A stretch of 64,000 nucleotides of DNA from the NCBI RefSeq assembly GCF_021462225.1, contig NC_061794.1:43338914-43402913 (forward strand), in the 5' to 3' direction. Of this stretch, positions 1-64,000 are shown piece after piece. Numbering within the stretch: position 1 is the first letter of the stretch; each line of letters starts with the position of its first letter. The position numbers and the translations under genes are program-made. The notes below the pieces were generated by a model. The model was not told the DNA's origin and did no database searches. It saw nothing but the letters and a program-made list of their open reading frames with translations. The stretch is from Girardinichthys multiradiatus (taxonomy: Eukaryota; Chordata; Actinopteri; Cyprinodontiformes; Goodeidae).

Positions 1-722
1 GGTCTGGGGTGCCGTGTCAGCTGCTGGTGTTGGTCCACTGTGTTTTATCAAGGGCAGGGTCAATGCAGCTAGCTATCAGGAGATTTTGGAGCACTTCATG
101 CTTCCATCTGCTGAAAAGCTTTATGGAGATGAAGATTTCCTTTTTCAGCACGACCTGGCACCTGCTCACAGTGCCAAAACCACTGGTAAATGGTTTACTG
201 ACCATGGTATCACTGTGCTCAATTGGCCTGCCAACTCTCCTGACCTGAACCCCATAGAGAATCTGTGGGATATTGTGAAGAGAACGTTGAGAGACTCAAG
301 ACCCAACACTCTGGATGAGCTAAAGGCCGCTATCGAAGCATCCTGGGCCTCCATAAGACCTCAGCAGTGCCACAGGCTGATTGCCTCCATGCCACGCCGC
401 ATTGAAGCAGTCATTTCTGCAAAAGGATTCCCGACCAAGTATTGAGTGCATAACTGTACATGATTATTTGAAGGTTGACGTTTTTTGTATTAAAAACACT
501 TTTCTTTTATTGGTCGGATGAAATATGCTAATTTTGTGAGATAAGAATTTTGGGTTTTCATGAGCTGTATGCCAAAATCATCCGTATTAAGACAATGAAA
601 GACCTGAAATATTTCAGTTAGTGTGCAATGAATCTAAAATATATGAATGTTAAATTTTCATCATTACATTATGGAAAATAATGAACTTTATCACAATATG
701 CTAATTTTTTGAGAAGGACCTG
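1..722 (+). mobile_element. Tc1-like DNA transposon, copy A (cut by window edge)
   Basis: Right-hand part of a Tc1/mariner-superfamily element. It is nearly identical to the right half of the complete copy at 16550-18159: the window start matches about 17437 in that copy. It holds the transposase C-terminal half, then a terminal inverted repeat of about 200 bases ending in GAAGGACCTG, followed by the TA expected as target-site duplication at 723-724. The left half lies outside the window, so its integrity cannot be judged. Confidence 0.93.
2..445 (+). CDS. Tc1-like transposase, C-terminal part (partial at 5' end)
   Basis: Open from the window start to a TGA at 443-445. It encodes the second half of a DD34E transposase: the second catalytic Asp in QHDLAPAHS, then 34 residues, then the catalytic Glu in NPIENLW. 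The protein ends FPTKY as in the other two copies. No frameshift or stop is visible in the part present. The N-terminal helix-turn-helix region and first catalytic Asp are outside the window. Confidence 0.9.
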   Translation, partial: VWGAVSAAGVGPLCFIKGRVNAASYQEILEHFMLPSAEKLYGDEDFLFQHDLAPAHSAKTTGKWFTDHGITVLNWPANSPDLNPIENLWDIVKRTLRDSRPNTLDELKAAIEASWASIRPQQCHRLIASMPRRIEAVISAKGFPTKY

Positions 723-724
723 TA

Positions 725-1320
725 TGTAAATTATTTGCACACATTCAAATTCAACATTTGTAAATGGATGTCATCAAAATCATTTTATAAGGCTAATTGG
801 CAATAAAATACGATCAGTTTTAAGGTCAGAGTTCTATTTTTGTTCATGAGCCAGACCCATTTTACATTCGTTACTATCCTAAGGATGTTGCATTTAGCCA
901 TTGCCTTAAATGTAAAGTAAGTACAAAGTTTTGTGCAAATATATTCTGCAGTGTTTTGTAAAATAAAACTTTTCACATTGTAGCACCCCCTACTTTTAGA
1001 TATTTGCAAAATTGGGGATGCTACCCCAGAATTTAATTCAAATTCTTTAAATGAATCTCATCTAGATATCTGTATTATGTCTGAGAATTGCCCAACTTAA
1101 GTTTTAGCAAGCTGGCAATGAAACATAGTTTGTGCAAAGTCCTTATTTTACAAAACATAACAAAATCGCTCATTTTTATCCATTGCCTTCCTCTCTAGAT
1201 ATGACATTTACATTTCTGGATCATTCTGATTTAATCCAAGATTCAATAAATATTGAGTTTTTGACCATCAGATTTACAATTTAGAAGATTTTTTATCTTT
1301 TTTACAGCAATAGTGGTCTT
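725..1320. other. AT-rich sequence without recognised feature
   Basis: No gene, RNA or known repeat recognised. The short minus-strand ORF at 785-1009 has no family features and looks like chance. Confidence 0.5.
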
Positions 1321-1329
1321 AATTTTTCT

Positions 1330-1490
1330 TTTTTTTTTTTAAGGGAGCTGACAGGAAATGAAGTGGAGAAAAAGGGGGAAGACAAAGATCAACGGGCTAG
1401 GAGTTGATCTTCTAGGGAGGACTAAGGCCTCCCTAGATTTGTTGAGCTCTTTACCCCAGCACCACCGTCATGCCCCATGATTTAGAAGTT
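1330..1490. repeat. Possible short interspersed fish repeat
   Basis: An A/G-rich stretch (GAGAAAAAGGGGGAAGACAAA, then GGACTAAGGCCTCCCTA and CAGCACCACCGTCATGCCCC) resembles a widespread teleost repeat with tRNA-like sequence. Recognition is from memory, and ends and class cannot be set here. Confidence 0.35.
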
Positions 1491-1524
1491 TTAAGCCCAA
1501 AAGCATAGAACTTAGCAATAGTGC

Positions 1525-2094
1525 CACTAATTATTGTTTTTCTGAATCTGGCTCCCCTGCACGGCCTTGATGGCTGGCTATCTTCAACTTCTCCTGGAAG
1601 TTATGTAAACATGACGCTCTGCTCCCTCTGCCCCCTCCCTTCCCTGAGGACATCTGTGGACCTGCTCAGAACTTTGTGGCCAGTTGATGAACATTCCAAC
1701 GTACCATCAAGGACAATGGCCTCTGGGCCAGTGCTTCATGGACTTACTTGCACACACACACACATGCTCAAGATAATGCACCCCCTCACACCACCTTCAC
1801 CGTTCCCGGCATGCTGTTGTTTTGTAAACTTGTTGCTTCTTTGTGCTGAGGTTTTTTGCAATCTCAAACTGTATCCTGCTAAGGATAAAGTGTGAAATAT
1901 GATTTTTTCCCTCTACTTACCTAATGTGGTCTCTTTTCTCATCTAGCAAGGGCAGCGCCTGTGAGCGGGCAGCAAAGCCTCGGTGACCCGTCCCCCCCCT
2001 TGTCTTGTGTCATCATGTATGTTTGGATGAGTTGTACTGGAATTCTAATTTCCCCTCGGGGATCAATAAAGTATCTTTGAATTGAATTGAATTG
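1525..2094 (+). mobile_element. 5'-truncated LINE, 3' UTR and tail
   Basis: Non-coding 3' part of a non-LTR retrotransposon. It ends AATTTCCCCTCGGGGATCAA, then TAAAGTATC, and closes with a short GAATT repeat tail (about 2078-2094), the typical layout of fish LINE 3' ends with an AATAAA and a simple-repeat tail. A 124-codon ORF at 1521-1895 lies inside this UTR-like sequence and has no coding character. No reverse transcriptase remains. Confidence 0.65.
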
Positions 2095-3060
2095 TAATTA
2101 TTGGGGTGCAGTACAGTATTTTTGTATCTAAGTTATGGGTGCAAGAAAAAATTCTAGTTTTTCTCCAGTTAATGTTGCAGTATGAGTTTTGTTCACGAAA
2201 GAAAAACTACGAGCAACTACAATAAAGTTCCATTCTCCCCTGGATGCAAGGAAACCCCTGCCTCCATGGGCTTGAACCCCTGCTGAAGTTCAAACAAGCA
2301 ATACACATGTAAAATGTAAAAAATCTCAGATAAACAGAACAAAGATAATGAAACAAAATAGAAAAATATTTTACTTGAAAAAAGCTGAAGAAATTAAGGA
2401 AATTCATGTGGAAAAGGGAAAACAATGTTTTCTTCCATTTTTATCTACCTACAGAAACCATACAATGGCTGTTTGTGGAAAACAAGCTCAGTGAACTTTG
2501 TTCTTAGTCTGAAAATGTATTTTTGTCTGCCGAACATTTCTGACCTCAACAAACCCAGACAATGTTTGGCTCTTCCAGTTTGTGGGTCTGAGCGGTGCCA
2601 ACTGGCAGTGACTGATCCAAATGTGATTCAGAATAAGAGACCACTAATACCCAAATCTTTTTCCAGGACAAAATTTGACACATGCTAAATAAAATGCAAA
2701 GCAACTCCAGAAGCGCTTGTCTGAGGTTTAGGCTCCATGTGTGGCTGAAAGTTTCCCATCACCAACTGGCAGACTCAGGCACCTCTGTAGGTAATCTTTC
2801 CCTGCTGGGCGAGTCAGATAGGAAAAATAATGCGATCTGTTCACTCATGATGTTCATGGTCAATCTGGCCTATGGTGAGTCATTATTCCAGTAGAGGTGT
2901 ATCCTGCATTTTATGGTCATTACTGACCAGTTCCATCTGAGAAAGGGTGTGGAGAAAATGTTACAATAGATGCCTAAATATGAATTTTTGACCTGATACA
3001 GTAGCTCAAAATGACCATACCACACTATTATTATAAAATGTAAAACAGATGTTTATTTAG
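2095..3060. other. Unassigned sequence
   Basis: No supported gene or repeat. ORFs of 70-87 codons at 2207-2894 lack domains, and I regard them as chance. Confidence 0.45.
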
Positions 3061-4459
3061 TTTGAATTCAGTTGAATTCAGTTTATTTATATAGCGTCTA
3101 TTCACAAAACATGTCGTCTCAAGGCACTTCACAAAGTCAATTCACAAAGTCAATTCAGTCAAATTATATAAATTCCAAGTCAAGAACATATTTTGTAATT
3201 TATCGTTATGAAACAGTGCAGTCAAATTCAGTTTATTATTCAAAGTGGATTAAATTGTTTTAAGGAAACCCAGCTGATTGCACTGAGTCAATGACTTCCG
3301 GCATTCACTCCTCCTGGATGAGCATGTAGTGACAGTTGACAGTCGCTTGCATTGTGTTGTTGACTTTGCAGCAATTCCTCATACTGAGCATGCATACAGC
3401 AACAGTGGAACAGAAAACTCCCATTTAAGAGGAAGAAACCTTCAGCAAAAGGCTTAGTGTGAGTGGCCATCTGTCAAGACCAACTGGGGGTTTGAGAGAA
3501 CAGAGCATACACACAAAAGAACACAAAAGCGCTGATCCAGGAGTACTTTTAATATGAAAGAAAAGTAAACAATTAAAGGCAGTGGTAGTTTCTACATTGG
3601 TTTCATCCAGGATGGAAAAACAGCTAAGCAGATAAACTCAGTTTTCAAGTCTAGAGTATGAAAGAGAGCACATAAGGTAAGTCACAGCAAAAACTCATCC
3701 AGTAGCTATATCTAGGAGAGACAGTATTAAACACTGAAAGATAGGACCAAGAGTATCAGCTATAGAAGAACATGAAGTTGTTGGCATCAGTTGCTCAGCC
3801 GATGACCCTCTCCAGGAAGGTGTCACAGCTTAAGACAGCCAGGCCAGGTGGAAAAAACAGAGAGAGAACATAAAGTTAAAAGCTGAAATAACAGCAAATA
3901 TTACAAAATTGGAGAGTAGTAGGAGAATGTAGCAGAGTGGGGGAAAGTTGTCATTATTTCCTCCAGCTGCCTTAACCTATAGCAGCATAACTACAGAGAT
4001 AGCTCAGGATAACCTAAGCAACTCAAACTGGGAGTTGGTTCAACAGGAGAGGATCCTGATAACTAGAGGATCTGCCTCCCATTCTACTTCTAGAGACTCT
4101 AGGAACCACCAGTAAACCTGCAGTCTGAGAACGAAATGCTCTGTTAGGAACATATGGAACAATCAGTTCTCTGATGTATGATGGAGCTAGATCATTAAAG
4201 GCTTTAAATGTGAGAAGGAAAGTTTTAATTTTATTCTGAATTTAACAGAGATCTTATGAATGGAAGCTGAGATAGGGGAAATATGATCTCTCATTTGATC
4301 AGAACTCTTGCTCTTGTGGATATCCTGATAGTAAAGAACTACAGTAGTCCAGCCTTGAAGTAACAAATTCATGGGTTAGTTTTTCAGGTCCTTCCTGGAT
4401 AGAATATTTCTAATTTTGGCAACATTCCAGAGGTGAAAGAAGGAAATCCTAAAAAAAAC

Positions 4460-4905
4460 TGTGTCGAGGAAAGTTTTAGTGCCTTGGTTTAAGTGCCCCA
4501 GTTTATGACCTAATACTCAACAAAACCTGATAAAATATTCACTCCCCCTCCCATTCCCACCTACTGCAGTAGTAATTCCTGTCAGAGTTCAGGATAGCTG
4601 GCTTGTGTAGTCTAAGATGAGGCCACTCTGTGATTGGAATTCTGTCAACATGTCTGGGGGAGAATTACAACAGGCTTTACCTCTGTCATTCCTAAGTGAG
4701 CCCTGTTTTCATGAGGATTACTTTGAACACGTGTCTGCTGTTATAAGAGAGTTCTCTTACTTTGTCCAGTCAGAACAGATGAGGTGCACCTTTTGAACAC
4801 GTCTGCTCAGTGTAAGACCGTTCTCCCTTGTCAAGATAATAATAAAGCTGATTGAGTAACAACCATCAATCTCATTCATTGGTAAAACCTGATTTTACTA
4901 TAACA
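4460..4905 (+). mobile_element. Putative solo LTR inserted in L2-like LINE
   Basis: About 440 bases interrupt the LINE: sequence homologous to the LINE stops after about 4455 and resumes at CATGTTTAATATGGGATTTA (4906). The insert starts TGTCGAGG, ends CTATAACA (TG...CA), and carries AATAATAAAG near its 3' end, as LTRs do. Flanks give no clean target duplication (ACTG against CATG at best), and no gag or pol sequence adjoins. The family is not identified. It could instead be another kind of insertion. Confidence 0.45.
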
Positions 4906-5092
4906 CATGTTTAATATGGGATTTAAAGGACATGTCCTGGTCAAAAATAAAGGTTTTTACTTTATTACCGGAGGTCCATTTTATGCTGTCCACATTAATT
5001 GATTGACTAAGCAGTTTCTTTTTTAAGGACTCCAGTCCAAAGGCAACAACTTCTGTCTTTTCTGAATTTAGAAGCAGAAAATTTAAAGTCAT
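4898..5092 (-). pseudogene. LINE ORF2 fragment downstream of RT
   Basis: Minus-strand fragment with LNFLLLNSEKTEVVAFG and FIFDQDMSFKSHIKHVL, the region that follows the RT catalytic core in L2/CR1-like elements (consensus LNSDKTEV and DQDMSFxxHI). It is out of frame with the RT piece at 5222-5683 and is bounded downstream by the LTR-like insertion. Confidence 0.75.
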
Positions 5093-5175
5093 CCAAGTTT
5101 TTATGTCTTCAAGACATGCCTCTAGTCTATCTTACTGTTTGGATTCATAGGATTTATGGATAAATAAAACTATCA

Positions 5176-5683
5176 TCAGCATAATGGTGGACATTTATCC
5201 CATGCTGCCTGATAATTTTACCTATTGGAAGCATATATATATAGTAAAGAAAATTGGTCCAAGCACTGAACCCTGTGGTACTCCACAAGTAACCCTGGGG
5301 TTTGAAGATGATTTGTCATTTACATGAACAAAATGGAATCTGTCAGACAAATAGGATTTAAACCAGCCTAGCGCTGTTCCCTTGATCCCTACAGCATGTT
5401 CCAGCCTTTCTAAGACAATATTGTGATCGACTGGATCAAATGAGGCACTGAGATCTAACAGAACCAGTACAGACATAAGTCCATTATCTAAGGCCATATG
5501 AATATGATTGGTGACGTTTACTAGTGCTGTTTCAGTGCTATGATGAGCCCTGAAACCTAACTGAATTTCTTCAGACAGATCCTTACTGTATGAATGCTCA
5601 CGCACTTGATTAGCAACTATTTTCTTAAGAATTTTAGATAACAACTGAAGATTGGATATAGGTCTGTAATTAATCTTGATCAA
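5176..5683 (-). pseudogene. L2-like LINE reverse transcriptase fragment
   Basis: Minus-strand RT core. It shows NYRPISNLQLLSKILKKIVA, FRAHHSTETALV, motif A as LLDLSASFD, and VPQGSVLGP. The YADD box is encoded near 5176-5190 but in a different frame after a stop. An intact ORF2 would be several times longer. Non-functional. Confidence 0.85.
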
Positions 5684-5783
5684 GAAAGGGTTTCATAAGT
5701 AAAGGTTTATTTACAGCAACCTCAGAGCCTGTAGTACATATCAATTTACTAAGGATAAATTAATCATATCTAATTATGGGTTT

Positions 5784-6515
5784 TTTGTGTGAAACTGCAC
5801 AAGAAAGACCACAGCTGATTAATCATTTCGTCATGTTATATTTATGGAACATTTACATTTTTTAAGTGAACTAAAAATGCCCAAAATCTAGAACTGAGAC
5901 ATGATTTAATGCAGTCTTGCCTTTCAGCCAGAGACTAAATACAGGAATCATAAAAATTCCACAAACCAAAAGTATAAAAATGTCTCTTCACAGACATGCA
6001 AAACCACAAAGTGGAAACTGTAACAGCAAGGAATTTAGATATTTGATTTGGAATGATAATATGACTAATGTGCCAAGATGTAGTCCAGATGTGAGTCGTT
6101 GGTGGGAAACAAGCACACACAGGCTCACCACAGAGGATTCCAAATGAGATTCTTCATACAGCTGCAAAAATGTTTTTCATAAAAATTACACCTGGATTCC
6201 AGTCATTCCACCCCAATGTGCGAAAGTCCCAAGGTGTTGCCAGAGAAACACCCACAGCAGACGATAGTGACACCAAGCTGTCCAAAGGTCACCTCCTGAC
6301 ATTTAGAGGTGAAAGATCACTTCTGTGTTAACAGAGCCCATTCATCCCCACTAGAATGTAGAGACAAATGTTGACATAAGATCAGCTGCTACTGGACTAG
6401 TGCAGGTTCATGGTCCAAGCAAGGAATTACAGAGGCACTAAATTTCAGACAGGGAAGTGTGTGGTGTAAAGCATTGAAAAGGGAGGGGTGGTCAAACTAT
6501 TTAAATCTGGTTGTA
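5784..6515. other. Unassigned sequence
   Basis: No gene or known repeat seen. The overlapping ORFs at 5917-6147 (plus) and 5935-6120 (minus) have no recognisable features. Confidence 0.4.
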
Positions 6516-6518
6516 TTG

Positions 6519-6847
6519 TCAAGAAATGTTCTTGAAGTGGACCCAAAAAACATTTAATGAAAAAAGGACAATAACTTAAACAGCAAGCATGAGGAGAACA
6601 AGGCATGGAGTTAGGGCAAAAACAAGCATTAACATGAGCAGGCAGTGCATGAACTGAAACCTTATAGTCCAGTGGCGAGGCAGAGACTGGAGAAAGCATA
6701 AATAATGCAGCACACTGGTGAAACAGGGAGACTAACAGGCATGACACAGGTGGATTGAATCAGCTAGATTGCATAGTTGCTATGGCTGAGTGAGACACAT
6801 GAATGAGGTAATCAGAGATCCAAAAAACAACCTAACATGGTATGACA
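6519..6847 (-). mobile_element. TGTCA/TGACA-ended interspersed repeat, member 1
   Basis: About 330 bases beginning TGTCAAGAAATG and ending GGTATGACA on the plus strand. On the minus strand the body reads as C/T-rich sequence, then CATTAAATGTTTTTTGGGTCC near the end, a layout shared with members at about 7630-8095 and 32730-33052. The terminal TG...CA suggests LTRs or a non-autonomous transposon. The class is unresolved and no coding sequence is present. Confidence 0.5.
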
Positions 6848-6849
6848 GT

Positions 6850-7625
6850 GATCCAAGAGAAACAAAATAAGGAAGACTATATTTATTTTTTTGTGTCTCA
6901 TGTGATCTTTGATAATTTATGATCAATGTTGTGCCAGTTCACTCTTATTAAGAACTAGTTATGAGTTCAATTTAGCATTTAGCATATTGATGAAGGTACG
7001 TTTGTATGATAAACCCAATCAGTGGCCCCATTTTTTTGATGCCTTTTTTCTAGGACCCTTTAGTCAGAAGTGCCGTTTGATCTGATGTCCGAGGATGTTT
7101 ACCTGAGACCTGAGGATGTGGTAAAATTCACTGTGCATGTGATAACTACCAGTGTGTCAAAACAAATCTTGAACTGTTAATGATTGAATATTCTGATTAG
7201 GTGCGAATCATTACATATCATAAGTACTGAAATGTAATGGATGTGAAATAGAGAGTTCTGTTGAGATTTATCAGAAAGACCCTGTAGTGCGACACAATGC
7301 ATGATAGCAGACAAAAATGTTTGCATTTTTATGTATAAATTCTGCGTGTTAAATTAAACTATGGTCATAAAAGTAGAATAAGTTGAAAACCTTCACAATG
7401 TTTTAGAGAGTCAGAAATCCTCACACATTAGGTAAATCCTAAAAAAAAAACCCAAGAACTTAAATTATGATTTTGCAAAAAACTGTGCAAGGTATAAAAA
7501 TACCAATTTAGTCAGAAAAGCCGTTTCCACGAACCCTTTAGACTTTAATTCCATTGCAGAGTTCTGTCATTGTTCAAAATAATTGTTTTGCCATTTTTGG
7601 CAGTTTGTAAACACAGTATGACTTT
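6850..7625. other. AT-rich unassigned sequence
   Basis: Nothing beyond A/T-rich spacer is recognised here. Confidence 0.4.
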
Positions 7626-7629
7626 AGCT

Positions 7630-8095
7630 TTGGTTGGACCAACGTGCAGATCAACATTTGGGAGACACATGGTGAGTTGCAGAGTTAGTTTATTAAGGAT
7701 AAAGATTAAGCAGAGAATGTCCAAACATAGAAACACAGGCATGAATTCAGACATGGAGCTGATGGGAAACAGCAGGAACTAGTCATGAACAATGAAAACC
7801 ATAGAGTAAAAATTCTGAGGTAGGGAGGAGAATGGACCAATGAACAAAGAGAGCTAACTGGGAGAAATCGGGAGCATCTGGTGACAGGGGAAAGCAGAGC
7901 AACAGAAGGAGGGAAGCTAATTAACACAGATGGGCAGGGAATCCAGGGAAGTAATAGAAACATCTAAATGCAAGAATAAATCATGGATTTAAAGTACAAT
8001 GAATAAACTAAAATAACAGCAACAAAACAGGGAAGAGTGAAAAACAGACCAGAACTCAAAACGAACACCTATCAGATGTAGATCCTGACATTAAC
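7630..8095 (-). mobile_element. TGTCA/TGACA-ended interspersed repeat, member 2
   Basis: Same class as 6519-6847. The minus strand begins TGTCAGGATCTACATC (at about 8095) and runs through C/T-rich sequence to CTTAATAAACTAACTCTGC and GTTGGTCC near 7630. The AATAAA close to the downstream end fits an LTR-like or Pol II-transcribed repeat. No protein is supported. Confidence 0.5.
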
Positions 8096-9895
8096 AGTTT
8101 TTTAATGTTATGGATGAGAACTAAAATCACCTGGAGACATGTAAATTCATCAAATAAGGATACTAGGATGCACAAGGATCTTTCCATAATTATGATTTAT
8201 GGAGCTTTGTACAAAATGTTTATTCATAATGCTGTTTATTTGCATAGATATCTAAATTTACTGAATTTAATTTATGGAGGAATATTATTCGTTAATTTCT
8301 GTGTGTAAGTGCATTTGGTAGTTGGAAAACTTAAAAACAGTGACCGAAATGTACCCTACATGTTTTTCTTCCTTTAGCCAACAACGTAATGCTTATGTGT
8401 GAAAATGTTCTCATTCTATTAGGTTTAAAACATACTTTATTACATTGTTGGCTTTATGACATGAAAAATGGCCAAATGTATGACAACACTGACAAATATT
8501 GTCACTGGCTGTTATTACACTATAGCATGCTGCACAACCCTTCATAAAATGTTCATCACACAATTTAAGGAAATGTTTTTTTTTTCTTTGTACTGTGGTC
8601 TAGCCCAGCTTTTACAGTAATAAGATTCATAGATCATCATGTACATTTGCTCTGCTCTGAAAAGAACCGAATACCAGTTGACACTGGTTCACTTACCTAG
8701 AAGACAACTCTGCTTACAGACTCTTAAACTCCAGAATTAGCTCCAATAAAGACTAATAAAGTTTTCTTTCTTTATGGGAACTAGCTTTCTGCCATATTAC
8801 ATGCTTTTGAACTGGACTGAACTCATAAACCATACTCAGATATTTTGCTGTCCCAGTGGGCTTCATCCTGGCCTGTTTTTGACTGACCCCAGGTTTCAAA
8901 AGTGTTTGTAGAGAGCTAACTGAAGTGGCAGAAAGCAAAAATATCCTGAGTTTATTGACACACCTAAACCAACAGCAAATCCATTCCTAGCTTCACTTAC
9001 TAAAAATAAAACCAAACAAATAAATACGAAACAACCCCTTAATTCAAGAGCAAACCTGTACAGTACACAGTGAGTACGTTTTCAGCAGAGACAGGTGCCA
9101 ACTTCAATTAGAGGAGAGACAAAATCCACAGACACTGCAGACATGTGAGGCACAGGAGGGTCAATTGAATCACAGACATGGCTCTGGCTGGGTCACTGTA
9201 CTACTGAAAATGAAACCATTCAAAAAGAATGAAGAATGAACATGTAAACAACTACTTCAGTAAATTATTCTGCAGATTTCATCCCACATGCATCACTGGC
9301 AAAGTGAAATATTGCAAAATCTTCAAGCAATAACACCAGCAGCGTTTTATTTTGGGGAGAATTGAGTTTAGCTGAGAGCAAATGTGAGATAAACCGTTTC
9401 AGACATGCTTGAGTTCTCCAGAGCTGAATTACTGGTGGAAAAACTGACTAGTGGATGAAACTGCAGCCACTGAATGTGTGGGAAAGTCAGAATACAGTTT
9501 CACTTTCTGTAACAGCTGTTGTGAGACAGAATGAAAGAGGACATTATGTCCATCCACAAAGTTTGGAGAATTAGTTTTCTCTGAGTGCTGTGAGAGAGAA
9601 AAAACACTGCAGTACTCAAACACTTGTTTATCTTGTTTAATTCTGGTATTTTGACTTACAGGCCAGCTAGAAGATTTTCTCTAAAATGATAAAAAATGAG
9701 AATTAGTTTATCTTGAGAGCTGTGATCATGCCTCTGACTTTGAAACGTTCTTCCTCAGTGTTTGATATACTTATACTATAAATAAATGCTTTTTGTTTTC
9801 TGTAAGAATACTTATTTAAGCAAAAGAGTAACAGTTCTACACAGCAGAAGAAGCCGACAATAAAACTAGATCGTGAAAAATCAAATCAGAAGATC
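8096..9895. other. Unassigned sequence
   Basis: About 1.8 kb with no recognised gene, RNA or repeat. The small ORFs here (60-67 codons) look random. Confidence 0.4.
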
Positions 9896-9899
9896 AGTT

Positions 9900-10340
9900 A
9901 AATCTGAATAAGCTTTATTTGGCAGATTTGTAACATTGGTTCCACTTTGCTCTCAGTAAAAACAATTTAAATATAAAAATATAAGAAAGGGAATAAAAAT
10001 ACATGTTTTTTAGTTTTTTTAGTAAATATGTATGTGTACTGTGTTTTTACAAGAGGCTGGTTTTTGCAAACAGTGCTTTGCAGTGCTGCCATGAAGGTAA
10101 AAGTCTAAACAGTTTGTGTCCAGGATGTGTGGGGTCTGCAGAGATGTTAGCTGCCGTTTTCCTTACTCTAGACCTGGATGGAGGAAATGACCGCCTTAAT
10201 GATTAATGATCCACAGAAAGTAGAATCTCTGCTGGGCCTTCTTACCAACAGTGTCTATGTGTGAGGACCAGCTCAGGTTCCGAGATAGCTTGGTTCCTAG
10301 GAACCAGAAGTCTTGTACTTCTAACATGCAATGAGGATCA
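9900..10340 (-). mobile_element. LINE remnant, ORF2 C-terminal region and 3' end
   Basis: On the minus strand, 10330-10215 reads FWFLGTKLSRNLSWSSH, then DTVGKKAQQRFYFL. This is the well-known segment after the RT core of fish LINE ORF2 proteins (usual form FLGTxLSxxLSW...VKKAQQRLxFLRxL). The downstream part has stops and deletions. An AATAAAGCTTATT motif near 9905-9917 marks the 3' end. Confidence 0.65.
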
Positions 10341-10344
10341 AGGA

Positions 10345-11565
10345 TATTTTCCTCTAAAATAAATACAACTCCTGGTTTTTACCAGATAACTTTACAGGTG
10401 AATGTTTTCAAAAAGTTTAGATATAGAGCCCTCTAGTGGTCAACTTTGATTTAAATTGCAAATTGTCAGACCTGCTTCAGTTTTAGGATGGGTTCAGGAT
10501 GTTATTGTTCATCCTGGTTGTGGTTGTGCTGATTCACTCGCATGAATTAGAGTACATACATGCCTCCCTCAATGTTTACTTTGTTGAAGGGCAAATTCCA
10601 AGTGGACATTAGTGATATACTGCACCAGCAGCACAACTCCAAATGAAAAAATGTTGTGGTCATATAGTAAATGAAAAAAAGGTAATGTAGTAAATGCAAA
10701 AAAGACAGAAATTCAGTACTTTTAAAATTTACTTTGACTTCTGTTTTTTTTGCCAACAGAATAACACAAATCATATCTGCTCTGGTGTTTTCCTCTGCCT
10801 CAGCTGCTCCACATATCCCCTGATTGCCCTGCCTTCTCTCTGCCTCAGCTGTATTCATTCTTTCTGATTAGCTCTTCTGCTTTGCTTGTTATTTCTCTAC
10901 GCTGCCTCAGTGTATATAAACTCATTGGTTCTCTGTGCTCTCCGCTGGATCCTTCCCGTTGACTTCATGCTTCTCTGTTCCCAGAGCTTAAAGGATTTTA
11001 ATTTCATTTGTGTCTTTTTGTGTTTTTTTGTCAAGTAGCCTAGCCTATATGCTCTGTCATTTCATGGCATATGATATGTTGTTGTCTCTATAAGATGCTG
11101 TTTCAACTAAGATATGAAATGAAACATTGCAAATTGAAAGATTTGATTAAAAACTTATCAGAAGCCTACTTTCTAAAAAAAAAAAAAAAAAAACTCATTG
11201 AAATATAATTGGGACGACCAACCCCCGTTATGTACACAATGTATTTGGCGATGTTTACCTTTTTAAGCAAATTTCTCTAGAGAAGGATAAAGTTACGCTA
11301 TTCCAGAGTAACCGGACATTTTAGGCTTCCATTGCACATTGAAATAGTAATGACTGAGCATTGCATTGTATTAGAATTTAAATGAGTTTAAAAGTTTGAC
11401 AACCAACCCCGTTTTCCCCCACCCGGGTAAATTTGTATAAAAATGTGCCCTTTTAATGCAATAGAAAAGGGGCTAACAACTGGACAATCATCACTTTGCG
11501 GCCATATCCCTTTTAGTGATCTTATAGAATACTAAAATTTTCTGAGAAACTGAATTTGGGTTTTT
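10345..11565. other. Mixed sequence with poly(A) tract and possible repeat piece
   Basis: About 10770-11040 is C/T-rich and ends TTAAAGGATTTTAATTTC, resembling the class at 6519 and 7630, but without clear ends. A run of 19 A lies at 11175-11193. The sequence after it (to about 11520) is not recognised. Confidence 0.35.
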
Positions 11566-11569
11566 ATTT

Positions 11570-11708
11570 TCTGTAATTAACATAAATAAGAACTGAAATA
11601 TAACTTTTTGTGTAATGAATCTATACAATATGAATTAATTTTTTTTTATAGATTTATAAAAACATAAACTTTTCAACTATATTCTAATTTATTAAACTGA
11701 GCCTGTAA
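11570..11708 (+). mobile_element. Tc1-like terminal inverted repeat remnant
   Basis: AACTGAAATATAAC, TGTGTAATGAATCTATACAA and a final CTAATTTATTAAACTGAGCC then TGTA match the right-end inverted repeat of a Tc1-like family whose tip reads CTAATTTATTGAGATGCACC. It is a different subfamily from the 1.6-kb copies. No transposase is attached. Confidence 0.55.
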
Positions 11709-11711
11709 TTA

Positions 11712-14060
11712 TGATGAAAAACGAGCAACTGTAATTTGGATTTAGTAAAAACAGGGTCTTGGTGAGATGAAGACTCATATTTGGGGAAAGCAAGAAAGCA
11801 ATAAAGCCCATTTTAATTCTGGAGCAAAATACAAGGCTGGACAGTAGAAGACAATTGAAGAGTTATTTTCACCCATGAGGCATCTGATCAGGTAAGAAAA
11901 GAGTCATTTATATCCTGTGGTGCCAACAGCAAAAGCATACTGATACAATTCATGTGTGGGGTTGCTTGTCACCCCAAAAACGTAGGCTTCCTCCTGATTC
12001 TGCTCAGGAATGCTGCAACTTTTTTCAGCAATTAAGGAGCAATTTGGAGATAATCTGTGGATTTTTCAGCATTATGGAACTCTATGTCACAATTAATATA
12101 ACAAAGTGGATCAAACATCAAAACATCGAAAAACATTTTTACACAAATATGATTAGTTTGCAAATACATTTATTTAATCTTTTTTCTTAAAAATTTTATA
12201 GAAACATGTCAAAAGAAAGAAAAGAGCTACAAATCCAGAGATCACAAAGCACAACACATTGTGTCGCTGCTAACATCTTTGGCCTTGACAGCATGGGTGG
12301 ATGTTTGGTTCCACCTGCTGGAGGAAAATAACAAAATATCTGCTAGCCTTCTCATGAGTCCCAATGCCAGACAGCTAATTTCAACCCTCTCCAGCACTGC
12401 AGATCTGCTTTAACCAACATTTCATTCATAACCTAGGCAGAAATTTAGACTGCTGAATTAGCTCATTACATTGTGTATCTTGTTCCGGGGGGGTGGGGGT
12501 AGAGAAAAAGGAAGCAGATATGTTCTTGGTTGTAACTGTTTTGTTGTTTTCTTTTTGAAGGATCACTTGTGCATTTCAGATTATTTTAGCAAATACGAAA
12601 GGCACCATGACAGGTTCTTGTCGTCAGCATGTAACAGTTAATAGAACAACGTTTATGGCTGAATCCATATCTGACTTGGTATAGCTCACTGTTTGTTTTC
12701 CACTCATATATAAGCAACTGAACCTAATAGTTTCTGGTCAGATCTAATGCCTCTTGTAATAATTTCCTCAACTCTGTGTAAAGTGGTGCTCTATTTGGTA
12801 TTTCCCCTCATAGCTGTGGTAGAACCAACTCTTAGATTGGATTCTTATCTTAGTTTATTGGTTTCCTGTTTTCGCCTAAAACCTTTTCCTGACATTTATC
12901 TTTTAAAATGTTTGTCACTACAAAAATGTTGCAACGTTCACAGTTAAATTTTTCAGACTTCCTGACACGTCCTTCTTTTGCAAGTGTAGCACTTCCTCCA
13001 TTAAAAATGATTTTATCTTCATTTGTTGAGTGAAAACGAAGGTTTCCTTTGAGGCGACATGTCTGTTAGGAGTCATTATACAGCCTGTTTTATGTTTAGT
13101 AGAGCCTCAGCTGTTTGCTCACTAATGACCACATAATTAACATCTGTTTGTGCAAAGGATAAACAATCAGGGTGAAAGATGTTTTTTTCTCTTACTAATG
13201 TGTGTAAACAAACAGTTCAGTTTTAGCATTGAGTCATTGGTGCATTAAATGTGTCATTGGTCTGGGAGTCCTCCTACAGCATCTGCATGAAAAGGAAAAC
13301 AAACTTAAAACAACTCATTAAAAATGGAATAAACTATTTGTCACATGTCTTGTTTTCACTTTGAAGACTTCTAAAAACAAGTCTTGCTAGTTAGCATTTT
13401 GCATTTACATTAAAGATTTTTATCTATGTAATTAATTAATTATTTAAAGAAAACATTTAATTGGCCTAATCAATTACAGTATATAACCGAATGAATAAAT
13501 GAATGTAATCTAGCCTTCTGTACTGCTTTTAGAAATGTATTGCCAGACTACTGCCATCCCTAGGCTGAATCTAAACATCAGACAACAAAACAGGGACCAA
13601 AATGGTTGACCTCAAAAGTTAAAAGAACCCGAATGTTAACAAAAGTAACTTGAAAGCTTTGGGGTAGAACTGAGCTAAGATTATAGAGGCTGTATGGTAA
13701 AACCCCCAGCAGTGTTCCAGGAGAAACCCAGAAGACAGCTTCTGCTCTGCTAAAAGTAGATACCGGGAGATTTTTGTAAGTTTTTATGAAAGCCACATAA
13801 AGCTACACAGAACAAATGAGCCTGAAAACGAGTCAGAAATGGGACTGGCAAAGGGAACATGGAACATTTTTCATACATAGCACCCTGTTCTGGTGTATGA
13901 TATTACGGGCTTCAACAGTTACATAATGCAGCTAAAAATCCAACGTGTCGTAACAATTATAAACTGTCTAAATAGACTGCTGGTATTATTTGTGATTATC
14001 CGTGTCAACTAGATAATAAATGCAAAGAAAAATGAATAAGACTTTGCAGAGCAGCTTTTT
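11712..14060. other. Unassigned sequence
   Basis: About 2.3 kb without a supported gene. A 78-codon ORF at 11954-12190 begins MWGCLSPQ, faintly like a Tc1 transposase WGCF box, but nothing else supports it. The rest is A/T-rich. Confidence 0.4.
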
Positions 14061-14955
14061 AAATTCAATTCAGTTTTATTTATATAGTGCCAATTCACAA
14101 AACATGTCTCAAGGCACTTCACAACAGTCAGGTACATACATTCCAATTAATCCTAACAACTGAACAATGCAGTCAGATTCAGTTATTTATTCAAATTGGA
14201 TAAAAAGTTTTTCTGTCTAAGGAAACCCAGCAGATTGCATCCAGTCAGTGACTTGCAGCATTCACTCCTCCCGGATGAGCATGTAGAGACAGTGGACAGT
14301 CCCTGGCGTTGACTTTGCAGCAATCCCTCATACTGAGCATGCATGTAGCGACAGTGGAGAGGAAAAACTCCCTTTTAACAGGAAGAAACCTCCAGCAGAA
14401 CCAGGCTCAGTGTGAGCGGCCATCTGCCAAGACCCACTGGGGGTTTGAGAGAACAGAGCAGAGACACAAAAAGAACAAAGAAGCACTGATCCAGGAGTCC
14501 TTTCTATGGGAAGGAAAAGTAAATGTTAATGTATGTAGCTACTTTAGTCGTTTCACCTAGAAAGAAAGAACAGATCAACTCTGAGCCAGTTTTCAAGGTT
14601 AGAGTCTGAAAGAGAGCACATATAAGTAGTTACAGTAAAAGCTCAGTCAATCACCATGTCTAGGAGAGAGAAAGGGTTAAACACTGAAAGACAGGGCCAT
14701 GTGGATCATCGGTAGAGGGTGAGCATTAAGTTGTTGCCAGCAGAAGCTTGGATGATGCTCCTCTCCAGAAAGGTGTCACAGGTAGACACAGAGTCAGGCC
14801 AGGTGTAGCTTCTAGGAAGAGAAAAGAGAGAACAAGGTTAAAAGCTGAAATAATGGCAAATAATGCAAAATTGGAGAGTAGTGTGAGAATGTAGCAAAGA
14901 GGGTGAAAGTGGTCATTATGTCCTCCAGCAGCCTAAGCCTATAGCAGCATACAGA

Positions 14956-15360
14956 GATAGCTCAGGATAACCTAAGCCACTCTAACTATAAGCTTTATCA
15001 AAAAGGAAAGTTTTAAGCCTAGCCTTAAAAGTAGACAGGGTGTCCATCTAGAGCCCACTGATGGTCATTGTTATACTAAAATCCACAACAATCGGGATAC
15101 CTCTCTCTGTCAGACTGATTATAACTATTGGAAAAGAGAGGGTGTCATGCAGGTAGCAGAAATGGAGGGTGTGTTTGGACCTCAACCATAACTGAGCCAG
15201 TTTAGGCTAAACCTGACTCCCCCTTACTCCATCCAACAGGGAGGGAAGAAGACGGCGGAAAAAATAAGGAAGATAGCGCAGGATAACCTAAGCCACTCTA
15301 ACTATAAGCTTTATCAAAAAGGAAAGTTTTAAGCCTAGCCTTAAAAGTAGACAGTGTGTC
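14956..15360. repeat. 89-base direct duplication inside LINE copy 2
   Basis: 14956-15044 and 15272-15360 agree over about 89 bases with about two differences, 316 bases apart. The segment contains CTAACTATAAGCTTTATC and AGTTTTAAGCCTAGCC. It is too long for a target-site duplication. Template switching or a local duplication is more likely. Confidence 0.75.
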
Positions 15361-15567
15361 TGCCTCACGGACTAAAACTGGGAGCTGGTTCCACAGGAGA
15401 GGAGCCTGATAACTAAAGGATCTGCCTCCCATTCTACTTCTAGAGACTCTAGGAACCACCAGTAAACCTGCAGTCTGAGAACGAAGTGCTCTGTTAGGAA
15501 CGCATGGAACAATCAGATCTCTGATGTATGATGGAGCTAGATCATTAAGGGCTTTAAATGTGAGAAC
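15298..15567 (-). pseudogene. LINE ORF2 C-terminal fragment
   Basis: Minus-strand reading frame ending VREADTLSTFKARLKTFLFD then KAYS, with APSYIRDLIVPCVPNRALRS and RSFSYQAPLLWNQLP, typical of the C-terminus of L2-like ORF2. The frame stays open to 15636, but the residues beyond 15567 are not LINE-like. It is truncated, with no RT. Confidence 0.8.
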
Positions 15568-16549
15568 CGATTCTTTAAAGGTTGTTACAACATTGTAACA
15601 TCTAGGGCTTGCTTTACGGAAAAGCAAGGTGTCCATGATATAAAGATGGCGGATGGTGCGGAGTCCGGCACGGGAGCTCCCTTCTCTAGTCGCCCCTGAA
15701 CTAAACCGCAGATCTACAAGACTACTGATGGAAAGCTTATAGTAGCGGATGATTTTTTTAATTTTTTCGAGGTCAAAATCAAGACTATGTGCCAGGAAGA
15801 GCTTGTGCTGCTTGCATCAAACCCATTTGACTTTGAGTGGATTGAGTCCTCTAGAAAAGTCCTGTTTGAACTGTGTTCCAATTCTAAGCAGCGGTACACG
15901 GCCTTCAAAGGAAATCAGAAAGCTGCAAATGCCATTAAAAGCTGTTTAAAAGTTCTGAATGAGTGCGGGGAAGCTATACCACACTTTGTCTCCCACTTCC
16001 TGGATGAGCTGCCGCCTGTGACGTTCAATAGCCTGGATGTCTCCAACTTACTTAGCAAGATGGAGCGTTTACAGAGCGAGGTCTGTGCTCTAAAGCATAT
16101 AGTGTCACACCAAGTGGATGTTGAGGAGAAATTACGTGAGGTTGCCACTACCATTGACCGCAGAGTAGTGGCAATGGAACGACATTTAGTGACAGGTGGT
16201 GGAGGATCCAGCAATGTGGATACGCCTGCTCCAGGAGTACCCAACGCCAGTGACATGTCACTGGCTGTGAACGTCTCTGAGGAGGTGGCGGCTTGCATGG
16301 ATTCTGCTCCAACAAACTGTGTTATCGCTGATAATACGGCTTCGCCTGTGAATGGAACCTATATTGACTACTCCAGGACTATTGGCGAGTGTGTTGTGGT
16401 GAGTGATAACTGAAACTGTACTGTAGATGCGCCCACAGGTTCACCCACATGGAACTTGGTGGTGAAACAAGGGCGGCGTAAGAGAACCGAGAGCCATCCA
16501 GCTCTGTTAAAACGCCAAACTAAACTTGAGCGGAAAAGACCAGCACCTA

Positions 16550-18159
16550 CAGGTCCTTCTCAAAATATTAGCATATTGTGATAAAGTTCATTATTTTCCA
16601 TAATGTCATGATGAAAATTTAACATTCATATATTTTAGATTCATTGCACACTAACTGAAATATTTCAGGTCTTTTATTGTCTTAATACGGATGATTTTGG
16701 CCTACAGCTCATGAAAACCAAAAATTCCTATCTCACAAAATTAGCATATCATTAAAAGGGTCTCTAAACGAGCTATGAACCTAATCATCTGAATCAACGA
16801 GTTAACTCTAAACACCTGCAAAAGATTCCTGGGGCCTTTAAAACTCCCAGCCTGGTTCATCACTCAAAACCCCAATCATGGGTAAGACTGCCGACCTGAC
16901 TGCTGCCCAGAAGGCCACTATTGACACCCTCAAGCAAGAGAGTAAGACACAGAAAGAAATGTCTGAACAAATAGGCTGTTCCCAGAGTGCTGTATCAAGG
17001 CACCTCAGTGGGAAGTCTGTGGGAAGGAAAAAGTGTGGCAGAAAACGCTGCACAACGAGAAGAGGTGACTGGACCCTGAGGAAGATTGTGGAGAAGGGCC
17101 GATTCCAGACCTTGGGGGACCTGCGGAAGCAGTGGACTGAGTCTGGAGTAGAAACATCCAGAGCCACCGTGCACAGGCGTGTGCAGGAAATGGGTTACAG
17201 GTGCCGCATTCTCCAGGTCAAGCCACTTTTGAACCAGAAACAGCGGCAGAAGCGCCTGACCTGGGCTACAGAGAAGCAGCACTGGACTGTTGCTCAGTGG
17301 TCCAAAGTACTTTTTTCGGATGTAAGCAAATTCTGCATGTCATTCAGAAATCAAGGTGCCAGAGTCTGGAGGAAGACTGGGGAGAAGGAAATGCCAAAAT
17401 GCCAGAAGTCCAGTGTCAAGTACCCACAGTCAGTGATGGTCTGGGGTGCCGTGTCAGCTGCTGGTGTTGGTCCACTGTGTTTTATCAAGGGCAGGGTCAA
17501 TGCAGCTAGCTATCAGGAGATTTTGGAGCACTTCATGCTTCCATCTGCTGAAAAGCTTTATGGAGATAAAGATTTCATTTTTCAGCACGACCTGGCACCT
17601 GCTCACAGTGCCAAAACCACTGGTAAATGGTTTACGGACCATGGTATCACTGTGCTCAATTGGCCTGCCAACTCTCCTGACCTGAACCCCATAGAGAATC
17701 TGTGGGATATTGTGAAGAGAACGTTGAGAGACTCAAGACCCAACACTCTGGATGAGCTAAAGGCCGCTATTGAAGCATCCTGGGCCTCCATAAGACCTCA
17801 GCAGTGCCACAGGCTGATTGCCTCCATGCCACGCCGCATTGAAGCAGTCATTTCTGCAAAAGGATTCCCGACCAAGTATTGAGTGCATAACTATACATGA
17901 TTATTTGAAGGTTGACGTTTTTTGTATTAAAAACACTTTTCTTTTATTGGTCGGATGAAATATGCTAATTTTGTGAGATAGGAATTTTGGGTTTTCATGA
18001 GCTGTATGCCAAAATCATCCGTATTAAGACAATAAAAGACCTGAAATATTTCAGTTAGTGTACAATGAATCTAAAATATATGAATGTTAAATTTTCATCA
18101 TTACATTATGGAAAATAATGAACTTTATCACAATATGCTAATATTTTGAGAAGGACCTG
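16550..18159 (+). mobile_element. Complete Tc1-like DNA transposon, copy B (1,610 bp)
   Basis: Both ends are visible: CAGGTCCTTCTCAAAATATT at the left and its inverse, ending GAGAAGGACCTG, at the right, each flanked by TA (16548-16549 and 18160-18161). The inverted repeats run about 200 bases. Removing the element and one TA restores the LINE ORF1 frame (CAGCACC-TA-TTATTGG), so this is a clean insertion later than the LINE. One full-length transposase ORF lies inside. Confidence 0.97.
16878..17882 (+). CDS. Tc1-like transposase, full-length ORF
   Basis: An unbroken 334-codon ORF, the usual length for Tc1-like transposases, encoding the cut-and-paste enzyme that binds the inverted repeats and inserts at TA. 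Residues 1-60 hold a helix-turn-helix ([19 protein letters not shown]) followed by a basic GRKKCGRKR stretch that could serve as AT-hook or nuclear signal. The catalytic triad is intact: Asp in FSDVSKF, Asp in QHDLAPAHS, and Glu 34 residues later in NPIENLW (DD34E). The residue after the first Asp is Val, whereas copy C has Glu there. It has the best claim of the three copies to encode an active enzyme, but activity is unproven. Confidence 0.93.
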   Translation: MGKTADLTAAQKATIDTLKQESKTQKEMSEQIGCSQSAVSRHLSGKSVGRKKCGRKRCTTRRGDWTLRKIVEKGRFQTLGDLRKQWTESGVETSRATVHRRVQEMGYRCRILQVKPLLNQKQRQKRLTWATEKQHWTVAQWSKVLFSDVSKFCMSFRNQGARVWRKTGEKEMPKCQKSSVKYPQSVMVWGAVSAAGVGPLCFIKGRVNAASYQEILEHFMLPSAEKLYGDKDFIFQHDLAPAHSAKTTGKWFTDHGITVLNWPANSPDLNPIENLWDIVKRTLRDSRPNTLDELKAAIEASWASIRPQQCHRLIASMPRRIEAVISAKGFPTKY

Positions 18160-18534
18160 TATTATTGGTACTGGCGCTCAAAGCACCATAAAAGTGGTAA
18201 GAACCAAGCTTGTAACTGTCTTTGCAACTAGATTTCTTCCAGATCTCGATAATGACACACTAACGAACTATCTTAAAGGACAACTTGGGCGTGATGTTGA
18301 GTGCCGGCGTATTGTCACTGGGAACACCAGATATAGTTCATTTAAAGTCAGTGTGGAGTGTGAGAACGTTGCAGAAGTGTATAACCCAGAGCTGTGGCCA
18401 GAGGGTTGGGTGGTGCGCCGTTACTACGAACCACAGAATAAATCTACAATGTCTAAAGGGCCTGGGGTGACCACCTCCAGTGATTCCAGAGGGTTCGATG
18501 GAACGGCTGCAGTGAATTCCTCATAGACCAATTA

Positions 18535-20435
18535 ATGCGTGTTATTTCTTACAATTGCCGGGGACTGCGTGTCAGTAAAACAGCTGGAGATAAAGCACGA
18601 CTTCTGGTTGTGGATAGACAGTTGCAAAAATGTGATATTCTTTGTTTACAAGAAATCTTTTTATCAAAACAGGATTTGGGAAGTCTGAACTGTGTGCAGA
18701 ACATGAGAGCAGACTCCATGGCTGAAAAACTGCTTTGTAATAATGCCATTAGCTTCTGGAATGATGTCAGAGCCTTAAACAGGTCTGCTGCATTACTCCC
18801 CAGTGCCATAGAGGGCATATCTGGGGCTCATAATATAGCAGATCTATGGAGACAGCACTATTCTGCCTTATTTAATTGTGTAAAAAGTGAACCCTATGGA
18901 CTGGGAAACATTGTTAATAATCCTTAGTGAAGTCCAGCAGGCTATAGTGTATTTGTGTCAGAATAAGGCCACGGGTTTGATAGCATTACAGCAGAACATC
19001 TGAAATATGCTAGCCAAAAAGTGGCTGTGCTGCTTGCAATGTGTTTTTCTGGGGTTATGACCCATGGGCAGTTGCCTGATTCCTTATTATCTGTTACCCT
19101 TGTGCCGGTAATTAAGGACAAAGCTAGTAATGTTGGTAGCCTTAATAATTATAGACTAATAGCTTTAGCTAGTGTGATATCTAAAGTATTAGACAAAATC
19201 TTGCTTGGTCGGCTCAATCAGTTTATTAGTACAACAGATAATCAATTTGGTTTTAAAGCCAAGTTGGGAACTGATTTCTGTATGTATGGCCTGAAAGAAG
19301 CAGCAAAAGCAAATCTAAGGAAAAATTCATCGGAGTTAATTGGGTTTATTGATGCCTCTAATGCCTTTGATCGTGTCAACCACTTTAAGTTATTTGACAA
19401 ATTAAAACAGAGAGGTGTTCCAGATATTATTACACGAATTTTAGTTTACTGGTACTCTAACCAGAAAATGCATGTAAAATGGGGCAATGACATCTCTGCT
19501 TCCTTTGGTGTGAGTAATGGTGTGCGTCAGGGTGGACTTCTTTCGCCTGCCTTGTTTAACTTGCATAAGGATGACCTGTCAAAAGAAATGAACCTCTGTA
19601 AAACTGGATGTATGATTGGTGATACTTTGATCAATCACTTCATGTATGCTGATTACCTGGCTGTCCTCTCACCCAGTAGTGCAGGTTTTCAGCAGTTACT
19701 GAACATCTGCTCTGATTATGGGTTGAGTTTTGCAGTATAATGCTAAGAAAACTGTAACTGTACTAGTTTGTAGGACTAAAGCTGACAAACAACTTTGCTT
19801 CCCTGATTTTCTTCTGTCAGGGCAAAAGTTAAATGTTTGTTCCAAAACTAAATATCTGGGTCACTACATCACAGACCAGCTCTGTGATAATGATGACATT
19901 TATCGGCAGTGTCGCATGTTGTACGCCCAGGCAAACGTTCTGGGGAGGAAATTCCATATGTGCACTGATGAGGTAAAAATAAGCCTGTTTAAAGCTTACT
20001 GTACATCCTTGTATACAGCTCCTTTGTGGTGTAAATTTAAAAAAGCTAGTATGCAGAAGCTTAAGGTTGCTTATAATGACTGTTGGAGAATTCTGCTCAA
20101 GAACCCAGGTTCAGCAGTGCAAGTGAGATGTTTTGCAATGCACATGTCAGAACATTCCAGGCACTTGTGAGATATCTGATATATATTTTTATTATATATG
20201 TGTATATTGTACATTGTAAATATGTATATTCTGTAATGCAAAAACAAAACAAAAGAGCAAAGTGTACCTGAGTCAAATTCCTTGTTTGTATGTACGAACT
20301 TGGCAATAAAGCTGATTCTGATAAGTTTATGTGTCGTTTGTGCAGCTCATTGAACAGTCTTATTGTAATGTTTTCACATCCATCTCTTAGTGCGCTAAGA
20401 TACCAGTCGGCTCTGTGGAAACATTGTTATGCAAG
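18535..20435 (+). pseudogene. LINE ORF2 (endonuclease-RT), degraded
   Basis: Starts MRVISYNCRGLR, the beginning of an APE-type endonuclease, with LQEIFLSKQD a few dozen residues on. Most of the endonuclease is missing: by about 18700 the protein is already in the linker (ADLWRQHYSALFNC). The frame breaks near 18927. RT follows at 19021-19740 with NNYRLIALASVISKVLDKIL, GFIDASNAFDRV, NGVRQGGLLSPALF, and YADY in place of the catalytic YADD (about 19645). The C-terminal domain at 19730-20170 is one frame off, and after the insertion at about 20186-20322 it resumes with KFMCRLC and ALRYQSALWKHCY. Confidence 0.8.
20186..20322. mobile_element. Short AT-rich retroelement tail inserted in LINE ORF2
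   Basis: About 137 bases separate coding sequence for RYLIY from KFMCRLC. The insert is A/T-rich and ends TTGGCAATAAAGCTGATTCT, the 3' end typical of a 5'-truncated fish LINE or SINE. CTGATA occurs on both sides and may be the target duplication. Confidence 0.6.
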
Positions 20436-20519
20436 TCTTTTATAATGTTTTTTTCTCTCTTCTCTTTTTTATATGTCGTGTTGTTGTTTTCTTGTGGACC
20501 ATGAGTCTGTTGAATAAAG

Positions 20520-21060
20520 TAATCATTGTCTGATAATGATCTACTATAATGAAATTTTCTTTCAGGTGTGGAGTACTCGGTTAAATTAAACTCAAAGGTT
20601 ATTAAAAAATGGTCAGACACGACAGGGTTATGAGAAAATATTATGTCTTTACAGTCAATGCCATATGTCAGCACAAGGTCCAGAGAATGAAGACAAAGGT
20701 GGGTGGGTTTGTTAATGTTTTGAGCAAAGCCAATTGAGTCTAAGATAGCATTAAAGGCTATATTTAAGCTATTACTTTCAGTGTCAACATGAATGTTATA
20801 ATCCCCCACTATAATAACCTTATCTGTATTTAACACTAAATCAGATAAAAGGTCTGAAAACTGATCTAAAAATTGAGAGTAAGGGCCTGGTGGACGGTAC
20901 AAAAAACAAACAGAAGTGGCTTTAGTGCTTTGCAAATTGGATGAGGAAAACTAAGGATTAAATATTCAAAAGAGTTGTAGGTCTTTTTATCATTCTGTTT
21001 GTCATCTTCCTGCACCACTGGGCCATGCTCACTGGTATTAACACCAAATTAAACTTAAGT
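20520..21060 (-). pseudogene. L2-like LINE endonuclease fragment
   Basis: Minus-strand reading from about 20935 gives CFLYRPPGPYSQFLDQF, VIIVGDYNIHVD, LDLVLTYG and VVSDHFLITFEF. These are the APE-type endonuclease motifs (GDxNIHxD and SDHxxI) of L2/CR1-like elements. Sequence upstream (20940-21060) is the decayed N-terminal part with stops. There is no RT attached; the plus-strand LINE abuts it at about 20523. Confidence 0.8.
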
Positions 21061-23318
21061 CTCCTATAAACAAAAAAATAATAATTTCGAGCTAAGAGTT
21101 TCAGATTATTCCCAGAACTGACTTCAGTGGAATTTGACCCAAGATAATCTTCTGTCTGTAAAAAAGTTATAATTTTATTACTACATATTTACAAAAAGCA
21201 ATCATAGCAGAGATTATGAAAATTGCCTTTCTTCATGCAACAGCTGCACTTACATTCATGCTTAAAATTAGAGCGGAAGAAGGAAGAGCAGAACCCGCAC
21301 ATGATAGTCAAATATGCTGAAGTGCGCAGTCTTAGAATTGCACTGGTTTGGTTGAATCATTAAAACTGCGGCAGAGGCAGATTTGATTTCTCGTATCAAC
21401 AGTTCAGCAACCCAAAATACACTTTAACAACTTAACTGAACAAATAACCAGGAAAAACCAAGAAACACAACTTCTGTTTAAAGCAAGGTTATAGAAAACG
21501 TATCTGTCTAATTTAACGAAAAAATAAAAGAAATAAATTACATTACAAGAGAGAAAAAAATATGCCCAGTGTGAAAAGGTTAGGGTACAACCCTGTCATC
21601 CCTACATCACACCGGCAGTGCCAGTTCCAGACTCACAAGGTTGAAGAAAGAGTCTTGAACCCTGAGTTCATTCATGACATTTAAGTAGAAAACCATGAAT
21701 TGAGTTAAGCAGTCCTACGTCTCCGGGCCTTCTCACCTCCTCGGCTGAGCCCCTGCCTTTTGAGTTTGACCTTGAAGTAATGCCTGGTACAATAAAGCCT
21801 GGTTAATTATACTGAAGTGAAGTCCTTGTCAGATATGATAATGCTGATGGTGTTTCCACCTCCCATGATGTTGGAGGAGCAGAAACCTCCCGCATAGTAA
21901 AAAAAAAGGACATCCGTTTGAAATTCTTGGGTTTTATGAGTTTTGCATTTACATTTTTTTTTAGTTTGGCTTTGTGTTTGCTTCATAAATAATGACATTG
22001 TGGAATCTTCTTTGTGTATACTTTAGGTTAGATATAAATAATTTTACATCCGAGCAAATACCAGATCATTTGTCAAATCACAGGCACAACCCTCATGCTT
22101 AGCTATGCTGCTCATCCCACAAACTTAAAAATTTGCCTCCTTTTGAAGGTAAATAAGCAAACTTTCCAATGGTATAAAGATTTATTCCAAGCAAACATTG
22201 TTACATCAAGAAACAACTGACCAAAATACAAATCTCCTTACTTTTTGTGCTAACTTTATATTAAAACCATGGAAAAGACAAGAGTTGTACTTTTATGGTA
22301 TCCCAGTTAAATCTTTTGCACAAAAACAAGTGCTACCATTTTATAGTCATTGCTCTGGCTATAGTTGTCAATGTAAAGAAAAACTTTTCAGGGTTTTTGG
22401 ATAATCAACATTGGGTCAGAGTCCAGTGTAAGTGTATTTGTTTCATTTGAGAATCTGGTAGCGGAGGAGCAACCAAATAAAACAACTGGATGATGAAATA
22501 AAGCCCTCTGTCCCGGCAGTTTTATTCATTTTAAAGGCTAAAGATTTTTTTTACAAAGTTCATATTGTTTAGAGCAGGAGAATATGCATAAAAATGATGA
22601 TATGATGAAAAATGCTTACTTGCACAATAATTGTGCAAGCAGCGTAAATAAATAAACCTGCTAACATATAGTAAACTGGCAAATAAATTATTGAATACAA
22701 AAATAGGTTTGCAAATAAACTAATAATTTATTTAGCAGATCAACTAACTAGTTGATTAACAAATACATTTTAAAATAAATATACGTGCATGTTGCAAATC
22801 AATCTATCAATCAGCAGTTACACAACATTGACCAGAATTTAGTTTTTTAACAAATAAATGAACTCTTGGCACATAAATTGCTGCTTAACAGGAAGTTAAA
22901 GTTGGATGGAGAAAAAGATGAAGACTAAATAAAATGTTCAAATTAAAGAGACCTCTAACAAAGTGACAGGGTTGAGTTTCTGGTGTGTTTTAAAGTTGTT
23001 CAGACACTTCGAGTTAATTATTTTGTTTGATTTGTGCCATCAACTGCTTTTTAAATTTCATGAGACGTAAGTTAGGTACATGGAGCCGGCAGGTTCCTGT
23101 CCTTGTCCTTCTGGTAAACAGCTGACTTACCTTTCGCCCCCATGATGAGTCACTAAGGCCACAGTCATTTTTAATAAAGCATTTTGACCAGGTTGGTGAC
23201 CTGGTTTATATGATTAATTGGCCTTACTGTAAAGCTCTCATCACATGGGTGCAAAGCTGCTGTCATCCTGGGCCGCTAATCCCTTTATACCCAGCGCCGT
23301 GCAGCCTAAATGTGGTAA
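21061..23318. other. Unassigned sequence upstream of ada
   Basis: About 2.2 kb 5' of ada with no gene or clear repeat. The 22600-22880 stretch is very A/T-rich, with repeated AATAAAT-like words. Enhancers of ada could lie here, but nothing in the sequence shows them. Confidence 0.4.
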
Positions 23319-23439
23319 TGCACAGTTCAGCCTGTTGCTCCATTATACAGCATATCGTTACCGGCTTCTCGCTGTTGTTATCTGCTGAGCACACTCTGGT
23401 GCTGCTCTTGTGTTGTCTTTTATTTTACAGTTGGCAGAA

Positions 23440-23640
23440 TAAAGGCGTGTCTTTCAACCATGCATATCATAGCGCGACGAGCCGCGATAGGCTTCGGCTC
23501 TCCGCTTCTCCTCACCTCAGTGCGCACCAGCAGGTCCACCGGCTGCCGCGGGATCCTGACCATGGCCGAGCGCTCCCCACAATCAGATGTGTTCAACAAG
23601 CCCAAGGTACGTTAGACAGCGGCAGATTGTCCGGTGAAGC
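23440..23640 (+). promoter_or_regulatory. ada: CpG-rich start region of ada
   Basis: A short G/C- and CpG-rich patch (GCGCGACGAGCCGCGATAGG around 23471, more CpG to about 23575) stands out from the A/T-rich surroundings and covers both candidate start codons. Such patches often mark 5' ends of housekeeping genes, and ada is widely expressed. No TATA box or initiator is convincing, and the transcription start is not determined. Confidence 0.5.
23460..23606 (+). CDS. ada: ada exon 1 coding part, including possible 34-residue extension
   Basis: From the ATG at 23562 the exon encodes [15 protein letters not shown] and ends AAG|GTACGT. A second ATG lies in frame at 23460 (A at -3). In that frame the nearest upstream stop is TAA at 23316-23318 and there is no earlier ATG. 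The extra 34 residues contain five Arg and no acidic residue, beginning MHIIARRAAIGFGSPLLL. This would suit a mitochondrial presequence. Use of the upstream start is inference. Confidence 0.85.
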
Positions 23641-26600
23641 TGCAGGAGGGTTTCAATTATTTACGGGTGGGTCTTCTGCTGATTTGAAGCCCTGTCCAGC
23701 TGCCAGTACTGTAAGTACAGTGAGAACAGATAGTACACTCAGTACAAGCGAGAGAAAAGGTATTTCTGAATCAATTAGGAATGAGAAAATTAAAACCTTA
23801 GTAGAACATCGGAGTTTGCTTTCGTTGGCATAAAGACCGGCTTTAAACGAGGAAGTAGTGCTGCTTCTCAACGCCACATGTCCGTTGTAGGAAATGCGTC
23901 AAATAACTATCACATGAAAAGACGCGAACTTTTAATACTTTCAGTCACTTTTTATACATATTTACTGTGTAACTCATACAAATCTAATAAATTAAACTGA
24001 TCAAATAAGCTTAATCTTGATTGGGTGCCGCAGCTTTGTAAAATTAAAATCCTCCCTTCATTTGATTATTGCAATATTATTTATTCCGAGTAATTACCAA
24101 AAATCTTTCCATTTAGATTTTGCCATCTTCACAATCACTCGTGACTTTTGAGGTTCTGCCCAAAGTCTGACATCTAATAAGCTGATAGCAAAGGGCTGAG
24201 TCAGAGTGAAAGAGAGGCAGGATGTGGGCACACACCGTAAATGACGGGTGGTCTGTGTATGTCTGCAGAAGCAGAGAGCTCAAGTAGTGGTGGCGGAGTG
24301 CAGGCAGAGATAACCTCATTACATATTAATATGATGTTGCAGAGCTGATACCGCCAGTGGGTTCACTGTACACTCCAGCACCCTTCAGAGGTTGAGGATG
24401 GAAATGTCTTCTGGAGACTTTGTTCTGGAGGTTTTACACAAGTTTGGTGTCTGCATTCTCTCTCCTTTATAAGGTGATTGATAGCAGAAATGATATGATC
24501 TGGGTTCTTTATTCGTGTATTCCTTTATGTTGTGGTTACGTCATGTTTTCCTTTGCGTTTAGCATCTTGCTTATTCTTCCGTTCAGATTGTGCATTTTAG
24601 GGATCGGTAAAACATTCCTAGGTTTGCTTTCACACAGAGATTTTTACCAAACAACGTCACGCAGTTGCAACGGATTGTTATCGCTCCAGAATTGCGCTGA
24701 TCGAGAAGGAAAAAAGCTTGAAGAAGAAAGTCTGTCTCGTCGGGGTTTCTGTTGCTACGTTGGTGTTCAAATGTAGTTGTGTGCCTGCCCCTCTTTACTA
24801 CTCTACGTACCCCTACAAGACATTTTCAAACTCTTTTGTCTTCTTGCACTTTTTATGTCTTTCTTCTTCTTCTACTCGAATGCGCAGGTCTTACGTCACA
24901 TCGTGTTGGGAACGGCACACATTCACATTGCAAGCGAACCGCTCCATGGTCAGGATTAACCGTGCCAAGAACGACAGCTGTAACTGTACCAGGATATGGT
25001 ACTCTGGTTCATTTCAGGGTCTGGAATGGTTTCACATTGGCGTGATCCGCTCCAGAAACCAGACTCTGACACGGTAACAAGTATTACAAAGGTTTGATGT
25101 GAAAGCTCCAGTCTACCTGCTCTTACTCTGCCACGTTCCCCTGATTAAAGGGACATCATGCTTTTAAATCCTTCCTTTTCACCCTTAATTCATTCAGTTG
25201 TGGTCTATATAAAGTGGAACTGCAATGCTTTGGTCTGAACTCCTTGTTATTGTAGCTCCACATGTCCCTCTTTTACCTGTTCTGAGGTGCGTCTGAGAGC
25301 AACTCGTTGGCCCGTCTCTTTAAATGCTACAAAGGCCCTTTAAGGCCCCTTTAGACCTGATCACGTAGACTAGAAAGTTAGAGGTGCAGCTGTCTAAAAT
25401 ATCATGTATTAAATGATGCGCAAATATGGAATAAATATTGCTTCATTACTTTTGGGAAATGTTTGTACAGTGCTTTGCAAAAGTATTCATACCCCTTGAA
25501 TGTTTTTACACTTTATGATAAAACTGCAGACTTTGATTTGTGTTGATAAGATTTTATGTGACAGACCAAAACAGCGTAGATCATAATATGCAAGATGGTA
25601 TGGGTGATAGAAAGGTAATCAGACTGAACAAACCCACGGCAAAACATGGTAGTGGCAGCATCATGCTGTGGGATTGTTTTTCTGCAACTGGGGGACAGAA
25701 GTTGGTTAGGGTTGATGGAAAAGGGGACAGAATTAAATACAGGGCAGTCCTGAAAGAAAACCTGCAAGAGGCTGCAAAAGACTTGATGCTGGGGCAGAGG
25801 TTTGCCGGCCTGCAGGACATCAACCCTAAACATACAGCCAGAGCTACAAAGTAAAGGCTTTGATCAAAGTGTACAGTATTCATATGTTCAAATGGTCTAA
25901 TCAAAGTCCAAACCTATATGTAATTGAAAATCTGTGGCATGATGTGAAAGCTGATGTTCACTGATGCTCTTCATTAAATTTAGTGGAGCTTGAATGATTT
26001 TAGATCTGGAAAAATTCATAGAGATCTGTCCAAAAAGATTTACATCATAATTGTAGAGAAAGTATCTATTCTTTTCCTTCAACTTCACAGCATGTCCTTG
26101 TTTGTGTTGGTTTTTCATATAAACCCCAGTGATAAATTTAATCCCCCAAATTCTAAATTCAAAAGCTGCATTAAAACTGCAGTAAAGTCAACTTTCAGAT
26201 GTGCATGTTCTCAACTCTGGCAAGCTTAAGAACAGTCTGGACAATTTACTACTATAAGTTAAACATTCTAAAACACATAAACTAAACGCATTTTAACAAG
26301 TGGTGTTTAGAGATAATAATAAATGCATTTAACCTGTCAGTTTTTACAGTGTAAACTAAATTAAATTTGGGCGTTTTAAATTACAAAATAAGAAAAAGTT
26401 TAAGAAATTTACACTTTTGCGAGATACCTTCTATACAGTATGTAATAAGCAAAGGCTGTAAATAACCTTACATACTGTTCACTCACTGACACTCCATCCA
26501 TTGTTTCTTGGTTGAAAGAGTAAAGTTAAAAGACTATGCAGACAAACCAGTACTTAAGTGTCAGATACAATTTGCCCCCTAAAGGGAAATGACAACATCT

Positions 26601-27423
26601 GTTTTAGGCATTTTGAAAATTCATGAAAACATTGTCAGCAATAAGTTGTTCAGGCTTGTCAATGTTGATTGACATTTCTTTAAAAAAAAATGATCACAAT
26701 TTAAACCTACCTCTTTGGAGGTTAAGTTCAAAGCTCAATTTTCTCCTATATGGTTGCTCTAATCTTCAACTCAGATTAGTCAACACTAGTCTAAGTCTAT
26801 ACCTATTTTACAGAATGACTAACCTTAATCATGGTGTGGTAACTAACTGTAGCTGTTTAAAACAATACAAAACACAGACATGTTCACCATGGCTTATTTT
26901 AATCCAAACAATGCTTTTAAAAACCTGAACAATTCAGTTTTCTTGAAACAAAGTAAAACTATGTTTCTGTTAGCTTGTTGCACAGCTGAATCACATTAAC
27001 AGTGTTTTTAACCAAAATACACACGAATGAAAAAGCTGCACGAGGGAGGGTCAAATGTTCCCTCACAATAGTCATAAATCTGGCTCTCTTCGGTTTCTCT
27101 AAACTTGCTCTTTGGCTTCATAGATTGGTATAAAACTTTTAGAGCGGATCACATCGCTTGCAAAACATCAGTCACGAGATGATTTAAATTACCACAATGT
27201 AATAACTGCAGTGTGGACAGAAAGATGAGCCACATGATTTCCTGAACTATATGTTAAGCAGAAAAGTGTTCTGCTGTCTGCAAACAGCTCTGAGGCTGCA
27301 GCACTGAAAACACTTCAACCTTCTATATAGAAATGTTTGTTAATTAAAAGGATACTCAGAAAAGCCAGAAAACATAAATCAATGCAGCTTATCAGAGAGA
27401 ATTGACTAGACTGACTAGACTCT

Positions 27424-27463
<40 letters not shown>

Positions 27464-30400
27464 GTCCATATCTAATTGCTATTGGTGAGGGCTGGAAGAT
27501 TAGATGGTAAACAGAGAACTTAGCATTTTAGGGTTAGCTTGTTGGTCACCATGAGAGACTGGTTGAGTCTGACAATCACCTCACTCGCAAAGAAGACACA
27601 GAGATGCTGGAACTCCTCTGCTTGAGGCAGAGTCTGAACCCCAACATTGGGAGAGCAGCCCACCTTTTTATGGATGAGAATCATGGCCTAAGGGTTAGAG
27701 GTGCTGATTCATGTTCCAGCTGCTTCACATTTTGCTGTGAGCTCACAGCACAAGGGTGTGTGCTCTCGCCTTTGTTCTGTATTCTCTATACAAACGTGTC
27801 AGAGCACACACCGTTGTGGTGTGCCTTTGTCCGAGCAGTTTCAAGAATCATTTTATCCTAAAATAAGCAGATGATTCTGTAATTGTCAGCCTGTTTGAGG
27901 GTCATGAAGACAGCGATGAACCTGCTGTTGACTACTTTGTTCATTGGTTCGAAGACTCCCACCTGCAGCTCAACACAGGAAAACTCTTGGAAAGGTCAGT
28001 TGATTTTTGGATAAATGAAACTCAACCGCAGGTTTTAAAAGGACAGAGAATTGATCAGGTGCAAAATATATAAATATCTGGGGACCATTATTGACTCAAA
28101 ATGAACTTTTAAAGAAAACTTTGAGGCAGTGCTTTGGAAGGGTCATCAGTGTATTTTCTGTCAACAGAACGTATCGGACTTCCATGTAGACAGAACAATA
28201 ATGTCACTTTTTATCTGGCTTTTAGCCAGTTGGTCCTATCCTTTTGTCTCGCCTCTTGGTTTGGCAGCCTACTTCTAAACAAGGGGAAATCGCTGGAGTA
28301 GATTGTGAAATGGTCAAGCTGACTAATATGGGAGTCACAGCTGGGTGTTGAACTACGTACACCAGGCAGTTACAGCATCTATCCAGGTACATACTGTATG
28401 TCATCATGACACTCATCCGATGTCTGTCGTCTGGTAAAAGACTTCTGGTCCCCAAATCTAAGACTTGTTCGCCTTAACTGGTTTGTTTGTATGATTTTTT
28501 CTTTTTATTTTACTGATTTTCTCTGTTGTACCGCACCAAAAAGTTACAGACAGGTACCAATAAAAAAACTTTAATCTGACCTTCTTGCTACAAGGCAATA
28601 GTGCTAACAACTGTTCCACGGAGATGCCCATTATCCAAATATCTGGGCACTGTAGCCTCATTTGAAAGCTTCTCTTTTCACAATAAAGCTAATTTAATGT
28701 ATTTGTTGCTCAAATGCAGAAATCTTCCATTTAAACATTTCATCAGTCTCTGCTCGGCCATTTTTGGGAATAGAGTGTAAAATACTTTCATAGGAAAGTA
28801 ATGGTCTGCTCACATCCAAGGAAAATAACACATGCTTCTCATCACTGCATTTTTCTTTTTTACAGAAATCTTGTTTCTCAAAATTGAGAACCAATCTGTG
28901 TTTCCAGTCCAAAAAAACACAAGCCAAGTTCTTGAGCAGTTGGGTGTATGATTTAAATCATCTGAAGTTCTGCAGAGCAAAAAGAAAGCCTGGACGAGGC
29001 TAAAGTTTTAGGTTATGATGAGGCTTGCTTAGGTCTTTCTTAATCATAACAACCTATCTAACTGAGGCCCCAGCCGGTAAGGGATGAGTCAAGATTTTTC
29101 TATTTTATTTGCCAGGATAAATCAGTAGCTTAAAGCAACAGAGGGAGAGCCAGAGGAGCCTTTCCTTTTTGCCCCTTGTGGTCCCCCTGGCCCTGTTCAC
29201 CACTGGTTACCCAACCATGAGCTCCGTATGCACAATGGGCTGCAGCCAAAGCACACAACTTCAGCAGCACTGCTCTGTTGTGTCAAGGCAGACATGTTAA
29301 TGTTGATGTGTATAAAGTTAAAATTGATTAATTGGTTGGTTGATTGATTGATTATCTTCATCCACAGATCGAGCTGCATGTTCATCTTGATGGAGCCATC
29401 AGGGTACAGACCATCATTGAAGTTGCCAAGTAAGTTGTCATAGTAATACTTTCCTTTAATACCAATATCAGATGGGAATGCTTTTGTTCTGAGTTTTAAA
29501 GGAAAATGTTGAGAAAAACAGACAAATAACTAGTGAGTTGATTGGCGCATTGCTGATGAGCAAGTCAAAGAAGTAACAAAATAACAGGAAAATACATCAG
29601 TTAGGCATATGATTATGACCTCTGACAAGTAAAATGAGTTAAACAGATAACCTTTTCACCATGACACCTATTTATCAGGTAAATATTTTGGCATAGAAGT
29701 GAAAATTTCTAGATCTAAAAAAATTTTAGATGCAGAAAAATGGGCAAAAATGAAGATTTGAGCGAGTTTCTCAGAGACTTAATATGGATGGCTGGACAAT
29801 TGAGTCACAACATTCCAGTGGTCAGTTTCTATCAGAAGTAATCCAGTGGTGACAGCAACAGGGATGCACAATCCAACAGACGAGCTACTGTTGCTCAAAC
29901 CGCTGAAGAAATTAGGGATTTTTGTGATAGAAAAATGTCAGAATCACTGTTAAATTATGTTGTATGGGGCTACTTAGCTGCAAACCAGTCAGGGTGTTCA
30001 CGCAGAACCCTGTCCAACATTGTCCATGTGAGCATCAGAACTGGATCACAGAGCAAGGAAACGGGCCTTTTTTGATGAATCCCATTTTCTTTTCAATGAT
30101 GTGGATGGCCATCTACATGGATGCAATTTACGAAGAAGACAGCTGGCAGAGGCAGTTTGATGGTTTGGGGAATGTTTGATCAAATTTTTTTAAATACCAA
30201 AACTTATGGTACTTGAATCCATTCTGCTTCGGATTTGCAGTGAAAAAAATAACCCATACGCTCAGCTTCAGGGCTCCTAACAGTTTTGCATCCAAATCAG
30301 ATTGTTGAACAAAGAATGAAAAACCAAAGAAGGTAAGGTACTAGTTTTACATACCAGTATTTGTTTTGGCACGGGGCTGATAACAGCCACCTCTGACAGA

Positions 30401-33400
30401 CAGATACTGGGAACACTGAATCCAACTGGGATATTTGCCACCCTTAAATAAGCGATGTGGCAAAGAGTGTGGTGGTCCGAAATGTGGCTGTGGATCCTGA
30501 GATGAAAATGAGCTATCTGTCTGAAGAAAGCACCTTAAGAAGCTAGGGAACATAGCTTTCCATTGGCTGGGAAAAGATTCTGGCAAACATTCAGACGTTT
30601 CGAAAGGGGGAAGCTGTCAACACTGTTACCAGTGACTATGATCTTAACATGGAGTATATTCTGGTGGTGGTAGGATATTAATCAAAGAGCTTCACAATCT
30701 TACTGACTGCCTTTCTGTAACAGAAGCAGAGGTTGGGAGTTCAGTGAAGGTTCTAGGACTACAGGTCCTTCTCAAAATATTAGCATATTGTGATAAAGTT
30801 CATTATTTTCCATAATGTCATGATGAAAATTTAACATTCATATATTTTAGATTCATTGCACACTAACTGAAATATTTCAGGTCTTTTATTGTCTTAATAC
30901 GGATGATTTTGGCATACAGCTCATAAAAACCCAAAATTCCTATCTCACAAAATTAGCATATTTCATCCGACCAATAAAAGAAAAGTGTTTTTAATACAAA
31001 AAACGTCAACCTTCAAATAATCATGTACAGTTATGCACTCAATACTTGGTTGGGAATCCTTTTGCAGAAATGACTGCTTCAATGCGGCGTGGCATGGAGG
31101 CAATCAGCCTGTGGCACTGCTGAGGTCTTATGGAGGCCCAGGATGCTTCGATAGCGGCCTTTAGCTCATCCAGAGTGTTGGGTCTTGAGTCTCTCAACGT
31201 TCTCTTCACAATATCCCACAGATTCTCTATGGGGTTCAGGTCAGGAGAGTTGGCAGGCCAATTGAGCACAGTGATACCATGGTCAGTAAACCATTTACCA
31301 GTGGTTTTGGCACTGTGAGCAGGTGCCAGGTCGTGCTGAAAAATGAAATCTTCATCTCCATAAATCTTTTCAGCAGATGGAAGCATGAAGTGCTCCACAA
31401 TCTCCTGATAGCTAGCTGCATTGACCCTGCCCTTGATAAAACACAGTGGACCAACACCAGCAGCTGACACGGCACCCCAGACCATCACTGACTGTGGGTA
31501 CTTGACACTGGACTTCTGGCATTTTGACATTTCCTTCTCCCCAGTCTTCCTCCAGACTCTGGCACCTTGATTTCCGAATGACATGCAGAATTTGCTTTCA
31601 TTCAAAAAAAGTACTTTGGACCACTGAGCAACAGTCCAGTGCTGCTTCTCTGTAGCCCAGGTCAGGCGCTTCTGCCGCTGTTTCTGGTTCAAAAGTGGAA
31701 TGCGGCACCTGTAGCCCATTTCCTGCACACGCCTGGCTCTGGATGTTTCTACTCCAGACTCAGTCCACTGCTTCCGCAGGTCCCCCAAGGTCTGGAATCG
31801 GCCCTTCTCCACAATCTTCCTCAGGGTCCGGTCACCTCTTCTCGTTGTGCAGCGTTTTCTGCCACACTTTTTCCTTCCCACAGACTTCCCACTGAGGTGC
31901 CTTGATACAGCACTCTGGGAACAGCCTATTCGTTCAGACATTTCTTTCTGTGTCTTACCCTCTTGCTTGAGGGTGTCAATAGTGGCCTTCTGGACAGCAG
32001 TCAGGTCGGCAGTCTTACCCATGATTGGGGTTTTGAGTGATGAACCAGGCTGGGAGTTTTAAAGGCCTCAGGAATCTTTTGCAGGTGTTTAGAGTTAACT
32101 CGTTGATTCAGATGATTAGGTTCATAGCTCATTTAGAGACCCTTTTAATGATATGCTAATTTTGTGAGATAGGAATTTTGGGTTTTCATGAGCTGTATGC
32201 CAAAATCATCCGTATTAAGACAATAAAAGACCTGAAATATTTCAGTTAGTGTGCAATGAATCTAAAATATATGAATGTTAAATTTTCATCATGACATTAT
32301 GGAAAATAATGAACTTTATCACAATATGCTAATATTTTGAGAAGGACCTGTATAGTCATGGAGGTGTTTAGAGTTTCTTAGAGAACTGAGCCAGAAAATG
32401 AAACTGATGATTTCCAGACAAGGTGGGAAGTTCAGTTATCTTTGAGTGACTTAAAATAGACATGCTGTTCCTGCACATCTAACAAACCAGCAAGTGAAAA
32501 GGGCTTGTACTTCTTTTCGGATGCCTTCCAGATTTATCCCAGGGGAGCGGTTTTCAGACATGTCCCAGAGGGAGCAGACCTAAGGGCAGAGCAAGTTATG
32601 GTGGAAAGATTTTATTTTCCAGCTGGCTTTAGAAAGCCCAAGTGACCCACAGAAGAGCTACAGGGGGGAGTGAGGGGAAAGGGGGGTGATTTTAGATTAT
32701 TATTTATCATGATGGATGTTCTTTCAGGATTTTGTCATGTCGTTTTCTGTCATCAGATTCAAACAGTTTACACGTGTACACACCTATTATTCATCCACTA
32801 AATAGCACACTTGTCACTCATCAAGTAGTCATCATTTATAGTACTCATACCATCAGGTTTTACATGTTATACAGCTCATCCTGGACCATCCACTTTTCAG
32901 TTGGAGTTTTTGTTTCTAGTTTGTTTTCTGTGTTTTCCTGACTCGGTTTCTCAAGTTGATTTTGAGTAACATTTATTAAAGCCTTTTATTTGCCTCAGGT
33001 CTGCCTCACTCAATCCTGCATCTGGGTCCTACAACTAAAACTTTGACAGGTTTACCCAGGATTTTAGAGCAAATGTAGTACTCTGAGTTGCAAATTACAA
33101 ATCCAGGCTGTTGTATATTTGTCTTTTATTTGTTTTATAAAATCACATTTGTCTTAGTCAAGTGGTAAGTAATCATTAAATGGGTTTATTAAAGTTTATT
33201 TTGGTCAAACAGCTACCATTATCAAGCTACAATTAGAGGTATAAGTAAACATGGACCAAAATTGCTCTTATTCTACATCTAAATCCCAAAATAGTAAGTA
33301 AGTAAAGGAGGTAGAAAAATACATGGAGCTGAGAGGAATTGCTGATTTGGACCGACAGTCCATAAATTTATCCCAGTGATGGAAACATCCAACACAGCTG

Positions 33401-36400
33401 TTAAAAATGCTGTTAAAGCAGATTTGGCTCAGGTATTGGTATCAAGCCTAATGACATCAGTTTTAAAGGCTCTCTGTAGTTAAAGCTAAAAAAAAAAAAA
33501 AGACAAATCTTTGCATACTGGAATCGTTTAAAATATGTTGACTTGTATTCTGTTAGGCTGCAGTTTTTGTTTTGTGTACATTTGTTATTAAATCACAAAC
33601 ATGAGTGTATAGTCTCTTTTATTAACAAAATGTCCCTATACAAGTGCAAAGTAAAGATCAAGCTTCAGTTCATCTCAGAAAACAACTTTATTTTCAGTTT
33701 TAGATTTAAATAAACAAAGGGCCTGTTTAAATTCCAGTACTAATGAACAGCTTCCTCCATTTTTTTCCTTTGCTCCATTCAGGAGACGAGGCATCTATCT
33801 GGAAAAGACAGCTGAGGAATTGAAGGAGATGATCATCCTTCATGAGCCTGCCACTCTCACTGAATTCTTGGAAAAATTCAACGTGTACATGCATGTGATT
33901 GCGTAAGTGTAGACACATCAACCTTTAAATTGCTTAATTGTAGAAGACGTTTTTTTTTGCTCAACAAGTGACAGGAGGTGCAAAGTGTGATGCCGGGGTC
34001 ATAAAGAGTCAGAGTTCACCCGGAGATTATTTGCAGTAAGGGCTAAGGTCCAATTTGTTATCACACACATGTATTTGCTCCAGTTATGATTTTTGCTTGT
34101 GTCACCTGCAAAGCATTTACTAAGATGCTGCATTTGAAAAAAAAAAAAAAAACTGATTTGTTAACAGCGTATTAATCCCGCATGATTTTAAGGGACATTT
34201 CATTTTAAAACTGAAAAAAACGTGGAAAATGTTATAACGGTAATCGTCAAAAACGGCAACTGTCCAATTCTAGTCAGAATATCATACAGTTATGTGTTTC
34301 TGATTAAGCAAATTTTACATGTGCTCTGCATTGGACTAACAAGTTAAAATATAGACAGTTTGAAGGAAACAAGAACACCAGAAACAGTCTTCTGATACTA
34401 TCACACCACCTGCACTAGAATCGCACCAGATCGACTCTCATTTTTATCTTCATTTTGATGTCAACGTCTTGCACAGTTTGTGATATTATCACACATCCGC
34501 AGACAAACGTCTGCTGAAGTGCTTAAACACATATTTGCAATAATTACTGTTGCAGTCTGAGGTTTCCATCTTACAACAACTTACATAAAGATCATGCAAT
34601 AAAAACACTAGGAACCGGAAGTGAATTCTAAAAAATGTGGATGTAGAAATTCAAACTCAACTCTCTATATGGTACTTTTCAAACACAAGTGAAATTGCAA
34701 GTGCAACATACAAATCAGACATAATAATAAATAGGCCAACTATAGAAGAATCTGAAGTGTGATCTGTAAATTTACATATGTTAGTAGAAAAATGTATAAA
34801 TATCCAGCAAGGAACAGAAAAAGGAGTAAATGCATCACTGCAAATATCGCATTAAAACAAATATGACACAATCATTAGGACGGTTACAATAAATACTTAT
34901 TCAAAATGTTCAAAATGATCTGCCTGAGACCTGAAGACTCTCCACTGAAGACTTGTTGTGAAATTTTCTTATCAAAGTGGGTAGAAGTTGACTCACAACA
35001 AGAGAAAATCCGGACTTTGTCTTTATAAGTTTTATTCAAAGGCATTCAGCGTTTGAAGACCCTGTCACTGAGGTTAGTCAGTGAAGCAGAGCCCCGTTCA
35101 ACATTTACACACAGTATTTATACCAGACATGACAGTGTTATCTCAACTTCAAAGAGTCTGTGTTTTATGGCCCTAGACCCTCCTCAAGTTCAGAGGTGAC
35201 AAAGTTATCTAGGAACAAACCCATCTGCACTTCCTGAGACATCACCCTAAAGCATGAGTTTTAACCATTAAACTTCTGATAATGGCTTTTACAGCTTCCT
35301 CCTCTAACAGAGATGTTCTGAGGAGTGAGGTAACCTAAAGGTCATACACTTTGGAGCACTTAATAAAGGAATTTCCATTACAGACTTTTCTCGGAAATCC
35401 ACAGAACTACAAGTAGACCGATGTTTTGGAATGTAAGGACACCCGCTGTCATGTTCTGACTCAACCATAATATTTTTAGGACATTTAGTTTTTACTTCCA
35501 GATCAGATGCCATTACAATAGTAGAGCATATGAGACAACAGGATGAACCAGTTTTCCTGCCTCACTGAAGGAAGTGTGCTCCTAAAAATAAAAATGGTTT
35601 TAAGGTAGACTATTAAGACTTGTTTGACAGTTGAATGAAGACAATCAGCCTAATTAAACTAACTCCAAGTTTCTTGACTAAGTGTACAATTGGTGAGTCT
35701 GAACACTTAGTGTGAGCAAGGCTTTAGTTTTTACCTGAATTTGAAACTAAAAGAGTATTCAGCACAGTACAAAGGTTAATAATTTTTCACATTTTCCATC
35801 TAAAGGCTTTCTGAAATTCTTTCCAAGATTTTCTTTAAAAGCTGGCAGCTTTAAAAGATTAAAATAATGCCTTATTATCAAGACATACAGATATGTGGTT
35901 TATATGTTTACACTGTAGATAATGTACAGAGTCTCTACGATTACATTGTAAAAAAAAAAAACTTAAAAAAATTAATCTTTCATTGAACAAAAATACAGCC
36001 TGTAATTTTATTTTTATTTTTAGTTCATCTATTTAGTGTCAATTTTGTTATTTGTTTTTGTTCTTTCTTTTATAAAATCCAAGTAGGCCCTGATTAATGG
36101 CATTAATATAGTATCATATAAAATAAACAATGCATATTATGTGTTTTATGCTTTACTTTTTTAGTCAGTCTGAAAACCTAGAAAGTTTTAATAATTAGTA
36201 ATCTGTGACTTCCTGTTTCCCTGAGGTATAAATGTGATGTGACACAGTGGCCCCTCTCTCAATTAGTATTTAAAATTGGAAAGACAATAGGCAGTAAAGG
36301 GCAGATGTGTGTTTAACATCAGAAAATGGCTACAAGAAAATTGCTTTTTACTGAAATTTCTCTGTATCGATGGTCAGAACAATAATCAAACAGTAACTGG

Positions 36401-39400
36401 AGCTGTCAAAGACAGGGATGGATCAGGAACCAAGTTTATCTTGGCACCACAAGCTCGCTGTTAGAGAACTGCACTTAAGAGAGATATCTTGAAGTCACAG
36501 AATCTCCATGACAACCTTTAGACACTATCTTCATACCAGCTGGCTGTTTGCAGGGCATATCAGGAAAAAAGCATTTTCTCTCCTACATTTACAAACATAA
36601 ACGTTAGGAGTTTACTAAACGTTACTGTGACTTTAATTGGACCCCTGTGCTTTAGACTAAGATTGAGCTTTTCAGTAAAAAAAAAGAACTACATATGGGT
36701 TTGACATGAAATGTAGAATGAATGTGTGTAAAAGCATCTCATACCCACTGTTTAGTATGTTGGAGGATCTGTAATGCTGTGGGCCTGATTCTCTTACCCT
36801 AGGAACCTTTTTTAGAAATGAGAAAATGTTAAATAAAAATCCAGTGGCCTCTTTTCAGCAGAATAGTGATCAAAACAAATGACAGAATGTATTGACCTTC
36901 ATAAATCTTTAAAACCACAATTAAAAAGGTTTACATCAGTAATGCAGCGGATTGTTTCCCCTCACTGAATAAATTTACATTAAGGGTTGATTTTTTTAGT
37001 ACTGTTGCAATAAAAATAAATGTCTTTAGAAAATTGTTGAGGAAACTAATTCCTCATATTTAGGTCTACATACCCTTACTTTTAGTCAAGATAAATATAA
37101 GATAATAAATATTAAATAGTTAATTAGCAAAAATACTACTGCTAAAAGGCCAAAGTAAGCCCTAAAATGTGTTACAGGATGTACCATAACTCTTATTATA
37201 CCAATAAACACTTATATTATGATGATGGATTAGTGGTTGTTAATTGTTCTATTTGTTTGCAATCAAAAGTTCATCAGAGCCAGAGAGCAAAGCATTTTCT
37301 CTTTGTTTCCTTTTCAGTGGCGACCGGGAGGCCATAAAGAGGATCGCCTATGAGTTTGTTGAGGACAAAGCCAAGGAAGGGGTCATTTACGTTGAGGTCA
37401 GATACAGCCCACATTTCCTAGCCAACTGTAATGTGGAGCCCATTCCATGGAACCAGCAACAGTCAGTGTTTTAGTTTGCTTTTTTTTATAAGTGGATCTA
37501 GCTTTTCTGCTGTGATGAAATGTATTACAATTTGTTTCACCAGGTGTTTTTCTGTTTCAACAGAGGAGACTTGAGCCCAGATGATGTGGTGCATCTGGTA
37601 AACGAGGGCCTCAGGGAGGGGGAGATGGCCTTCAAGATCAAAGCCAGGTCCATTCTTTGCTGCATGCGCCACATGCCAAGTAATGAACTGTTCATGCTCC
37701 TGTCTGCCAAAACACGCTTGTGAGATAAGGTTCCTGTATATGAATGTTTTGAGTGATCGAATGTCTGCCTCAGACAGTCTTGAAGAAAGACTCCACAATT
37801 TTCGCATACATTTTATATATCTTTTATGAGACAAAGTGGGTTTTAAAACTAAAATCTAAACAGCACCCAAAGCCAATTAGTTGGGGTGCTACTAAGTGTG
37901 GAACTGAAGACTTTTTAAAAAACAATAAATATTTGACAAAATAAAATATATTTCTCACAGAATAAATAGACTAAAATGAAAGGGCAGAATCTTTACATTT
38001 TTTTCAGCATGAGATGATGCTATGATGCAGTAAAACATTTTAATTTGAAGTTTTTTATGCATCTTTACCAGGGGATTCCAACACGTATAGCAGGAATTGT
38101 AAAGGTTTCTCACAGAGCAGTAATAAATATGTGCAAAACAAATATAAAACAGAGCAATCAAACTAAATGGAACTTGTAAATTATATTATTATGTCATATT
38201 TCAATCAGACATTTATATCAGTGCAGACACTATGAACTCTTTATATTTTATCCGTTGTCTTGTCAACATTTATTTGTTGATACTCTTTACATGCATTCAG
38301 GCATTGCAGGACAGAAACATTCCCAAGAAAAAGTTTTTTTTTTTTTTTTCAAAATCAACACATGCAGTCCTCTGCATGCACGCATGGACATTGGGTTAAT
38401 TGGCAACTCTAGATTGCACAAAGGCATAACTGTGTGTATATGGTGTTATATCTCAGTGAGCTACTGCAGACCTATGTAGGTTGGCCCTCGCCTCCTGTTT
38501 GTTTAGTGCTGACGTAAGGCCCAGCCAGATAGGAACATGCTGAATGCAACAAGAGCCAAAAAAAAGCAAATCATTTTTTTTATGACAATGTAAAGCCAGA
38601 TTCTGGACGCATTACAAAGGCACAGCTAAGGGAGAGGAAGTTACAGACACTGGACTGACTCGCCTTTAGTCCTCACCTGTCCACAAAACAGAACATGGGA
38701 TGAAATTTGAAGCTAAAAAAAAACTCCACAATGTTGCATACTTTTAGAATGTGGAAGTGCCAATACCTAACAAACAGATGAAATAAATGTTGTTACATGT
38801 CCTACAAAATCTATATTTGAGATGGTAAATAAATAATGAATAATAACAATTATTCAAGATCATTTAATAGTGTCAAGAATTATTTCAACATATGATAAAA
38901 TAATTATTTCATAAAAATTTTAAGTCACAGTAAGATGCAGCGCAGAACCATCAAATAATTAATCTGTGAAATATTTATGTGATTTTTGTAAATACACCAA
39001 GTTACATTATTATTTAATATATTTAATTAATTACACATATAACAAACAATATATATATAGGATTAATTGTGAATAATCAATGGCACGTTGCTTGAATTTT
39101 GATCCTTTTAGCCCTCCATATAAGACAGTTTCTCCAGAAGAACAGTTAACATGGAAACAGCTCACTGCACAGATGTGGCACTGTTATGTTTCTTGTGGCA
39201 TTAAGTGTTAAAACACTGGTGGGGTAAAAAGCCATCACAAACTGAGAAGCACTTTACTTTCTGTAAGTGTTGGAAGCCTTTATTCTGAAATGATGCTGAA
39301 GAAGCAAAAGATGAATATATATCTGCAAAAAAGAACAAAATCCTGCAGCTTTAAAAACAAAAGAAGTATTTTCCAAACTATAAAGCTTCTTCCTCTGATT

Positions 39401-42400
39401 TTGAGGTATAATACTTTAAGTGGCAGCTGGTGTTACCGTGTTAACATACGGTCTATGAGCTGCCTGTAATATGAACTGTGGTAACATGAGCAGCAGAGCT
39501 CTGCTCTGTTTGAGCAACTGTTTCCATGTAACCCAACAGCAAAAATGAATTTCACATTACATATAAATTAAAATAGTTTTGACTAAACCCAGCATGGAAC
39601 ACATGCAGATATTCTAGGTGTCTTTATGTGGAAAGAAGATTTTGTTTAGTTTTAGAAACAAGTTATCAATGGAAAATGTGGAATAGTTACAGATGTATGT
39701 GTTGGTTATCATACAGTTTTTACAGCAGTAAATATATACTTTCAGGTTAAATAAATTAACTTTAAACAGTGAAACAACAAGTTCATTGAATATCTTTGAG
39801 AAATAAGGTATTGTCTCTTGCAGAGTTACATGAGAGCTCATGTCACGCTCATGACTCAGCAGTAAATTTGAGACTACAGCATATGAGACTTGCACCAGCA
39901 ACAACTCATTTTGACTTTTCTAAATTAAGCTCAGTCATCCAGCTGCTGGCAGAGCTTCAAAGTTACTGCACAGACCTGCAAGGAATCTGTCTTAAAACCT
40001 AAAGAGAACCTTAAGAAAAGTACACATACTATTAAATTCTGCTTAATAACAACCTGTCCCCTTGATCACTGTCAGCTTGCATGTTGGTTCATGTTTTTCT
40101 GGGCTTCCTATATCCTTGGATTTATTCAGATGTTGTGGATTGATAATCATATTTCATCTGCACACTACTGTCATGTGAGCTTTTCATGTGTCGTAATGGA
40201 ATTTTGAAAACTTTCCAGGCTGGTCCATGGATGTTGTGCAGCTGTGTAACAAGTATCGAAATAATGGGGTGGTGGCCATCGATCTGGCAGGTGATGAGCT
40301 GCAGAACTGTGAAGCCTGCCCAGAGCACAAGACTGCCTACGAGGTGAGCATGAACATTTATAAAGATATTAAAAACAGGCAGGATCTTTCAGATTCAGGC
40401 ATGAATCTTTTTATGTTTTTACTTTTGCAGCAGCTCTACAAGCTAGACTTCTAGCAAAAACATGAAACTGCCTATTTAAAAACTGACGGTTTATTAGTGT
40501 TTAGTGTACTTTTCATATTTCTATTACAAAAACAAAATACAGTTTTCCTGGCCACAACAAGTTTCTGAAATTACACGACACATATCTTTTAATGGGGACA
40601 CATTTTTTCACAAGTGGAAAACGTTTTAAGACACAAGTGGGCATCTCAGATTATTCCCCCTAATCTGAGAATCGTGCGATACCCAGAGAAGTTTCCTAAA
40701 ACCCAATAACAATGGTTTTTTACATTTATTTTTTAAACACGTCCTGTCGCAGCCTTTTAGGCATACTACATGGAGCAGATGGTAGTCTACATGTGCCAGG
40801 CCAGTTTTGCTCTACTAAAATTATATCTCAAATTGCGAGATAAAGAAAGGATGTTAAATAACTGTTACATGGCATACATCAAGAAAAACCATCTTCTCTC
40901 TGAAAAGATTGTGGCAGAATGATCTGGGTTTACAAAGATACATCTGAATGATGCCATCTGGAAAAAAATATTTTGATAGAATAGACCAAAGTAGAAATGC
41001 TTTGTCCAGATTCAAGGGTACCCAAATAAAGCATATCAGCACAAACACCTTATACTACCTGTCAAGCATGGAGGTGGAGGTGTGATGATTTGGGCCGGTT
41101 TTATAGTCATTGTCACCATCTCCATAACCAGCTGAGGTCCAAATAAACTTTCCTCATGGAAGTGATAAAAAACATACAAAGAAAATTGGGACCAAATTTT
41201 CCTGCAATGATCTAGCACACTGATAAACAATCAACTACTTCAGGTTATTTCTGTTGAAGCTGGTCTTTAAAGCCTTCAATCACTTAGGGTACTTACTATC
41301 TCCAACACACCTTTCCAATCTTGGTTTCATCTTTGTTCAATAAATAAAGAGAGCTTTGAATCTAGTGTGTTTTTGTATATTTGATGAGATAAAAATAGTT
41401 TTGGAAGCTGGTAAAGACCAGATCCATTTTTATTAAGTCCTGTTATGTAAAACTACAAAAACCAGCGTCCAAAATGGGTGGAATTGGTCAGATGAAAGAG
41501 GATGTACTTTCTTCTTGCTGTCACTGCATTGCTCCATCAGTTATTGGCCCCTTTTCTGACCAACAAGGTTAGGTACATACTAGCCTTTAAAGAAGCATTA
41601 ATCTCCACAGACAGTTTGTCTAATTTTCTGTCCTACCATTCCTGTTCTGCCAGTTAAATAGATTTAATTAAGTATTCATGTCACAATCTCTTTCTGCCCT
41701 GAAGCTTGAATGAGTTTGCTCACCTGTAAAATGCTTTGGATATAATCCTGTGTTGAATACAAATGATGTATTTTACATAAGCAGCACACACTGATCTTAT
41801 CCAGAGAACCCTATACTATTGAATGAAATGGAAATAACATTCAGGCTTTAACAAGGCAGTCAGCAGAGAGCAGAGTCCTCTCTGACAGCGAGTGTTATCT
41901 TCTACAATTTATGATCTCAGATACACATGTGCAGAATAAGCCTGACAGACTTCCTGCAAACAAGTCAAGGCTGGCAGTCCTGAAATAAAAACAGATCATA
42001 TAAACAAAGGGAGTGTTTTATGTCTTCAGCTTTATGTGAAGCTTCATTGTGATTTATAGATGAACTGGAAAAAGCTAAATTATTTCATGTCAAACTACCA
42101 AAACACTGTTCCAGTGAGAACAGAAACTAGCTGAAATATTGGCTCAGTATTGCAGATGTGAAAGCCAGATGTTTGGCTGTGCTGCTTGGTTTCTCATGTG
42201 TTCCTTGATGGATGCTGTTCCCAGGAGGCCGTTCGTTTGGGGATACATCGCACGGTGCACGCAGGAGAGGTGGGCCCAGCAACGGTGGTGAGAGAGGTAA
42301 GTTGCTCAGCAAAAACACAAGACGTTGCCCGAAGGGGTGGTTGTCGTGTCATCCAGCACCTTAATTGCTCATTGGTGTGTGTAAACAAAACACTGAAGGG

Positions 42401-44581
42401 ACTCTACAACAATAGAGATGAGGGCGAAGAGCCAAACACAACAAGCAGAGCAGAGTTTAGTGTTTGGATGTCAGTGGAAGAACAAATTTAGAGTGCTGTG
42501 AAAATGTGTTTGTTTGAACAAAAGAAGCTGCTCAACAATACAGTAAATCATTTCTGAACCTGCAGGAGAAGCTATCTGCATCGTAAACTGTCCTGACGTG
42601 TAAAACGTGTAAAATCTAGCAGAGAAGCAACAATTAACAAAAGGGTAGATTTGCAAACTTTCTTCAAATTCAGACATGTACCCTCATTAAGATTATTATA
42701 TCTTTAAGGGAAACCCCAGATAAGGATGTCATGGCTTTGTATGCTTGAGTTAATTCACATACATTGAAGTAAATCGAGGCACACCTGGTGATGCATTTTA
42801 AGGCAACACCTTAAACACACTTGTTTGACATAATGGAAAAATCAAAAAAAAGTCGGAAAGGATATCAGGATAAGAATTGTGGACCTCCACAGCTGTTGTT
42901 TATCCTTAAGATCAATTTCCAGATGCCTGAAGGAGCTACATTCATCTCTTCAAACAATTAAAAGCAAGTTTGCATACTACATCATTTAGGAAGAGGACGG
43001 GCTCTGCGTCCCAGAGATGAAAGTGTTTAGGTGTGAAATCTGCGTATCAACAACAGAACAGAAGCAAATGACCTTGTGAATTCACTGGCTGAAACTGGTA
43101 AAGTAGCGTCATTATCCGCAATAAAACAATTCCTGTACCAACATGTTCGGAGCACCATCCACGCTGTAAAGTACGGGGTTGGCAGCATCATGTTGTGGTT
43201 TTTGTTTTTTCTTTGCCACAAGAGGGACTGGTGCACTTTACATAATAGATGGCAATATGAGGAAAGGGCATTATGTTATAATATTGAAGCAACATCTCAA
43301 GACAACAGCCAGAACAATTAAGCTCAGCTTAAGTTCAGTCAGGAGGAATGGGCCAAAATCCTACAAACTAATGCGAGAAGTTTGTGGAGGGATACCATCA
43401 TTTAAAAGACAATTCTACCAAATACTAAGGAAATGTAAGGATACTTGCCCAGATGAGGTGGTTCCTATTTGAAGAAGGTTTAAAACAATTTTGTAAAAAA
43501 AAACATTGTGCTTGTTATTTTGACATTTAGCAAATAGAAATCATTATTGAAGTGTGAACTGACCTAAAACCGGAAATTTATTCAGATTTAACGTAAGGGA
43601 GCGAGAAATGGTTATGTGTGTTTTATGAAGCGTTTGTAAAAATGTGGTCTCATCTATGCATGTTGGTCCTGTAATTTAATGATAATGTTGATATTAGATC
43701 GCTTATGTCAGTAGAATTGGTAGAGTTCATTTAAACTTGTTGGTCTCCTTAGACACAACTAAGTGTAGTCCACACATTTTCACTAGGGCTAAGGTCGAGG
43801 CTTTGAGAAGTAATTTCTAGAAGCTAAATATTTTCCTGAAATATCGGTGTGTTTGGGATCATTTCCCTGTTTAAACAGCCAACTGTGTCCAGGTTTCAGC
43901 CATCTAGCTGCTGATGTTAGGTGAATAATTTGAAAGTAGTTCTGCATCATTACTACACCCACTATATCCTTTGCAGCAATAACTCTAGCCACAAAACATA
44001 CCCCCAGCATGATCCATCTACTCATTCAAACATTCATATTGTTGTTGTAGCCAGTCTTGGTCTTTTCATACAAGTTCTCCCCAGGAGCCCTTAAGATTGT
44101 CTATGTGGACTACTGCAAATTTCAGTCAATCTTGAATGTGTTGATTTTGGAAAGGCTTCTATTCTAGGCCAGCACACTCTTAGTCCATAGCGACATAAAA
44201 CTTAGATCACTGTGGATGGTGACACTGGAAGGCAAGAGCCATGATTGCTCCTGGTTGATCCAGAACATCTTAACCAGTATCCTTTCATCTGAATGTAAGA
44301 GAAGGGATCTACTTCCAGATTTGGGCAAAGCAGTGACAAATAGATATAACTTGGAATTACATAAAACTGTTTAATGTTTGCAGTTGTTTAGAAACGCCTC
44401 AAAAAGACGTCCCCAACTAGTGTAAATGTACTATTCTCCTTAATACATCTTCACAAGGTTCTTTGGACATTCCTGTTGTTCGGGTTGGTCACTCCAATGA
44501 ATCCTGTGAAACAAAACCTTTTGTCTGTGAACTTTTGCCTGGGGGACATTTTGTACCTGGTTTGACAACCAACAAATTAAA

Positions 44582-44618
<37 letters not shown>

Positions 44619-47600
44619 TTATGTGGTTGTATGTCTCCAGTAAATCTACTCTTAACAACGGCGTGCTTGGAGTTTTTGTGCTTTGATCAGTGGTCATAAT
44701 TTGTCATATTTTATAAAGGTCAATTGGTCCAAATGGAGATTAGAACCAAAATAATAAAAAATGAGATGCAAAGCCATCTCTTTTTTCTGAGGCGGCTTAG
44801 GTCCGCCAGAAGATGGTGTGGATGTTCTGTTGTGGGCATCATGTTTGCTGTTATGTGCTGGGGCAGCAGCCTGAGGGCCCAGGACTCCAAGAGATCATCA
44901 GGTAGGCTGGCCATGTTGTGGGGGAGAAATCTAGTCAGGCTACCTGGACATTGTGTTGGAGAGGAGAACGAAATGTTGATCTTTTCCTCACATATTCTCC
45001 ATTATTTGATGAACAGTTATAAGAGCTCATTCAGCAAAAAAACTCAGACGGCCTCAATGTAAAACAGAGCGACAGAAAATCATCTCTGCCTGTGCAGTGA
45101 AACTGTCCACTTCTAACCTCTGACAGAACACACCCACAGGACTACAATAATGGAAATAATTGTCTTACTTTGTCTGAATTCCAATTTTAACAGGTGTCTG
45201 TCTTTGCAATATCAAGAATTTCCCCACTGGGATTAATAAAGTAATTCTGATGCTGATTAATCTCTAGAATTAATAAGAAAGAATAAAGTGATGTGCAGTA
45301 GTTTAATTACATGGATAAAAAATGTTTGGTTACAAGATGGAAGTAGGAAGGGATGAGATATAGATACAAATTAGCCAGACAGAACACATTCCTGAAGCTT
45401 CAGCACCACTTATTTAAAGATTTGGGTGAATGAACTGAGTGTGTAGTTTTGACCCTGTGTGCTTCTCAGTTTTAAAATTTACTATTCTATAATAATTCCG
45501 GCAAGGTCAAAGATCAGCTCAAATAAATCATTGTATTCATCAACACGTCTCAGGGGAACCATGTATTGAAGGTTAAACTTGTCAGTGATTGTCATGGTTT
45601 TTTAATTTTTTGCGGGTTCGTCTCCTCCTCTCTCTGGGGTTTTAGGCTGTGGAAGTGCTGAAAGCTGAACGCATCGGACACGGCTACAGAACCCTGGAGG
45701 ACCAAGCCCTATACAAAGATCTGCTAGAAAAAAATATGCACTTTGAAGTAAGCCTTATTTTATTCTCATATATTATGTATATATTCATAACATATAACAT
45801 ATTTCATCTAATATACTAAGTGTTTGCCATCCTCATCTAAGGTGATTTTAGTGTGGAACTCATATAGAAGCAGAAATATTGTGCCCTCTAGTGGAGACAT
45901 CAGTTAACTGAGAGATTGCAGCCATTAGCTCACTCAGTGCTGCCTCTGCTGTTCTCCTTGCAGATGTGTCCTATTTCCAGTAAATGGACAAAGGCGTGCC
46001 CCTCAGACTTCAGCAAACACCCCATCATCAGGTCCGCTTTTTCCCTAACACTAAAATATGGATAAACAGCAAACTAGGATTCATTTGAATCATTTGGGTT
46101 TTATGTTTTGCTTTGAACAGGTTCAGACTGGACAAGGCTAACTACTCCCTGAACACAGATGACCCTCTGATCTTCAACTCCAACCTGGCACTCGACTACA
46201 GCACTGTGTATGAATACATGGGATTCACAGAGGAAGAATTCATACGGGTGGTGAGATCAAATGTAGAGTTTAATAATAGCAGTAGGTCAAAGGGAGAAAC
46301 AATTTAAATGTAGTTAGAAAGGAAAACACGACATTTATATGCCTTTTATCAGCAGGAACTCTGATAAACTCTACAGAATATTCCAACTTAGTTGTATCTA
46401 AAGATTCAAGTTCTTAATTCAGCACAAACTTATTATACCACTATGCACAACACCAAGACCGGAGCAGGCTTGCCTGAAACATGGCATAAGAGCGTAGAAA
46501 AAAATGCTTTGACATTCGGATTTGCACAATTCAGTAAACTCAGAGCTGGAGCAGCTCAACCCTAAAGTAACAAATTTGCCCGCCAGCACCTTTAAAGGTC
46601 AGTGATTATGTTAAACCTTGTTCGCCTAGCCTGCGTGTAAATAAACAAACATCGATGGACGGTTTCCTGTCTGCAGTTGGTGAAATTTAAACTGCAGCTC
46701 TGATAGGCTGCCAAAATAATTCAAAAGCTTTGCAAAAATGTATTTCCGCGCAGGTTTTCTCAGGTCGCACTGCAGCATTTCAGGGAAGTTAAGGTCTCAA
46801 GTTAGTCACTATGGTAACTAATGCTGAACACCCAACCTGCTCCAGACCAGATATCTCAGTAAATTTGATCAGAAAGCAATTACTCCTTGCAGGATCTGAA
46901 GATTAGAAATTACTTGTTACTTGTTTTTCTTCATAAAATACACGTGTCTGACTAAAAAGATTGTTTATTTTATAAAGTGCCTGAGTGCATCCGACTCTCC
47001 AAACCTTTACCTAATGTGTCTGTACATTTATGTCCATACTCACATCTCTTGTAGGTTTTCTTAAGGGTTTATGATCACTAACCAACTATAACCCATTTTA
47101 TGTGGCATTACACAGTGTGGATGGAAGAAAATGGACCTAAAACTTTTATTACATCTCCCTCTGCTGGACTGAGTAGTTTTTATCTTTGTAGTGTTCAATG
47201 TGAATAGGAATTGAAACAAACATTGGTACAAAGATGTTAGGATTGAAGCTTTCTCCAACAGATGACACCTGCAGCATTTAGCACAATAACAAAATTTTAA
47301 ACAGATTCATGCTTTCATAAGTTGGCTGGAATATAGATAAACATATTTTGCCCATTGCCCTTTTTTATGGCCATCTTTCTACTTGCCTCTACAATGTGAT
47401 TGGTCATTTTATTCAAACTCCTCCTACTTTACATGGACATACACATTAAACCATCTTGGAAGTATAGGTTTCGCACCCTGGGGCCACAAATCAAGCCCAA
47501 ATCATTAGTCTTCCACCTCCAGGCTTTAGAGTTGCTATGAAGCGTTTGTGTTGGAAGATGTGTATTATGATTCAAATTCTCCACTTTGGTCTTGTTAAAT

Positions 47601-48264
47601 GAACCAAAGCCAAAGCCCTGCTAAGTGAAGATGGCTTCTCTTCCAAACAAACCATACTTATTCAGTCTTTTTCTAATTATACTCTCAGGAATTTTAGCAT
47701 TCAACATGCTGAGACTAGCAGAGTCTGAGGCAGAGCTTCTGGGTGTTTCTTTCAGGATGTCCACTGCTAAAAAGAAAAGAGAACAACTTACATTTTTTTG
47801 CACTTAAAAATACTCTGACTGTAATGAATTGACTCCATATAGCTTTGAGAGGGACATTTAACCCTTTCAGACTGATGGCTTGTCACAGCAGCTTCTATGA
47901 AATCTTTGCTCTGTGGTAATGTCTTAAACACCTGAATGCCTCAGAGCATAAAAGTAACAACACTGCTGGTTATATTGATTTGCTCACACTAACTGATGAT
48001 CACTTAATCAATGCATTTGATTAGAAAAAGAGCTGAAGGAATTGACATCCCAAATCACTCAACATCCTTAGCAAACTAGAAGCTTTTTTTCTAAATCTGC
48101 TTGGAATTGAACTCATTCAGTGCTTGGGTACTTACTGAATTGAAACTTTGTTGGTGTTTTGTGTCTTGTAGAACATCAACTCTGCAACGTCTTGCTTCCT
48201 TCCAGACGAGGAGAAACAAGAGCTCCTCCAAACGCTGCATACGGCCTACGGGATCACAATTTAA
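23562..48264 (+). CDS. ada: Adenosine deaminase (11 coding exons)
   Basis: Zinc-dependent hydrolase that converts adenosine and deoxyadenosine to inosine and deoxyinosine in purine salvage; chiefly cytosolic, also known at the cell surface in mammals. CDS is the join of 23562-23606, 29368-29429, 33783-33902, 37318-37461, 37564-37679, 40219-40343, 42225-42296, 45646-45747, 45964-46031, 46121-46250 and 48172-48264: 1,077 nt, 358 residues (human 363). All introns are GT-AG. Zinc ligands and catalytic residues are all visible: His19 and His21 (HVHLDG), His216 and Glu219 (HAGEVG), His240 (IGHG), Asp298 and Asp299 (LNTDDP). Exon lengths match human from memory, often exactly (62, 144, 116, 72, 102, 130). 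The protein stops at YGITI, so the human twelfth exon is not used. The start chosen here has a strong Kozak context (GACCATGG); an upstream in-frame ATG at 23460 is possible. ADA1-type by motif and exon layout, not ADA2. Confidence 0.97.
24625..25060. mobile_element. Possible MITE-like repeat in ada intron 1
   Basis: Contains TTGCTTTCACAC at the left and AATGGTTTCACATTGGCG then GATCCGCTCCAGAAACC at the right, around a core with GAACCGCTCCATGG. This resembles a fish non-autonomous transposon whose arms mirror each other around CTTTCACA and GAACCGC. Ends and target duplication are not defined. The overlapping 118- and 119-codon ORFs look non-coding. Confidence 0.35.
25468..26160 (+). mobile_element. 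Internally deleted Tc1-like element (ada intron 1)
   Basis: Begins CAGTGCTTTGCAAAAGTATT after a TA, a well-known Tc1-like inverted-repeat tip. The inside has lost the N-terminal half. The fragment 25590-25960 reads [31 protein letters not shown] and, after a frameshift, [12 protein letters not shown]. The right inner arm reaches about 26150 and the right tip is missing. A different family from the 1.6-kb copies. Confidence 0.85.
26165..27420. other. Intronic sequence, unassigned
   Basis: ada intron 1. No gene or repeat is recognised. A 101-codon ORF at 26623-26928 has no features. Confidence 0.4.
27423..27464 (+). repeat. (TTCT)n microsatellite
   Basis: About ten tandem TTCT/TTTC tetramers, in ada intron 1. 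Confidence 0.97.
27600..28480 (+). pseudogene. LINE reverse transcriptase remnant (ada intron 1)
   Basis: Decayed ORF2 on the plus strand. It has [15 protein letters not shown] near 27750-27795, then in other frames a degraded active-site region near 27860, HLQLNTGKL near 27965, and [11 protein letters not shown] near 28065-28100. Further on (28200-28480) the C-terminal part is still traceable but full of stops. A different type from the L2-like copies. Confidence 0.75.
28485..29367. other. ada: End of ada intron 1, unassigned
   Basis: No gene or repeat recognised. The intron ends in a TTGATTGATTGATTATC stretch and TCCACAG. Confidence 0.4.
29368..29429 (+). CDS. ada: ada exon 2
   Basis: Sixty-two bases between TCCACAG and GTAAGT. 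Encodes [20 protein letters not shown] plus two bases of the next codon. Contains the first two zinc ligands, HxH at residues 19 and 21. Same length as human exon 2. Confidence 0.97.
29715..30185 (+). mobile_element. Tc1-like remnant, second family (ada intron 2)
   Basis: Transposase-derived sequence with many lesions: TCCAACAGACGAGCTACTGT, GTGAGCATCAGAACTGGATC and TTTTTTGATGAATCCCATTT correspond to the [15 protein letters not shown] and SDESRF regions of a Tc1-like transposase. It ends around GGCAGTTTGATGGTTTGGGG. No inverted repeats are seen. Dead. Confidence 0.75.
30762..32350 (-). mobile_element. Complete Tc1-like DNA transposon, copy C (1,589 bp)
   Basis: Same family as copies A and B, inserted on the opposite strand in ada intron 2. 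Its ends are CAGGTCCTTCTCAAAATATT and ...GAGAAGGACCTG, flanked by TA at 30760-30761 and 32351-32352. The inverted repeats are about 200 bases. The transposase ORF is shorter by in-frame deletions. Confidence 0.97.
31039..32022 (-). CDS. Tc1-like transposase with in-frame deletions and lost catalytic Asp
   Basis: An open 327-codon frame. Against copy B it lacks four residues (TVHR, after ETSRA) and three or four before PLLNQKQ, which fall in the linker between the DNA-binding and catalytic domains. The first catalytic Asp is replaced: LFLNESKF stands where copy B has LFSDVSKF. The second Asp (QHDLAPAHS) and the Glu (NPIENLW) remain. The absence of stops suggests recent arrival, but the missing Asp predicts no catalysis. 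Confidence 0.9.
   Translation of the reverse strand: MGKTADLTAVQKATIDTLKQEGKTQKEMSERIGCSQSAVSRHLSGKSVGRKKCGRKRCTTRRGDRTLRKIVEKGRFQTLGDLRKQWTESGVETSRARRVQEMGYRCRIPLLNQKQRQKRLTWATEKQHWTVAQWSKVLFLNESKFCMSFGNQGARVWRKTGEKEMSKCQKSSVKYPQSVMVWGAVSAAGVGPLCFIKGRVNAASYQEIVEHFMLPSAEKIYGDEDFIFQHDLAPAHSAKTTGKWFTDHGITVLNWPANSPDLNPIENLWDIVKRTLRDSRPNTLDELKAAIEASWASIRPQQCHRLIASMPRRIEAVISAKGFPTKY
32730..33052 (+). mobile_element. TGTCA/TGACA-ended interspersed repeat, member 3
   Basis: Similar layout to 6519-6847 and 7630-8095: TTGTCATGTCGTTTTCTGTC near the start, a C/T-rich body, TTTATTAAAGCC, then CCTGCATCTGGGTCCTACAA and a final CTTTGACAG. Non-coding. Class uncertain: LTR-like or non-autonomous DNA element. 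Confidence 0.5.
33055..33782. other. ada: End of ada intron 2
   Basis: A/T-rich with a short poly(A) stretch near 33488. Nothing else is recognised before the exon 3 acceptor. Confidence 0.4.
33783..33902 (+). CDS. ada: ada exon 3
   Basis: 120 bases after CCATTCAG and before GTAAGT, completing Lys and encoding [32 protein letters not shown]. One codon shorter than human exon 3. Confidence 0.96.
33903..34953. other. ada: ada intron 3, first part
   Basis: No gene or repeat recognised, apart from a short A-run near 34137-34152. Confidence 0.4.
34954..35540 (-). mobile_element. Solo LTR of an endogenous retroelement (ada intron 3)
   Basis: A 587-base unit with perfect short inverted ends, TGTTGT...ACAACA. 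Read on the minus strand it has the order of an LTR: a promoter-like GGTATAAATAC (about 35110-35120), and about 80 bases on GAATAAAACTTATAAAG (about 35035) as poly(A) signal, then a U5-like end TTTCACAACA. No internal gag, pol or env sequence adjoins, so it is a solo LTR left by recombination. A clean target duplication was not found. Family not determined. Confidence 0.65.
35541..37317. other. ada: ada intron 3, remainder, with faint Tc1-like trace
   Basis: Near 36755-36880, GTTGGAGGATCTGTAATGCT then GTGGGCCTGATTC and CTTTTCAGCAGAATAGTGAT look like the GGSVMLWA and FQQN... boxes of a decayed Tc1-like transposase. No inverted repeats. The remainder is A/T-rich. Confidence 0.4.
37318..37461 (+). 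CDS. ada: ada exon 4
   Basis: 144 bases after TTTTCAG. Encodes [37 protein letters not shown] and EPIPWNQQ. The donor is GTCAGT at 37462, leaving two bases of a split Gln codon. Same length as human exon 4. Confidence 0.96.
37564..37679 (+). CDS. ada: ada exon 5
   Basis: 116 bases, separated from exon 4 by an intron of only 102 bases. Encodes [20 protein letters not shown] and [13 protein letters not shown]. Donor GTAATG at 37680. Same length as human exon 5. Confidence 0.96.
37680..40218. other. ada: ada intron 5, no feature recognised
   Basis: About 2.5 kb of A/T-rich sequence. The ORFs at 39614-40002 and elsewhere show no domain. Contains a T-run at 38335-38350. Confidence 0.4.
40219..40343 (+). 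CDS. ada: ada exon 6
   Basis: 125 bases after TTTCCAG. Encodes [20 protein letters not shown] then DLAGDE, which contributes to the active site, and EHKTAYE. Donor GTGAGC. One codon shorter than human exon 6. Confidence 0.96.
40860..41445 (+). mobile_element. Tc1-like remnant, third family (ada intron 6)
   Basis: CTGTCAAGCATGGAGGTGGA then GGTGTGATGATTTGGGCC encodes [12 protein letters not shown], the conserved box of Tc1-like transposases. The preceding TTTTGATAGAATAGACCAAA and the following GAAGCTGGTAAAGACCAGAT (about 41405) fit the same family as the remnant at 60540-61080. Frames are broken. Confidence 0.65.
41450..42224. other. ada: End of ada intron 6
   Basis: No gene or repeat recognised up to the exon 7 acceptor. 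Confidence 0.4.
42225..42296 (+). CDS. ada: ada exon 7
   Basis: Seventy-two bases after TTCCCAG. Encodes [20 protein letters not shown], containing zinc ligand His216 and catalytic Glu219. Donor GTAAGT. A longer ORF reading on past 42296 is intron read-through. Confidence 0.97.
42730..43600 (+). mobile_element. Tc1-like remnant related to salmonid-type elements (ada intron 7)
   Basis: Internally deleted copy. It has TTGTTTGACATAATGGAAAA near the start codon region, AAGAATTGTGGACCTCCACA and AGGCGTGGGCTC-like HTH sequence, then 43160-43480 encoding [27 protein letters not shown] and [17 protein letters not shown]. The end reads TTTAAAAGACAATTCTACCA. This pattern matches the Tc1-like group to which the salmonid elements belong. 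Both inverted-repeat tips and the middle of the transposase are gone. Confidence 0.8.
43750..44420 (-). mobile_element. Tc1-like remnant, minus strand (ada intron 7)
   Basis: Minus-strand reading of 44025-43789 gives [10 protein letters not shown] and [20 protein letters not shown], the decayed forms of the SIMLWGCF and WxFQQDNDPKHT boxes. Sequence to about 44420 is probably its N-terminal part with stops. Adjacent to, but oriented opposite to, the remnant at 42730-43600. Confidence 0.65.
44583..44618. repeat. (TA)n microsatellite
   Basis: About 17 TA dinucleotides in ada intron 7. Confidence 0.95.
44700..45255 (+). mobile_element. 5'-truncated LINE with ORF2 C-terminus (ada intron 7)
   Basis: The frame at 44770-45060 reads [14 protein letters not shown], then [16 protein letters not shown], as in the C-terminal region of fish LINE ORF2 (FLRRLRS...FAVVCWG). 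It is followed by a 3' UTR ending ATTTCCCCACTGGGATTAAT then AAAGTAATTCTGATGCTGAT. RT and endonuclease are absent, as expected for 5' truncation. Confidence 0.75.
45256..45645. other. ada: End of ada intron 7
   Basis: No feature recognised. Confidence 0.4.
45646..45747 (+). CDS. ada: ada exon 8
   Basis: 102 bases after GGTTTTAG. Encodes [20 protein letters not shown], then [14 protein letters not shown]. His240 of IGHG is a catalytic residue. Donor GTAAGC. Same length as human exon 8. Confidence 0.97.
45964..46031 (+). CDS. ada: ada exon 9
   Basis: Sixty-eight bases after CCTTGCAG. Encodes [20 protein letters not shown] then IIR (split). Donor GTCCGC is weak, and the next intron is only 89 bases. 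One codon longer than human exon 9. Confidence 0.94.
46121..46250 (+). CDS. ada: ada exon 10
   Basis: 130 bases after TTGAACAG. Encodes [20 protein letters not shown], then [11 protein letters not shown]. Asp298 and Asp299 hold zinc and substrate. The donor GTGAGA at 46251 is preceded by another GTG; the chosen site matches the human exon length. Confidence 0.96.
46251..48171. other. ada: ada intron 10
   Basis: About 1.9 kb without a supported gene. Near 47475-47530, CTGGGGCCACAAATCAAGCC then AAATCATTAGTC and CCACCTCC could be a minus-strand Tc1-like trace (reversed GGAGGTGG box). The two complementary 60-codon ORFs at 47621-47807 look like chance. Confidence 0.4.
48172..48264 (+). CDS. ada: ada exon 11 and stop
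   Basis: After TCTTGTAG the exon encodes [20 protein letters not shown], then [10 protein letters not shown] and TAA at 48262-48264. Human ADA continues about ten residues into a twelfth exon; here the frame closes directly. Confidence 0.95.
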   Translation, partial: NINSATSCFLPDEEKQELLQTLHTAYGITI

Positions 48265-48600
48265 GATCACAATTTGGTGTGAAGGAATGATGCTCGTATT
48301 TTTTCCACCCCATGTTTCTGTATCTGGCCTCAGGACAAATGCAGGTGAAAAAGGTCTCCATACCAAAGTGCAGTCTTATACGTGTCCGCTAGGTGGCATT
48401 ATGATGTTTCCCAAGTGGAAAAAGCACAGCACCTCTAATGTGGATTTTTCCAAATTTGATATTAATTTTTCTTTTGATGTAAATATTTAAAATATTTTAA
48501 TTTCTCTAAAACAGAAAAGCACTTATGTCCAACTCTTTTGTAGCTGTAATAACAAAAAAAATCTGCCCCCATTGTAATAAAAGCTATTGAAAAAATATGA
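48265..48600 (+). other. ada: ada 3' UTR
   Basis: Follows the stop codon up to about 15-20 bases past the AATAAA at 48576-48581. It includes GTCCGCTAGGTGGCATTATG (about 48383), which resembles a short motif common in teleost repeats. The exact cleavage site is inferred. Confidence 0.65.
48576..48581 (+). terminator. ada: ada polyadenylation signal
   Basis: Canonical AATAAA 312 bases after the ada stop codon, followed by A-rich sequence. No earlier canonical signal occurs in the 3' UTR. Confidence 0.7.
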
Positions 48601-49003
48601 ATGCCTGTTTTTGTCTGCTTTTGAAACCCTTTTACATATTAAAACAGCTACTCACATCTTAGCAGAAAATCAGCCACACTTGCAGTAAAAAGGGTCGCTA
48701 AAAATCTGCACTGCTTTTACAGAGAAATGTCTGTTTCTTTATTGTCTAAAGAGATAAATGAGAACCCGGGGGCCATGCTGGATGGAAATGTCAACAGCGA
48801 CTTCCTCTGACCATCCTCGTGTACACAAAAAGCTGCATTCAGGAATATTTATGGTTCTAATTAAAGCCGTCTGGCTGGGACACAGCACCTTTTATAGCTC
48901 CCATATTGGCAGTTTTCAGTAACCCGTGGCCTGAACAAATTCCTTGTGTAAGAAAGTTAATCATCTCTTAAAACATACAAATGTTACAGTAATTCATCAG
49001 TAT

Positions 49004-49569
49004 TTTATTACACAAAGAAAGGTTCTATCACAAAGTTATCACTTATAACATTTAGCAATAAATATGAAGTCATTACTTGACAGTAAATGGAGACGATACT
49101 AGAAAAATGGAACAAGGGAGTCACAAACACACACAGACGTGAAAAGAAAGTGACAAACAGATGATAACGGATCCATGACACAGTTCCATTCTAGGCCAGA
49201 GCGTTGTTTTTAGTTATAAATATTTTTTTTAGCTCAGTCCTTCTCTTCAGGCAATAATCCAAAATTTCTTTGCTTCCTCATCCTGTCAGGAAATACAAAT
49301 GGCTAACAGAGTATAAAGCAAAAGGAGCAACATCCCATTTTCCTCTTCCACTTAGTTCTCTAAACCATGTTACTATCTGGTCCAGTAAAATAAAACAAAA
49401 AAAAAACGTGGGTGACATTTGGGCCAAGGAAAGCTCCAAACAGGCTGGCAGTGGGCAAAAGTGTCCTCAGATCCAGAAAGGACGGCTAATATTCCACCTG
49501 TTTATTTCCTTCTGTCCCTCCACACATTCCTATGCTTCCTCTCCACGCAGCTTCCATTTCTTGTTCTTT
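49004..49569 (-). other. pkig: pkig 3' UTR with polyadenylation signal
   Basis: Minus-strand AATAAA at 49009-49004, 561 bases after the stop. Another AATAAA lies at 48743-48738 and could serve as a distal signal, which would bring the end to about 150 bases from the ada signal. Confidence 0.5.
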
Positions 49570-49652
49570 TTAGGACGGGCCCCCGCCTCCCTGGGCGTCT
49601 TGGCTTGTAGAGCCCTCTGCCTCAGGAGCAGGAGAGGCCCCCGGGTCTCCTT
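49570..49652 (-). CDS. pkig: pkig last coding exon
   Basis: Acceptor CTTCTGCAG-type sequence at 49653-49654; the split Glu codon joins with exon 1, then GDPGASPAPEAEGSTSQDAQ, GGGGPS and TAA (49572-49570). Length and the acidic/Ser-rich character fit the variable PKIG C-terminus. A plus-strand ORF across the same bases (49270-49743) is its shadow. Confidence 0.9.
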
Positions 49653-52600
49653 CTGCAGAGAGAAAAATAATAGATGCATTCAGGAAATGAATCATGACAA
49701 TCCTGGGAAAGAAACTTCCTGCAGCGACACAATGTCAACCTGATATGATTCTGTTTCACATATGATCCTTCTCACAAGAGCTGGTCTGATCTCTGCAGGT
49801 CATGGGACACTATCATAACTAAAAAGGAAGTCTGTGCACAATAATACAATGAAAAAGTGCATCAGAGCGGAAAGATTTGAATAATATAAAGGCAAGTCGA
49901 CACCAGTGAGAGTAGAATAATTGAGGGCTGCTGTTCCAACTCATTTAGCACAGAGGCCACAGTGAACTGCCACAGCTGAGAAACCATAGACCTGCATGGG
50001 CTGCTCACCTGCACACTTTCTATTATTATAAAACATCATTACTGTAATGATCATTAGGAAAATAGCTGTTTTCTACTGGTCTGGCTCAGACTAAGGGCCC
50101 CCGCCTACTTAATTGTCTCCTCAGAGGACGGTAAAAGTTCAGCTGCAAAATTGGCCTCAGCAGGAAGTGGACGTTTTTGGATTTAAACAGGATTCTAGAG
50201 TGAAGCTTTAGGATTTCTGATTGGTTAAATAAACACAGTGTTGTATAGGTCCTGGTTCTGCCCAAGTGATTTCAAATTCCCTCCAGGTTGAAGTTCTACT
50301 GCATGAAGAAGTTCCATGTAGAAAAGAGCTCTGATCACAAAAAAAATCAAGAGAAATACTGTTTTTCTATGGCCAGAAGTTTAATACAACCGTTATTATT
50401 ATTTGGCTTTCAATGATTCTTCTGACTGGTTCTTGTTGGAGGTAGACTGAGGATTCAACTCACAGTTTTAATGCATTTTTAAAACCAGAAATGGGTGGAC
50501 AAATTTATACAAATAACTTTACTGTGGATTTTAACTGAACTTTACAAGATCAAAATGATACAGACAGGTTTAAATACATGCATACACCACCACTAATATC
50601 TGGTTAGTTGTGTCCTAGCAAGGCGCAGAGAAACTGCCCAATTTTTGTATCCATCAACAAGGTTCTGGCATAATGCTGGCTGGATATTTGAACACTATTC
50701 TTGGCAAAATTGGTAGGACTCCTAAAGTGGCTGGTTTCCTGGCAGGAACTTGGCACGGTCCATACATTTTCGGTCAAGGCCGTTTCAGAAGCCTAATTTT
50801 AGTCTGTTTAATCCATTCTAAAATAGTTTAGGGTTGTGTTTTGGGTCATTTTCTTTTTGGATCACCCGACAGTGTCCAAGTGCTGGTTTGAGGTGGAGAT
50901 AGACCTCCTTTTTCATTACTTCATCCACGATGTGCAAAGCACCAGTTCAAACAGGCAGCTAAACAGACCTTCACCATGATGCTGCCACCACCATGCGTAA
51001 CAAGTACAGTTTTCTTGGATTTAAAACTCTTTCCTTGACTCCTCCAAACATTCTCAGTCTTTTTCTCATTTGAGCATAAAACTCTTTTTTCCAGAAAACG
51101 TTTGGTTTGTCTGCATGAGCAGATGCAACTTTTAAATCAGGCCTGAAGGTTTTTGATTTTAGAGAGAGGGGCTTCCTTCTTGGTCAGCATGCCCCCAGTT
51201 CACGTTGATGTTAGATTCACACCAGTGTGGACAGAGATACTGATGTTCCAGCATCTTACAACAAGCTCTTGATTATTCCTGATCAAAACTAATCTCTATC
51301 AATATGAGGATGAACGTTTTGGGTCAGGTGAGTGACACCTGGAAACTACTGGATGTTCCAGCGGGTGTGATCCCCAGCACACAGCCATACTGGTTTTGGA
51401 AAGGTTAAAGCAGGCCATAAAAGATCTTTAAGAATTCATCTGACCCTAATAATATTAAACATTTATAGATTGTGTTTAAAAGCTGAGTTTCTGTCATAAG
51501 ACCAAATAATTGAAATAAAGTCACCTATTCCGATAAGACTAATGATCAAATATCTACAACCAGAACTATGTCAGAAATGTGTTGATGGGTACAAAAGGTG
51601 TCTGGTTTATCTGCAGCCTCCTAAGGGACATTTATCAAAATATCAGTAGTGATGTATGTATATATTTAATCCTGTCTGTATAATTTTGAAGCTGTGTGGA
51701 TTAGAAAATAAATTGACATTGACATGAAGCACAATTCTTGATTTTATCCCTCTTAGCTGCAGGCCCAGAAGGAGTGAAATAGATGCACAATAATCTTCCT
51801 AATCTATTCACTGAAGGCACAGAGCTGAAATAATCTTTCATCATCTGTAGAAAAAAGGCCTTCAGACCTGAAAGCCCTTTAACATTATAGACGAGTTTGT
51901 CGAACGGCCACATATAGTATACTCCATCTATACACTGTTACAATATACTCCAACCACATTATTCTGCTGTAGTCTGGTGCTGACACTGAAAATCTGTGGG
52001 TTGCATCTTATTCAAGTTTATCCATAATTTCATCTGACTGAAGAGTGTCTGCCTTATGATAAACATGAAAAAAGATAAGTCTGATTTTTGTGTGAGAGAT
52101 GCAGTGGAAGTGTACACACTGCAGTTAAAATGCCAGCTTTTATAGATGTAAACAAAAGTTCATCCATATAAAAATATTCCTCAAATCTTTTTCCACTCAG
52201 TCAATCACAGTTAATCTGAAAATAAGCAGATATTTCCAAGGGGAAAATGTGAAAAATAAAACACCTGCAATAACCTGCTTGTGTAAAGGTGCACATCCTT
52301 CAACTGAAGGCAACTTGACTTCTTCTCTTGTTTCGTGAAGATGTTTCACTTCTCATACTAAAAGGCCTCTTTAGTTTAGTAGAAAATGACTGGAAGTATC
52401 AGATAAGCTGTAGTCAGGACAATCACACGAATAGTGCTATTAAAGTAACCAGGGGGCGATTAGGACAGGTGAGTCACTGACCCTAGCCTCTATTCAGCTT
52501 AATATTTGGGTCGCTGCTGCTCGGCGATCCAAACATGTCTCCAACGACTCCGTGTGAGGTGTGTTGGTCACATGCCCCAAGGTGGGAACTGTTGTAAAAC

Positions 52601-55600
52601 CTCCTGGCGAGAAAAGTCAAGGATGCAAAGTAGGTGTTAGAAAGATAAAATCTGAGGCCCACTCCTCTGTTTAGGGTTGGGTTTTCATGTTTAACGTAGA
52701 TGACTTCTTTTGTTTGAGCATCTCTTGATTCAGTTTCAACATTCAGTTCTCTTGAGGTAATCCCTAACATCAATAGAAGTAACTGCAAATAAAGCTTAGC
52801 TGTCCTAGTAAGGTTTTCCTGACCTTTCCTGCTCACATCCTTTAGCTCGAATCATAATTCCAAAAGTATATGTGGCACAAGAACTGGACTGTGCATCAAG
52901 AAAACCACACCCACAGAGAGGTATGGTGGTGGCAGCATCATACACTGGTGTTACTTTTCTTCTTAACTTTTTTTGTTAAGTTGAATGAAATAATGACCAA
53001 TTATATTTACCAACCAACTCCTACATTTGTCTAGAAGAGAGATAAAGATAAAAAGGAAGCCCAAACATCCAAATTAACAAAAGGACATTTTCAGTGGAGG
53101 AAACACTGCATGAATACAGGGTGTAGCATGAAAACAGGGTGTAGCATGAAAACATGATGTAGCATGAAAACAGGGCGTAGCATGAAAACAAAGTGTAGCA
53201 GGAAAACAGAGTGCAGTATGAAAACAGAATGTAGCATGACAACAGGGTGTAGGCATGACAACAGAGTGCAGCATGAAAACAGGGTGTAGCATGAAAACAG
53301 GGTGTAGCATGAAAACATGATGTAACATGAAAACAGAGTGTAGAAGGAAAACAGTGTAGCAGGAAAACAGGGTGTAGCAGGAAAACAGGGCGTAGCATGA
53401 AAACATGGTGTAGCATGAAAACATGATGTAGCATGAAAACAGAGTGTAGCAGGAAAACGGTGTAGCAGGAAAACAGGGCGTAGCATGAAAACATGATGTA
53501 GCATGAAAACAGGGTGCAGCATGAAAACAGAGTGTAGCGGGAAAACAGGGCGTAGCATGAAAACATGATGTAGCATGAAAACAGGGGGACAGCATGAAAA
53601 CAGGGTGCAGCATGAAAACAGGGTGCAGCATGAAAACAGGGGGACAACATGAAAACAGGGGGACAGCATGAAAACAGGGTGCAGCATGAAAACAGGGGGA
53701 CAGCATGAAAACAGGGTGCAGTATGAAAACAGGGGGACAGCATGAAAACATGGTGCAGCATGAAAACAGGGTGCAGCATGAAAAAAGAGGGACAACATGA
53801 AAACAGGGTGCAGCATGAAAACAGGGTGCAGCATGAAAACAGGGTGCAGCATGAAAACAGGGGGACAGAATGAAAACAGGGTGAAGCATGAAAACAGGGG
53901 GACAGAATGAAAACAGGGTGAAGCATGAAAACAGGGTGCAGCATGAAAACAGGGGGACAACATGAAAACAGGGAGACAGCATGAAAACAGGGTGCAGCAT
54001 GAAAACAGGGGGACAGAATGAAAACAGGGTGAAGCATGAAAACAGGGTGAAGCATGAAAACAGGGGGACAACATGAAAACAGGGGGACAGCATGAAAACA
54101 GGGTGCAGCATGAAAACAGGGGGACAGAATGAAAACAGGGTGAAGCATGAAAACAGGGTGCAGCATGAAAACAGAGTGTAGCAGGAAAACAGGGTATAGC
54201 ATGAAAACATGATGTAGCATGAAAACAGGGTGCAGCATGAAAACAGAGTGCAGTATGAAAACGGTGCAGCATGAAAACAGAGTGTAGCAGGAAAACAGGG
54301 TGCAGCATGAAAACAGGGGGACAGCATGAAAACAGGGTGCAGCATGAAAACCGGGGACATCATGAAAACAGGGTGCAGCATGAAAACAGGGTGCAGCATG
54401 AAAAAAGAGGGACAACATGAAAACAGGGTGCAGCATGAAAACAGGGCGTAGCATGAAAACGGTGCAGCATGAAAACAGAGTGTAGCAGGAAAACGGTGTA
54501 GCAGGAAAACAGGGCGTAGCATGAAAACATGATGTAGCATGAAAACAGGGTGCAGCATGAAAACAGAGTGTAGCGGGAAAACAGGGCGTAGCATGAAAAC
54601 ATGATGTAGCATGAAAACAGGGGGACAGCATGAAAACAGGGTGCAGCATGAAAACAGGGTGCAGCATGAAAACAGGGGGACAACATGAAAACAGGGGGAC
54701 AGCATGAAAACAGGGTGCAGCATGAAACAGGGGGACAGCATGAAAACAGGGTGCAGTATAAAAACAGGGGGACAGCATGAAAACATGGTGCAGCATGAAA
54801 ACAGGGTGCAGCATGAAAAAAGAGGGACAACATGAAAACAGGGTGCAGCATGAAAACAGGGTGCAGCATGAAAACAGGGTGCAGCATGAAAACAGGGGGA
54901 CAGAATGAAAACAGGGTGAAGCATGAAAACAGGGGGACAGAATGAAAACAGGGTGAAGCATGAAAACAGGGTGCAGCATGAAAACAGGGGGACAACATGA
55001 AAACAGGGGGACAGCATGAAAACAGGGTGCAGCATGAAAACAGGGGGACAGAATGAAAACAGGGTGAAGCATGAAAACAGGGTGAAGCATGAAAACAGGG
55101 GGACAACATGAAAACAGGGGGACAGCATGAAAACAGGGTGCAGCATGAAAACAGGGGGACAGAATGAAAACAGGGTGAAGCATGAAAACAGGGTGCAGCA
55201 TGAAAACAGAGTGTAGCAGGAAAACAGGGTGTAGCATGAAAACATGATGTAGCATGAAAACAGGGTGCAGCATGAAAACAGAGTGCAGTATGAAAACGGT
55301 GCAGCATGAAAACAGAGTGTAGCAGGAAAACAGGACGTAGCATGAAAACGGTGCAGCATGAAAACAGAGTGTAGCAGGAAAACAGGGTGCAGCATGAAAA
55401 CAGGGGGACAGCATGAAAACAGGGTGCAGCATGAAAACAGGGGACATCATGAAAACAGGGTGCAGCATGAAAACAGGGGTGCAGCATGAAAACAGGGTGC
55501 AGCATGAAAACAGGGGGACAGCATGAAAACAGGGGGGCAGCATGAAAATAAGGTGCAGCATGAAAACAGGGGGACAGCATGAAAACAGGGTGCAGCATGA

Positions 55601-58600
55601 AAACAGGGGGACAGCATGAAAACAGGGTGACGCATGAAAACAGTGCAGCATGAAAACATGATGTAGCATGAAAACAGGGGGACAGCATGAAAACATGGTG
55701 CAGCATGAAAACAGGGGGACAACATGAAAACAGGGTGCAGCATGAAAACAGAGTGCAGCATGAAAACAGGGTGCGGCATGAAAACAGGGTGCGGCATGAA
55801 AACAGGGGGACAGCATGAAAACAGGGGGACAGCATGAAAACAGGGTGCAGCATGAAAACGGGGACAGCATGAAAACAGGGTGCAGCATGAAAACAGGGGG
55901 ACAGTTTGAAAACAGGGGGACAGTATGAAAACAGGGGGACAGTATGAAAACAGGGGGACAGCATGAAAACAGGGTGCAGCATGAAAACAGGGTGCAGCAT
56001 GAAAACAGGGTGCAGCATGAAAACAGGGTGCGGCATGAAAACAGGGGGACAGCATGAAAACAGGGGGACAGCATGAAAACAGGGTGCAGCATGAAAACGG
56101 GGACAGCATGAAAACAGGGTGCAGCATGAAAACAGGGGGACAGTTTGAAAACAGGGGGACAGTATGAAAACAGGGGGACAGCATGAAAACAGGGTGCAGC
56201 ATGAAAACAGGGGGACAGCATGAAAACAGGGTGCAGCATGAAAACAGTGCAGCATGAAAACATGATGTAGCATGAAAACAGGGGGACAGCATGAAAACAT
56301 GGTGCAGCATGAAAACAGGGGGACAACATGAAAACAGGGTGCAGCATGAAAACAGAGTGCAGCATGAAAACAGGGAGCGGCATGAAAACAGGGGGACAGC
56401 ATGAAAACAGGGTGCGGCATGAAAACAGGGGGACAGCATGAAAACGGGGACAGCATGAAAACAGGGTGCAGCATGAAAACGGGGACAGCATGAAAACAGG
56501 GTGCAGCATGAAAACAGGGGGACAGTTTGAAAACAGGGGGACAGTATGAAAACAGGGGGACAGTATGAAAACAGGGGGACAGCATGAAAACAGGGTGCAG
56601 CATGAAAACAGGGTGCAGCATGAAAACAGGGTGCAGCATGAAAACAGGGTGCGGCATGAAAACAGGGGGACAGCATGAAAACAGGGGGACAGCATGAAAA
56701 CAGGGTGCAGCATGAAAACGGGGACAGCATGAAAACAGGGTGCAGCATGAAAACAGGGTGCAGCATGAAAACAGGGGGACAGCATGAAAACAGGGGGGCA
56801 GCATGAAAACAGGGTGCAGCATGAAAACAGGGTGCAGCATGAAAACAGGGGGACAGCATGAAAACAGGGTGCAGCATGAAAACAGGGGGACAGCATGAAA
56901 ACAGGGTGCGGCATGAAAACAGGGGGACAGCATGAAAACATGGTGCAGCATGAAAACAGGGGGACAGTTTGAAAACAGGGGGACAGTATGAAAACAGGGG
57001 GACAGCATGAAAACAGGGTGCAGCATGAAAACAGGGGGACAGCATGAAAACGGGGTGCAGCATGAAAACAGGGGGACAGTTTGAAAACAGGGGGACAGTA
57101 TGAAAACAGGGGGACAGTATGAAAACAGGGGGACAGCATGAAAACAGGGTGCAGCATGAAAACAGGGGGGCAGCATGAAAACAGGGTGCAGCATGAAAAC
57201 AGGGGGGCAGCATGAAAACAGGGTGCAGCATGAAAACAGTGTGCAGCATGAAAACAGGGGGACAGCATGAAAACAGGGGGACAGTTTGAAAACAGGGGGA
57301 CAGTATGAAAACAGGGGGACAGCATGAAAACAGGGTGCAGCATGAAAACAGGGGGACAGCATGAAAACAGGGGGGCAGCATGAAAACAGGGTGCAGCATG
57401 AAAACAGGGGGACAGCATGAAAATAGGGTGCAGCATGAAAACAGGGGGACAGCATGAAAACAGGGTGCAGCATGAAAACAGGGGGACAGCATGAAAACAG
57501 GGTGCAGCATGAAAACAGGGGGACAGCATGAAAACAGGGTGCAGCATGAAAACAGGGGGACAGCATGAAAACAGGGTGCAGCATGAAAACAGGGGGACTG
57601 CATGAAAACAGGGTGCAGCATGAAAACAGGGGGACAGCATGAAAACAGGGTGCAGCATGAAAACAGGGGGACAGCATGAAAAAAGGGTGCAGCATGAAAA
57701 CAGGGGGACAGCATGAAAACAGGGTGCAGCATGAAAACAGGGTGCGGCATGAAAACAGGGTGCGGCATGAAAACAGGGGGACAGCATGAAAACAGGGTGC
57801 AGCATGAAAACAGGGGGACAGCATGAAAACAGGGTGCAGCATGAAAACAGGGTGCGGCATGAAAACAGTGTGCGGCATGAAAACAGGGTGCGGCATGAAA
57901 ACAGGGGGACAGCATGAAAACAGGGGGACAGCATGAAAACAGGGTGCAGCATGAAAACGGGGACAGCATGAAAACAGGGTGCAGCATGAAAACAGGGGGA
58001 CAGTTTGAAAACAGGGGGACAGTATGAAAACAGGGTGCAGCATGAAAACAGGGGGACAGCATGAAAACAGGGTGCAGCATGAAAACAGGGGGACAGCATG
58101 AAAATAGGGTGCAGCATGAAAACAGGGGGACAGCATGAAAACAGGGTGCAGCATGAAAACAGGGGGACAGAATGAAAACAGGGGGACAACATGAAAACAG
58201 GGGGACAACATGAAAACAGGGGGACAACATGAAAACAGGGGGACAACATGAAAACAGGGGGACAGCATGAAAACAGGGTGCAGCATGAAAACAGGGGGAC
58301 AACATGAAAACAGGGTGCAGCATGAAAACAGGGGGACAGCATGAAAACAGGGGGACAGCATGAAAACAGGGGGACAGCATGAAAACAGGGTTCAGCATGA
58401 AAACAGGGGGACAGTATGAAAACAGGGGGACAGCATGAAAACAGGGGGGCAGCATGAAAACAGGGGGGCAGCATGAAAACAGGGTGCAGCATGAAAACAG
58501 GGGGACAGCATGAAAACAGGGTGCAGCATGAAAACAGGGGGACAGCATGAAAACAGGGTGCAGCATGAAAACAGGGGGACAGCATGAAAACAGGGTGCAG

Positions 58601-61358
58601 CATGAAAACAGGGGGACAGCATGAAAACAAGGTGCAGCATGAAAACAGGGTGCAGCATGAAAACAGGGTGCGGCATGAAAACAGGGGGACAGCATGAAAA
58701 CAGGGTGCAGCATGAAAACAGGGGGACAGCATGAAAACAGGGTGCCGCATGAAAACAGGGTGCGGCATGAAAACAGGGTGCGGCATGAAAACAGGGTGCG
58801 GCATGAAAACAGGGTGCGGCATGAAAACAGGGGGACAGCATGAAAACAGGGGGAGAGCATGAAAACAGCGTGCAGCATGAAAACGGGGACAGCATGAAAA
58901 CAGGGTGCAGCATGAAAACAGGGGGACAGTTTGAAAACAGGGGGACAGTATGAAAACAGGGGGACAGCATGAAAACAGGGGGGCAGCATGAAAACAGGGG
59001 GGCAGCATGAAAACAGGGTGCAGCATGAAAACAGGGGGACAGCATGAAAACAGGGTGCAGCATGAAAACAGGGGGACAGCATGAAAACAGGGTGCAGCAT
59101 GAAAACAGGGGGACAGCATGAAAACAGGGTGCAGCATGAAAACAGGGGGACAGCATGAAAACAGGGTGCAGCATGAAAACAGGTGGACAGCATGAAAACA
59201 GGGTGCAGCATGAAAACAGGGGGACAGAATGAAAACAGGGGGACAACATGAAAACAGGGGGACAACATGAAAACAGGGGGACAACATGAAAACAGGGGGA
59301 CAACATAAAAACAGGGGGACAGCATGAAAACAGGGTGCAGCATGAAAACAGGGGGACAACATGAAAACAAGGTGCAGCATGAAAACAGGGTGCAGCATGA
59401 AAACAGCGTGTAGCATGAAAACAGCGTGTAGCATGAAAACAGGGGGACAGCATGAAAACAGGGTGCAGCATGAAAACAGGGGGACAACATGAAAACAGGG
59501 TGCAGCATGAAAACAGGGTGCAGCATGAAAACAGCGTGTAGCATGAAAACAGGGGGACAGCATGAAAACAGGGTGCAGCATGAAAACAGGGGGACAACAT
59601 GAAAACAGGGTGCAGCATGAAAACAGGGTGCAGCATGAAAACAGGGGGACAGCATGAAAACAGGGTGCAGCATGAAAACAGGGGGACAGCATGAAAACAG
59701 GGTGCAGCATGAAAACAGGGGGACAGAATGAAAACAGGGGGACAACATGAAAACAGGGGGACAACATGAAAACAGGGGGACAACATGAAAACAGGGTGCA
59801 GCATGAAAACAGGGGGACAACATGAAAACAGGGTGCAGCATGAAAACAGGGTGCAGCATGAAAACAGCGTGTAGCATGAAAACAGGGGGACAGCATGAAA
59901 ACAGGGTGCAGCATGAAAACAGGGGGACAACATGAAAACAGGGTGCAGCATGAAAACAGGGTGCAGCATGAAAACAGCGTGTAGCATGAAAACAGGGGGA
60001 CAGCATGAAAACAGGGTGCAGCATGAAAACACGGGGACAACATGAAAACAGGGTGCAGCATGAAAAGAGGGTGCAGCATGAAAACAGGGGGACAGCATGA
60101 AAACAGGGTGCAGCATGAAAACAGGGGGACAGCATGAAAACAGGGTGCAGCATGAAAACAGGGGGACAGAATGAAAACAGGGGGACAACATGAAAACAGG
60201 GGGACAACATGAAAACAGGGTGCAGCATGAAAACAGGGGGACAGCATGAAAACAGGGGGACAGCATGAAAACAGGGTGCAGCATGAAAACAGGGGGACAG
60301 CATGAAAACAGCATGTAGCATGAAAACAGGGTGCAGCATGAAAACAGGGTGCAGCATGGAAACAGGGTGTAGCATGGTTTCCAAACAAAGAACAGCAAAT
60401 CACGCAACTGAAACAAACTGTGCTTCAACATAGGATCAGTTTAAAGGTGTAACATTTAGGTTATGGCTTTTGTGAGTTTATTACGTTTTTGCTCAAAAAA
60501 TATTTTGGTGAAATTATACATCAGAGCTTCTCATCATTTCTATATCAATGTTTGTTGGACAGTAGAACAAGGCTAGTTTGACTTGTTTTGAGAGGTTGCA
60601 CAGAAAAAAACCTTTTCACTCAGAAAAATATGGCAGCAGAATTTGGATTTGCAAAGCTGCGTCTGATTATGCTACAGGACTCCTGTAACCATGTTCTGTT
60701 TCAGACAGAAGAAAAAATTGAGATATTTGGCCACATTGCAAAACACCAAATTTGGAAAAAGCCAAATACAGAACATAAGCATAAATACCTCTTACCAACA
60801 GTCAACGGTGGTGGAGGGGTGATGATTTGGACTCGTTTTTGAAGCCACAAGCTTTTATTTAATCACAGGTAGGAATCCGTCCGACAGGCAAAATTTGCCA
60901 CAAAAAAAAACACTGAAAAAGTCGTAAAGCAAATGACTGCTTCCAGTTCTAGTTTTTAAAAGGTTATTGTACAAGTTTGAATTAAGGGGTCTACAAAATT
61001 TTCATACAGGCTTTCTATTTTGGCTTCAGATCTATAGATCTGGATTTAAATAATCTTAGAACCTGTTAAAGACCAGATCATAAAGGGTGCCTTTTTCTTT
61101 CCCAATTTCTGCATGTAGAAATGTAGATTTAGGCTCATTTGCTGGTGTACAGCAAGTACAACAGTAGTTACTGATATTGGACAGATGTCGCAGGTTCCAC
61201 TCACCTGCAGCCTTCAGATCCATCTCTGCCATGTCTTTGGTGAGCTCGCTCGTGCTCGCTGCAACCGTCCCCTCCCCTGCGATGTCAGGCACTGCGTTCC
61301 TGCGGCCTGTGCGATCACAGTTGATGAAATCTGAGTACGACGTCTCCACGTCCATCAT
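49570..61358 (-). CDS. pkig: cAMP-dependent protein kinase inhibitor gamma
   Basis: Small heat-stable inhibitor that binds the free catalytic subunit of PKA as a pseudosubstrate and exports it from the nucleus. CDS is the join of 61358-61205 and 49652-49570 on the minus strand: 237 nt, 78 residues (human 76). MMDVETSYSDF opens the protein. The pseudosubstrate site RTGRRNAV has Arg16, Arg19 and Arg20 and Ala22 in place of the phosphorylatable Ser, and Phe11 is the upstream contact. A hydrophobic pattern around residues 39-48 (ELTKDMAEMDL) fits the leucine-rich export signal. The tail is low-complexity (PAPEAEGSTSQ). The intron is about 11.6 kb and contains the giant minisatellite. Convergent with ada, as in human from memory. 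Confidence 0.95.
49660..50475. other. pkig: pkig intron, unassigned
   Basis: No gene or repeat recognised. Confidence 0.4.
50480..51500 (-). mobile_element. Decayed Tc1-like element (pkig intron)
   Basis: Plus-strand CACCATGATGCTGCCACCAC (about 50972) is the reverse of the GGTGGTGGCAGCATCATGG box (GGSIMxW) typical of Tc1-like transposases. Neighbouring text (AGTTTTCTTGGATTTAAAAC, CTTTTTCTCATTTGAGCATA) continues the reversed reading. Many stops and no intact tips. Confidence 0.6.
51505..52325. other. pkig: pkig intron, unassigned
   Basis: No gene or repeat recognised. Confidence 0.4.
52330..52840 (-). mobile_element. Penelope-like element fragment
   Basis: The minus-strand ORF 52836-52483 contains KEVIYVKHENPTLNRGVGLR then FYLSNTYFASL, matching the segment after the GIY-YIG endonuclease core of Penelope-like retroelements (EAIYV...PSLNRGGGLRHxLSxTYNAVL). 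The adjacent plus-strand TTCTCTTGTTTCGTGAAGAT then GTTTCACTTCTCAT is the reversed 3' end often seen with these elements. RT is absent. Confidence 0.6.
52855..52990 (+). mobile_element. Short Tc1-like transposase fragment
   Basis: GTATGGTGGTGGCAGCATCA (52921) is the conserved GGGS box coding sequence; the preceding AACTGGACTGTGCATCAAGA fits as well. It ends just before the minisatellite. Confidence 0.5.
53107..60375. repeat. Giant 18/19-bp minisatellite in the pkig intron
   Basis: About 7.27 kb of tandem units sharing GCATGAAAACAGGG, roughly 390 copies. The two main forms are an 18-mer (GTGCAGCATGAAAACAGG) and a 19-mer (GGGACAGCATGAAAACAGG). They often alternate, giving a 37-base dimer. Variants cluster: TAGCAGGAAAACAGAGTG and AACATGATG at the left end, CGGCATG, CAGTTTG and CAGTATG in the middle, CAACATG towards the right. 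The plus strand is rich in A and G; nearly every unit has a run of 3-6 G. The minus strand has no stop codon in any frame for most of the array, which yields spurious ORFs up to 2,460 codons. Confidence 0.98.
53410..55446. repeat. Higher-order duplication of about 1.04 kb within the minisatellite
   Basis: The order of variant units in about 53410-54365 recurs in about 54446-55446. Landmarks: AGTGTAGCGGGAAAAC at 53531 and 54567 (shift 1,036), and GCAGGAAAACAGGGT at 54181 and 55216 (shift 1,035). The one-base difference comes from a missing A near 54724. The second copy has about three extra units near its end. Confidence 0.85.
60540..61080 (+). mobile_element. Tc1-like remnant right of the minisatellite
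   Basis: The frame at 60660-60842 reads CNHVLFQTEEKIEIFGHIAK, IWKKPNTEHKHKYLLP, then [11 protein letters not shown], the decayed (S)DETKIELFG...VWRKPN...HGGGSIMLWGCF region of a Tc1-like transposase. Sequence near 61055-61075 (ACCTGTTAAAGACCAGATCA) matches that at 41405, so it is the same family as 40860-41445. Catalytic C-terminus missing. Confidence 0.7.
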
Positions 61359-61386
61359 CTGTCCATGACCAGCGCTCTCATTACAC
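61205..61386 (-). CDS. pkig: pkig first coding exon
   Basis: Acceptor CTCTCACAG at 61387 and donor GTGAGT after 61205. Coding from ATG at 61358-61356, immediately followed by a second ATG (61355-61353) with better context (A at -3, G at +4); human PKIG also begins Met-Met. The exon's 28 untranslated bases contain a short upstream ORF (61381-61355, ATGAGAGCG...TGA) whose stop overlaps both start codons. A longer open reading with residues before MMDVET is not homologous. Confidence 0.94.
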
Positions 61387-61389
61387 CTG

Positions 61390-64000
61390 TGAGAGGGAGA
61401 CATGTTAGGGCTGCTGCAGAGTGGTCATAAGATGCAAACAAAGCCCCTGTGGTCTTCTTATATTGATCACAGAAGGACTTTTCTACTTGTCATGTGGACT
61501 ACTACTTTAGCAAAACTGAGCAGACAAATAATTACTGGTTGGAGTGATGATGCTGAGCTACAGTATTTAGGAGAAAACTCAGGATCTGCAGGGTAAGAGA
61601 GAAGGTCAGCTAAGAATGAATCAATAAGAAAAAAGGACAGAAAATGTTAATCATTGTCCTTCTCCTTTCTGCACAGATACTAGTGGAAGCACTGACATCT
61701 TTCCTAACTGTTTGACCTAATTACCAAAGGATAAAGGGCTGTCACTTCTTTAGTCCAGCCCCTCTCACAGAGTCCATTTGTCTCTCCTAAAGGTACTTAC
61801 GCAGCGTTTAAAAAGGAGGAGTGGATAAAGCTCCAGTCAATATGGAAATCCGGAGTAAAAGAGCTTTGACAACAAGCTGAGGTGGCCCCAGAGAAGGAAA
61901 ATAAAATAAAGGGAACCTATTAGCAATTCATTCCTCATCTGTTTCCTGTTTTCATCTAGGTCATGAATCCTGCCAAGCATGAAAACTTTTTCCTCAAAGA
62001 GAAAGGACAAACAGTAACCTGCTGCAGAGAGAAAAGCAGCAACAGAAAGTGTCTGTGTGTTTAAAGAGAAAAACATGGTCAAACCACTCACATTGGAGAT
62101 GTCGTCACAGCTGCTCCGTATTCCCTAAAAGTCCCCTCGTAAGTTTGCACAGGGAACTATGGATGTGAGGCGTTACTGTCAGACACTTCCTCTTTATTAC
62201 AGCCGCAGTTACAGCTGAGCTATGAACGCTAAATAAAATGAGGAAGAAAGGAATAAAAAGGAGGTGACAGAGATGACATCATGCTGACACACTCTTCTTC
62301 AACTCTTTCACTGAAATTCCCATTTTAAAAGAAACCAGTGTTTTTACGGTCACACCTACAGTATTTATGTGCAGTCTGTTAAAAAAAAAACTAAGCTTTG
62401 GAGGTCAGTCTGTGAGCGTTCAGCAGCCGATACCGTTTGAGTAACTGGGGGAGGCTCTGTAGGTAACAGAGTGTTAACTCTGGAAATGTCACAGAGTTGT
62501 GGACGGCTGGCATTTTCCCCCAGTGCTCCTACAAATACACAAGAGCCACTTTGTATTCCCGGCTGCTGATGGTGGTATGATCCACAGATAATACTGTGAT
62601 CTTAAAAAAACAGGCAGTATGATCTTTACTGAGCCAAAACACAATGGGAGGCTCTCACTGAAAAGCCTCGTCCACGACCTGAGGGGGTCAAACAGATGAA
62701 GCTATAACCATTATACTGCTGTGGTTTTCAAAATGACTAGTTATCCTCCAGAAATGAGAAGGGGACAATTTTCCCTTGATTGGATCTGATCAGTGATCAG
62801 CAGGTCAAACATTGAAAACTTGAATTTCTTCTCTTATTTATTGAATACATCAGCAACTTGGAACTACTTCTGGTCTAGAAATGCCTCAACAGCATGCATT
62901 TGATGCCCTTTTTTTAATATTAAAAAAACATACCAGTTAAATGGTCAGACATGATCTTTAAAAATCCTGAACTTTCTGTATAATTCAACAGCACAAGCCA
63001 GGAAAATCCTAAATTGCATGTCAAAACATTTCAGAATACATTGCTACAATTATGTTAGGTAGATCTCCATGTTCCCATCTGACGCCTTTTCTACCCACCA
63101 CATTTAACATGGCTGCAGGGCAAAGAAAATGATGAACGTGGGGGAATAAACTTTATTTCCATCTCATCAAACCAGTGGCACACGTAAAACTGTACAATCT
63201 ATTTGGGAACATGCTTTTTAATTTCTAAATGCATACAGCAATTATTGGTGAGCCAAGACTCATGCACAACACATAGCAAATATCCAACTGTAATAATCTC
63301 TGATGTGACACCACTCCTGGGCCCAAGACTAATGGAACGCAGTATTATACCGTCTTCCTGCACCACAGATCTCTACAGAAACACCTTTAAGAATATTACA
63401 GACAGAGGACCAAACATTCACTGAAAGACATGTCTTCATGATTTTTGTTCCGTTTCCTGCAACATAAAATGCCTCTACAACAATACTTAGAGTGTAAGTG
63501 TGTAAAGGTTTCACAGAGAGATTTATGACGAGAAACATTGACTCCTGCAGTGCTTTGTTGCACTGGTGCGTCTCCACTTGCCCGGTTGTTAAGTGGATTA
63601 TTGGACTCTCATCTAATTGCAATTTGTTTGTTTAATTAGTTGGCTTGCCTGCACATGTGGATCAATTGCAACCCCAAGATCATTAACAGGTTTCCATGGA
63701 AGAAGCATGATGATGATGGTGATGATGATCCATCTTCAGCATGCAGTTACTCTTTTCTCTGTTTGAGTGCTTGGACTCAGCCGTGATAGATGCACCTTAA
63801 CAGTGTTGTGTTACAGGGCAAAAACAGATTTTATTTCCAGTTTTCATGAAGGTAACTGTAATGATGAAGATGTTTTTGTGTCTTGCTCCTTACCTGGTTG
63901 TTATTGTTCTTATGGTTCACCTGCTGCTATTAAAATAATGTTTTGTCAAAGTAAATCAGGAAGTCTCATGAAATTTACTTTTTAAAGGAATTAAAAACTT
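61390..64000. other. pkig: Upstream of pkig coding exon, unassigned
   Basis: Probably pkig 5' intron and regulatory sequence. Apart from the candidate 5' exon at 62092-62160 no gene, RNA or repeat was recognised. The small ORFs at 61402-61596, 61837-62091, 63203-63424, 63329-63622 and 63767-63985 show no features. A TGATGATGGTGATGATGAT run lies near 63708-63728. Confidence 0.4.
62092..62160 (-). other. pkig: Candidate pkig 5' UTR exon
   Basis: On the minus strand, sequence ending CATCTCCAAT is followed by GTGAGTGG, a strong donor consensus, about 700 bases upstream of the coding exon's acceptor. Its own start is not defined. PKI genes usually have non-coding first exons. Speculative without transcript data. 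Confidence 0.3.

What the first reader, a model, noticed from the sequence alone, without database searches (positions are those of the whole stretch)
53107..60375. A 7.3-kb minisatellite of 18/19-base units fills a pkig intron
About 390 tandem units around GCATGAAAACAGGG form one of the longest single-motif blocks one would expect inside a vertebrate gene. The array lies between the two coding exons of pkig, so it must be transcribed with the pre-mRNA. I do not recognise the motif as a named satellite.
Basis: seen in the sequence. Interest (0 to 1): 0.75.

Follow-up and report, generated by a model that had tools for sequence, protein, structure and literature searches.

The report
Long intronic minisatellite in fish pkig
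A 7.3-kb stretch of about 396 near-identical 18- and 19-base repeats sits inside an intron of the pkig gene in a fish genome; it was found at this one place only and looks like a long but ordinary minisatellite that grew where it stands.

Summary
TRF finds one array at 53108-60376 (7,269 bp), which splits into 396 units: 227 of the 18-base type, 169 of the 19-base type. It lies between coding exons 61358-61205 and 49652-49570 of minus-strand pkig and fills 62.9% of an 11,552-bp intron. In the window's own 1.15-Gb assembly a 32-mer with up to 3 mismatches matches 192 times forward, 0 reverse; the window alone holds 192. So it is a single-locus minisatellite, not a dispersed satellite. Units are more varied (inferred older) at the low-coordinate end, though not smoothly so. 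Blocks of 0.35-0.86 kb recur at over 99% identity. Both suggest growth in place by slippage and unequal exchange or conversion. The sense strand has 1 AG, none of four donor/poly(A) words tested, and one wholly stop-free frame, but a mutation-spectrum null shows no selection for this. No function was found; expression, allele variation and other fish were not testable. Nearest kind: human intronic VNTRs (ABCA7, TERT VNTR6-1, CACNA1C TRACT). Verdict: real, a new member of a known kind, modest interest.

The parts
53108..60376 (.). Tandem array of 396 units of 18/19 bases (consensus GCATGAAAACAGGGTGCA and GCATGAAAACAGGGGGACA), often alternating as a 37-base dimer
   Evidence: TRF; segmentation; single locus
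53108..53464 (.). Low-coordinate end: first 20 units, all of the 18-base type, furthest from the consensus (mean edit distance 2.65)
   Evidence: the first 26 units are of the 18-base type
56745..60371 (.). More uniform part of the array (20-unit block means 0.25-0.75)
   Evidence: distinct unit types 39, 21 and 25 of 132 units by thirds
53431..54286 (.). Block of 47 units that recurs at 54467-55321 (43 of 47 units identical; 852 identities, 3 mismatches, 1 gap)
54467..55321 (.). Second copy of the 47-unit block
59003..59183 (.). Longest perfect tract of period 37 (181 bases)
53021..60424 (-). Stop-free reading frame of 2,467 codons on the pkig sense strand; taken as a by-product of the motif, not as a gene
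   Evidence: no protein relative
61205..61358 (-). pkig first coding exon (from ATG to the GT donor)
   Evidence: PF02827; homologues
49570..49652 (-). pkig last coding exon (AG acceptor to stop)
49653..61204 (-). pkig intron of 11,552 bp, 62.9% array; the array begins 828 bases after the donor and ends 3,455 bases before the acceptor

Best explanation
It is a single-locus intronic minisatellite (VNTR class). A short 18-base tandem of the GTGTAGCATGAAAACAGG kind began in the pkig intron. A 19-base variant arose in it, and mixed 18+19 (37-base) tracts were amplified. Small steps (slippage) and block steps of 0.35-0.86 kb (unequal sister exchange or synthesis-dependent conversion) enlarged it, mostly away from the low-coordinate end, which keeps the oldest units. 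It is transcribed within the pkig pre-mRNA as a C/U-rich, weakly structured stretch and removed by splicing. It is tolerated because in this orientation the motif offers almost no AG acceptors, none of the donor words tested and no poly(A) signals. Shown: the array, its single locus, its unit structure, the uneven spread of variants, the block duplications, the lack of those signals. Inferred: mechanism and direction of growth, transcription, tolerance, neutrality.
For: Array and unit anatomy. A 32-mer: 192 matches in the assembly and 192 in the window; an 18-base-type 25-mer: 196 and 196. 52 of 52 BLAST matches are at the array (one candidate region scored). Gradient: block rho -0.78, reached by 2 of 5,001 block permutations; distinct unit types 39, 21 and 25 of 132 by thirds. 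Nine block repeats score above 18, the best 108, against at most 13.4 in 100 unit shuffles; the three best pairs differ at 0.5-0.6%. Sense-strand AG 1 in 7,269 bases against 63.5 per kb in the rest of the intron; GTAAG, GTGAG, AATAAA and ATTAAA 0. Sense RNA of 297 bases folds no better than shuffles, z +1.60. The lack of AG and stops fits the motif alone.
Against: The gradient is measured against consensus units that the more uniform part dominates, and it is not smooth: blocks at 54199 and 55288 rise again to 1.78 and 1.40; the count of distinct types is less open to this bias. GT dinucleotides are more frequent in the array (80.3 per kb) than in the rest of the intron (56.3), so only the longer donor words are missing. 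Variation between individuals, the defining VNTR property, was not measured. No expression data. The right flank's search for dispersed copies did not complete, so an origin in a mobile element is not excluded on that side.
Confidence: 0.85

Rival explanations
1. Dispersed satellite or repeat family, of which this is one island.
For: Some fish genomes hold abundant minisatellite families, e.g. a centromeric 77-nt one in Nothobranchius furzeri (PMC2688266, passages).
Against: 192 genome-wide matches against 192 in the window, and 196 against 196; 0 reverse; backward-pattern controls 0. Withheld or unassembled sequence, and units more than 3 mismatches away, are not covered.
Confidence: 0.03
2. 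Assembly artefact: the array length or its duplicated blocks are not real.
For: Blocks of 0.35-0.86 kb repeat at over 99% identity, where assemblers can err.
Against: The window has no N; the assembly has 72 contigs for 1.15 Gb; each of the three best block pairs differs at 2 to 4 sites; 68 distinct units occur. Read data are not held.
Confidence: 0.08
3. Regulatory intronic VNTR: array length or composition tunes pkig splicing or expression, as reported for TERT and associated at CACNA1C.
For: Position in the intron between the coding exons; human intronic VNTRs with effects or associations (abstracts); hundreds of repeated RNA words, UGUU 404 and CCUG 335; 5.6% of plus-strand 25-base windows reach G4Hunter 1.2 against 0.39% in the rest of the window.
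Against: No conservation or allele data; no sign of selection on AG or stop content; sense RNA weakly structured; no G3+ four-run match with loops up to 12, whereas TERT VNTR6-1 is reported to form G-quadruplexes.
Confidence: 0.1
4. Coding or exonised repeat: the 2,467-codon open frame is translated.
For: One sense-strand frame has no stop through the whole array.
Against: Unit lengths of 18 and 19 shift the frame; all three sense frames are nearly stop-free (0, 1 and 2 stops), which follows from the motif; stop-making changes seen are 2 against 3.1 expected (P(<=observed) 0.34); an idealised translation of the repeat scored no relative among 1,670 candidates.
Confidence: 0.01

Closest known systems
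CACNA1C TRACT intronic VNTR (human)
   Same: Intronic tandem array, alleles of about 6 and 24 kb, dominant unit variants one change apart, growth thought to run through perfect tracts (PMC13131567, abstract and one section)
   Different: 30-base unit of other sequence; allele data and expression associations exist there, none here
ABCA7 VNTR (human)
   Same: 25-base unit with frequent substitutions and insertions, about 12 to 400 units, up to more than 10 kb (PMC6857246, passages; that it is intronic is recalled)
   Different: High GC, variable among people and disease-linked; this array is 49.1% GC
TERT VNTR6-1 (human intron 6)
   Same: 38-base unit in an intron, close to the 37-base dimer here (PMC11830802, abstract)
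   Different: 24 to 66.5 repeats, reported to form G-quadruplexes and to switch splicing; here no G3+ four-run match with loops up to 12
MSY1 minisatellite (human Y)
   Same: Ordered unit variants; conversion or slippage proposed as mutation mechanisms (PMC2599865, passages)
   Different: MSY1 never shows units of other than 25 bases; here 16-, 17-, 18- and 19-base units occur
Intronic minisatellites of C. elegans (CeRep25B and a 19/20-base one)
   Same: Minisatellites found in introns (PMC4039745, passages)
   Different: Found at several genes; this motif is at one locus

Membership tests
Minisatellite | Head-to-tail tandem units of roughly 6-100 bases | tested here: met
   18/19-base units, 396 copies
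VNTR | Copy number varies among individuals | not testable with these tools
   One assembly only, no reads
VNTR | Single locus | tested here: met
   192 matches in the assembly, 192 in the window; 196 and 196 for a second pattern
Dispersed or centromeric satellite DNA | Many or very large arrays across chromosomes | tested here: not met
   No match outside the array in the searchable assembly at up to 3 mismatches
Repeat inside a transposable element | Flanks and motif recur together elsewhere | tested here: inconclusive
   Left flank: among 40 scored of 201 candidates, 39 matches elsewhere, all confined to 52600-52714 and none next to the array; the right-flank search did not complete
G-quadruplex VNTR (TERT type) | Four G3+ runs with short loops | tested here: not met
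   0 matches with loops up to 7 or up to 12, 505 with loops up to 15; mean G4Hunter 0.69; 5.6% of 25-base windows at 1.2 or more, against 0.39% in the rest of the window
Regulatory intronic VNTR | Length or sequence alters host-gene splicing or expression | not testable with these tools
   No RNA or allele data

The most novel reading that the evidence does not exclude
The array makes pkig intron RNA into a dense binding platform: UGUU 404 times, CCUG 335 times and YGCY 345 times (213 in letter shuffles) in a weakly structured, nearly AG-free stretch. It could hold CELF- or MBNL-like proteins and so tune pkig splicing or bind such factors in trans, with array length as the dial. Which proteins bind these words is recalled, not tested.
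Probability: 0.05. Interest if true: 0.6.

Novelty: new member of a known kind. Interest (0 to 1): 0.25.

Why it matters
It is a clean single-locus case for watching how a minisatellite grows: a diverged end, a more uniform side, a second unit type that arose and spread, and recent block duplications, all inside the intron of a gene with close relatives in many fish. It also shows how a motif nearly free of splice-acceptor and poly(A) signals on one strand can fill most of an intron. Neither point overturns anything known.

Tried and rejected
Selection against splice acceptors or stops on the sense strand: rejected. Among 40 distinct substitution types seen in 375 of 396 units (21 units whose length differs from their type were left out), 2 were counted as able to make AG against 1.9 expected (P(<=observed) 0.71) and 2 as able to make a stop against 3.1 expected (0.34). 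Distinct types stand in for independent events, so the test is weak.

Structure: the sense RNA of 297 bases folds no better than shuffles (z +1.60; 193 of 200 shuffles fold at least as well). The plus strand as DNA folds better than all 200 shuffles (z -3.15); not followed up.

Polypyrimidine-tract words: YCUY is depleted in the sense strand, 15 against 571.5 in letter shuffles, which speaks against a PTB-type platform (that PTB binds such words is recalled).

Known RNA families: 0 matches at gathering score in the window. tRNA and tmRNA, bacterial-code scan: 0. Phage and plasmid collections: no match (these searches mask simple repeats). Viral contigs: 0 exact matches to the 32-mer. Literature: 0 papers hold any of three strings of the motif; five papers hold 3 of 4 PKIG, intron and repeat terms, and 'tandem repeat' occurs in none of the five. 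These searches cover only the held open-licence PMC library.

Baseline for long arrays: 20 stretches of 10 kb from the same assembly, 2 beside the window and 18 elsewhere; one (L040) reads wholly N, so 19 are usable. Of 40 TRF rows, 27 have a period of 10 or more and 2 of these are 500 bases or longer; both describe one ATCT/ATCC tract of up to 3.3 kb in L032. No other minisatellite of 500 bases or more was seen in 190 kb. The ten-base core CATGAAAACA occurs once in this sample (L029), about what chance allows (my estimate). The sample is too small to rank a 7.3-kb array.

Full report
What is there. TRF reports a single strong tandem array at 53108-60376, described about equally well with a period of 37 (198.1 copies, score 9833) or 18 (396.3 copies, score 9741). 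A dynamic-programming split gives 396 units, 219 of 18 bases, 161 of 19, 9 of 16 and 7 of 17, with 68 distinct sequences; GCATGAAAACAGGGTGCA and GCATGAAAACAGGGGGACA occur 101 times each. The two types often alternate (neighbour pairs aa 114, ab 112, ba 112, bb 57), which explains the 37-base period. The longest perfect tract of period 37 is 181 bases.

Where it lies. On the minus strand, the coding exons 61358-61205 and 49652-49570 join to a 78-aa PKIG protein; the intron begins GTGAG and ends CAG. Pfam PKI matches at 1.7e-26. A protein search found 220 matches and listed 120, the first two being Austrofundulus (89% identity over 94% of the query) and Poecilia (96% over 100%). The source is thus a ray-finned fish, probably a cyprinodontiform (inference). 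The intron is 11,552 bp and the array is 62.9% of it, 828 bases from the donor and 3,455 from the acceptor.

One locus. The window lies in an assembly of 1,149,971,962 bases in 72 contigs; a 201-base probe gave 52 matches, all at the array, with one candidate region scored. Because that search reports lower bounds, I used patterns. A 32-mer with up to 3 mismatches gave 192 forward, 0 reverse, and 0 for the backward control on either strand (about 100 places listed, the counts whole); the window alone holds 192. A 25-mer of the presumed older unit form gave 196 and 0, control 0 and 0, and the window alone holds 196. That no match lies elsewhere follows from the equal counts. Units more than 3 mismatches away, and withheld or unassembled sequence, are not covered.

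History. Mean edit distance to the nearer consensus is 2.65 in the first 20 units and 0.25-0.75 in the blocks from 56745 on; in between it is uneven, with 1.78 at 54199 and 1.40 at 55288. Block rho is -0.78, reached by 2 of 5,001 permutations, and distinct types per third are 39, 21 and 25 of 132 units each. The first 26 units are all of the 18-base type. Nine block repeats score above 18. The three best are 47 units (852 identities, 3 mismatches, 1 gap), 19 units (346, 0, 2) and 19 units (349, 2, 0). The best score is 108 against at most 13.4 in 100 unit shuffles. I read this as slippage plus unequal exchange or conversion within one locus. The CACNA1C authors propose growth through perfect tracts that mutations then break up (PMC13131567, one section). 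Which process acted here is inferred.

On the transcript. The sense strand is 41% T and 34% C. It has AG once in 7,269 bases, no GTAAG, GTGAG, AATAAA or ATTAAA, and frames with 0, 1 and 2 stops; one frame stays open for 2,467 codons with its flanks. GT is more frequent in the array than in the rest of the intron, 80.3 against 56.3 per kb. I tested whether the missing AGs and stops show selection. Drawing 40 distinct substitutions from the observed spectrum gives 1.9 AG-making and 3.1 stop-making changes on average, against 2 and 2 seen. So the clean sense strand can be a property of the motif alone. A search with an idealised translation of the repeat scored none of 1,670 candidates. The sense RNA has no unusual fold. 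G-quadruplex patterns with loops up to 12 are absent, though G4Hunter scores of 1.2 or more are commoner in the array (5.6% of 25-base windows) than in the rest of the window (0.39%).

How unusual. The array's skews (AT 0.62, GC 0.38) are uncommon: 1 of 190 sampled 1-kb windows reached 0.35 on both. In 190 kb of sampled sequence no other minisatellite of 500 bases or more appeared, though one microsatellite tract of 3.3 kb did. Long VNTRs inside genes are known in people: ABCA7 over 10 kb (PMC6857246, passages; intronic by recall), CACNA1C 3-30+ kb (PMC13131567, abstract), TERT intron 6 with 38-base units (PMC11830802, abstract). Three strings of this motif appear in no held paper. The array is therefore a new member of a known kind.

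Verdict. The most likely reading is a neutral, locally grown, single-locus minisatellite that the gene tolerates. A regulatory role is open but has no direct evidence here.

Noticed in passing
16842-17882 (+) and 31039-32058 (-): Two closely alike (by eye) Tc1-type transposase reading frames of 346 and 339 aa (DDE_3 domain in both), in opposite directions about 13 kb apart; the second has small deletions by eye.
   Followed up: partly
18967-19740 (+): Open frame with a reverse transcriptase domain (PF00078, 6.1e-25); further retrotransposon-like frames at 5222-5692 (-) and 18122-20170 (+), by eye.
   Followed up: partly
46089-46307 (+): Adenosine deaminase exon (PF00962, 5.8e-09), convergent with pkig; a further ada exon near 48172 by eye.
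   Followed up: partly
52600-52714: About 111 bases of the left flank recur at 39 other places of the assembly (40 of 201 candidates scored) at 78-87% identity: a dispersed repeat of unnamed kind.
   Followed up: no
L032:4794-8120: ATCT/ATCC microsatellite tract of about 3.3 kb in one of 19 readable sampled stretches of the same assembly, so long simple arrays may not be rare in this genome.
   Followed up: no
59400-59696 (+ strand DNA): The plus strand folds better as single-stranded DNA than all 200 shuffles (z -3.15), while the minus strand as RNA does not.
   Followed up: no
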